Below the pieces are notes generated by a model. That model saw only the letters and a list, made by a program, of their open reading frames with translations, ran no database searches and was not told the origin of the DNA. A stretch of 42,979 nucleotides of DNA from a virus: positions 1 to 42,979 of the IMG/VR virus record IMGVR_UViG_3300030333_006449; one strand, given 5' to 3'. The translations under genes were made by a program, and so were the position numbers. Positions 1 to 42,979 of the stretch are shown here, one piece after another; the first letter of the stretch is position 1; each line of letters begins with the position of its first letter.

Positions 1-573
1 TACCCATCCAGAACCAGGTGAACTTGATGCCAATCTATATCTTCCTACTAAATCTCCTGTTTTCATTTCAGTTAAACATTCAGAAATCACTGAATCAAAA
101 ATATCATCTTCTTGACTCGGAACCTGTAAGGCATCATTAGTGTCATCATAATACAAATAATTCATACGATTTTTTGTATCATCACTAATAGTTCTATTGC
201 TTCTATCTTGATATAATGTGGTCGTAGACCTAGTTACATATCCTCCACCAGGATCGCTAGGAAAATCGTTTCCATCTGCTCCATCAGCCCCTCCACTATT
301 ATCATCAGTTTTAAATGTTGCTTGAGCAACATATCTAGTGTCGCTAAATGATCCAATATTAGTATTTGTTGAATAATAACTCGTATAGGGAAGTATCATT
401 CCTCTGGGTATTCCCAAAAAGAAAAAACTCCAATTACTAGAGTTATTTGTGTGAGCCTGTCTTAGTGCATTGGCATACATTTTTCTAACATAATATGCAA
501 GATATTCTAATTCAGTATCGGACATTCTTTTTAATGCAGACCCATTCCAATATACTGGTCTTCTAACAGCCAT
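1..573 (-). CDS. Virion-type protein, N-terminal 191 residues only (runs off left edge)
   Basis: An open minus-strand frame runs from ATG at 573 to the window edge without a stop, so the gene is partial (C-terminus missing). An AAGGA ribosome binding site lies just upstream, and a perfect TATAAATA late-promoter box lies at 614-621 on the same strand. The protein begins MAVRRPVYWNGSALKRMSD and has a short helical N-terminus followed by a Gly/Asp-rich linker (SGGADGADGND). A start of the form M-A-x-R-R-P-V-Y-(Y/W) is, from memory, typical of a conserved hypothetical structural protein of marine T4-like phages. I cannot assign a precise role. Its late-promoter control and its place near tail genes suggest a virion or tail-fibre-associated component. 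The existence of the gene is well supported; the function is not. Confidence 0.7.
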   Translation of the reverse strand, partial: MAVRRPVYWNGSALKRMSDTELEYLAYYVRKMYANALRQAHTNNSSNWSFFFLGIPRGMILPYTSYYSTNTNIGSFSDTRYVAQATFKTDDNSGGADGADGNDFPSDPGGGYVTRSTTTLYQDRSNRTISDDTKNRMNYLYYDDTNDALQVPSQEDDIFDSVISECLTEMKTGDLVGRYRLASSSPGSGWV

Positions 574-613
574 GCTTATTCCTTTGACATTTTAATCATT
601 TGTGTTATAATTT

Positions 614-621
614 TATTTATA
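614..621 (-). promoter_or_regulatory. T4-type late promoter box TATAAATA (minus strand)
   Basis: The plus strand reads TATTTATA, so the minus strand carries the exact T4 late -10 consensus TATAAATA. It lies about 40 bases upstream of the minus-strand start at 573, leaving room for a leader of about 35 bases with an AAGGA ribosome binding site. T4 late promoters are read by RNA polymerase carrying the gp55 sigma with gp33 and the gp45 clamp. Confidence 0.7.
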
Positions 622-634
622 TTTAATTTAAAGA

Positions 635-642
635 TATAAATA
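635..642 (+). promoter_or_regulatory. T4-type late promoter box TATAAATA (plus strand)
   Basis: Exact TATAAATA lies 21 bases upstream of the ATG at 663, followed by a GGAG ribosome binding site at 655-658. The position fits transcription of the three-gene glycosylation cassette starting near 648. It is divergent to the box at 614-621, with only 13 bases between the two. Confidence 0.7.
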
Positions 643-662
643 GAATTATATCATGGAGAATT

Positions 663-3350
663 ATGAATAAAAAAATATTATATATCACACCTCATTTATC
701 TACTGGTGGCGCTCCTCAATATTTATTAAAAAAAATACAACTGTTAAAAAATCATTATAACATATTCGTTGTAGAATTTAATGATTATGGTATTTACAGA
801 GTCCAAAAAAATCAAATCATTGATCTACTAACAAACGGTTTGATCACTTTGGGTGAAGATAAATCAGAAATTTTAAATCATATAGAAAAAATAGATCCCG
901 ACATCATTCATTTTGAAGAAATGCCCGAATTATTTAATATTGATGATGAAATTACAAAAAAAATATATGTTTCTGATAGAAAATATAAAATTTTTGAAAC
1001 ATCTCATGATTCTTCTTTACATTATAATCAAAAAAGATTTATTCCTGATAAGTTTTTATTTTGTAGCGATAATCAAATTGTGAATTTTCGTAATCTTAAT
1101 GTTCCTGCATGTGTAATAGAATATCCCGTTTTAGATCATGAAAGAAGAGATAGGGAAGAAGGATTAAAAGCATTAAATTTAGATCCAACTTATAAACATG
1201 TGTTAAATGTTGGTCTCTTTACACCTAGAAAAAACCAAGCAGAAATATTTGAATATGCTAGAAAATTAGAAAAACATAAAATACAATTTCATTTTCTTGG
1301 AAATCAAGCACCAAATTTTAAAGATTATTGGGAACCTTTGATGAATGATAAACCAGAAAATTGTATTATTTGGGGTGAAAGAAATGATTCAGAAAAATTT
1401 TATTCATGCATGGATTTGTTTTTATTTACTTCTAAAGGGAATTCAGGTGATAAAGAAACTAATCCTTTAGTGATAAAAGAAGCACTGAGTTGGAAAATTC
1501 CTACATTAATTCATTGGATTGATTCTTATCAGGACAAATATGAAAAAAGAGTTGAATATTTAACTAATGATATTGATATTAACAAAATAAAAATTTTAAA
1601 AAAATTAAATTTAGATAGCGAAGACATTAATATATCCATTTCCGATGAAACAAAAGTCAATATTTATTATAGTGATGAATTTTTTGAAAAAAATAAAAAT
1701 AAATTGATTTGCATTTATGATTCAAAGTTTGACTTATGTATTCAAAGAAGTAGTGTTTTGGCTCCAGGTATGTTTATTCAAACATTTGCTTCTAAAAATG
1801 TTTTAAATGGTATTACAGTAAAAATTTTTGATGTACCTCATGATTATTTCTCTTCTCTGGATGTAGGCGAAGGAAAAATAAATGATCACAATTTGATATA
1901 TCAAAAAAGTTTTGATTTTAATAATATAGATTTTTCAATTAAAAATATTACATTTAAACCTCATGGTATTAAAGATGATCCTTCAGCATGGTTTACTTTT
2001 TATGAAGTTTTTCTTCAAGAAGTTTATAAAGATGTGAACATAACCGAAGATGATATTGTTTTAGATGTTGGTGGTCATTTTGGTTTTTTTAGTTTATATG
2101 CCATCAATAAAGGTGCAAAAAAAGTGCATGTTTTTGAACCAAGTATGGATAATTATAAAATATTGTGTCAGAACACAGGAAATTTTGAAGACATCATAAA
2201 ACATAATTTTGCAATTTCTGATAATAATGGACAAGATGAATTTATAGTTACAGGTCCTAGTGCAACAAATTCGTTTCATTCTAATTATAATCATTCTGAA
2301 GAAAATCATGTTTCAATGGGAAAAACAAAAAAAGAAAAAGTCAATATGATGACTTTGGATACCTTTTTAAAAAACAATAATTTATCTAGAGTTGATGTTT
2401 TAAAAATGGATTGTGAGGGTTCTGAATGGGATATTTTACCTAAAATATCAGATGATTTTTTTAAATACAAACTAAGAAAATTGACAATAGAATTGCATCA
2501 ATTTAATAATTCGGGATCTTTAGAAGATCATTATAAAAGATGTAAAGAATTTGAAGAGAGAATCATATCGTTAGGTTATCATGTAAATAGAGATCATCTA
2601 GAAAGTGATAAAATAGATCAAGATGGATTAGGTTCTTTAACAGCAACAAGATATCCTAAAATAAAAATAGTGCATATGTTGTGTGATATAAATGGAGAGA
2701 GAGAAAAACAAAGCATTAAACATTTACACAATTTGAGAGATTTTACTAATTGGACTTATGAACAATCGATTAATCAAAGATATCATGATATTCCACCAAA
2801 AGAAAATTGTGCTAGACCTGATGATGTACAATTAGAACCTGGCGATTATAAGTTAACTGGTCCACATTACGGTAATTTTTTGGCACATAAACGAGTTTTT
2901 GAAGAACATATGAATGATGACTATGATGCAGTTTTAATATGTGAATCTGATGCTATTTTTATTAAATCTCCACAAAAAGTTTTTAAAACAATAATTGACA
3001 TGTATGATGAAATGATGTATAATAATTTAAATTATATGTCATTCGGTAAACGCATACCTGATTGGCCGTATAAAGAATTTGAACATTTTGGTATTGCTAC
3101 GAGAATGTCAGAAGCACATTGTTATCTAGTTCCTTATAAACAAAAAGACTATTATTTGAATAAATTTAATACTTTGAAATGGGATGCTCTTGATTTATGG
3201 TATAATAACAATATTTTTAACGATAATAAATCAGGTATTGTAAAAAATCCTATTTCCATACAATGTTCAGGTGAATCTTATTTGGATAAAATTCATAAAG
3301 ATGGCACTACATTATTGAAAGAAGGAGATATTGAATATGAATTGCAATGA
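663..3350 (+). CDS. Three-domain glycosylation enzyme: GT-B glycosyltransferase, FkbM methyltransferase, GT25-like transferase
   Basis: This is an 895-residue fusion. Residues about 1-300 look like a GT-B (GT4-like) glycosyltransferase: an N-terminal TPHLSTGGAPQYLLKK stretch, then NVGLFTPRKNQ and LVIKEALSWKIPTL, the usual EA-x-(A/S)-x-G-x-P region. Residues about 430-660 match FkbM-family SAM-dependent methyltransferases, with the AdoMet loop VLDVGGHFGFFS (D468-G474) and VLKMDCEGSEWDIL (D583-W589). Residues about 670-895 resemble LPS-type GT25 transferases (GNFLAHKRVFEE, then LICESDAIF around E761-D763, which would be the metal-binding acidic motif). A beta-rich linker of unknown role sits at about 330-430. 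ATG with GGAG five bases upstream fixes the start. The gene is first in a cassette driven by the box at 635-642 and overlaps the next gene. The sugar and acceptor are unknown. Domain calls are from visible motifs. Confidence 0.82.
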   Translation: MNKKILYITPHLSTGGAPQYLLKKIQLLKNHYNIFVVEFNDYGIYRVQKNQIIDLLTNGLITLGEDKSEILNHIEKIDPDIIHFEEMPELFNIDDEITKKIYVSDRKYKIFETSHDSSLHYNQKRFIPDKFLFCSDNQIVNFRNLNVPACVIEYPVLDHERRDREEGLKALNLDPTYKHVLNVGLFTPRKNQAEIFEYARKLEKHKIQFHFLGNQAPNFKDYWEPLMNDKPENCIIWGERNDSEKFYSCMDLFLFTSKGNSGDKETNPLVIKEALSWKIPTLIHWIDSYQDKYEKRVEYLTNDIDINKIKILKKLNLDSEDINISISDETKVNIYYSDEFFEKNKNKLICIYDSKFDLCIQRSSVLAPGMFIQTFASKNVLNGITVKIFDVPHDYFSSLDVGEGKINDHNLIYQKSFDFNNIDFSIKNITFKPHGIKDDPSAWFTFYEVFLQEVYKDVNITEDDIVLDVGGHFGFFSLYAINKGAKKVHVFEPSMDNYKILCQNTGNFEDIIKHNFAISDNNGQDEFIVTGPSATNSFHSNYNHSEENHVSMGKTKKEKVNMMTLDTFLKNNNLSRVDVLKMDCEGSEWDILPKISDDFFKYKLRKLTIELHQFNNSGSLEDHYKRCKEFEERIISLGYHVNRDHLESDKIDQDGLGSLTATRYPKIKIVHMLCDINGEREKQSIKHLHNLRDFTNWTYEQSINQRYHDIPPKENCARPDDVQLEPGDYKLTGPHYGNFLAHKRVFEEHMNDDYDAVLICESDAIFIKSPQKVFKTIIDMYDEMMYNNLNYMSFGKRIPDWPYKEFEHFGIATRMSEAHCYLVPYKQKDYYLNKFNTLKWDALDLWYNNNIFNDNKSGIVKNPISIQCSGESYLDKIHKDGTTLLKEGDIEYELQ

Positions 3351-4398
3351 TTCAGTGGTTTTAATACATGCACATTTAAATAATGATGAGAAAAAAGATT
3401 TTTGCATTAATCTTATTAAAAAAATAAAATCATTTGGTTATGAAATAATTATAACCACTCATTGTCCTTTAGATAAGGATGTACAAAAATTAGTTGACTA
3501 TGCGATTTATGACAAAGATAATTTTATTTTTAATGATTATGATTTGTTAGGATATTTATATTTGAATACTAGTAGATTTTCAGTTCAATCTAAAGATTTT
3601 TGTTCATATAATACATACCCAGCCGTTCATAGATTGCTGAAATCTGGAGCAAACTATGCTAAAATGTTAAATAAAAAAATTATTCACATCATGGATTATG
3701 ATGTTAGCATAGATAATGATTTTTTATTGAAAGAAAACGAAAACACTATTTTGAAAAAAAATAAAAAAGGAGTTTTATATCAAAGATGGTGGATGGAGGG
3801 AATGCCAAATGACGCCAGACCTTTACAAATAACAACAAATATAATGTCTGTAGATGTCAATAGTTTTCATGAAATTTACAAAATATCTGAGATAGAAATT
3901 GCTGAAATGATGAGAACAACAAAATTTAAAATGGGCGAAGAAATTATCGGAAGACTTTTTGATTTAGAACATTATAAGCATTCTACAGATTATGTATTAC
4001 TAGATCTAGAAAAAGATGAGACAATTTTAAAATCAAATTTTTTGAAGGGGCAATTCGGACAGGCAGAGGATATGCCATGGATTTGTTTAATTGATAAGTG
4101 TAGAACTTCTACCGAAAATCACCACATTTTTTCTTATCAGCCTTCGGGTGAAAATTCAAAAAATATAAAAGTTATAATTGACGAAATGACTAAAAATCAA
4201 ACTTTGAATAAAGGCAATTGGTGTTTTTTTAAAATACCTGTTAATGCTAAAAATGTTAGTGTTTATGAAAATGATGTCTTGTTTAAACAATATGATTTAA
4301 CAAATGAATATGTGATGAAAAAAAATATTGAGATTACAAATTTCCAGCATACAACACCAGATACTAATATGAACGATGGGTATGGAGCAATATTGTGA
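3337..4398 (+). CDS. Putative glycosyltransferase with DxD motif
   Basis: I take ATG at 3337 as the start: AAGGAG at 3322-3327 lies nine bases upstream, whereas the in-frame TTG at 3331 would be only three bases from it. The product is 353 residues. It opens with a nucleotide-sugar-transferase-like strand (VVLIHAHLNNDEKK, then YEIIITTHCPL) and has an IIHIMDYDVSIDNDF segment with D120-x-D122, the expected metal/nucleotide-sugar motif of GT-A enzymes. The C-terminal 80 residues look like a separate beta-rich domain. The start lies inside the end of the upstream gene (14-base overlap), and the stop overlaps the next start as GTGA, so the three genes should be translationally coupled. It could equally be a non-catalytic glycan-binding partner. 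Family assignment is moderate. Confidence 0.68.
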   Translation: MNCNDSVVLIHAHLNNDEKKDFCINLIKKIKSFGYEIIITTHCPLDKDVQKLVDYAIYDKDNFIFNDYDLLGYLYLNTSRFSVQSKDFCSYNTYPAVHRLLKSGANYAKMLNKKIIHIMDYDVSIDNDFLLKENENTILKKNKKGVLYQRWWMEGMPNDARPLQITTNIMSVDVNSFHEIYKISEIEIAEMMRTTKFKMGEEIIGRLFDLEHYKHSTDYVLLDLEKDETILKSNFLKGQFGQAEDMPWICLIDKCRTSTENHHIFSYQPSGENSKNIKVIIDEMTKNQTLNKGNWCFFKIPVNAKNVSVYENDVLFKQYDLTNEYVMKKNIEITNFQHTTPDTNMNDGYGAIL

Positions 4399-7300
4399 AA
4401 AATAATATTTGCTATTTTGTTCATACATGTGATGATTATTCAAAATTTTGGGATGGTTGGTTTGATTCTTTTCAAAAATTTTGGCCAAAAGATTTGGATT
4501 GGAATGTATATTTTGTAAACGAAACTGATGAAATTTCTTTTTCTGATGATAGAATTAAACAATTAAAAACTTTTAAAACAAAAAAAGAGTATATTAAAGA
4601 AGAAAGACAATTTGATACTCAAGGAAATCCTTTTCCCGGATATGGTGGGATGAAACAATTTGATTATGGGTGGACTGATAGATTATTGAATGCACTAGAT
4701 CAAATTGAAGAAGAATATTTGTTATGGGTACAAGAAGATATGTGGTTAAAAACAAATGTAGATTCTAATTTGTTTGAAAATGCTTATCGTTTTGTGGAAA
4801 GAAATGATTTTAATGTATTAAGAATGCATAGGATAAATTCAATGTCTTCACCCTATCCGGATCATTATACTGAAACTGATTTATTTATTAATGATTATCG
4901 ATTGATAAAAATCAATAAAAATGCTGGTTATTTGATGAGTCATCAGCCATCAATATGGAAAAAATCTTTTCTCAAAGAGATACAAATACCAGGAGAAAGT
5001 TTTAGAGATAACGAATTTGAAGGAACAGAGAGAATTAGAAAATATGATGATCCAAAGATTTATCATTTGTTATATGATTGGTGTCATGGTGTTCCTGGTG
5101 CCGCAACTCAAGGAAATTTTCATACGTATAGTTATGAACAAGAAGCAATAGAGCATAAAAATGATCTTAAAATGTATGATGATTATCATATAAAAAGATC
5201 AAAATACACATATTCTGAAGATGAACTAAAACTATCACTGGTTACATCTTGTTATAATGCCGAAAATTATATTGATGAATTAGCAAATTCAGTTATAACA
5301 CAAAATTATCAAAATTGGGAATGGATAATAGCAGATGATTTTTCGACCGATGAAACATTACAAAAATTGAATAAGATTCAATCATTAGATAATAGAATAA
5401 AAATAGTTTATCCAAAGTTTAAAAAAGAAATTTGGTGGAATCCACAAATTCATGCAACTGGTGATATAGTATGTCATTTAGATTCAGATGATAAATTATT
5501 ACCAAATTGTTTTGATATGATAAATTATTATTTCAAAACTTTTCCTGAAGCGGTCTTATTACATTTTAATGCAAACAAATATCATGGATCTTTGCCAAAT
5601 TCTCATGAAAACATAACAGAAAATTTTAAAGATAATGTTTACATTTCTAAAGATAATGATTCTTTTTTAGAAGGTTTTGAGAGATTATGGTATTGGAGAA
5701 GTGGAATATTTGGTTATCTTAGAATTTTTAGAAATTTACCTGGTTTAAAATTTCCAGTGCATAAAGATGGTGATGCTTGTTCGTCTAATGATGGGCAATG
5801 GTTATTGATGTTAGAAGAAAGAGGCAAATGGTTAACTATACCCAGAACAGTTTATCTTGCTAGAGAACATGGAGACTCAGAAAATTTTAGAAATTGGAAT
5901 GCTAGGGGAGAAGCACAATTAGCAATAGATGCCAGAAAAAGAAGAAAAAATATTGTTTTAGATTATCCAAGAAATTTGAAATATTTTGACGATATTTATC
6001 ACTTTGCCGAATCCGTCTATATATCAACTTTAAATTGGTCCCAAGTTCCACAAAAAGTATCTTTTTTAAATTATAATCAAACATCAGAACAAGAAAATAA
6101 AGTCAAAAAATTATTTTTTGATCATGATGTAAATTTTAATTTATATTTAAATGAAATAGATTATTATTTTATTTTTATTGATTTAGACACAGACTCCGAT
6201 AAAATAAATTATATATTAGAGAAAATAAAATCATCCAAAAAAGAAAATACCGAGTTAATTTTCTTTTGTGATAATGTCAATTTACAAAAAAATAATAGAA
6301 CTGGTGAAGATTTTTTAGAATCAATTAGAAAGACTATAGAAAATCAAGGCATTAAATTTTATTTTTATGATCAATTTAACAGACATTATATATTAAATTT
6401 AAAAAATAAATTTGACTCCGTTCAAAATAACGAAAAAAAATCTGATCAAAATATTCAACTTTTAGAACATATTGAAGAAAAAAAGAAAGAAATAGAGAAA
6501 ATTTACGACACTAAAGAAAGGTTAAAAGTTTTACAAATTTTATTTGGTTTTGCTATTGAAGTTCCACCAAAAGGTTACGGTGGATTAGAAGAGGTAATGT
6601 ATCACTATTCTAGAATTGGCAAGAGTAGAAATCACATTATGGATTTTAAATTTTTGAGAGATGTCACTCAGAGAGATATTGAATACTATGATGTAATTCA
6701 TATACATTCTGGTAATTTTGGAAAAGACATGTATGATAGAAATATTCCTTATATTTTTACATTGCATGATACATGGGCTAAAGCAAATGGTAGAGACAAT
6801 CATTATTATAAAGAAAATATTAATTGTATAGATAAATCTTTATTTTCAATGATTCCTTCGTCTGATATGAAAGAATTTTTCGTAGAACAAAAAGATAAAT
6901 TAATTCATGTTGATCATGGCGTAGATACGAATTTTTTCTATCCTATGGTCGAAAAAGATTTATCTCAATTTAAAATTATTTGTGTCGGTGGAGGTTTTGA
7001 TCGTAAAGGGTTTCATCTTGCAATAGAAGTGGCAAATGATTTGAATTTACCAATAACAATTGTCGGTCCAGAACCAAGAGAAGATCCAGCAAATTTTTTA
7101 ACATATGAAATTTATGATGCGACAAAGCATAAAAATGATATTAAAATAGTTGGGGAATTATATAAAAATGATCTTAGAAATGCTTTGAATGAACATCACA
7201 TTTTAATTCATGCATCTTCTTTAGAATCAGGACAACCATGTTTAGCCGTGCTTGAAGCAATGAGTTGTGGATTACCATGTGTAGGAGTAATGCATGATAA

Positions 7301-8711
7301 CATAGAAGTTCCAGGTTTTTATAAATGTGAAAGGGATATCAATTCAATAAAAGATGGTGTTATAGAATTAATGAATAATTATGAATATTATTCAAGTGAT
7401 GCCAGAAATTTTGCACTTTCCAGGGATTGGGAAATTATGTTCAATAAAATGGAAGATTTATATTATCGGGCTAAAGAAATGAAAATTGATTTTCCGATAA
7501 ACATGAAAGAACGTCTAGTAGAAAATTATGAAAGGGATACGAACAAAATGATAACATTTGCTGGTGAAATAATCGACAACAGTATTAATGTCGATTTTAA
7601 AGAATTTCCAAAAGTCGAAATCATAGGTTCTCAAAATAAAAAATATGATGTAAGTTTTATAGATGATGATACTGGCGAAGTATTGTATTCAGCAGAAATA
7701 CAAAATAATAGTTGGTGTGGTTGTAATATAAAATACTTTGTTAACTGGAGAATTTTAATATTTGATAAAGAAACACATGAGCAATTATTAAATAAAAAAA
7801 TAAAATACGAAGATAAAAGAGTTTATGTTTGGTTTGATTCAAAATCTATTGGTGATACATTAGCATGGTTACCAGTTGTGGAAGAGTTTAGGAAAAAACA
7901 TAAATGTAAAGTTATCTGTAGTACATTTTTAACAAAAGAATTAGGATTTAATTTTTGGTATGATCAAATAGAATTTGTTGAACCTAATACTGGTTATGAC
8001 GATTTTGATTTTCAATACAGAATAGCATGGCTTGAAAAAGGAGAATATTCTCCTTATGATAGAAAAGAAGTTTCACTACAAGAAACATGTGCTGGTATTC
8101 TTGGACTGAAAGATTTTAAGGAAATCCAACCAAATGTCGTTGTTTATAAAGATTATCAAGAAAGAGCATTTAGTAAGCCTTATGTGACAATATCAACTCA
8201 AAGCACTGCACAAGCAAAATATTGGAATTATCCTGGAGGATGGGACAATGTGGTTGATTATATAAAAAATAAAGGTTTTGATGTTGTTTGTGTAGATAAA
8301 CATGAAGTGTATGGTATAGAAAAACATATGAACACAACTCCAAACAATGCTATAAAAAGACATGAAAGAAAGTTAGAAAATACGGTTGGAACTATGTGGA
8401 ATTCACATTTTCATATAGGATTAGGATCTGGACTATCGTGGCTTGCATGGGCATTAGGAAAAAAAGTAATTTTAATTTCAGGATTTAGTAAACCTTATTC
8501 TGAATTTGAAAATTGTGAACGTGTATTTGTTGATTCCGTATGTAACGGATGTTATAATCGTCATCAATTTGATGCTGGAGATTGGTTATGGTGCCCAGAT
8601 CATAAAGATACACCAAGAATGTTTGAATGTACTAAATCAATAACACCTGAAATGATATATGAAAGAATAGATAAAATCATCGATGAATTACCTAATCCAT
8701 TTGAAAAATAA
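4395..8711 (+). CDS. Giant four-domain glycosyltransferase ending in a TibC-like O-heptosyltransferase domain
   Basis: The product has 1438 residues from a GTG start with GGAG seven bases upstream. Domain 1 (about 1-260) is a GT-A-like fold with Q113-E114-D115. Domain 2 (about 278-520) is a GT2 transferase: LSLVTSCYNAENYIDE, then HLDSDDKLLPN with D363-S-D365-D366. Residues 540-700 form a linker ending in a Lys/Glu-rich coil. Domain 3 (about 708-1010) is GT4: GGLEEV near the start, VIHIHSGNFG, ICVGGGFDRKG and LEAMSCGLPCVG (E954). Domain 4 (about 1073-1438) closely matches the autotransporter strand-loop-strand heptosyltransferase (TibC) family: VWFDSKSIGDTLAWLP, STAQAKYWNYPGGW, GLGSGLSWLAWALGKKV, and a cysteine quartet C1383-x2-C1386, C1400, C1412 ending in ECTKSITPEMI, which in TibC holds an iron ion. 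The donor would be a heptose nucleotide by family analogy. The acceptor is unknown. Confidence 0.85.
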   Translation: MKNNICYFVHTCDDYSKFWDGWFDSFQKFWPKDLDWNVYFVNETDEISFSDDRIKQLKTFKTKKEYIKEERQFDTQGNPFPGYGGMKQFDYGWTDRLLNALDQIEEEYLLWVQEDMWLKTNVDSNLFENAYRFVERNDFNVLRMHRINSMSSPYPDHYTETDLFINDYRLIKINKNAGYLMSHQPSIWKKSFLKEIQIPGESFRDNEFEGTERIRKYDDPKIYHLLYDWCHGVPGAATQGNFHTYSYEQEAIEHKNDLKMYDDYHIKRSKYTYSEDELKLSLVTSCYNAENYIDELANSVITQNYQNWEWIIADDFSTDETLQKLNKIQSLDNRIKIVYPKFKKEIWWNPQIHATGDIVCHLDSDDKLLPNCFDMINYYFKTFPEAVLLHFNANKYHGSLPNSHENITENFKDNVYISKDNDSFLEGFERLWYWRSGIFGYLRIFRNLPGLKFPVHKDGDACSSNDGQWLLMLEERGKWLTIPRTVYLAREHGDSENFRNWNARGEAQLAIDARKRRKNIVLDYPRNLKYFDDIYHFAESVYISTLNWSQVPQKVSFLNYNQTSEQENKVKKLFFDHDVNFNLYLNEIDYYFIFIDLDTDSDKINYILEKIKSSKKENTELIFFCDNVNLQKNNRTGEDFLESIRKTIENQGIKFYFYDQFNRHYILNLKNKFDSVQNNEKKSDQNIQLLEHIEEKKKEIEKIYDTKERLKVLQILFGFAIEVPPKGYGGLEEVMYHYSRIGKSRNHIMDFKFLRDVTQRDIEYYDVIHIHSGNFGKDMYDRNIPYIFTLHDTWAKANGRDNHYYKENINCIDKSLFSMIPSSDMKEFFVEQKDKLIHVDHGVDTNFFYPMVEKDLSQFKIICVGGGFDRKGFHLAIEVANDLNLPITIVGPEPREDPANFLTYEIYDATKHKNDIKIVGELYKNDLRNALNEHHILIHASSLESGQPCLAVLEAMSCGLPCVGVMHDNIEVPGFYKCERDINSIKDGVIELMNNYEYYSSDARNFALSRDWEIMFNKMEDLYYRAKEMKIDFPINMKERLVENYERDTNKMITFAGEIIDNSINVDFKEFPKVEIIGSQNKKYDVSFIDDDTGEVLYSAEIQNNSWCGCNIKYFVNWRILIFDKETHEQLLNKKIKYEDKRVYVWFDSKSIGDTLAWLPVVEEFRKKHKCKVICSTFLTKELGFNFWYDQIEFVEPNTGYDDFDFQYRIAWLEKGEYSPYDRKEVSLQETCAGILGLKDFKEIQPNVVVYKDYQERAFSKPYVTISTQSTAQAKYWNYPGGWDNVVDYIKNKGFDVVCVDKHEVYGIEKHMNTTPNNAIKRHERKLENTVGTMWNSHFHIGLGSGLSWLAWALGKKVILISGFSKPYSEFENCERVFVDSVCNGCYNRHQFDAGDWLWCPDHKDTPRMFECTKSITPEMIYERIDKIIDELPNPFEK

Positions 8712-8714
8712 ATA
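8707..8714 (+). promoter_or_regulatory. Late-promoter-like box AATAAATA abutting gp33
   Basis: AATAAATA (7 of 8 to TATAAATA; fits the NATAAATA form I recall for marine T4-like phages) ends five bases before the A of the gp33 ATG at 8719. It overlaps the stop codon of the preceding gene. No Shine-Dalgarno sequence is visible before gp33. In an AT-rich genome a chance match is quite possible. Confidence 0.35.
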
Positions 8715-8718
8715 TAAT

Positions 8719-8943
8719 ATGCTTAAAACTATAAAACCTCAAGAATTTACAGAAATTATTGAGAAAATCGTAAATGATAAAAAAATGACATATATCGATG
8801 CACTTGTTTATTATTGTGCAGAAAATAATATGGAACCAGAAACAGTAGGTAAATTAGTTCAAGGATTTTTAAAGAATAAAATTAGAGAGGAGGCAATAAA
8901 CTTGCATTTTCTTCCAAAAACTGCTACAATACCTGGATTATGA
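8719..8943 (+). CDS. 33: Late transcription coactivator gp33
   Basis: The protein has 74 residues from ATG 8719 (MLKTIKPQEF). An in-frame codon at 8683 would add twelve residues but lies inside the upstream gene. In T4, gp33 binds the beta-flap of host RNA polymerase and links gp55-directed late initiation to the gp45 sliding clamp. The match to T4 gp33 is visible in the central segment: a helical region (FTEIIEKIV), then MTYIDALVYYCAENNMEPET (T4 has MSYLEATTAFLEENSIPET), then a second helix with EEAINLHFLPK. T4 gp33 is 112 residues, so the N-terminal part is missing here. Gene order 33-59-32 is as in T4, and the stop overlaps the gp59 start as ATGA. The upstream region lacks a ribosome binding site. 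Confidence 0.85.
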   Translation: MLKTIKPQEFTEIIEKIVNDKKMTYIDALVYYCAENNMEPETVGKLVQGFLKNKIREEAINLHFLPKTATIPGL

Positions 8944-9560
8944 TAAAGATGGATCCCTTTGATTGTTATAAAGAATATGTAGCAATCAAGACACATTTCC
9001 ATGCAAATAAGTATGATTACTTTAAGCATCGGAAAAGAAAAATCTCATTGGATACTTTTAAGAAACGCAATGATCAATTATTTTTTGTGAAATTGTCGAA
9101 AGATTATAAAGATGATGAGATTTCAAAATTCTTTGTTGCTAATTTTATTGAGAATGAAAACTTGTGGATAGGTGATGCACTTGATTCACAAGCAGAATTT
9201 AAATATAAAGAATGGCAAAAAAGAATGCAAAGCATGAGTTACATTTTTAGCAATGATATTGAAAAAATGTTAGACAAAGATAATTTTGATAATTGGTTTA
9301 AAGTTATTGAAGGACAACATCCTATTTTGCTAAAACAAACAATTGCTAAATATATTTGTATGGAAACTTTTTCCATACTTAATATAATTCTTAACTTTGT
9401 TCCTGATTGGGATAAAAAGATAAAAGAAAAAATTATCTGGCCCGAATTTAAAAATAAAGTTATGAAATATACTCCATTTTTGGAGGTGGATAAGACGAAA
9501 TTTCGTAAAATACTACGAGACAAAATTAATACAACGAATATTCCGAATACGAAAGGATAA
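8940..9560 (+). CDS. 59: Helicase loader gp59
   Basis: The protein has 206 residues (T4 gp59: 217). In T4 this DNA-binding protein loads the gp41 helicase onto gp32-covered forks and gates polymerase at recombination-dependent origins. The N-terminal half aligns by eye with T4: CYKEYVAIKTHFHANKYDYF against the T4 stretch with YKLYLMIKQHMNGKYD, and later FFVKLSKDYKDDEI, FVANFIENENLWIGDA (T4: FISNLVANQDAWIGD). The remainder is helical and ends in a basic segment (FRKILRDKINTT). It overlaps gp33 by four bases and ends one base before the gp32 start codon. A second ATG at 8949 (MDPFDCY) is a possible alternative start. Confidence 0.92.
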   Translation: MIKMDPFDCYKEYVAIKTHFHANKYDYFKHRKRKISLDTFKKRNDQLFFVKLSKDYKDDEISKFFVANFIENENLWIGDALDSQAEFKYKEWQKRMQSMSYIFSNDIEKMLDKDNFDNWFKVIEGQHPILLKQTIAKYICMETFSILNIILNFVPDWDKKIKEKIIWPEFKNKVMKYTPFLEVDKTKFRKILRDKINTTNIPNTKG

Positions 9561-9561
9561 T

Positions 9562-10461
9562 ATGGCGACACTATCTGCACTTAAAAAATCACGAAACTCC
9601 TTCATGGAAAAACTTCATAAGGAGATCGAAAAAATAGACACTCCCCAAGAATCTAAAAGTTATATCGATGATCGATTCTGGAAACCAGAAGTAGATAAAT
9701 CTGGTAATGGCTATGCGGTCATTCGATTTCTTCCACCAGTCGATGGTGAAGATATTCCTTGGGCAAGAGTTTTTAATCATGGTTTTCAAGGTCCAACTGG
9801 ACTATGGTACATTGAAAATTCTCTGACAACTCTGGGTAAGAAAGATCCAGTATCAGAGTATAATTCCCAACTCTGGAATTCTGGTATTGAAGCAAACAAA
9901 GAAGTTGCTCGTAAACAGAAACGCCGTCTGACATATATCAGTAACATTTATGTTGTGTCAGATCCAAAAAATCCACAGAATGAAGGTAAAGTCTTTCTGT
10001 ACAAATATGGAAAGAAGATCTTCAATAAAATCAATGATCTTATGAATCCAGAATTCGAGGATGAATCTCCAGTGAATCCTTTTGATCTTTGGGAAGGCGC
10101 AAACTTCAAATTGAAGATTCGCAAAGTTGAAGGTTATCAAAACTATGATAAGAGTGAATTCGATTCTGGTTCCCAACTTCTTGAGAATGAAGAAGAACTT
10201 GAAAAAGTTTGGAATTCACAACATCCTTTATCAGAGTTTTCAAACGAAGAACAGTTTAAAACTTATGATGAGTTGAAAGCAAGACTCGATGCAGTTCTTG
10301 CATTAGATACTCCTCCAATGAATGAGCCAGTTGTTCGTTCAGAACCAAAACAAACAACTGCTGAAGAAGATTTTTCTGTTAAGAAAGAACCAGCATATGC
10401 TGGCGGTGATGATGAGGATGAAGATTTATCCTATTTTGCAAAATTAGCAGAAGATAACTAA
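9562..10461 (+). CDS. 32: Single-stranded DNA-binding protein gp32
   Basis: The protein has 299 residues (T4: 301). It coats ssDNA during replication, recombination and repair and recruits gp59. The start has an AAGGA ribosome binding site seven bases upstream. The layout follows T4: a basic, Ser-containing N-terminus (residues 4-13, LSALKKSRNS, a LAST-like cooperativity motif), an aromatic-rich core (about 30-220, e.g. VIRFLPPVDGEDIPWARVF, YIENSLTTLGKKDPVSEY), and an acidic C-terminal tail (about 280-299, GGDDEDEDLSYFAKLAEDN) that binds partner proteins. The whole protein contains no cysteine, so the T4 His-Cys3 zinc site is absent; only the His of VFNHGF remains in that area. Codons are visibly richer in G and C than in neighbouring genes, as expected of a highly expressed gene. 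A hairpin follows the stop. Confidence 0.96.
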   Translation: MATLSALKKSRNSFMEKLHKEIEKIDTPQESKSYIDDRFWKPEVDKSGNGYAVIRFLPPVDGEDIPWARVFNHGFQGPTGLWYIENSLTTLGKKDPVSEYNSQLWNSGIEANKEVARKQKRRLTYISNIYVVSDPKNPQNEGKVFLYKYGKKIFNKINDLMNPEFEDESPVNPFDLWEGANFKLKIRKVEGYQNYDKSEFDSGSQLLENEEELEKVWNSQHPLSEFSNEEQFKTYDELKARLDAVLALDTPPMNEPVVRSEPKQTTAEEDFSVKKEPAYAGGDDEDEDLSYFAKLAEDN

Positions 10462-10468
10462 ATCACAA

Positions 10469-10493
10469 TAGCGGTGTCTTTGTGGCACCGCTA
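10469..10493. terminator. Bidirectional terminator-like hairpin between convergent genes
   Basis: Stem TAGCGGTGTC (10469-10478) pairs with GGCACCGCTA (10484-10493) over ten pairs with one T-G wobble and a five-base TTTGT loop. It is one of the most GC-rich short segments in the window. It lies eight bases after the gp32 stop, and its other arm contains the stop codon (10491-10493) of the convergent tape-measure gene. No clear U tract follows on either strand, so it may also act as an mRNA 3' end stabiliser. Confidence 0.7.
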
Positions 10494-12344
10494 AATTCCT
10501 AATGATTTCCCATAAGAAACAGTAGGACTTGAAAATGGCAATACTTCTTGTGTACTTTGAACGATTGCACTACTTTGGTTATTGTAATAATTAGCAGATG
10601 TTACAAATGATCCGCCTCCACCCATTTGAGGAGTTTTTAATAAATCGTTTTGCACAATTGCTTTTGCTAATTTTACGCCAATTGCATCTCCCATTCTATC
10701 TAATGGTATAACTGCTTCATTAGGATGTAATTGAAATAATCCTCTTTGAGTAGTAACACCACCAACTCTTAAACCTACATCTTTATCAATTAAATCTTGT
10801 TGATAACTTCTTTTTAGAAAAAGCAATCTGGCAAAAGAATGTTTGTTCACTTCATTAGCAGTAATTCCACCCAAAACATCACTTAAAATATCAACAACAT
10901 TTGTGTCTTTTTCGTATGTTGTTGATTTACCTGTCATTAAACTTTTGCCGGTCATTTCTTTTTTGGTATGATATGTATCGAAAAACATTCCTTCATCGAA
11001 TCTAAAAAGTCTTTCTAAATCTCCTAGTGTTTTTGCATTTGTTCCAAAAACTTTATTTACACTCCCCAATGCTTTTCTTGTAAGTTCATCATTAGCCGTG
11101 TTGACTGCATCTTGGATTACTGATTGATCACCACCAGCAAGAGCAGTGGCTTTTCCTGCTAATAGAGGTGCGTTTTGAGTATTAATTGGACCTACTTCTT
11201 TTATGAGTTTTTTTGTTTCTTCTTTTTGCATTTTATCTAATTGACTAATTTGTTGATTGGCGTCAGATTCACTAATTTTTCCTGCTCTTGCTTGTTGCGT
11301 AATATTTGATTTTTCAACTGCTGATTGAGCAACTTTTTTAGCAGATTTTTCTGCTTCCGATTCGGTTCCTAAAATAGATTTAACTGCTAATCCTAATGCC
11401 GCTCCAATTAAAGCACCTGCTATTATTCCTACTGGTCCACCTAATGCACCTAATGCGGCTCCAGTTTTAAACCCTGCCCATATTGCTAAACTTGTTCCCA
11501 ATGCACCTCCTAATACCATGGCAACAACATCTCCAAGTTTTAGTTCTTTATCATCACCAATAAAATAACCTGTAATAGCGCCCAATGCACCTCCGATTAA
11601 AGCACCTGGAACTAATCCTTTGATGCCAAAAGCACCAAAACCGAATCTTGCACCTAATGCGGCTCCACCGATTAATCCCAAACCCATTTTTTCAAGATCA
11701 GTATATTTTCTAGTAAATGCATTTTTTATTGAACCTTCGCCAGCCTCATCACCAAACAATGAAGAAAAAAGTCCAAATGCACCTGCTAACATTGCACCGG
11801 GAATTATTCCTTTTATGCCACCAACGGCAAATCCTAATATTGCTCCTTTACCAAGTTTTCCTAAAAAATCTTCTTTACCTAAAAATTCATCGAAAAATTT
11901 TGATGCACCAGACGTAAAATCTTTTTCTTTAAAAGATGATTCTAATGCTTTTAAAAACGATGGCCCTAAGAATAGAGCCGCAACTCCTCTTCCTAATGTG
12001 GCCATGCCTTTTAAACCAAAACTTCTTGGCATGAAACCAGGAAGACCCCCAGGTCCTAACAACATTTTTGATAAAAAACCAAACAATCCGCCGCTAGGCA
12101 AATCTAAAGAACCTGTTTTGGGTAAATTTAAAAGATTTTTTTTATCTTTTTTCTCTAATTCATTTTCCCTATCAGTTCTTTGTTTTTTCCTGTCAGATTT
12201 AATTAAATGACCTTTAATGTCACCTAATAATTTATTTGATGTATCTATCTTTTTTCCAAGGTCCGAAGACATCGCAGAATTCATCTCTTGTAGACCATCA
12301 ACTAAACTTTTAAATTGAGATTGTTTTATTTTTTTAACGGCCAT
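10491..12344 (-). CDS. 29: Tail tape-measure protein (gp29-like)
   Basis: The protein has 617 residues (T4 gp29: 590). It sets tail length and fills the tube before DNA release. Support: position directly downstream of the gp26/gp51 chaperone pair, as for tape measures generally; a polar, Lys-rich helical N-terminus (about 1-75); a long Gly/Ala-rich hydrophobic region (about 85-330) with repeated GALIGGALGAI-type segments that look membrane-active; a helical region with NITQQARAGKISESDAN; and a C-terminus with HPNEAVIPLDRMG (540-552), typical of tape-measure C-termini. The ATG at 12344 overlaps the gp51 stop by eleven bases and the ribosome binding site is weak, so coupling is likely. Its stop codon sits in the terminator hairpin. 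Name by position and features; I could not align it residue by residue to T4 gp29. Confidence 0.72.
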   Translation of the reverse strand: MAVKKIKQSQFKSLVDGLQEMNSAMSSDLGKKIDTSNKLLGDIKGHLIKSDRKKQRTDRENELEKKDKKNLLNLPKTGSLDLPSGGLFGFLSKMLLGPGGLPGFMPRSFGLKGMATLGRGVAALFLGPSFLKALESSFKEKDFTSGASKFFDEFLGKEDFLGKLGKGAILGFAVGGIKGIIPGAMLAGAFGLFSSLFGDEAGEGSIKNAFTRKYTDLEKMGLGLIGGAALGARFGFGAFGIKGLVPGALIGGALGAITGYFIGDDKELKLGDVVAMVLGGALGTSLAIWAGFKTGAALGALGGPVGIIAGALIGAALGLAVKSILGTESEAEKSAKKVAQSAVEKSNITQQARAGKISESDANQQISQLDKMQKEETKKLIKEVGPINTQNAPLLAGKATALAGGDQSVIQDAVNTANDELTRKALGSVNKVFGTNAKTLGDLERLFRFDEGMFFDTYHTKKEMTGKSLMTGKSTTYEKDTNVVDILSDVLGGITANEVNKHSFARLLFLKRSYQQDLIDKDVGLRVGGVTTQRGLFQLHPNEAVIPLDRMGDAIGVKLAKAIVQNDLLKTPQMGGGGSFVTSANYYNNQSSAIVQSTQEVLPFSSPTVSYGKSLGI

Positions 12345-12531
12345 GATTGTTCTTTTCTTGTTGTAATTTTTCGTTTTCTTCTTTTATATGATCTATTAAC
12401 ATTTGTACATAAATGTCTTTTTCAAATGGTATCATAGTATCTAACTCCGTCAAACTATATTTATGATGTTGCATTAAATTGAAGTTGGTCGTATAATAAT
12501 TGACCAAACTATTGTGACACAGGCTTATGAA
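12334..12531 (-). CDS. 51: gp51-like hub assembly catalyst, expressed as a -1 frameshift extension of gp26
   Basis: The reading frame is open from inside gp26 to TAA at 12334-12336. After a -1 slip the added 65 residues begin FISLCHNSLVNYYTTNFNLM and contain QHHKYSLTELDTMIPFEKD, then IYVQMLIDHIKEENEKLQQE, the pattern of the downstream half of tail-assembly chaperones placed before the tape measure. In T4, gp51 is a hub assembly catalyst encoded next to gp26. There is no good independent start: the in-frame ATG of FNLM has no Shine-Dalgarno sequence, and only a later ATG (before IPFEKD) has a GGAG, which would leave just 33 residues and cut the conserved part. The stop overlaps the tape-measure start by eleven bases. 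Coding status is strong, gp51 identity moderate. Confidence 0.75.
   Translation of the reverse strand, partial: FISLCHNSLVNYYTTNFNLMQHHKYSLTELDTMIPFEKDIYVQMLIDHIKEENEKLQQEKNNHGR
12485..12507 (-). other. Local hairpin downstream of the frameshift site
   Basis: In the mRNA, TTGGTC (12507-12502) can pair perfectly with GACCAA (12490-12485) around an eleven-base AU-rich loop. It starts 23 bases after the slippery heptamer, farther than the usual 5-9 base spacer, so on its own it is a weak candidate stimulator. It could stack on the longer pairing arm that precedes it. Confidence 0.4.
12512..12525 (-). repeat. 14-bp inverted repeat, downstream arm (after the gp26 stop)
   Basis: In the mRNA this reads AGCCTGTGTCACAA and begins with the last base of the gp26 stop codon, five bases after the slippery heptamer. 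It is perfectly complementary to the arm at 13283-13296 upstream of gp26. Half its bases are G or C, unusual here. The two arms exactly flank the gp26 gene. Confidence 0.85.
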
Positions 12532-13271
12532 AAAAAATCTTCAATTCCTTCTAGCAACAATTCTTCCTCTGTATTACATTTTGAGCATTTGAAACTATGT
12601 GTATATGTTAAATTAGGCATAGTTTTAAAAAAGTTTCTGACATTTTCAAATTGATCAGAATTTAAACTATTTAAAAAATCATGCATTTCTTGTTTCGAAT
12701 GTTCACGAGCATAAAAAATTTCTTCATCCTGATAAATGTAATCGATTGAGTTTACAATAATGTCAAAAATTGATTCGATAGTGTTTTCAGATGATCCTAT
12801 ATCATATAAATTTGACATTTCATTGTAAATTTCCATGGTAGGATATTTCATCTGTAATCCAATCTTATCATTAATTTTTATTTGAACATTATGCGTATTA
12901 TCGGATTTAGGAGAAATTTTTGATATATCAATCTTAATTTTTTCGCTTCCGTCACATTCTTGTTCTTTTTTGTTTTTACCGTTCGGATGTCTTAATGTAA
13001 CTTCAACAATTTCTCCTACAGATTTTGCTCTTAATTGTAAAAAAATATGTTGCACATCAAACATCGGTAAAGTATCAACATTTATATCAGATAACAAACA
13101 GTTTTCTATGATTTGTTTCATAGTTAAAACCATTTCTCTTTCATTTTTACTCTCTAATGCCATGAGTAATAACTTTTCTTCTTTAACTAAAAAAGGTCTA
13201 AATTTTATTTTTTGGTTATTCGAAGTTAGAGTCATTTCATGTACAGGAGTATCAACTCTAGGTAACCCCAT
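12525..13271 (-). CDS. 26: Baseplate hub/tail-assembly chaperone gp26
   Basis: The protein has 248 residues (T4 gp26: 208) from ATG 13271, with AAAAGGAA just upstream. It starts MGLPRVDTPVHEMTLTSNNQ, then KIKFRPFLVKEEKLLLMA and TMKQIIENCLL, a pattern typical of the T4-like baseplate gp26 family. Residues 224-248 contain a CSKC (C229, C232) followed by EEELLLEGIEDFFS. I see only this one CxxC, so a complete zinc site is not evident. In T4, gp26 takes part in hub assembly. Its place immediately before gp51 and the tape measure parallels lambda gpG. About two codons before the stop lies a slippery T run, so a minority product of about 312 residues (gp26-gp51) is predicted. Both flanks carry a 14-bp inverted repeat. 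Confidence 0.82.
   Translation of the reverse strand: MGLPRVDTPVHEMTLTSNNQKIKFRPFLVKEEKLLLMALESKNEREMVLTMKQIIENCLLSDINVDTLPMFDVQHIFLQLRAKSVGEIVEVTLRHPNGKNKKEQECDGSEKIKIDISKISPKSDNTHNVQIKINDKIGLQMKYPTMEIYNEMSNLYDIGSSENTIESIFDIIVNSIDYIYQDEEIFYAREHSKQEMHDFLNSLNSDQFENVRNFFKTMPNLTYTHSFKCSKCNTEEELLLEGIEDFFS
12530..12537 (-). promoter_or_regulatory. Programmed -1 ribosomal frameshift site (T8 run, slippery T-TTT-TTT)
   Basis: The gp26 frame ends GAT TTT TTT TCA TAA. The in-frame heptamer T-TTT-TTT fits the X-XXY-YYZ slippery rule, so both tRNAs can re-pair after a one-base back-step. The -1 frame then reads TTC ATA AGC CTG and stays open for 65 codons as gp51. The site lies two codons before the zero-frame stop. 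RNA polymerase slippage on the eight-base run, or a missing base in the assembly, would give the same fusion. Confidence 0.72.
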
Positions 13272-13282
13272 TATTTCCTTTT

Positions 13283-13296
13283 AGCCTGTGTCACAA
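13283..13296 (-). repeat. 14-bp inverted repeat, upstream arm (before the gp26 ribosome binding site)
   Basis: In the mRNA this reads TTGTGACACAGGCT and ends a few bases before the AAAAGGAA ribosome binding site of gp26. It is the exact reverse complement of 12512-12525. Pairing would enclose the whole gp26 frame in a loop of 757 bases. The core TGTGACACA is itself nearly palindromic, so a protein-binding site is an alternative. Confidence 0.85.
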
Positions 13297-13306
13297 ATTA
13301 TAAATA

Positions 13307-13885
13307 TTATGTTAATAATTCTGGACCTGACCCAACTGAGGCCAAATCAGAACTAGTCACTGAATCATCTTCACCAATATTCCAATTTCTATATGCAAAT
13401 GTAACAGGTAATCTTGCATAATCACTATTTTGATTTTGAGCAAGATTGATTACACCTACATTTAATGGAAAAACTTCATTAAAATTAACTATATACTGTT
13501 TATTGTTAAAATCATCAAATACTGTAACTCTCATATCACAAACAACATCGTTATAATATGATACATCATGTGAATCCGAAGGATTGATAATTTCTTGCCA
13601 TCCATCAAAAAATCTTTTTTCTTGCATACCTCTATTAGTACAAATAAATGTCAAAGTTGTTTCGACATAAATTGATGCATATGGAATTTTACGAACAGGA
13701 CCATAAATTTTTGTATCTTGAGTTGCCAAACTTCTTCCAGGTAATTCTGCTTGTTCAACAAAAAAACTCAAATCTCTAGGTACTGATAATGGCGGTGCAT
13801 CAAAACGTACTTCAAATCTATTTACGGGTGTTGGACCTAAATTTGTATCTAATCTTCTTTTAAATTCTTCTATGTTTAAAGGCAT
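13307..13885 (-). CDS. Tail-tube-fold protein (gp19/gp54-like tube or tube initiator)
   Basis: The protein has 192 residues. The ATG at 13885 shares one base with the previous stop (TAATG), with AGGAG nine bases upstream. The sequence shows the signature of the myovirus tail-tube fold: NRFEVRFDAPP, FFVEQAELPGRSLA, YASIYVETTLTFICTNRGMQ, FFDGWQEII, then DMRVTVFDDFNNKQYIVNFN, VFPLNVGVINL and LPVTFAYRNW. This pattern is shared by tube protein gp19 (T4: 163 residues) and by tube initiator gp54 (T4: 320 residues), which ends similarly in TFDVTFAYR. Its place among hub genes (next to gp26) rather than next to a sheath gene argues for an initiator or hub-tube adapter. The fold is fairly sure, the exact equivalent is not. 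Confidence 0.68.
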   Translation of the reverse strand: MPLNIEEFKRRLDTNLGPTPVNRFEVRFDAPPLSVPRDLSFFVEQAELPGRSLATQDTKIYGPVRKIPYASIYVETTLTFICTNRGMQEKRFFDGWQEIINPSDSHDVSYYNDVVCDMRVTVFDDFNNKQYIVNFNEVFPLNVGVINLAQNQNSDYARLPVTFAYRNWNIGEDDSVTSSDLASVGSGPELLT

Positions 13886-14466
13886 TAAATCATTCTCCTA
13901 CTATCGCCCCATACGATAAGTTTATCTTCTTTTTTGAATCTTTCAGTTGGTAAAAATAATGCAATTTCTTTTTCATCATCATCAACAATTACTACTTTTG
14001 ACGTAATATGTTTATACAAATATCTTTTAACAGTTGGTTTAACTTCTTTGATTCTTGCTAGTGCTTCATAATTTATTGATTTAGATCTGTCAATCGCATC
14101 CATTAATCTTGCTCTAAGCAAAGGAGGAAGATAATGAAAATTTAATCCTAGAAAACCATTACTATACATTTTTACACACATTATCAATGGAAATCTATCG
14201 TAATATTTTAATTTTTGTTTTGTTTTAGGATCATAAAAATATGCCGCCATTTTACCAGGAGTAATTGTATTACGTCCTGATTTTTTAGCAGTGGAATAAA
14301 ATTCTTCCGCTGTATCTACTTCACTAAATCTTCCTCTCAATTCTGATCTCAAGGCACCGACTTTTCTACGAAACCATTGAGAAGCATTTCTAGTGCTTGG
14401 TTCGCCTCTACCTCTTCTGAGAGCATTTTTAAGTTTATCTAAAAAAGTTTGATCTCTTTCTGCCAT
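13885..14466 (-). CDS. Conserved late structural/assembly protein of T4-like phages, role unassigned
   Basis: The protein has 193 residues and lies between gp4 and the tube-fold gene, with a 1-base overlap downstream and an 11-base gap upstream. The first 55 residues are very basic (LKNALRRGRGEPSTRNAS, WFRRKVGALRSELRGRF). The core carries MAAYFYDPKTKQKLKYYDRF, then PLIMCVKMYSNGFLGLNFHY and LPPLLRARLMDAI. I know this FYDPK...YYDRFPL...GFLGLNxHYLPP pattern as common in T4-like late modules but cannot tie it to a T4 gene with confidence. Gene order next to gp4 would allow gp2 or another hub component such as gp28. It is not gp53, which is clearly present at 17011-17589. The ATG has no Shine-Dalgarno sequence and an AU-rich upstream region. 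Confidence 0.6.
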   Translation of the reverse strand: MAERDQTFLDKLKNALRRGRGEPSTRNASQWFRRKVGALRSELRGRFSEVDTAEEFYSTAKKSGRNTITPGKMAAYFYDPKTKQKLKYYDRFPLIMCVKMYSNGFLGLNFHYLPPLLRARLMDAIDRSKSINYEALARIKEVKPTVKRYLYKHITSKVVIVDDDEKEIALFLPTERFKKEDKLIVWGDSRRMI

Positions 14467-14477
14467 ATTATATTTAG

Positions 14478-14909
14478 TTAGAAAAGATGATCTTCAGTAA
14501 TGATTTCAAATTTCCATTTTCTGTCTTCACAATATTCTTTTGCCGCTTTCCATTTTGCTTCATTTTTTGAATAAGTGTAAACCTCACTGATAAATTTTTT
14601 TGTAACTTTTTTAGGTTTTTTTGGTGGTGCAGTTTGTTTTTTTGGTTTTATTTCTATTAATATACATTCAGTCTTACCACTTCCTTTTTTTACTTTAATC
14701 CAAAAATCAGGAAAGTAACGATGAATTCTTTTATCTATTGGAGATCTATAAGGTATCACAACTTCTTCACTGGACCATTCTATTATACTGGGATTTTCTT
14801 CGCAATAATTCATAAATTTTCTTTCCCATAATGAACGATATGTTACTTTTGTTGGATCTCCTTTATACTTTTCTAACTTTTTTACCCTATATTTTCCCTT
14901 GTATGACAT
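14478..14909 (-). CDS. 4: Head completion protein gp4 (TnsA-like nuclease fold)
   Basis: The protein has 143 residues (T4 gp4: 150). Gp4 acts late in capsid assembly, on filled heads before tail joining. The sequence shows the family's PD-(D/E)xK-type core: YRSLWERKFMNYCEENPSI with E29, RYFPDFWIKV with P67-D68, and CILIEIKPKKQ with E86-I-K88. A basic Lys/Pro stretch (about 88-105) and a C-terminal WKAAKEYCEDRKWKFEIITE complete it. It is the first gene of the minus-strand block, and its start faces the plus-strand gene at 14937 across a 27-base gap. I see no Shine-Dalgarno sequence and no clear late-promoter box on this strand in the gap, so its promoter must lie within the opposing gene or be of another type. 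Confidence 0.88.
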   Translation of the reverse strand: MSYKGKYRVKKLEKYKGDPTKVTYRSLWERKFMNYCEENPSIIEWSSEEVVIPYRSPIDKRIHRYFPDFWIKVKKGSGKTECILIEIKPKKQTAPPKKPKKVTKKFISEVYTYSKNEAKWKAAKEYCEDRKWKFEIITEDHLF

Positions 14910-14917
14910 AATAAATA
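14910..14917 (+). promoter_or_regulatory. Late-promoter-like box AATAAATA before the plus-strand tail operon
   Basis: AATAAATA (7 of 8 to the T4 late consensus) lies 19 bases before the ATG at 14937, with an AGGAG ribosome binding site between them. This spacing suits a short leader. It is the only candidate promoter close upstream of the long plus-strand structural operon. Confidence 0.5.
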
Positions 14918-14936
14918 TATGTATAGGAGTTGAAAT

Positions 14937-15833
14937 ATGTCACAAGCAGAAAGAAAATTACAACAAATAGCAAATGTTAGACAGGGTTTTATGCATAAAT
15001 TCCCTTTCAATTTAGGATCTAGTGCGGATCAACCCGAGTCTAAGAAATTTTGTATATTTAAATTTAAAGAAAGAGATTCTAAAAAATTTCAATTAAAAGG
15101 CTTCATTGCTTTACCAATGCCTGAGGTTAATGAAGGATTAAACGTAAAATATGCACAATCAGAATTAGGAGTTGTTGGTGCAGGATTGGTTGGAGGTGTT
15201 GGTGCAAATGATATGTCAAATCTTAATGGAATCACCGATGCTTTATTGTCAGGTATTAGATCATATAATACAGAGACATTTTCAAGAGTATTATCGGACA
15301 TGGCATTAAAATCTTCACCTGGTCTTAGAAATTCTATCACTAAGGGATTAGGAACAGTACAGAATAATTACTTAACGAATGCATTTGATAGTATTGGTTT
15401 TAGAGAATTTTCATTTTCGTTTAAATTAAATCCTACTCGTTCTGAAGAATCTGAATCTATCAGAGATATCATTTCTCAATTTAAAAGATCGATGATGCCT
15501 GAAAGTATCTTGAAAGAAAACCCAGAAAATAAAGAAATACCTGGTCCAGATACAGGAATACAAAAAATACCGGATAGATTAGATGTTGATTTTTTTCCTA
15601 CAACGAATAATTATGGGACTATTGATACTTTGAATAATATGGTTAAAATTAGAAATGCAGTCATTACAAATTTCGAAGTGGAATATTCTGAGGGTACAAT
15701 AAATCCAACATTTTTTGAAGCAGATCAACAAGGTAATCATGCACCATTTACTGTTAATTTTACAGTTGCATTAAAAGAAACAACCGTCTATACGAAAGAA
15801 AGATGTGAAGAAGATTACAGAGGAACAAATTAA
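14937..15833 (+). CDS. Baseplate tail-tube cap protein, gp48-like paralogue
   Basis: The protein has 298 residues. The start follows AGGAG by about seven bases. It begins MSQAERKLQQIANVRQGFMH, then KFQLKGFIALPMPEVNEGLN. A Gly-rich stretch (about 75-90, GVVGAGLVGGVGAND) precedes REFSFSFKLNPTRSEESESI and RDIISQFKRSMMPE (about 155-185). This region, a beta strand followed by (T/P)-R/N-x2-(E/Q)-(S/E)-x-(S/N)-I-x2-I-I, parallels the T4 gp48 segment VFTWDLTPRSTEDLMAIINI and the equivalent part of the next gene. I therefore read it as one of two tandem gp48-family proteins that cap the hub and start the tube. Its stop shares one base with the next start. It could instead be the functional equivalent of gp54. 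Confidence 0.62.
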   Translation: MSQAERKLQQIANVRQGFMHKFPFNLGSSADQPESKKFCIFKFKERDSKKFQLKGFIALPMPEVNEGLNVKYAQSELGVVGAGLVGGVGANDMSNLNGITDALLSGIRSYNTETFSRVLSDMALKSSPGLRNSITKGLGTVQNNYLTNAFDSIGFREFSFSFKLNPTRSEESESIRDIISQFKRSMMPESILKENPENKEIPGPDTGIQKIPDRLDVDFFPTTNNYGTIDTLNNMVKIRNAVITNFEVEYSEGTINPTFFEADQQGNHAPFTVNFTVALKETTVYTKERCEEDYRGTN

Positions 15834-17011
15834 TGGATCCTGAACAAAAATTAAATAGATTGGGTCAATCACAAAGAAATTTTAGATATCCTACTGAAGT
15901 TGCACAAGAAGGTGTCAGTCATTTTATGTTAATAAAGGAATTGAAATTTAATAAACCTAAAAGAAATGATGATCCGATTATTAACAGAGAAGTTAAAGAT
16001 GGATTAACAAATTTTAATGAGTTTATAGGAGCATCTGGTGAGAATGGTTTATATTCATTAGTAAGAAGTTTTGCCTTATATCTTCCTCCAGGAGCAATCA
16101 AAACAAGTTATCAAGCAGAGCATGATGAAGTGGATATAGGATTTTTTGGAGAAGTTTTTTCGCAAAATGTTCAAGAATTTACTGAAGATTTGTCTACGTC
16201 ATTCGATCAATTTAGACAATCTGATGCAACTGCTAGTGACACATTAGATTTTTATAGAAATGTTTCAGACGTTCCCAATAGATTAGCCAATCAGGGTATT
16301 GATCAGATTGTTGGTGTTGGTAAAGATTTAGCGAACAATGGTTTAGCAAGTCAAAATCAAGGAGTTCAATTTTTAAAACAAAATGTTTTAAGTGCAATCG
16401 GGGGTTTAGCATCTTTAGCATCTCCTGGAAAAACATCTGGAGAACAAATAGCATCTATATCGATGAAAAAAACAAGAAATAGATTCGCATCTCTTATTTT
16501 TACGGGTATAAAAAAATTAAGACAACATAATTTTACATTTGAATTTTATCCCAAAAATGCACAAGAATCTCAAAATATTCAGTCAATTATAAAAAGTTTA
16601 AAATTAGGGATGTTACCAAGTTTGAAAAAATTTAATGGATCTGATCAAATAACATTTAACTACAAAACAAAAGAAGATGATACTATTGATTCTGATCATT
16701 TAAAAAGTAGTCCATTGCAACCTGAACCATCTCCAGCACAAAAGCAAAAAACTTATGATGTTTCTAATGGTATGAATTCATTATTTTTTGATTATCCTAA
16801 TGTTTATACAATTACTTTTTATGATACTTCAGGTGAAAATACAGGAAATCCATATTTGTACAAAATCGGTCAATCTGTTTTAGAATCTTTAAAAGTAAAA
16901 TATAACCAAAACTATTTTTCTGAAAATGGGGCACCAACTGGAATAAATTTACAGTTATCTTTTAAAGAAAACTTTGCCCTTAATCGTCAATTAGTAGAAA
17001 GTGGATATTAA
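15833..17011 (+). CDS. 48: Baseplate tail-tube cap protein gp48
   Basis: The protein has 392 residues (T4 gp48: 364). The ATG has AGAGGA eight bases upstream and overlaps the upstream stop by one base. Features: SHFMLIKELKFNKPKR near the N-terminus, SFALYLPPGAIKTSYQAEHD (about 82-101), a helix-rich Gln/Asn middle, and SLIFTGIKKLRQHNFTFEFY followed by PKNAQESQNIQSIIKSLKLG MLPS (about 217-262), which matches the T4 gp48 pattern of a beta strand and a helix ending the tube-fold. The C-terminus (ESLKVKYNQNYFSENGAPTG, then LQLSFKENFALNRQLV) resembles the T4 ending with FTLEITMREIITLNR. The stop overlaps the gp53 start by one base. In T4 gp48 caps the hub and, with gp54, nucleates tube polymerisation. 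Confidence 0.75.
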   Translation: MDPEQKLNRLGQSQRNFRYPTEVAQEGVSHFMLIKELKFNKPKRNDDPIINREVKDGLTNFNEFIGASGENGLYSLVRSFALYLPPGAIKTSYQAEHDEVDIGFFGEVFSQNVQEFTEDLSTSFDQFRQSDATASDTLDFYRNVSDVPNRLANQGIDQIVGVGKDLANNGLASQNQGVQFLKQNVLSAIGGLASLASPGKTSGEQIASISMKKTRNRFASLIFTGIKKLRQHNFTFEFYPKNAQESQNIQSIIKSLKLGMLPSLKKFNGSDQITFNYKTKEDDTIDSDHLKSSPLQPEPSPAQKQKTYDVSNGMNSLFFDYPNVYTITFYDTSGENTGNPYLYKIGQSVLESLKVKYNQNYFSENGAPTGINLQLSFKENFALNRQLVESGY

Positions 17012-17589
17012 TGTCAGAATATTTTTCAAATTTTAATACCATGTTTTATAACATGGATAAATCTAAACCGATAAGATCTACAAGATGTGTTAATATAACA
17101 AATCGTGTTGATTTTTCAAATAAAATATTACGAAATGTTTTAGCCTATTATCCTTATAAAATTAAAGAAAATGAAACTGCCGAATCAATCTCTTATGATT
17201 ATTATGGTTCAGTAATTTATACATGGTTGATTTATTTGGTAAATGGTATAAATGACCCTTTATTCGAATGGCCCAAATTTGGAAAAGCGTTTCAAAACGA
17301 TATTATATCTAAATATACATCAATCGATAATGCTCAAAATACAATACATCATTATGAACAAATTTTAAGAGATGAAATACCGGCCACCGCAGACACACCA
17401 AAAATTTTAGAAAAAACGGTTGTGATTGATAAAATTACTTTTGATTCACTTTCATCTTCAGAAAGAAAATCAATAAGTAATTTTGATTTTGAAATAATCG
17501 AAAGAGAAAAGAAAAGAAATATATTTTTAATCGAAGATGTATATGCTGATCAAGTTTTAAGTGAATTTCGAAAAGTATATGGTGGTTAA
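17011..17589 (+). CDS. 53: Baseplate wedge protein gp53
   Basis: The protein has 192 residues (T4 gp53: 196). It clamps the wedges around the hub. The N-terminus is DKSKPIRSTRCVNITNRVDF. A LysM-like segment follows at about 48-92: AYYPYKIKENETAESISYDY YGSVIYTWLIYLVNG and INDPLFEWP, which matches the T4 section RTYYIKGSPRPEELANAIYG NPQLYWVLLMCNDNYDP. The remainder is helical and ends in IFLIEDVYADQVLSEFRKVY. It is linked to the neighbours by a 1-base overlap upstream and a 2-base gap downstream. No Shine-Dalgarno sequence stronger than GTGGA is visible, so coupling to gp48 is likely. T4 places gene 53 next to gene 5; here it is two genes away. Confidence 0.87.
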   Translation: MSEYFSNFNTMFYNMDKSKPIRSTRCVNITNRVDFSNKILRNVLAYYPYKIKENETAESISYDYYGSVIYTWLIYLVNGINDPLFEWPKFGKAFQNDIISKYTSIDNAQNTIHHYEQILRDEIPATADTPKILEKTVVIDKITFDSLSSSERKSISNFDFEIIEREKKRNIFLIEDVYADQVLSEFRKVYGG

Positions 17590-17591
17590 AT

Positions 17592-19274
17592 ATGAATGAT
17601 ATTTTATCTGAAAATCAAGAATCTTCTTCTGAGCAATTACAAAATACGCAATGCGATTATAAAATAGAAATAATCAATTACAAGGACGTTCCATTTGAAT
17701 TAGCATCTGATTCTTTTGCTAATTTAATGATTGAAGAATCTATGTTTGATGAAGATGTTGTAAAAGGTCATATTAGTATAATAGACACAACAGGAATTGA
17801 AGAACGAGTTCCTTTAATAGGACAAGAAAGAATTAGAATTGAGTTTAATAATAAATTGATGCCAAAAACAAAATATCAAGGTACTTTTGTAATTCATAAA
17901 ATATCAGAAAAATTGGTGGTAGAAAGAAAACAGACATATATTCTTCATTTTATATCTGAAGAATTTATTAACAATTTAAAAAGAAAAGTATCCAAATCAT
18001 TTAAGGGTAAAAGATCGAGTGAAATTGTTTCAGAAATATATGAAAGATATCTAGTATCTTCAAGCAGTCCCAAAAAATTATTTTTTGATAAGATAGGTAA
18101 CTCTGACGGAACTTTTTATCCTATGCATTTTGTTTTTCCTTCAGTAAGACCATTTTCTGCTATCAATCAGGTTGCAAAATCTTCTGTGGCATCAAATGCT
18201 GAGTTATCGGAAGAATCTAAAATTATACCTAATTTTGGTTCATTCGTTTTTTTCGAAAATAAATTTGGATTTTGGTTTAAATCTATTGCTGATTTAATAG
18301 ATCCTCAAACAACCACTGAACAAACTGAATTTAATAAACAATCAGTCGAATCTACAAATGAAAAAGGTTCTGATTATAATCAATTAAGTCAAGAAGACAG
18401 AGAAAATCAAAGTATTGTTGCAGTTGATCAAGCACCTTCAACTGTGAATTTAAATGTTCCTGTAGCAAAATATATTATTGCACCACAAAATACACCTGGA
18501 ATGAAGTTATCTACGGGTGAATTTATAGTAAACTCATATAAATTTATTTCTACTTTTGATTCCGTGTCTAATTTGGCGGCAGGTATGTATAATTCTAAAC
18601 TTTTGACATATGATCCTGTAACGCAAATAATAGGTGCAAATAAATTTGAAAAACCTTCTCTTACGTCATTAAGAAATAGTAAAATATTAAAAGGTAATAA
18701 AAGAGCAGTATTTTATGAATATAATTATCTTGACGAATTTAAAAATTTTCGTCATGTGAGATCAGATAAAACTTTTCCAGTTATAAGTAGAGATCATTTT
18801 GCGTATGGTGAATCTGATAGTTTCTATAAGTATCAATCTACTAATTTTGAGCATAATCAGATAGGAAGCATTAATACATTACAAAATGTTATGACAGATA
18901 ATAGTTTCAATTGTTCTTCTTTTGATAAACAAGTTGAGAGATATTTACTTCCACATTATGCACAAAAAAGAATGATGAAAAATATCATTGTTGAAATAAG
19001 GGTTTCGGGAGATCACAATAGAACTATTGGAGAAGTCGTAGAGTTAAAATTACCATCATATTTTTTTAATGATGATCATAAATTTTATAGCGGAAATTAT
19101 TTAATAACAAATCTTAGACATTTAGTAACATCGGACAATTCATATATTACAGAAATGCAACTGGTAAGAGATTCTTTATTGTCTCCCATTGAAACAGTTG
19201 AACCGCCACAAGAATTTTTACAATCACTTGAAGAAGATGAAAATTTTTGGGAAAATGAAATAGGAGACGAATAA
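17592..19274 (+). CDS. 27: Baseplate hub protein, gp27-like
   Basis: The protein has 560 residues, longer than T4 gp27 (391). It precedes gp5, as expected for the hub ring that joins tube and spike. The first 190 residues have the VgrG/gp27 tube-fold look: YKIEIINYKDVPFELASDSF, MIEESMFDEDVVKGHISIID, ERIRIEFNNKL, GTFVIHKISEKLVVERKQTY, ILHFISEEFINNLKRKVSKS, then KGKRSSEIVSEIYERYL. A Ser/Gln/Glu-rich loop lies at about 200-290. The C-terminal part has RMMKNIIVEIRVSGDHNRTI GEVVELKLPS, the usual strand before the spike protein, and YLITNLRHLV. The start has only a weak GGTGG upstream. It ends in an acidic tail and overlaps the gp5 ATG by one base. The name rests on fold pattern and synteny. Confidence 0.74.
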   Translation: MNDILSENQESSSEQLQNTQCDYKIEIINYKDVPFELASDSFANLMIEESMFDEDVVKGHISIIDTTGIEERVPLIGQERIRIEFNNKLMPKTKYQGTFVIHKISEKLVVERKQTYILHFISEEFINNLKRKVSKSFKGKRSSEIVSEIYERYLVSSSSPKKLFFDKIGNSDGTFYPMHFVFPSVRPFSAINQVAKSSVASNAELSEESKIIPNFGSFVFFENKFGFWFKSIADLIDPQTTTEQTEFNKQSVESTNEKGSDYNQLSQEDRENQSIVAVDQAPSTVNLNVPVAKYIIAPQNTPGMKLSTGEFIVNSYKFISTFDSVSNLAAGMYNSKLLTYDPVTQIIGANKFEKPSLTSLRNSKILKGNKRAVFYEYNYLDEFKNFRHVRSDKTFPVISRDHFAYGESDSFYKYQSTNFEHNQIGSINTLQNVMTDNSFNCSSFDKQVERYLLPHYAQKRMMKNIIVEIRVSGDHNRTIGEVVELKLPSYFFNDDHKFYSGNYLITNLRHLVTSDNSYITEMQLVRDSLLSPIETVEPPQEFLQSLEEDENFWENEIGDE

Positions 19275-21268
19275 TGGAAAATTTTAGTCATCTTTTAGAT
19301 AAATTAGATGAACAAGATTTCATGGGACATAATTTTATCTGGTGGTATGGTGTTGTCGAAGATAGAAAAGATCCACTATACTTAGGACGGGTTAAAGTTA
19401 GATGTATAGGGTTTCATACAGACGATAAAGAAGACATACCAACAGAAGATTTACCATGGGCACAAGTTATTCAACCTATAACATCTGCCGCAATTTCGGG
19501 TATAGGAATTACTCCTACTGGTCCAGTTGAAGGAACTCACGTTTTTGGATTTTTTAGAGATGGTAAACAAGGTCAAGAACCTGTAGTGATTGGAACATGT
19601 GGAGGAATACCTATAACGATTGCTAATTCAGAAAGAGGATTTTTTGATCCTAGAACACTAGAACAAAGAAAAAATAGTCCATATCCTCCATTATTTATTG
19701 AGAGATTTAAAAATGGCACACCTGCACAAATAATCGATCATAATAAATTTCCTGAAAGAACGGGAAATACTTATGTTTTCACTGGTCAAAATTCATATGC
19801 AGATAATGAGTATAAATTAACTTATGAAATAGATGATGATAATCAAAAAGTTTTAGCAAAATTTTCTAAATTAAATTTAAATAACGAAGAAGATGAAGAT
19901 GCATCTTATTTTCAAATTTTTTCACCTAATCCAGATGAAAATAGAATGTTTTATGATAATGGTGGACAATCATTAATTTTTACATTACCATCTACTAACT
20001 TTTTAGCAACCGGTAAGATTAAACTTCCTGAAAAACCAGATGAAGCAACTTTTGATCCTTATGCTCAATATACAGTAAATACACATAGAATTACTGAAAA
20101 TTTGAGATCTAGTTCAAAGTCAATTCATTCATCAATATTATCAGCATCTGGTTCAGAATTTGGAATACCCCTAACAAGTTTTGAGTCAGAATATCCTTTT
20201 AATCATGTTACCTATTCAGAAAGTGGACATTTATTTGAAATGAATGACACACCTCAAAATGAAAAAATTAGATTAATGCATAGATCAACTTCTTATTTAG
20301 AATTTGACGTATTAGGAAATAATATTGAAAATATTGTTTCAGAAAAACATTTATATGTAGATTCTAATTTTAAATCTCAAATTTTGGGAAACTATGATCA
20401 AGTTATAGGCGGATCATATAATCTTTTTATGAATTCTAGAGGTGGACATGATTCAAATATCAAAATAGGAAAAGGTGGTGATTTAAATGTTGTTTCTGAA
20501 AGTGGAAATATAAGATTAGAAGCAAAAGGTGGCGGTAAAATTATTTTAAAAGGAAGTGAAGTTGAAATTATTAATAAAAAAACTAATTCAACAGAAAATC
20601 GTGATTTAACCATATCTGGTTCAAATTTTAAGATTGATGATGCAACAAGTACAGAAATTAAATCAAAATCTTTCGCATTTAATGGTTCAAATGATTTCAA
20701 AGTGGATACTAATGCAGTAGAAGTAAATACACAAGGAACTTTAAATTTAGCAAGTTCTAAAGACACATTAATGAAATCTACATTATCTTCAACTGAAGTT
20801 GTAGAGGGATTGCCATTAACAACGAGTAAAAAAATACAAACCGTAACAGGAAATATACAAATTCAAGCAACTAATGCTTTGACTGATGGTATAGAATTAT
20901 TTTGTGGAACAGACACTATTAGAGCAACTTCTATGGCTTATGACAGAAAAGGATTTGATTTAAAATCTTTAGCGGGTGATTTTAATTTATTATTACCTGC
21001 TGGATCCTTTAATTCTAAATCTTTAGGGGGCGTTTCATTTGATGATGCTGATTCTATTTTACTGAGATCATTAACAGGTAAAATTAAAATCGAAAAAGAT
21101 GGAATAAATATTCAGGTTGGAGTAGTTTCATTGAAAAAAGTTTTTGATGAATTAATAACTGCAATAGGTAATTTAACGGTTCCAACAGGTGTCGGTCCTA
21201 GTGGTATGCCAATCAATAAACCTGAATTTGAAGCACTAAAAACAAAAATCGGAACATTATTAAAATGA
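19274..21268 (+). CDS. 5: Baseplate central spike protein gp5, OB-fold plus beta-helix, no lysozyme domain
   Basis: The protein has 664 residues (T4 gp5: 575). The start has AGGAG eight bases upstream. Residues about 20-115 are the OB-fold: FIWWYGVVEDRKDPLYLGRV KVRCIGFH, LPWAQVIQPITSAA, GTHVFGFFRDGKQGQEPVVI GTCGG, matching the T4 gp5 N-terminus (WFVGVVEDRMDPLKLGRVRVR from memory). Residues about 325-600 are runs of short beta strands (SESGNIRLEAKGGGKIILKG, NTQGTLNLASSKD, TVTGNIQIQATN) fitting a triple-stranded beta-helix needle. The lysozyme module that T4 inserts between them is missing: no E-x8-D-x5-T catalytic arrangement is visible. A helical C-terminus (SLKKVFDELITAIGNL) follows. So the spike would puncture without digesting murein, as in many marine T4-like phages. 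Confidence 0.9.
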   Translation: MENFSHLLDKLDEQDFMGHNFIWWYGVVEDRKDPLYLGRVKVRCIGFHTDDKEDIPTEDLPWAQVIQPITSAAISGIGITPTGPVEGTHVFGFFRDGKQGQEPVVIGTCGGIPITIANSERGFFDPRTLEQRKNSPYPPLFIERFKNGTPAQIIDHNKFPERTGNTYVFTGQNSYADNEYKLTYEIDDDNQKVLAKFSKLNLNNEEDEDASYFQIFSPNPDENRMFYDNGGQSLIFTLPSTNFLATGKIKLPEKPDEATFDPYAQYTVNTHRITENLRSSSKSIHSSILSASGSEFGIPLTSFESEYPFNHVTYSESGHLFEMNDTPQNEKIRLMHRSTSYLEFDVLGNNIENIVSEKHLYVDSNFKSQILGNYDQVIGGSYNLFMNSRGGHDSNIKIGKGGDLNVVSESGNIRLEAKGGGKIILKGSEVEIINKKTNSTENRDLTISGSNFKIDDATSTEIKSKSFAFNGSNDFKVDTNAVEVNTQGTLNLASSKDTLMKSTLSSTEVVEGLPLTTSKKIQTVTGNIQIQATNALTDGIELFCGTDTIRATSMAYDRKGFDLKSLAGDFNLLLPAGSFNSKSLGGVSFDDADSILLRSLTGKIKIEKDGINIQVGVVSLKKVFDELITAIGNLTVPTGVGPSGMPINKPEFEALKTKIGTLLK

Positions 21269-21438
21269 AGAAAAAAGATGATAAAATAGTTTTTGAAGAA
21301 ACTACAATGCGTAATCAATCTATGATAGATCTATTGGAAAAAACAATGAATTTTAATAATGATTTAATTAAAATTTTTCAAAATAAAAAAGATGAATACA
21401 CAAAAATTTTAAATTCTATAAAAGAAAAAAATGGCTGA
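21265..21438 (+). CDS. Small hypothetical protein, 57 residues
   Basis: The ATG at 21265 overlaps the gp5 stop as ATGA, and the TGA at 21436-21438 overlaps the next gene's ATG (21431) by eight bases. That double overlap is the main evidence that it is real. The product is MKKKDDKIVFEETTMRNQSM, then IDLLEKTMNFNNDLIKIFQN and KKDEYTKILNSIKEKNG: charged, mostly helical (about 15-55), with no membrane segment or cysteine. I do not recognise it. A short helical protein between the spike and a large baseplate protein could be an assembly factor or a spike-tip partner, but this is conjecture. Confidence 0.7.
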   Translation: MKKKDDKIVFEETTMRNQSMIDLLEKTMNFNNDLIKIFQNKKDEYTKILNSIKEKNG

Positions 21439-24400
21439 TCAAATATATTTTGAACAAAATGATAAATTATATTTGGTTAATAATCCAGCCATTGAATCTT
21501 TTGTCAATGCAACTAAACAATTAGGTGTAAATGTTTCAGGCATAGCCACAAGTTTATCCGTATTTTTCAAACAAACTAAAATTTTTTTAGAAGCATTAAA
21601 TGACCCACTTGCTAGTGCTTTAATTCCTCTCTTAAATAGTTTAATTGCTCAACTTGAAGATGCTAAAAATATTGGTGCTGGTTTTTTAACTGTTTGGCCT
21701 TGGGAATGCGGAACATTGCCGAGAGGCGTTGATCCTAGCAAATTGCAAAAAGGTTTACTATCATTAGCATCGGCTGTTTCTAGATCTAATCCTGATAATA
21801 TACGCTTTGATGCTGAAACTGGTGAGTTTTTTACTTTTGAAAATGACAGTGAAAATAATACGGTAAGAGTTCCTAGTGTAGATCAAATCAGAGCAAAACC
21901 AGAAAATACTAACTTATCACCAAAGACAAGAGAAACTATATTAAGTGCATTAAGCGGCGTAATGGACTATACTTTTCCTGAAACATGGAGATCAGAATTC
22001 CCAGAAGCCACAAAAATAGCATTAGGAATATATGATACATTTCCATCAAAAAGAGAGTTAACACCTAGTCAAGTAGTTGAAAAAATTGTTGATTCATTAA
22101 AAGATCAAAATGATCAAATGAAACCTTATGGAACAGGAAGTTATATTGCTGATGTTTATATATTTGCATTTCCTTCATTTACTGGACTAACTGACGTTTT
22201 AAATAATATCATGGATTATTTTGGTGGTTTATTAGAAAATGAGGCTCTTCAAGGATATTTGAGAGAATCCGAAACAACTAAAGATGTTGAAATCGATTTA
22301 GGTAAACCAGCAATATTAAAAAGTAGTTTTTTCATTAATGATGCTGATGAGAGACTTATAAAAGATGGTGAATATAAAACGGGAAATGTTGATATTCCTA
22401 TGTTTTCTCCAGGTGATATCGTAGTTCAAGGTGATACATCACTTGTGAATTTTAAAGCAGAAGTTGTAGAACATCAACCAATTATTATTAAAGATGCTCA
22501 AGTTTTATCTAATAGAATAAAAATTAGAAATATTAGTGGAGAATATAAACCAACTTCATTTATCAATGGATCCGTAAAAAGCACAGGAATTATTAGAAGA
22601 TTAGGAAAGTCTGATACTGAAAATTCAAATTTATCTAGTGTTCCTTGTTTTTTTCCAGAAAATAATTTGAAACCAACATTAGTACAAAGAAAAAATTTAA
22701 CATTTACAGCCGACATACAACAAGGTGATGTTGTATTAAAAAATGTTTTGCCTCTTTCGGAATCAAAAGCAATGTCTAAATTTAGGGCAGGTGGTTTAGA
22801 TTCGTATACCGATAATACCATTTTGGATGATAAAGAGTTTCAGAGTGAAATGATTGAGTTTGTACAAAAAATGAAAATTGGTTCAATTATTAGAAATCCT
22901 TTTTTGAAAAATTTTTGGGATGTCAATAGCACAGGCGATTTATATGATAAGGTTTTGAAAAATGAAAAATATCCTGATATTAATTACGGTAAATTATTTG
23001 AACTTTTGCCCGATTTTGGAATAAGTTATCACGTAGCAGATATTACTATAGGTGGTAAATCTATAAGTAATGTAACTTTAAAGGATGATCTATTTATAAA
23101 AAATGAAAAAAATCCTAAAAAAATATTTACTGAAAAAATGAGTCCAATCAATATTGTATTGGGAAGATTGTCTGATAAAAATCAATTTAGTACAGACGGT
23201 CTGGCACCTTTCATCAATCCACCTTCAGGTGTTACTACATTCGATACAAATTTATCTACTTTTAATGTTTTTACGTCTGACAATGGTGAATTGCCTAATT
23301 GGAATTTTTTAAGAATACAAGATATATTTCCAGATTATGGCGAAATGATTGATTCAATTATAGATTTTGTAGAAGGTGTAAAAAGTTATGTTGAAAGTAG
23401 TTCAAAAATATTAGAGGGATTAATTAATTTATTAGATAAAATCATTGAAGAAATAGATGATTTAAATAAACGTATACAAAGATTTTTAAAATTTTTGGCA
23501 TCAGGTTTTAATGCAGTTGGATTATATCATTTACATTTAGATGGCACTGGAGGTGTAAAAGATTTTGAGAAAAAACTAAAATCTGCACAATTTAAAATAA
23601 CTAATCCAAATCCATTTCCTGAAATTATTTTAGAAACTGTAACAGAAACAAAAACACAAAAAAATCCTACAACTGGTTTGACTGAGACTTTTGAAATTCA
23701 AAGATTGAAGCCAACAGTTAAAACGAAAGATAAAGATGAAGTGGAGCCTCAAATAGTTTCTATTAACGAATTGGACTCTTTGAAATATTCTGGTGGTCTA
23801 GTTTTATACGCTCAAGATAGAGATAAAGAATTGTATGAACAGTTTTCTAAGTTGTTAGGTGTAGTTGAATCTTATGGTGAAAATTTATTATCATTCGCTC
23901 AAGGAAAAGAATCAAATTTAGTCAAGGATTTAGAACCAAAACTAGAAAAAGTACAAATTCAAGACATAGATGGAAATTTTGTAGATGTTGGATCCGCTGA
24001 TGCAAAATCAGATACACTTATTAGACTAGTAATAAAAAATAATTCTATTAAATACAATGCTTTTGAAAAAAATAATTTTAATGAGGCTCAAAGTAGACAA
24101 ATAAACTATTCACCTCAAATTAATGTAAGCGGTATAAAAATAACAACTGATAAACCTGCTGATGGTGCAATTTTTAATTCTTCAGAAGATGATGTTTCAT
24201 TGTTTTTAGGTAATGATGTTTCAGATAATAATGGTTTTTTTAGACTTTCTAGTATACCATCATCGTCTGAAGAATCTATACAAATAAATTCTGGTGATGA
24301 ATTGAAAATAGATTATACAATTAATTTAGATTTTACACCGAGTTCACCCCTTCCATCAACGATTGGTCAATCTTCTCAATATAGATTAAGAGTGAAAAAT

Positions 24401-24502
24401 TTAACATCATTTGAACGATTGATTATGGATGAAACGCTCACCGCCGGTTTTGATGTATTACCTACAACCATTTCAGATGTAGAGTTCGATAATGGCGTAT
24501 AA
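21431..24502 (+). CDS. Large conserved baseplate-operon protein of unknown function, 1023 residues
   Basis: The gene lies between gp5 and gp25, where marine T4-like phages carry large structural proteins. The N-terminal 110 residues are helical (ESFVNATKQLGVNVSGIATS, FFKQTKIFLEALNDPL, LLNSLIAQLEDAKNIGAG), followed by FLTVWPWECGTLPRGVDPSK. A helical hairpin occurs at about 635-700 (MIDSIIDFVEGVKSYVESSS, LLDKIIEEIDDLNKRIQRFL), with HLHLDGTGG soon after. The C-terminal 150 residues are beta-rich and end in an Ig-like stretch (KIDYTINLDFTPSSPLPSTI, YRLRVKNLTSFER). No enzyme motif is visible. There is no Shine-Dalgarno sequence, so it is probably translated by coupling to the 57-residue gene. It overlaps the next gene by eleven bases. 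I do not know a T4 counterpart. Confidence 0.75.
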   Translation: MADQIYFEQNDKLYLVNNPAIESFVNATKQLGVNVSGIATSLSVFFKQTKIFLEALNDPLASALIPLLNSLIAQLEDAKNIGAGFLTVWPWECGTLPRGVDPSKLQKGLLSLASAVSRSNPDNIRFDAETGEFFTFENDSENNTVRVPSVDQIRAKPENTNLSPKTRETILSALSGVMDYTFPETWRSEFPEATKIALGIYDTFPSKRELTPSQVVEKIVDSLKDQNDQMKPYGTGSYIADVYIFAFPSFTGLTDVLNNIMDYFGGLLENEALQGYLRESETTKDVEIDLGKPAILKSSFFINDADERLIKDGEYKTGNVDIPMFSPGDIVVQGDTSLVNFKAEVVEHQPIIIKDAQVLSNRIKIRNISGEYKPTSFINGSVKSTGIIRRLGKSDTENSNLSSVPCFFPENNLKPTLVQRKNLTFTADIQQGDVVLKNVLPLSESKAMSKFRAGGLDSYTDNTILDDKEFQSEMIEFVQKMKIGSIIRNPFLKNFWDVNSTGDLYDKVLKNEKYPDINYGKLFELLPDFGISYHVADITIGGKSISNVTLKDDLFIKNEKNPKKIFTEKMSPINIVLGRLSDKNQFSTDGLAPFINPPSGVTTFDTNLSTFNVFTSDNGELPNWNFLRIQDIFPDYGEMIDSIIDFVEGVKSYVESSSKILEGLINLLDKIIEEIDDLNKRIQRFLKFLASGFNAVGLYHLHLDGTGGVKDFEKKLKSAQFKITNPNPFPEIILETVTETKTQKNPTTGLTETFEIQRLKPTVKTKDKDEVEPQIVSINELDSLKYSGGLVLYAQDRDKELYEQFSKLLGVVESYGENLLSFAQGKESNLVKDLEPKLEKVQIQDIDGNFVDVGSADAKSDTLIRLVIKNNSIKYNAFEKNNFNEAQSRQINYSPQINVSGIKITTDKPADGAIFNSSEDDVSLFLGNDVSDNNGFFRLSSIPSSSEESIQINSGDELKIDYTINLDFTPSSPLPSTIGQSSQYRLRVKNLTSFERLIMDETLTAGFDVLPTTISDVEFDNGV

Positions 24503-27500
24503 TAGAACAGGAAAAATAACAATTAATGATAAAGAAGAAAATTTTTCTTATTCCGGAACATCAGGAATAGCAGGAGTTAATTATTATTCTGATTTAGATC
24601 TTGCTAATAATGTAATATTTGTTAGCCCAAATTCTTCTTTCATTGTTACTTTTTCAAGTAATACCAATCCCGACACAATAAGTGTTAATACTAATGATGA
24701 AACTTTAGCAGATAATAAAAAAAATATTAAAGGAACAGTTAGATTAACTCATGTAGTTTCAACATCTGAAGGAGACACATCAGACAATAATAATACAAAA
24801 TCATTAAAAAATACATCCAAACCTACTGCATTAGTAGCATCAGATTCTACATCTCAAGCAACTAATGATTTAGTACACTTTACAACATCTCCTATTTCCA
24901 ATGATGATAGATCGTTTGAAATTACGCCAACTTCTAATTTATCTTCCAATACAACTTATTATTTTTTACTCAATGATTTAGAGGCTCAAGATTACTTGGG
25001 AAGTAGAATGTCATTTAGTGTTGGACGAGGATTTGTCACAGATAATTCTAGAAGTATCATAACAACTAATGACTATTATTCTGGATTTGATATTTCATCT
25101 GAAGATTCATCATTACCTTCGGGCAAAACAAGAGGAGAAATTGAGGTTGATGATAAGATTAAAAAAACATTGACTGAATCTTCCAATCCATTTACTGCAA
25201 CTGTAAAATTTATTGATTCTGTTACTGCAAAAATTAATTATGAATTAGATCCAGAAACTTACAAATTAAATGTTGCATATTCTGGTGCATCTACATGTAA
25301 AATAACTAGTACAAATCACAAATTATCAACTGGTGATTCTATTGAGATATATGATTTGGTTAGTGGTGATGATGAAAATGTATTAGGTATTCACAAAATA
25401 ACATATGTAAATGGAAACGAGTTTACCATTCCCATTAGCACCATATCAGGAAGTGGTGGTAGGTTAAATTATTTTTGCACACTTGCACAAAATGATACTA
25501 TAAAAATAGACAAGGGTGATAATAAAATCGTATCTAAAAAAATTGAAGATGTGATAAAAAAATCATTTGATTTAGAAAATATTCCTGCAAATTCTAGGAT
25601 TAAATTAATCAAAGATACAAATGATACGCAAATTGGAAAACAAGCAAATTTCATCAGATCAGTCGAAGAAAATCAAATATCATATATTCCAGTTGAAAAT
25701 GATGGTAAAATAAAATCGGATGTTTTTTCTAATAATAATATATTTGATATTAATGTTTATAATTCCACTACTGAAATTCATGAAAATATCAGATTTTTTT
25801 CGAAAGCGAATACTAATCCTACACATAACACGAATCCATTTAATACAAGTGCCCCAAATGTAGAATCTTTTTCTCCAAATAGTGGAGATCCTCTGACATC
25901 AACTGTTAAAATTTTAAATATAAGTAGATTGGAAAAAGTTGTCACCGTTTTGTGTAATAATGCACATAATTTATCAGCAGGTGATTCTATAAAAATTTCC
26001 AATAGTGATCATGATACCTATAATAATACATTTACCGTTTCTAAAAAAATAGATGAATTTACTTTTTCATTTAACATTACTACTGTTCCTAATAGTTTAC
26101 CTAGAGAAGTATCAGGTAGTGAAATAATAAAAAAAGAAACAAGTTCAGGCTCAGGTGTTTATGAATTGATATATACTCCATTCTTCATTAATTTTAGTCA
26201 ATCGATGAATACTAGTACAATCACGGTTGCAAATAACACACATATCATTTCAGCAAACGGAACATCTGCCGTATTTACAGGTGATGAAAATAAAGCATCG
26301 AGTACAATACAATTATCGTATGATAATTTTACAAATTTAGTTAATTGCGTATCAATAACACCATTAAGTGGAAACTCATCTTTTAGATTGGTTCCATCTA
26401 TTTTAAAAAATAATAATTCGTATAAATTAAGAGTTAAAAATGATGTAAAAGATTTGGGTAATACTCCACCCACTTATCAATATGAAACACAAGAACCCTT
26501 GACAACGGGGTATAGAAGTTTTAATCCATTAACAAATGAGGAAATTGTTTTTGAAGACACTGAACCACCATTATTGAAAAAAATACACATGGGGAGTGGT
26601 GCTGGTACAAAAATAATTTATTCAGATACTTATTCTGAAATTTCTAATGCAACAGACTTGGATGATGTTTCTGTAGATATATCATCGACTCCTATAGTTG
26701 TACAATTTAACGAAAGCATGGATATCAGCACCGTTACTGTTAATACAGATGATCAAACACCTAAAGGATCTATTCAAGTTTCGTGTGATGATTTTACAAC
26801 AGTTGTACAAATGACTTCAATTGTTGCATCAAAAACTGTTGATGAAAATGATACTTTTACATTAACACCTGCAGGTAATCTTTCAGCAAATGTAGAGTAC
26901 GATATTAAGATCACAAGTTTTGCAAGTGATGATTCACCTAATCAAAATAAATTTGCCACTGACAATGTAGTTTCAATTATTAATGCATCTTATTCTAGTG
27001 AAGAACCTGCTCCCGCAGTGTTTGACGAAAATGAAAGGGTCATTGGAACTAGAACAATGACTATTCAAACTGGTAGTTTATCTTCATCGTTAGTATCGTC
27101 TGGTTTTACTTCTGGTACAAAATTTACTGGAGATTTATCAAGCGCCAAAGGTCATATTTTTTCTTTTACTGAAAGTGGTGGTTATGTGACATCAATAACA
27201 TATACACCTATTAAATCTGATGATGATAGCGTAAAAAGTTTTACGCCTGGAGAGCAATGCACTATAGATGATACTACTAATACTTTTTTCATAGATAGAT
27301 CAGAAATCACAAAAGCGGCAGAGGGATTTGTCACTCAACATAGTGAAGGTAATGATAGATTAGATATCTATGAATTATCATCTACAAAATTTGGAAATAG
27401 TCAAAGAATTGTTGGTTTGAAAAATAACACATACGTTCAAACAACTGCATCTGGAATTTCTAATTCGGGATTTTCAACTCAATCGACTGCCTTGAGTGTG

Positions 27501-28283
27501 ACATCATTTATGAGAAATACTTCTGATACATTATTAGAATTATCTTCAGGTAGAACAGGTATTGATCATGACTCAAATGTTATAATCAAATTTAGTCAAA
27601 CGATGAATACTGATACTATTGTTGTAAATTCAACTGATACTCAAGTAAATTCATCCGATACTGTTATATTGTCCAAAGATAGTAACTTTACGAATTGTGT
27701 ACCTCTTTTGACAAGTCCTACAATATCTGAAAACGGAACAAAGTTTGAGTTTAAGCCTGCAATACTTGCTAATACAAGTTTAAGACTATCACAACATGAT
27801 TATTACTATGTTAAAGTTACAAGAGGAGCAAAAACGAAAGGCTCAAAAAACACCGCCTCTGAATATACGTCTTCAAGTGCAAGAATAGGAACAGGAATAT
27901 CTCCTGATTTTAAAGGTATAAACGCATCTGTATTTACCACAGACGGTACGGAAGTAATTTTGGGCACCGAAAATAATAATAGCAAAACCAGTTCTGCATC
28001 AGTCAATAGTCCAATAATTTTTCATTTTAGCGAGGCAGTAGATGTTTCACAATTTGCATCTGGTGCTGAAATATTGATTGATAATGATTCTGGTTTTGGT
28101 TCAGTAGTAGCGGTTACTTTAACAAAATCTGGTAGATTTGGAAATCAAATTATAGCAACACCATCATCTGCATTGACTGCAGGAACACGATATTATGTCA
28201 AAGCAAATTCTGGGGGATCAAATGATGGCGGACATGCCATATCTACTGCACAAGAATTTGGATCTTTTACAACCGCATCATAA
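24492..28283 (+). CDS. Giant Ig-like repeat structural protein (Big_5-type domains), 1263 residues
   Basis: Four clear repeats, plus a weaker one at the N-terminus, resemble the bacterial Ig-like Big_5/SbsA domain. Each has P-x-(I/V)-x-(I/V)-x-F-x-(S/E)-x-(M/V/N) then T-(I/V)-x-V-N and ends in a (L/S)-x-x-x-x-x-Y-x-(L/V/I)-(K/R) strand. They start near residue 38 (SSFIVTFSSNTNPDTISVNT), 556 (FFINFSQSMNTSTITVAN), 727 (PIVVQFNESMDISTVTVNTD), 1028 (NVIIKFSQTMNTDTIVVNST) and 1168 (PIIFHFSEAVDVS). Two other modules (about 262-320 and 478-535) have H-x-L-(S)-x-GD-x-I, also seen in gp7 and the last gene. It sits between hub and wedge genes. Ig-like domains on myovirus particles often bind cell-surface glycans, so an adhesin or baseplate-surface role is inferred. 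It overlaps the upstream gene by eleven bases and ends just before AAGGAG for the next gene. Confidence 0.78.
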   Translation: MAYNRTGKITINDKEENFSYSGTSGIAGVNYYSDLDLANNVIFVSPNSSFIVTFSSNTNPDTISVNTNDETLADNKKNIKGTVRLTHVVSTSEGDTSDNNNTKSLKNTSKPTALVASDSTSQATNDLVHFTTSPISNDDRSFEITPTSNLSSNTTYYFLLNDLEAQDYLGSRMSFSVGRGFVTDNSRSIITTNDYYSGFDISSEDSSLPSGKTRGEIEVDDKIKKTLTESSNPFTATVKFIDSVTAKINYELDPETYKLNVAYSGASTCKITSTNHKLSTGDSIEIYDLVSGDDENVLGIHKITYVNGNEFTIPISTISGSGGRLNYFCTLAQNDTIKIDKGDNKIVSKKIEDVIKKSFDLENIPANSRIKLIKDTNDTQIGKQANFIRSVEENQISYIPVENDGKIKSDVFSNNNIFDINVYNSTTEIHENIRFFSKANTNPTHNTNPFNTSAPNVESFSPNSGDPLTSTVKILNISRLEKVVTVLCNNAHNLSAGDSIKISNSDHDTYNNTFTVSKKIDEFTFSFNITTVPNSLPREVSGSEIIKKETSSGSGVYELIYTPFFINFSQSMNTSTITVANNTHIISANGTSAVFTGDENKASSTIQLSYDNFTNLVNCVSITPLSGNSSFRLVPSILKNNNSYKLRVKNDVKDLGNTPPTYQYETQEPLTTGYRSFNPLTNEEIVFEDTEPPLLKKIHMGSGAGTKIIYSDTYSEISNATDLDDVSVDISSTPIVVQFNESMDISTVTVNTDDQTPKGSIQVSCDDFTTVVQMTSIVASKTVDENDTFTLTPAGNLSANVEYDIKITSFASDDSPNQNKFATDNVVSIINASYSSEEPAPAVFDENERVIGTRTMTIQTGSLSSSLVSSGFTSGTKFTGDLSSAKGHIFSFTESGGYVTSITYTPIKSDDDSVKSFTPGEQCTIDDTTNTFFIDRSEITKAAEGFVTQHSEGNDRLDIYELSSTKFGNSQRIVGLKNNTYVQTTASGISNSGFSTQSTALSVTSFMRNTSDTLLELSSGRTGIDHDSNVIIKFSQTMNTDTIVVNSTDTQVNSSDTVILSKDSNFTNCVPLLTSPTISENGTKFEFKPAILANTSLRLSQHDYYYVKVTRGAKTKGSKNTASEYTSSSARIGTGISPDFKGINASVFTTDGTEVILGTENNNSKTSSASVNSPIIFHFSEAVDVSQFASGAEILIDNDSGFGSVVAVTLTKSGRFGNQIIATPSSALTAGTRYYVKANSGGSNDGGHAISTAQEFGSFTTAS

Positions 28284-28291
28284 GGAGAATT

Positions 28292-28549
28292 ATGGCATTA
28301 GTACCAGCAACATTAGCGAGTCAACTTGAAGCGGCCATGAAAGCGGCTCAAACGGATCAATCTCAAGGGGCTCAAGCAAAAATGGCACAAGACATGGCAA
28401 CCGCAATAGATGCATTTGTTAAATCTGCTACAGTAACAACGCAAGTTACAGGAGCCGCAGTTGGTGGAGTATGTACTCCTTCTGGTCCCGTATCAGGAGC
28501 AACTGTAACAGGAACTGGAACAGGGGCACCAGGAACAGGATTGAGTTAA
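28292..28549 (+). CDS. Small paralogue A, helical N-terminus with Gly/Thr-rich tail
   Basis: The protein has 85 residues from ATG with AAGGAG seven bases upstream, the best ribosome binding site of the operon. Residues 1-45 are helical and Ala/Gln-rich (ATLASQLEAAMKAAQTDQSQ, AKMAQDMATAIDAFVKSA). The rest is TVTTQVTGAAVGGVCTPSGP, then VSGATVTGTGTGAPGTGLS. The gene's stop shares one base with the start of a related gene. Similar small proteins with V-T-G-T-G-T-G tails occur near baseplate genes of other myoviruses in my memory, but I know no function. A multicopy surface or assembly role would fit the strong ribosome binding site. Confidence 0.72.
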   Translation: MALVPATLASQLEAAMKAAQTDQSQGAQAKMAQDMATAIDAFVKSATVTTQVTGAAVGGVCTPSGPVSGATVTGTGTGAPGTGLS

Positions 28550-28812
28550 TGGCTTTAAATAAAGAAACATTAGCAAAAGATATAGAAAATGCTTATAAAG
28601 CATCACAAAATGATTCAACACCATCTTCTCAATCAACATTATGTAATGGATTAGCACAAGCAATTTTTAATTATTTAACACAAGCAACAGTTTCTACAAA
28701 TGTTACCGGAACTGCATCAGGAGGTGTTAATGCTAGTACAACTGCACCATCTCCCGGTCCAATTACTGCACCTGCTACTGTTACTGGTACAGGAACTGGC
28801 ACACTTTCATAA
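28549..28812 (+). CDS. Small paralogue B, helical N-terminus with Gly/Thr-rich tail
   Basis: The protein has 87 residues from the ATG at 28549, which overlaps the stop of paralogue A by one base (TAATG). It is built the same way: a helical start (LNKETLAKDIENAYKASQND, LCNGLAQAIFNYLTQATV), then STNVTGTASGGVNASTTAPS and a PATVTGTGTGTLS end. The shared cores VTTQVTGAAVGGV (A) and VSTNVTGTASGGV (B) and the identical VTGTGTG ends show tandem duplication. No ribosome binding site of its own is visible, so it should be coupled to A. The stop codon lies inside a CATAAATA box. Function unknown. Confidence 0.72.
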   Translation: MALNKETLAKDIENAYKASQNDSTPSSQSTLCNGLAQAIFNYLTQATVSTNVTGTASGGVNASTTAPSPGPITAPATVTGTGTGTLS

Positions 28813-28815
28813 ATA
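28808..28815 (+). promoter_or_regulatory. Late-promoter-like box CATAAATA (first of two)
   Basis: CATAAATA overlaps the stop of paralogue B. It is followed five bases later by ATG GCA AAA TAA, which is too short to be a gene. With the second box at 28835-28842 it forms a pair 27 bases apart, upstream of gp25. Confidence 0.35.
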
Positions 28816-28834
28816 AAAGAATGGCAAAATAAAA

Positions 28835-28842
28835 CATAAATA
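28835..28842 (+). promoter_or_regulatory. Late-promoter-like box CATAAATA abutting gp25
   Basis: CATAAATA ends exactly six bases before the first base of the gp25 ATG (28848). T4 late transcripts start about six bases after the box, so the transcript would begin at or next to the start codon. No Shine-Dalgarno sequence is present. The spacing is the same as at gp8. Confidence 0.45.
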
Positions 28843-28847
28843 TTAAC

Positions 28848-29330
28848 ATGGCCACAGATACTTTACAAAACGATGTTTTATCATATGATTTAAAATATTT
28901 AAATCCTGATGATGATGAAGCAAGAAAAAAGATTGCAGAAGTAAAAGCAAAAGCAAAAGAATTTCGTGATTTGGATATAACTTTTTTAAAAAATCCGAAT
29001 AATGGAAATTTATTCATTAGGACTGGGGCACAAGCAGTAAAACAATCTATAAAATTATTGATGTTAACCGATTTTGGTGAACGATTGATGAAACCAGGTG
29101 TAGGAAGTAGTATAAAAACTGCTTTATTTGATCCTGTTGATTTTATCACTGAAAGAAATATAGAGAGTTATATTAGAGAAGTTATTGAAAATTTTGAACC
29201 TCGTGCAGAACTTTTAAACGTCACGGTGTCAGCAAAAGAGAGTGGTTATGATGTTACAATTGTTTTTAATGTAGTAAATGAAAACGAACCAGTTCAATTA
29301 AATACATTTTTAAAAGTTATTAGAAACTAA
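28848..29330 (+). CDS. 25: Baseplate wedge protein gp25
   Basis: The protein has 160 residues (T4 gp25: 132). It belongs to the gpW/gp25 family that forms the sheath-initiating core bundle with gp6 and offers a sheath-like handshake strand. Diagnostic motifs are visible: FIRTGAQAVKQSIKLLMLTD, then FGERLMKPGVGSSI (about 76-90) and the conserved E117-P118-R119 in ENFEPRAELLNVTV. The N-terminal 40 residues are an extra charged helix (DDDEARKKIAEVKAKAKEFR). It is followed 11 bases later by gp6, the same pair of neighbours as in other contractile systems. The start has no Shine-Dalgarno sequence; ATG at 28848 is chosen because it follows the upstream gene and retains the full family domain. Confidence 0.95.
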   Translation: MATDTLQNDVLSYDLKYLNPDDDEARKKIAEVKAKAKEFRDLDITFLKNPNNGNLFIRTGAQAVKQSIKLLMLTDFGERLMKPGVGSSIKTALFDPVDFITERNIESYIREVIENFEPRAELLNVTVSAKESGYDVTIVFNVVNENEPVQLNTFLKVIRN

Positions 29331-29341
29331 AAAGGCAGATA

Positions 29342-31231
29342 ATGTCAGAACCAGTAAAACTAAGAGTATCAGAATTAGACTTCAATGAAATAAAAAATAA
29401 TTTTAAAGAATTTTTAAAAGTACAGGATGAATTCAAGGATTATAATGTAGAAGGTTCTGTCATAAGTATGCTTTTGGATGTTTTAGCATATAATACGCAT
29501 TATAATTCTTTTTATCTCAATATGATTGCAAATGAGATGTTTTTAGATACTGCTGTAAATAGAAGTTCATTAATATCAATATCAAAACAATTGGGTTATT
29601 TGCCACAATCGAGAGTTGGTTCAAGAGCAAATGTAAATATTTCAGTTACTCCTAATGATTCTCCATCAAATGTGACAATAGCAAAAAATACAAAATTTAA
29701 TTCTAATATTAACGGTGTGAATTATGTGTTTGTAACAGATAAAGCATATTCAGTTGAAGCCAACAATAATCAAACAGTCAGTTTAAATAATGTAACTTTG
29801 ATTGAAGGAGAGCCTTTAACATTTAGATATACAGTTGATGAAAGTGATGATACTCAAAGATTTGTTATACCAAATAGAGGAGTTGATCATAGTACCATAA
29901 CAGTAAAAATACAAGAATCTCAATTCAATACAAATCAATCAGTATATTCTCTTGCATCCGATTTACTGACTGTCAATTCTTCTTCTAATGTATATTTTTT
30001 AGAAGAAACCACGGACTTTAGAACAGAAATAATTTTTGGCGATGGTGTATTAGGTAATAAAGTAAAAACTGGAAATTTAGTCATTATTGATTATAATGCT
30101 TGTTCAGGTGTTTTGGGTAATGGTGCTGAAATTTTCTCCGTTGCAACAACTGCCGGCGGATATTCATCTGTAACATTAACAACAAATGAATCTGCTAAAG
30201 GTGGTTCTGATGAAGAGACTATTAACTCGATAAGATTTAATGCTCCTCGAAATTTTGATACACAGAATAGAGCGGTAACTAAAGATGACTACAAAAGAAT
30301 AATATTAAGAGATTATCCATTAGCAGAATCAGTAATTGTTTATGGGGGAGAAGATGCTGATCCTCCACAATATGGTAAAGTTTTTTGCTCTATAAAACCC
30401 AAACAAGGTTTGAATATAACATCTGCGGTTAAAAATCAAATCAGAGACACTATATTAAAAAAATATAACGTAGCATCAATAACACCAGAGTTTGTGGATT
30501 TAACTTATTTACATATTTGTCCTTCAATTACTGTAAATTATGATTCAAGAACTTCTACTCAAACGGCAGAGTCTTTAAAAACTAAAATAGAACAAAATAT
30601 AATTAAATTTTCTACCAATAAAATAGAAGAGTTCGATCAACAATTTAGAATATCAGCATTTCAAAGAGAAATAGATGATACTGATACTTCTATTGTAGGT
30701 AATGAAGTTGATTTAAAAATAAAGAAAAGATTCATACCAACATTGTCTACAAATTTAGATTACACTTTTAATTTTTATAATGAAATAAGTCATCCACACA
30801 ATGATCATCCTGCCACAGTAACATCTACTAATTTTAGCATTAAAGATTCTGCTGATATTATCAGAGAAAATTGTTTTTTAGAAGATTTTAATGGTGTTAT
30901 GAGAATTACTAGAATGAATGGTAATGTTAGAGTGATAGTAAATGCTAATGCAGGAACCGTTAATTATAAAACAGGGAAAGTTGAGTTAAATTCTTTTAAT
31001 CCCATAACATTTCAAGGTAATGAAATGTTAATTTCAGTGACTCCAAGATTTTCCGATATTAAAACTGATAAACAACAATTATTAATAGTTGAAAAACGTG
31101 ATTTATATATCAATATGATTGATATATCTGCAACAATATCAGGAGATGCTAGAAATCGTTCAACATCAACTACAACTACTACAACAACTTCAACCACAAC
31201 AACCTCAAGCGTAAGTACAACCGGATATTAA
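29342..31231 (+). CDS. 6: Baseplate wedge protein gp6
   Basis: The protein has 629 residues (T4 gp6: 660). It is the iris-forming wedge subunit, related to the baseplate J family. The N-terminus is typical: LRVSELDFNEIKNNFKEFLK, DEFKDYNVEGSVISMLLDVL, AYNTHYNSFYLNMIANEMFL, then DTAVNRSSLISISKQLGYLP. A middle RFNAPRNFDTQNRAVTKDDY (about 299-318) and YKRIILRDYPLAESVIVYGG mark the J-like core. An AAGG lies seven bases upstream of ATG. The last 30 residues are odd: a run of Ser and Thr only (RSTSTTTTTTTSTTTTSS), encoded by ACA/ACT/ACC/TCA repeats, with no counterpart known to me in T4. It is followed four bases later by gp7. Confidence 0.88.
   Translation: MSEPVKLRVSELDFNEIKNNFKEFLKVQDEFKDYNVEGSVISMLLDVLAYNTHYNSFYLNMIANEMFLDTAVNRSSLISISKQLGYLPQSRVGSRANVNISVTPNDSPSNVTIAKNTKFNSNINGVNYVFVTDKAYSVEANNNQTVSLNNVTLIEGEPLTFRYTVDESDDTQRFVIPNRGVDHSTITVKIQESQFNTNQSVYSLASDLLTVNSSSNVYFLEETTDFRTEIIFGDGVLGNKVKTGNLVIIDYNACSGVLGNGAEIFSVATTAGGYSSVTLTTNESAKGGSDEETINSIRFNAPRNFDTQNRAVTKDDYKRIILRDYPLAESVIVYGGEDADPPQYGKVFCSIKPKQGLNITSAVKNQIRDTILKKYNVASITPEFVDLTYLHICPSITVNYDSRTSTQTAESLKTKIEQNIIKFSTNKIEEFDQQFRISAFQREIDDTDTSIVGNEVDLKIKKRFIPTLSTNLDYTFNFYNEISHPHNDHPATVTSTNFSIKDSADIIRENCFLEDFNGVMRITRMNGNVRVIVNANAGTVNYKTGKVELNSFNPITFQGNEMLISVTPRFSDIKTDKQQLLIVEKRDLYINMIDISATISGDARNRSTSTTTTTTTSTTTTSSVSTTGY
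31160..31228 (+). repeat. Thr/Ser codon-repeat tract at the gp6 C-terminus
   Basis: About 23 codons, almost all ACN or TCN, encode the pattern STSTTTTTTTSTTTT and then SSVSTTGY. It is a triplet-repeat-like low-complexity DNA tract that can change length by replication slippage without breaking the frame, and a mucin-like peptide that could be O-glycosylated. Confidence 0.75.
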
Positions 31232-31235
31232 TTAA

Positions 31236-34200
31236 ATGTTTGAATATCTAAAAGATACTGATAATACAATTTTACAGAATAGAATATCTTCTTTAATTGA
31301 TACACAACTTCCTTCTTTTGTTGAAGATGAGGGTCCTCAATTTGCAGAATTTCTTAAAATTTATTACAAATGGATGGAATCTAATGAATTAACAATAGGT
31401 GAAATCAAACAAAATGAATTTAATTTATCACTAGAAACATCATCATCGTTTTTAATAGAGGATTCAAATAATTTAATTTTAGAAAATACTAGAACATCAT
31501 CAAGTGCTTTTGAAAAAAATGAAAAAGTTATAGGTCAAACTTCCGGTGCAACTGGTTTAGTTGATAGAATTACAACAATCGAATCAACCAAAATTTATAT
31601 AAAAAATGTAGGTAAAAAAGATTTTTTAAAAGATGAAATTATTATAGGATCAAATAATAGAACAGAAGCAAAAGTTTTATCGTACATAAAAAATCCTTTA
31701 TTTGCTTCTAGAAGTTTATTGAGCAATAGAGATATTAATTCAACCACAACCAATTTTTTAGATTATTTTAAAACAGAATTTTTAAATAACATACCCACTG
31801 AGTTAACTTCTGACAAGAGACTAATAATTAAACATATCGTTGATGTCTATAGAGCAAAAGGCACAAGTGCATCATACGATTTTTTATTCAAAAGTTTATA
31901 CGACATTCAAGATTTAATTTATTATACACCCAAAGAAGATTTATTAAAACCTTCTTCTGGAAATTGGTCTAGAGAAAAAAGTTTAAGAATTACTACAAGT
32001 GATTCAATTGATAAGTTTGAAAGTAGGACTATAACTGGAAAATCTAGTAGTGCCACTGCAATTGTGGATAGAGTAGAAACATTTGCCGCTGGTATTTTAC
32101 AAATAACAGAATTATTTTTAACAAATATTACTGGAAATTTTGTCGTAGGAGAAATTGTAACATCAAATGAAATAGATGGCGTATCTGGAACAGGAATAGC
32201 ACAAGGAATTTTAACCAATGTTAACATAGTGGGTGCCGGTACAGAATATAAAGTTGGTGATCCTATAACAATTTCTGGTGGGGGTGGAACGGAAGCATCC
32301 GCAAAAGTAAAAGAAGTTGGTGCGGGAGCGTTGACATCAATTTTTGTTTTTGATGGTGGTGATGGTTACATTAAAGATAAAGATTTAACAGTTAATAATT
32401 TTGGTACTGGCGGTTCTGGTTTGGCTGGAAAAATACAAGATGTAGCGGAAACATTTACTTTTTCTGTAAATGAAGATATTATAGGTGAATATTCCACAAT
32501 AAATTTAAATGATGGTGCTTTTGGTTTATCTGGATGTACTATAAATGGAGTTTATAATACATTAATATCAACACTAGGTTTTAGTAAATTTGATTCTGGA
32601 ACAATATCAAGAGTTCAAGTTCCCGCAATTGGACAAGGATATAGCAGTTTTCCAACTATCACTGCAATTGAACCTGATTCTAATGTTTTTGTAGAAGATT
32701 CTGTAAGAATTATGAATTTAAATCCTGATCCAGATGGTTTAGCATCATCAAATGCAGTTTCTGGTACATTCAGACATGGAGAAAGATTAACATCTAACAA
32801 TGGAAATAAAGTTGGTACTTTTTATGGTTTAGTATCAAATACTGAAAGTTTTTCAGATCCTACTAGAATGAGAATTAAAACAACTAATTATACTCGTGGA
32901 ATTATAGATGATTTCAAACCTTTTGAATATTTAATTGGTTCTGGTAGAAATGATTTATTAGTAAATAATAATACTAATATTAACTCCACACTTCCAGCAG
33001 TTTACGATATAAAATTTGTAGATGGTGGTGATTTAACGGTTAATACCATTGTTTATAGAAGAGGAATAAATGCTACTTTAGCATTAGATTCTGGAGACAA
33101 TGCAGGTATAGATTTTTTAGATTCGTCAGCCGAAAAAGTTAGTGTTACAGGTGATTTTCAAGTTTTAAATTTTCCCATAGATCAAGCAACACTTAGCGGA
33201 TCAACTGTAACGGTAACCTCTTATGGGAATCATGGTTTAGATAATGATCAAAAAATTATAATAACTGGTGCAGATGATGCTGGATATAATGGAGAACATG
33301 TTATAACTGTAGATGTTAATGATCCTAATTTATTTACATATTCGATTTTAAGAACAGTTTCAAGGATTACTAGAATCGGATCTACCGCAACTGCAACAAC
33401 TTCAAATAATAATGGTTTAGTAACAGGTACTTCTGTAACTTTATCTGGTGCAACCGCTTCAGAGTATAATGATACATTTACAATTACAAAAATATCAAAT
33501 ACACAATTTACGTTTACAGTTTCCGGAACTCCAACTGATGAAATTGATGCATCAATAACATTAACCCCACAGGGTCTGACATCTCCAGCAACAAATACAA
33601 CTGATTCTTTTGTTTACAATGAAAATGTTTCAGTCAAATTTACATTACCCTTTGGTCATTTAGGTGGTTCTAGTCCTGATAGGTATTTAATATCTTCTAT
33701 AGATTTTGATCGAAATGAAAGAATAACTGGTTTAGTTTCTAATGCAAGTTCTGTTGTAAATACAGGGGTTGTGTTTTCTCCAGGTGGTAAATTGGGAGAA
33801 AATTCACTTCTTGGAATATCAGAAGCAGGGACTGGATCTATAAAAGAAATTGAAATTACAGATGTAGGAGTAGGATTTGTAACAGCCCCAACTGTTTCTA
33901 TTTCGGGAATATTTGGTGGTAATAATGTGGTGTTGACCGCTAATATTGGAACCATTGGGGATAGTAGAGGAAAATATTTAGATCAAAATGGTTTTTTAAG
34001 TTCAAATAAAAAAATATTTGATGGTAATTATTATCAAGATTATTCTTATTCGTTAATATCAAATAAACAATTGTCTGATTATGAAGAGGTGATAAAAAAA
34101 TTATTGCATCCAGCAGGAACAAAAATGTTTGGAGAGTTTGCTCCACCCGCACAAGAAATTGCAATGGATTTTGATCATTTAATTGTTTTAGAAGATGGAT

Positions 34201-35639
34201 CTCGAATAAAACGTGAATCGGACAATGGTAATCTTTTAGCCGAAAAAACATTTGAGGAAACTCATGGTATATCTTTCAAAAAAGAAAATTTAGTTTCAGG
34301 AACTATATCAATAAAAGGTGGTTCTGATTTAGTTACTGGAATCGGAACTGATTTTACATTAGACTTTCCTGAAGATGAAAAAATATTGATAGATGATGAA
34401 CAAGGATTTACAGTAAGTTATGGTGAATTTTTATTAGAAAATAATTTAAATGGAAATATTTCTACAGATTCTGGAAATGTTATTTCTAGATGTATGTTTT
34501 CAAATTTAACTGCAAATTTTACACCAAACTCTGTTGTTACTCAAATTAGTTCTAATAATGATAATATTATTTCTGGAATTGTTTTGAATCATGAACTTGA
34601 CGATTCTAATAATAATGTATTGATTTTACATTCATGCAATGGTATTTTTGAAACAACATCAAATGCTAATTCAACTGTAAACTCAATAACAGCAAAGTTT
34701 AGTTCAGTTGAATCAAATGTAATATTTGGTACGTCTACTAATTTTGAAAATGATTTAAGAATAAATGATGAATTGGAAATTCTTTCAACTAAAGAAAAAA
34801 CAAAAGTTTTAAGCGTTATAAATTCTTCTTGTTTAATAGCAAATTCAACAATTAGTTCCGATCTATCATATTTCTTTAAATTAGGCGGTAATCAAGATAT
34901 TGAAGATTTGGGAGTAGTATTATTAGAAGATGGGATACCTAAAGGTCATGGTAGTTATACCGGAACAACTTCTACTGAAGGTTCTTTATTGTTGGATGAA
35001 AGAATAGCAAATACGTCCGTCTATGATAATAAGACAATAAAACAAACAATATTAAACGAGCCAACATTGAGGGGTACGACTAGTGCTAATGGTATTAACG
35101 ATGGTAATTTTAACATTTTTGGTGTTAATTCTTTCTATCAAGAAGATGTTAAAATTGGAGATAAAATTAAATTATCATCTTCAGAATTAGTTGCTCAAGT
35201 TGTTTCTATATCTTGTACTACTAAAATTTTAATGGAAGTAAATGATCTTGATTATCAAAATGATGTTTTGATTTTTAATGATGATGGAAATGGCGAAAAT
35301 GGATCATTAATAAAAGAAGATTCTCCCGATGTTGAGTTTTTGACAACAAATGTTGCATTAGGAAATGGATCTTCCAATCAAACATTTACTTTGCTAACAA
35401 CAAGAAATTTAGATTTGGAGAGATCTGATACTACTTTAAATTTGAATATTCCATACGATGGATCTAATAATAAACTTGATTTAGATTTTCTTGGAACTGA
35501 GACCGGTACTTTACTTTTGGAAGACGGTATTGGTACATCAAATGCAGGATATATCGGAACAACTTCTAATGAAGGATCTTTCAAAATGGAATTACTATCA
35601 GAATTTAAATTACAAATTCCTAAAAAATTAACTGTTTAA
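31236..35639 (+). CDS. 7: Baseplate wedge protein gp7-like, 1467 residues
   Basis: T4 gp7 has 1032 residues; this one is much longer. The name rests on order (gp6-gp7-gp8) and the start DTQLPSFVEDEGPQFAEFLK IYYKWMESNE, which I associate with the gp7 position of marine T4-like phages. The first 60-220 residues include HIVDVYRAKGTSASYDFLFK SLYDIQD. The rest is a string of beta modules: G-x-(T/S)-S-(G/S)-A-T-A-x-V repeats (e.g. GQTSGATGLVDRI, GKSSSATAIVDRV), GTEYKVGDPITISGGGGTEA repeats, two H-G-L/N-G-L modules around residues 655-765, and RYLISSIDFDRNERITG. The segment YEEVIKKLLHPAGTKMFGEF APP (about 950-972) is another conserved piece. C-terminal LLEDG...GTTS-x-EGS occurs twice. No Shine-Dalgarno sequence precedes the ATG. 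Confidence 0.72.
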   Translation: MFEYLKDTDNTILQNRISSLIDTQLPSFVEDEGPQFAEFLKIYYKWMESNELTIGEIKQNEFNLSLETSSSFLIEDSNNLILENTRTSSSAFEKNEKVIGQTSGATGLVDRITTIESTKIYIKNVGKKDFLKDEIIIGSNNRTEAKVLSYIKNPLFASRSLLSNRDINSTTTNFLDYFKTEFLNNIPTELTSDKRLIIKHIVDVYRAKGTSASYDFLFKSLYDIQDLIYYTPKEDLLKPSSGNWSREKSLRITTSDSIDKFESRTITGKSSSATAIVDRVETFAAGILQITELFLTNITGNFVVGEIVTSNEIDGVSGTGIAQGILTNVNIVGAGTEYKVGDPITISGGGGTEASAKVKEVGAGALTSIFVFDGGDGYIKDKDLTVNNFGTGGSGLAGKIQDVAETFTFSVNEDIIGEYSTINLNDGAFGLSGCTINGVYNTLISTLGFSKFDSGTISRVQVPAIGQGYSSFPTITAIEPDSNVFVEDSVRIMNLNPDPDGLASSNAVSGTFRHGERLTSNNGNKVGTFYGLVSNTESFSDPTRMRIKTTNYTRGIIDDFKPFEYLIGSGRNDLLVNNNTNINSTLPAVYDIKFVDGGDLTVNTIVYRRGINATLALDSGDNAGIDFLDSSAEKVSVTGDFQVLNFPIDQATLSGSTVTVTSYGNHGLDNDQKIIITGADDAGYNGEHVITVDVNDPNLFTYSILRTVSRITRIGSTATATTSNNNGLVTGTSVTLSGATASEYNDTFTITKISNTQFTFTVSGTPTDEIDASITLTPQGLTSPATNTTDSFVYNENVSVKFTLPFGHLGGSSPDRYLISSIDFDRNERITGLVSNASSVVNTGVVFSPGGKLGENSLLGISEAGTGSIKEIEITDVGVGFVTAPTVSISGIFGGNNVVLTANIGTIGDSRGKYLDQNGFLSSNKKIFDGNYYQDYSYSLISNKQLSDYEEVIKKLLHPAGTKMFGEFAPPAQEIAMDFDHLIVLEDGSRIKRESDNGNLLAEKTFEETHGISFKKENLVSGTISIKGGSDLVTGIGTDFTLDFPEDEKILIDDEQGFTVSYGEFLLENNLNGNISTDSGNVISRCMFSNLTANFTPNSVVTQISSNNDNIISGIVLNHELDDSNNNVLILHSCNGIFETTSNANSTVNSITAKFSSVESNVIFGTSTNFENDLRINDELEILSTKEKTKVLSVINSSCLIANSTISSDLSYFFKLGGNQDIEDLGVVLLEDGIPKGHGSYTGTTSTEGSLLLDERIANTSVYDNKTIKQTILNEPTLRGTTSANGINDGNFNIFGVNSFYQEDVKIGDKIKLSSSELVAQVVSISCTTKILMEVNDLDYQNDVLIFNDDGNGENGSLIKEDSPDVEFLTTNVALGNGSSNQTFTLLTTRNLDLERSDTTLNLNIPYDGSNNKLDLDFLGTETGTLLLEDGIGTSNAGYIGTTSNEGSFKMELLSEFKLQIPKKLTV

Positions 35640-35646
35640 ATTTTTA

Positions 35647-35654
35647 TATAAATA
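35647..35654 (+). promoter_or_regulatory. Late promoter box TATAAATA abutting gp8
   Basis: Exact TATAAATA ends six bases before the first base of the gp8 ATG (35660). With the T4 late spacing, the transcript would start at the A of the start codon. The region between gp7 and gp8 is otherwise only A and T and lacks a Shine-Dalgarno sequence. Confidence 0.55.
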
Positions 35655-35659
35655 AAAGT

Positions 35660-37474
35660 ATGCCTACTTTAGTAACAACGAAATTCAAAATTCACAATGC
35701 AGAGCAATTTGTAGAAGCATTAAGTGAAACAAGTGCTACAAATCTATATCTTTTTATAGGTAGTGTAAAACCATGGGAAGATGAAAGTAATCCACCCAAC
35801 CCAACTGATGCAGTAGCAAATACCAATTACAATTATTGGAATAAAATGATAGCAGGTAAGAAAATTACTCCTGCTGATGTAAAACATGTTGTGCCTAGAA
35901 TTAATTGGGAATCACAATCATCTTATACCGCATATACACATAAAAATGGTGAATTATATTCAAATAATTTTTATGTCATGACAGATGATTTTAATGTTTA
36001 TAAATGTTTACAGAATAATTTATCTAATGGTGTATCATCAATTAAACCAACTGGTACAGGTACGAATGTTATAGAATTGGGAGACGGTTATAAATGGAAA
36101 TTTATGTATCAAGTTTCTCCTCAAGATACATTAAAATTTGTAACCTCTGATTATATACCTGTTCAAACAATTGGATTAGCAACATCAACTTCATTACAAA
36201 GTTCTGTTGAAGAATTTGCTGTAGATGGAAGTATTGATATAATTAATAGAACTTCCAATGGACACTTTAGAGTTGAATTGACATCTAATCCAACAAACGA
36301 AAACGGAGATTCTCAAGACTTTATATCTGGTGAACAATTAAGAGGATTAACATCAAATAGTTATGGTAATTTAATTAGTTTTTCATCAGGTTCTAATGTT
36401 TTTACTTATGATATTTCGTCCGGTAATTCTAAATTCACTAATGGTGAAGTAGTTATAGGTGTTTCGTCAAATGCTAGAGCAACAATTTCTCAAACACCAG
36501 TATCGACATATAAATTTGATGAAGGTATATTAACAAATGTTACAAATACCACTGTTATTCAATTAGCAACATCTGCTAATAATACTGTTGACGATTTATA
36601 TGTGGGTTCTACGATTTTTATAACTAATAATGCGGGTCAAGGGGAACAATCAAAAATAACAGGATATGATGCCGCATTAAGAAGAGTAACCGTAGAAACT
36701 GCATTTACCATTGAACCAGGAACATCTTCGGGTTATGAAATTGCACCCACAATAACTCTATTCGGTGATGGTCGAAATTTCAAAGCAAGAACTAAAGGTA
36801 ATTCTTCACATGGAATGACTGATATTTTAGTAACACAAAAAGGTTCCGATTATTCAATAGCAACTATAGATGTTTCTGCTAATTCTTCACACGGTTCTGG
36901 TGCAAATGGGGAAATAATTATAGGTCCAAATGGGGGTCATGGTAAAAATGCAATTGAAGAATTAGGCGGTAATAGAGTTATGATAAGTGCAAGATTATCT
37001 GGAAATGAATCAGGATATATAACAACCGCTAATGATTTTAGACAAGTAGGATTATTGAGGGATCCTTTAATCAACGACCCTACTAATACAGCATTTTTTA
37101 CATCGTCACTTGCTGATCAGTCCGTAAAGTTAAGTGTGTCAGGAGTTACTGGACAATTTAGATCAGATGAATCATTGTTTCAGGGTGAAAAAATTTATCA
37201 AGGTGATTCATTAATTAATAGTACCGCAAATGGTGTTTTAATAGATTTTCTAAATAATAATACATTAAGATTAAACGAAGTTTTTGGTGATTTTCAAGAA
37301 TCAATAACCGTTAGAGGTGCAGAATCTGGTGCTACTGCCATAATATCGTCAAACGGGATCAATCGTTCAGATATGAAACCCTATAGCGGCGATATTTTAT
37401 ATGTAGAAAATAGAACAAAAATTCAAAGATTAGATGATCAAGTAGAAGATTTTAAAATAGTTCTGGAGTTTTAA
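35660..37474 (+). CDS. 8: Baseplate wedge protein gp8
   Basis: The protein has 604 residues (T4 gp8: 334). Both ends match T4 gp8 by eye. N-terminus: LVTTKFKIHNAEQFVEAL (T4: IVTSKFRTEKMLNFYNSI), NLYLFIGSVKPWEDESNPPN PTD, VVPRINWES and VYKCLQNN, then VIELGDGYKWKFMYQV (T4: IEPGDGYVWEYLFEI). C-terminus: YSGDILYVENRTKIQRLDDQ VEDFKIVLEF (T4: HSGEMIYMENRPPIIMAMDQ TEEINILFTF). The extra length is a middle insertion of beta modules (about 190-540) with G-x-(T/S)-S-x-A-x-A-x-(I/V) repeats like those in gp7. The gene has no Shine-Dalgarno sequence and a perfect late-promoter box ending just upstream of ATG. Confidence 0.93.
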   Translation: MPTLVTTKFKIHNAEQFVEALSETSATNLYLFIGSVKPWEDESNPPNPTDAVANTNYNYWNKMIAGKKITPADVKHVVPRINWESQSSYTAYTHKNGELYSNNFYVMTDDFNVYKCLQNNLSNGVSSIKPTGTGTNVIELGDGYKWKFMYQVSPQDTLKFVTSDYIPVQTIGLATSTSLQSSVEEFAVDGSIDIINRTSNGHFRVELTSNPTNENGDSQDFISGEQLRGLTSNSYGNLISFSSGSNVFTYDISSGNSKFTNGEVVIGVSSNARATISQTPVSTYKFDEGILTNVTNTTVIQLATSANNTVDDLYVGSTIFITNNAGQGEQSKITGYDAALRRVTVETAFTIEPGTSSGYEIAPTITLFGDGRNFKARTKGNSSHGMTDILVTQKGSDYSIATIDVSANSSHGSGANGEIIIGPNGGHGKNAIEELGGNRVMISARLSGNESGYITTANDFRQVGLLRDPLINDPTNTAFFTSSLADQSVKLSVSGVTGQFRSDESLFQGEKIYQGDSLINSTANGVLIDFLNNNTLRLNEVFGDFQESITVRGAESGATAIISSNGINRSDMKPYSGDILYVENRTKIQRLDDQVEDFKIVLEF

Positions 37475-37477
37475 CTA

Positions 37478-40400
37478 ATGCCTAAATTAACACAAAATTT
37501 TAATATATCGCCTTATTATGATGATTTTGATGCATCGAATGATTTTTTCAAAGTCTTATTTAGACCAGGTTATTCGGTACAGGCTAGAGAGTTAACACAA
37601 CTCCAATCTATTTTACAAAATCAATTAGAGCATTTAGGTGATACTTTATACAAAGACGGAAGCAAAGTTATTGGTGCTAATATTTCATTAAATACAACTG
37701 TAAATTCTTTAAAATTAAAAACAAATTATTCAGATAATTTAGTCACAACTTCTAATTTTGTAGGAAGAATAATTGAGGGTCAAACGTCTGGAGCAAGGGC
37801 TGAAGTTGTTGCTTCTGAACAATTTACGAATTTAACTCTAAACACAATAATGATAAATTATGTTAATGATGTTACTTTCGTTGATGATGAGATTATTAAT
37901 ACAGTTGATTCAGGTGTTACATATTTCGCTAATGTTGCGGGTGCTAACGAAGGACTTTTAAATACAACAACATTAGTAACATCAGTTGCATCGGGACCAG
38001 GATCAGTTGTTAGTGTTGAAGAAGGAATTTTTTACATAGGCGGATTTTTCTGTAAAGTATCTAATCAAACAATTATTTTAGAAAAATATTTAAATAATCC
38101 TACATTTAGAATAGGATTAGAAATTTCTGAAACCATATCAACGAGTGTTGATGATGCTTCATTATTAGATAATGCTATAGGATCACCTAATTACACTGCT
38201 CCAGGTGCAAACAGATATAAAGTTTCTTTAAATCTTGTAAAAAAAGATTTTTATAGATCAGGTGAATCTATTGTAACCTCTGGATTAACCTTTAGTGTTA
38301 ATACAAAAGATAATAAATCAGGAACGGTTAATATCACTACTGCAACTGATCACAATTTAAGAGTTGGAGATGTGATTGTTGTTAATGGTGCAAATGAAAC
38401 TGAATATAATGGAAAACATACAGTATCTTCAGTAGGTTCAACAACTACTTTTTCATATAATATTCAAGGAAAACCTGCAACACCTGCAACTGGTTCTTTT
38501 TCATATATCAGAGGTGTTTTAGATCCAATTGAACAAAGTTCTACTGAAAACTTTATTGAACTTTTAAGAGTCGAAAACGGTGAAAAAACAGAAGAAGCAA
38601 ATTATTCTAATTTAGGAACATTAGAAAAAACTCTTGCGAGAAGAACTTTCGATCAGTCAGGTGATTTTACGGTTAGACCATTTTCATTGGATATGGTTAA
38701 TCACAAAATTCAAGGTATCGCTGGTGATCGTACTGTAGGAAATACAGATACCACTGTAACTGCAAATGGTTCAAATTTTATTGCAGATGTAAATGTCGGT
38801 GATGTTATTTTTTTCTCGGGTAATACTTCTAAAACGGCCACAGTAGATTCTATTTCAAACACTACATTAATCACACTATCAACAGGTACCTCTTTAGGTG
38901 ATGGAAGCACTAATCAGAAAATTGGAATCGATTCAAAAGTTACTGCCGCTTTAGGACCAGGAAAAGCATATGTTAAGGGATATGAATATGAATCAGTATC
39001 CACTTCTTTCATTGATGTAAATAAAGGAAGAGATACTAGAAGTGTTACATCTGAAAAACAAGGTGTTGAGTTTGGACCTTTTTTAAGAGTTACAGATTTT
39101 TTTTCTAGCATTCAACCAGATACATCGGCAACAGCCAATATTCATATTGATATTGGTGCTAATACTGCAAATGGTCAAGCACAAGGTTCTGGTATGCAAT
39201 TGGTTGATTTGCATATGGTTAAATGGCCATCAACAACAAGAACAGATGGCACTGCTAATTTGATTTCTGGTGATACACCTCCAACAACTGCGGTTCAACA
39301 TAGATTTGTTGGAATTGATTTTGGATCATCTGATGATATAGCCAATACAAAAATTGGTACCGCTAGAGTGAGACAGTTAGATTATCATACTTCTAGAAAT
39401 GATTCAATAGATTCTATCTATGCTACCGATGCAAGTTCTAGAACAATGCATAGGATATTTCCGACAATTTATGATGCTCATGTGTATGATATGAGATTTG
39501 ATAAGATAACTGGAAGTGCAAGCGCCAGTGATGCAAATACCTCCAGAATTCAATTGAAAATTTCTGGTGCTGGTCATTGTCCCACAGTTAACTGTCTTTT
39601 CGGTTGTACTGTTACAGTTAATACATCTTTTCTCGGAGTTACTACATCAGACACACGAAAAATTGTTGGTTGGACGGGAAGTCAAACGAGTATGTCAAAT
39701 GCACCAGCAACTGCATATACTGCCGAATTAGATTCACCTCTTTCTCAAGAAACAAGATCAAATTATACAACATATTCTATAGATTTTGGTGTGAAAGATA
39801 TACAGTCATTAGTTCTTACAGATAGTACATATATTTACACTGGTATGAATATCGATGTATCAGGAAAACTTGGAGAAAACGAAACGAATGATACAATATT
39901 ATTTGACAATAGTGATGAACAAAGAAGTTTAATTTTTCCATTAAACAGTAATGCTATATCTCAAACTTCTAACTTAAAATATAAGACAAAAAGAATGTTT
40001 AGGGGTGTTCTAACATCATCTAATACTGTTTCTATATCAGCACCATCAGGTGAATCTTTTATGTCTGATGCAAGTGATGGATCTGCAATGACTCCTTTAT
40101 TTGCAGATCAAAATTACATTGTTGTAATTTCAAAAAATCCTGGCACAATTTCAACTGCTAATAATGGACATGTTTTAGAATTTTCAAACACATCTGGATC
40201 TGGATTAGGAAAGGCGTCTGGAGCATCTACTGGTAGAAGTATAACAGTTTCTAATTCGGGTCAAACATTAGATATTGATGTTGGTACAACAGTTGATACT
40301 GGTATAATTTCTAATACGATTAAAAATGCGAATTATGCTTATCAGTCTTCTAATGTTGTGGTTTATGCAACAATGAATGTTCATACAGGAACATTGGGAA

Positions 40401-42979
40401 CAACATTAGGTAAAAAAACATTAGTAAGCGGAAATACAACAATTGCAGTAATTCAATCTGATGCTTCAAATCCATCTGCTAATCTTACACAAGCAAATGC
40501 GGGTCAAATTAGTCTGACAGGTAGCATCAACTTAACTCCTGGTGAACCAACGAGTTTGAAATTATCGGATGTTAAAAAATTAGTTGCAATCGTTGATTCA
40601 GGAGCATTGTCTTCAAATGTATCAAATACGATGGTTGAAGCGGCTGTAATATCTGCTCAAGGTGGAACATCTAGTCAATATGATATCACAAGTAGATTTT
40701 CATTTGATACGGGACAACGTGACAATTTTTATGATTATGCTACTATTACACTAAAACCAGGACAAGATAAACCTACAGGTCAAGTTATAGCAATTGTTGA
40801 TCATTATACACACACCGGTTATGGTCCCTTTACTGTAGACTCTTATATTCATAGTGACTCGGGAAATACATCATACACAGAAATACCAACATTTATAAGT
40901 CCCACAACAGGTGTTAGACACGATCTTAGAGATGTTATAGATTTTAGACCAAAACGAATAGGATATGAAACTGCAAATACATTAAATGGAACAGATTCTT
41001 ATACTAATGATATAACATCAACATCTAATGTTTTTTCTGCAAAAGCATTGCCTAATTATGATTATGTTTACGAAACTGATTATAGTCATTACCTGCCTAG
41101 AAAAGATAAACTTGTATTAGGAAGAGATAGAAAGTTTAGAGTATTAGAGGGGGTTGCCGATATTAATCCTTTATTGCCTCCTGATGATGAAGATTCTATG
41201 ACTCTTTATACAATGGAAATACCAGCATATACGTTTAATCCTTCTGATATTAATCTTAGATATATTGATAATCGCAGATACACAATGAGGGACATTGGTA
41301 AACTGGAAAGAAGAATCGAAACATTAGAGTATTATACATCTTTAAGTTTATTAGAGAAAGAAGCAGATGGATTAGTTGTCACCGATACAAATCAAAATGA
41401 TAGATTTAAGAATGGTATTTTAGTAGATCCATTTGCAGGTCATAATATTGGGGATGTAACAAATGATGACTATGTTGTTTCTATCGATTTTGATAAAAAA
41501 GAATTAAGACCTTCTTTTAGTTCAGATAATTTTAATTTTGATTTTGATAGTGACAATTCTACTCTTGTTAACAATTCTGGAATAATTACTTTACCTTTTG
41601 CATCAAATACATTTATTTCAAGTCCTTTGACTGGAAGTTTATCGGGTAAAAACGTAAAGAACACAATTAAAATAAATCCTTTTTCTATTAAAAATTATAT
41701 GGGTCAATTGTCATTAGATCCAAAATCTGACAATTGGTATGATCAAACGAATAGAGTTGATGTTAAAGTCAATATTGAAGGTCAGTATGATAATTGGCCT
41801 AATGTGGTTACAAATAATGCTCATGGATCACATTATAATGATTGGGAAGAAATTTGGTCAGGTATTCAAGTAAATAATGATGTGAGAGAGGGAATCAGAG
41901 ATTTAGGTGATGTATCATCAAATATAAGAAGAGCAAAGACCACTAATCAACAAAAAACTTTGTCAGGAATAAAATCAGGTAACGTACCAGAAAAAATAAT
42001 TAAAGTTTTTGGAAATAAGTTGGTCAATATTAGCATTGTTCCTAAGGTTAGACAACAGACAATAAAATTTATAGCAAAAGGTTTAAAACCTAGCAAAAAT
42101 GTTTATGCATTTTTTAATGATGTTCCAGTTTCGACAAAAATTACACAGGCTAGTCGAATCGTTCTTTCTAATGTGAGTAGTTCAAATGTTTTTCAAACAA
42201 CATCTGGAAATTTTGAAACCATCGAGATAGTAGGAAGTGGTTCAAATGCAGGTAATACTGCAACCGTAATTTATATGAATGATAGAAATGCTCAAAATGG
42301 TTGTTCTATATTAGTAACAAATTTATCAACCACTTCTGCATTTACACAGGGTTCTGTGGTTAGAGGTTTAACGTCTAAAGCAAATGGTACAATAACATCT
42401 ATTACTAATTTCAATAAAACAGATAGTTCTCTGTCTGTTTTATCAGATGGTGTAACTGGAGGTGTATTTGATATTGATGCTGGTTTATATTCTGGAACTG
42501 AAAATTTACTTCGATTAACTGATGATCCCAATAATATATCTAAAACATCAACTTCAGTAGCAGAAGCAATTTTTCATTCTAAGGGTGCTTTAGATACAAA
42601 AAATGAAAACGGAATAATATCTACAAGACCCATAATTGCGAGAAGAGAAGATTTAACAGAAGAAAGAGTTACGAGAGTTACTACAGATGGTAGATTGAGT
42701 AAATCAACAAAATGGTTAAATCCTTTAGCACAAACATTTTTTATCGATAAAGATCAATATCCTAATGGTTTATTTTTAGATAATGTAACTCTATTCTTTG
42801 AAAATAAAGATACATCAACAGGAATAAAAAGTCCAGTTACTGTTCAAATTAGACCTGTCATAAGTGGTCTTCCAAGTTCGTCAACTATTATTCCAGGATC
42901 TGAAGTTGTTCTAACTCCAGGAAGAGTTACAGCCAACACATCTGTTCCATCTTCAAATAGTTCGGGTGGTTTTCCAGAT
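37478..42979 (+). CDS. DUF4815-type tail structural protein, N-terminal 1834 residues (runs off right edge)
   Basis: The ATG at 37478 lies three bases after the gp8 stop. Three points along the frame (37478, 41282, 42962) read sensibly in the same phase, so one gene appears to run off the right edge. The N-terminus FRPGYSVQARELTQLQSILQ NQLEHLGDTLYKDGSKV is the hallmark of the DUF4815 family of marine T4-like phages. Further conserved pieces: FLSVASGPGSV-like VASGPGSVVSVEEGIFYIGG FFCKV, YTMRDIGKLERRIETLEYYT SLSLLEKEA (about 1268-1296), ARFIAKGLKPSKNVYAFFND-like KGLKPSKNVYAFFNDVPVS, LNPLAQTFFIDKDQ and VQIRPVISGLPSSSTI near the end. One H-N-L-x-x-GD module and a GQTSGARAEV module are shared with gp7/gp8. 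Likely a peripheral baseplate or fibre-linking protein; role not established. Confidence 0.8.
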   Translation, partial: MPKLTQNFNISPYYDDFDASNDFFKVLFRPGYSVQARELTQLQSILQNQLEHLGDTLYKDGSKVIGANISLNTTVNSLKLKTNYSDNLVTTSNFVGRIIEGQTSGARAEVVASEQFTNLTLNTIMINYVNDVTFVDDEIINTVDSGVTYFANVAGANEGLLNTTTLVTSVASGPGSVVSVEEGIFYIGGFFCKVSNQTIILEKYLNNPTFRIGLEISETISTSVDDASLLDNAIGSPNYTAPGANRYKVSLNLVKKDFYRSGESIVTSGLTFSVNTKDNKSGTVNITTATDHNLRVGDVIVVNGANETEYNGKHTVSSVGSTTTFSYNIQGKPATPATGSFSYIRGVLDPIEQSSTENFIELLRVENGEKTEEANYSNLGTLEKTLARRTFDQSGDFTVRPFSLDMVNHKIQGIAGDRTVGNTDTTVTANGSNFIADVNVGDVIFFSGNTSKTATVDSISNTTLITLSTGTSLGDGSTNQKIGIDSKVTAALGPGKAYVKGYEYESVSTSFIDVNKGRDTRSVTSEKQGVEFGPFLRVTDFFSSIQPDTSATANIHIDIGANTANGQAQGSGMQLVDLHMVKWPSTTRTDGTANLISGDTPPTTAVQHRFVGIDFGSSDDIANTKIGTARVRQLDYHTSRNDSIDSIYATDASSRTMHRIFPTIYDAHVYDMRFDKITGSASASDANTSRIQLKISGAGHCPTVNCLFGCTVTVNTSFLGVTTSDTRKIVGWTGSQTSMSNAPATAYTAELDSPLSQETRSNYTTYSIDFGVKDIQSLVLTDSTYIYTGMNIDVSGKLGENETNDTILFDNSDEQRSLIFPLNSNAISQTSNLKYKTKRMFRGVLTSSNTVSISAPSGESFMSDASDGSAMTPLFADQNYIVVISKNPGTISTANNGHVLEFSNTSGSGLGKASGASTGRSITVSNSGQTLDIDVGTTVDTGIISNTIKNANYAYQSSNVVVYATMNVHTGTLGTTLGKKTLVSGNTTIAVIQSDASNPSANLTQANAGQISLTGSINLTPGEPTSLKLSDVKKLVAIVDSGALSSNVSNTMVEAAVISAQGGTSSQYDITSRFSFDTGQRDNFYDYATITLKPGQDKPTGQVIAIVDHYTHTGYGPFTVDSYIHSDSGNTSYTEIPTFISPTTGVRHDLRDVIDFRPKRIGYETANTLNGTDSYTNDITSTSNVFSAKALPNYDYVYETDYSHYLPRKDKLVLGRDRKFRVLEGVADINPLLPPDDEDSMTLYTMEIPAYTFNPSDINLRYIDNRRYTMRDIGKLERRIETLEYYTSLSLLEKEADGLVVTDTNQNDRFKNGILVDPFAGHNIGDVTNDDYVVSIDFDKKELRPSFSSDNFNFDFDSDNSTLVNNSGIITLPFASNTFISSPLTGSLSGKNVKNTIKINPFSIKNYMGQLSLDPKSDNWYDQTNRVDVKVNIEGQYDNWPNVVTNNAHGSHYNDWEEIWSGIQVNNDVREGIRDLGDVSSNIRRAKTTNQQKTLSGIKSGNVPEKIIKVFGNKLVNISIVPKVRQQTIKFIAKGLKPSKNVYAFFNDVPVSTKITQASRIVLSNVSSSNVFQTTSGNFETIEIVGSGSNAGNTATVIYMNDRNAQNGCSILVTNLSTTSAFTQGSVVRGLTSKANGTITSITNFNKTDSSLSVLSDGVTGGVFDIDAGLYSGTENLLRLTDDPNNISKTSTSVAEAIFHSKGALDTKNENGIISTRPIIARREDLTEERVTRVTTDGRLSKSTKWLNPLAQTFFIDKDQYPNGLFLDNVTLFFENKDTSTGIKSPVTVQIRPVISGLPSSSTIIPGSEVVLTPGRVTANTSVPSSNSSGGFPD

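Follow-up and report, generated by a model that had tools for sequence, protein, structure and literature searches.

gp26 and gp51 of marine T4-like phages as one tail assembly chaperone gene with a predicted -1 frameshift

In the T4-like phage record analyzed here, the gp51 reading frame opens at the very end of gp26, raising the question of whether the two are separate genes or parts of a single one. The window is the entire IMG/VR record (42,979 bases), which may itself be a fragment. Its minus strand carries, in order, genes for a gp4-like head closure protein, a gp2-like DNA end protector, a gp19-like tail tube protein (13307..13885; phrog_45, E=2e-32), gp26 (12525..13271; 248 aa) and a presumed tape measure of 617 aa (10491..12344), placing gp26 between tail tube and tape measure as expected for a G/GT-type chaperone. 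Family PF12322 covers residues 10-247 of the 248 in gp26 (E=1.4e-57) and therefore spans it as a whole-length domain, and the protein also matches phrog_150 (E=7e-63). We consider it very likely that gp26-gp51 is one tail assembly chaperone (TAC) gene with two products, the short TAC-N (gp26, the lambda gpG analogue) and the longer TAC-NC, which would be made by a -1 slip on T TTT TTT. Frameshifting at this junction is a prediction drawn from sequence.

The first-pass annotation had located the junction directly upstream of the tape measure. The position is right, and the identity of the downstream gene is presumed from that position, from glycine-zipper segments and from a weak PHROG match (phrog_2335, E=1e-4); the label is tentative because blastp of the window protein against the HTVC008M tape measure gave no significant match. 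HTVC008M has an additional 110-aa ORF between gp51 and its annotated tape measure (L002, 3403-3735) that is absent from the window. Elsewhere, the plus strand of the window encodes a methyltransferase-domain protein (663-3350; phrog_8156) and, at 4395-8711, a protein of 1438 aa whose GtrB-like match is weak, both preceding genes for a helicase loader and a single-strand binding protein. Two adjoining plus-strand genes (14937-15833 and 15833-17011) each match the baseplate tail tube cap family phrog_230 and are probably gp48 and gp54. Two very large plus-strand ORFs (21431-24502, 1023 aa; 24492-28283, 1263 aa) lie between the genes for a gp5-like tail lysozyme and a baseplate wedge protein; neither matched PHROG at E<=0.001.

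On the minus strand, gp26 ends GAA GAT TTT TTT TCA TAA, as previously noted, with the in-frame heptamer T TTT TTT (12537..12531) lying in a run of eight T one sense codon 5' of the TAA stop (12527..12525). Begun on the last T of the heptamer, the post-slip -1 frame reads TTC ATA AGC CTG ... CAT GGC CGT TAA, remains open across the gp26 stop for 65 codons (12334..12531) and overlaps the ATG of the next gene by 11 nt. Its product, the C-terminal part of TAC-NC and analogue of lambda T, matches phrog_634 (‘baseplate hub assembly catalyst’, gp51; E=1.6e-27) over profile positions 59-118 of 121, that is, in the second half only. It also matches, weakly, the far C-terminal end of phrog_150, the gp26 family (239-278 of 282), which gave the first hint that gp26 and gp51 are parts of one protein. 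The claim that gp51 has no adequate start of its own was likewise borne out, as the first ATG of the frame (12474) lies 3' of a conserved NYYxTNF segment and the sole start-like codon before it, a TTG at 12507, has no Shine-Dalgarno sequence.

A profile scan of IMG/VR recovered 80 related loci, compared with a single locus from an earlier single-protein scan. All 80 have T TTT TTC or T TTT TTT at the junction; two read GAT TTT TTT TTA, which holds T TTT TTA as well, and two others carry the heptamer with the 0-frame stop about ten codons farther on. Where contig ends do not interrupt it, the -1 extension is open in every case (61-82 codons), and alignment of the junctions showed both the T run and the open -1 frame to be conserved. 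Across 84 loci the -1 frame shares the motif NYYxTNFxLMQHHKYSLTELxxMxPxERDIY, in its fuller form NYYxTNFxLMQHHKYSLTELENMxPWERDIYxxLL. The heptamer is also found in the isolates HTVC008M, P-SSM2, Syn1, S-N03, S-CRM01, KVP40, phiM7, Marzo, AS-zj and LPCS28 and in the single-cell contig AG-345-O18; the predicted slip-spanning product of P-SSM2 contains the stretch ...GLQSFFRISMAHEDLESYYK....

Homopolymer runs are error-prone and T4 gp51 is a continuous frame, so the T run could in principle be an assembly or sequencing error that splits one continuous gp26-gp51 frame in two. This reading is exceedingly improbable: the same frame relation recurs across 80 further contigs as well as finished isolate genomes, where T TTT TTC, with its final C, is not purely a homopolymer. 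For the window sequence itself, error is excluded because two independent contigs (L010 and L012) share its GAT TTT TTT TCR TRA junction and frame relation.

The heptamer also stands out against the codon usage of the same genes. Among 19,202 other codon positions of gp26, only 25 hold an in-frame T TTT TT., whereas every relative has it at the junction. The first Phe codon of the slip is TTT in 82/82 loci (74% among the remaining gp26 Phe codons), and the codon preceding it ends in T in 82/82 (71% among Ser/Asn/Asp codons). After removal of loci with more than 80% identity the heptamer was kept in 63/63. Joint probabilities are not quoted because the loci are related, but TTT use and the T-ending preceding codon, both above background, indicate that the heptamer is more than a consequence of a Phe-Phe end.

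Ackermannviridae phages (Limestone, Ag3, A8-29 and Kuja) and the similar phage K369 have only the shorter NTT TTC or CTT TTT, and in them too the -1 frame is open. In these loci (L006, L092, L094, L095 and L096) the full heptamer is absent and the open frame carries a common MPWHL-like motif; such junctions may slip on a shorter site or rely on reinitiation. The Limestone annotation gives its gp26 as a confirmed structural protein, which would not fit a chaperone absent from the virion.

Where translation of gp51 begins bears directly on whether it could be a separate small protein, made by termination and reinitiation near the gp26 stop, with the T run merely encoding a Phe-Phe end. The public annotations that list gp51 as its own gene are in keeping with this, as are the 34 of 84 marine loci in which an ATG precedes the conserved Tyr pair and the TRATG stop/start overlaps at the junctions of KVP40 (L005, 3316), Limestone (L006, 3307), Marzo (L008, 3262) and S-CRM01 (L099, 3205). 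However, in 25 of the 84 the stretch from the slip to the NF closing the NYY..NF segment contains no ATG, GTG or TTG, and AS-zj and LPCS28 have no ATG start ahead of the conserved segment. A check for relatives that lack the run and start gp51 separately did not refute the frameshift, as all 80 kept the heptamer. Upstream of NF, substitutions favour third positions of the -1 frame (0.47, and 0.48 among loci without a start, where 0.33 would be expected in the absence of selection), which together with the start-less loci indicates that this frame is read as protein from near the slip onwards. Since, moreover, the TTT and its preceding T are kept in all loci, a Shine-Dalgarno (SD)-like element lies near the slip rather than near a start, and T4 gp51 and phrog_150 show both parts joined, we regard a purely reinitiated gp51 as very unlikely.

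A variant of the frameshift explanation concerns the relatives and not the window: frameshifting would make TAC-NC in all of these phages, and reinitiation would add free gp51 where an ATG just follows the stop, as the TRATG overlaps allow. In KVP40, Marzo, S-CRM01, P-SSM2 and Syn1 the heptamer is indeed accompanied by TRATG or a nearby ATG. Yet this ATG often simply encodes a Met within a variable stretch, residues 3-8 past the slip, and many loci lack it, as does the window; such dual expression is rather unlikely.

The predicted slip may be aided by elements on either side of the heptamer. In the window, an SD-like AGGA (12546..12549, minus strand) lies 8 nt 5' of the heptamer as a putative stimulator, close to the slip and too distant from any gp51 start to serve initiation. 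SD-like 4-mers (GGAG/GAGG/AGGA) peak at -15 to -12 from the heptamer, reaching 56% of 63 dereplicated loci compared with 0.7% elsewhere. The -1 frameshift of Escherichia coli dnaX is stimulated by an SD-like element about 10 nt upstream. The conserved Glu-Gly at this position is written GAG GG., with GAG in 43 of 67 Glu codons against a background of 20-22% in the gp26 body and 28% where Glu-Gly occurs in long open frames; this enrichment is weaker in loci without a start codon (6/13, p=0.04).

Downstream, the 45 nt after the heptamer fold more stably than shuffled sequences (mean z -0.93, 24% below -2), the most extreme value of 38 offsets, and the excess begins right after the heptamer but is strong in some lineages only. 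Clear hairpins were seen, for instance, in P-SSM2 (GTATGGCTCA...TGAGTCATAC) and in locus L001 (GGTTAAGT...ACTTAACC), and the window's own candidate, TTGGTC..GACCAA (12485..12507, minus strand), is weak (z=-0.8, not significant alone). No fixed-column helix stood out among 68 dereplicated relatives, and we therefore claim a lineage-dependent folding excess and not a general pseudoknot or hairpin. A divergent pair of loci (L062, 128-880; L085, 1875-2627) extends the -1 frame further, to 82 and 79 codons, and has very stable hairpins immediately 3' of the heptamer (z -2.9 and -4.1).

Taken together, the conserved heptamer, open -1 frame, start-less loci, SD-like peak and folding excess point to gp26 as TAC-N and gp26-gp51 as TAC-NC. 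Most ribosomes would stop at the gp26 TAA and release TAC-N, while a fraction would slip by -1 on T TTT TTT and continue into gp51, probably aided by the SD-like element 5' of the heptamer and, in certain lineages, by a hairpin 3' of it. On the model of lambda gpG/gpGT, many copies of TAC-N and few of TAC-NC would coat the tape measure, and the gp51 part would recruit tail tube subunits. An AlphaFold2 model of gp26 was confident (pLDDT 86.5), and its top PDB fold match was the HK97 tail assembly chaperone 2OB9; at E=0.84 (TM 0.23/0.44) this match is not significant and thus serves as a hint only. Matches of the model in BFVD were other gp26-like baseplate hub proteins, and a gp26 profile found no match among the sequences of solved structures.

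Comparison with T4 clarifies how the two parts relate. T4 gp26 (208 aa) and gp51 (249 aa) are both full-length PF12322 proteins (E=9e-64 and 4e-52), and of the pair only gp51 matches phrog_634 and the phrog_150 end; carrying both PF12322 and the extension, it encodes the long form in one frame. The 3' end of T4 gp26 (GAG TTC TTT GAG TTA CTA TAA) lacks the heptamer and its -1 frame has stops, so T4 uses two paralogues and not a frameshift. The proposal in the first-pass annotation that gp26 and gp51 act as a G and G-T pair is supported, with the qualification that T4 gp51 does not correspond to the short downstream frame, the 249-aa protein matching the whole frameshift product instead. The T4 arrangement of separate short and long paralogues was not found in the window, where a search for a second PF12322 copy in the 43-kb record, possibly a fragment, returned one match only.

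With T4 gp51 as query, tblastn matched 1,334 phage records at >=80% coverage. In a tree of 37 N-domains, the root of which is not fixed and in which KP15 gp26 forms a long branch, the gp26 and gp51 copies of T4, RB49, KP15 and Konradin grouped beyond a well-supported branch (99/97), apart from the 29 single-copy rows. This topology fits a single duplication in the T4/RB49/KP15/Konradin branch, with the frameshift being older. We lean slightly towards a scenario in which one TAC gene with a -1 frameshift and an SD-like stimulator at fixed distance was ancestral across the T4-like supergroup (Kyanoviridae, Emdodecavirus, Menderavirus and KVP40-, AS-zj- and LPCS28-type Straboviridae) and was replaced once, by duplication, in the branch of T4, RB49, KP15 and Konradin, where gp26 would have lost the slip site and gp51 frozen the long form. 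If true, ancestral frameshifting followed by a single switch would amount to a natural experiment, indicating that tail assembly needs the two forms and not the frameshift itself. The need for a fixed short-to-long ratio would be testable in T4, whose two genes can be varied separately.

At the level of sequence, what is annotated in marine T4-like phages as ‘baseplate hub subunit gp26’ and as ‘baseplate hub assembly catalyst gp51’ is thus best read as one tail assembly chaperone gene, from which it follows that many cyanophage and pelagiphage records annotate a separate gp51 with a start it does not have. The annotated gp51 start in HTVC008M and Syn1, for example, removes conserved residues. 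The depositors of phage Konradin name its gp26 and gp51 ‘tape measure protein assembly chaperone’.

Xu, Hendrix and Duda (2004) are said to have described the conserved G/GT frameshift of long-tailed phages, and Vladimirov, Gautam and Davidson (2022, Virology 566:9) reportedly identified the tail assembly chaperones of T4-like phages, including T4 gp26/gp51. A passage of the review PMC5009743 describes this frameshift as conserved in long-tailed phages ‘except T4’. Vladimirov et al. is cited in passages of PMC10885494 for T4-like phages with one short and one long gene and of PMC12846349 for poly-T slip sites in T4-like TAC-N genes. Given the review, these citations and the Konradin naming, the kind of system is already known, and on the strength of those passages the presence of a frameshifted TAC in T4-like phages probably is too; the first-pass annotation had left its novelty for this group open, and Vladimirov et al. 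and the later papers citing it appear to have addressed the point. The system type itself is textbook, and the locus provides a convincing further example and an annotation correction; the SD-like stimulator and the one-time switch to two genes may lack an earlier description.

Among known systems, lambda gpG/gpGT similarly pairs a short chaperone with a rare -1 extended form; the coding region sits between those for tail tube and tape measure, and the slip falls close to where the first frame ends. The slip here is T TTT TTY with an SD-like element, however, and the likeness rests on arrangement; the window phage, moreover, is T4-like, although T4 is the exception named in that passage of PMC5009743. 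The TACs of Vandenendeviridae and Andersonviridae, as described in a passage of PMC12846349, also show a -1 frameshift from TAC-N into a downstream frame before the tape measure, but use a GTTTTT motif and belong to other phage families, and they too are likened by arrangement. The gp26/gp51 loci of the Kyanoviridae (P-SSM2, Syn1, HTVC008M and S-CRM01) share the gene order, heptamer and -1 extension, whereas their public records give two genes with gp51 begun at its own ATG. T4 gp26 and gp51 belong to the same PF12322 family as the window protein, and the small gp51 domain likewise forms the C-terminal end of T4 gp51, but T4 has two genes for the two forms where the window has one gene that would produce both by the predicted frameshift. 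The ‘except T4’ exception thereby becomes a comparison, between a predicted frameshift in most T4-like lineages and two paralogues in T4.
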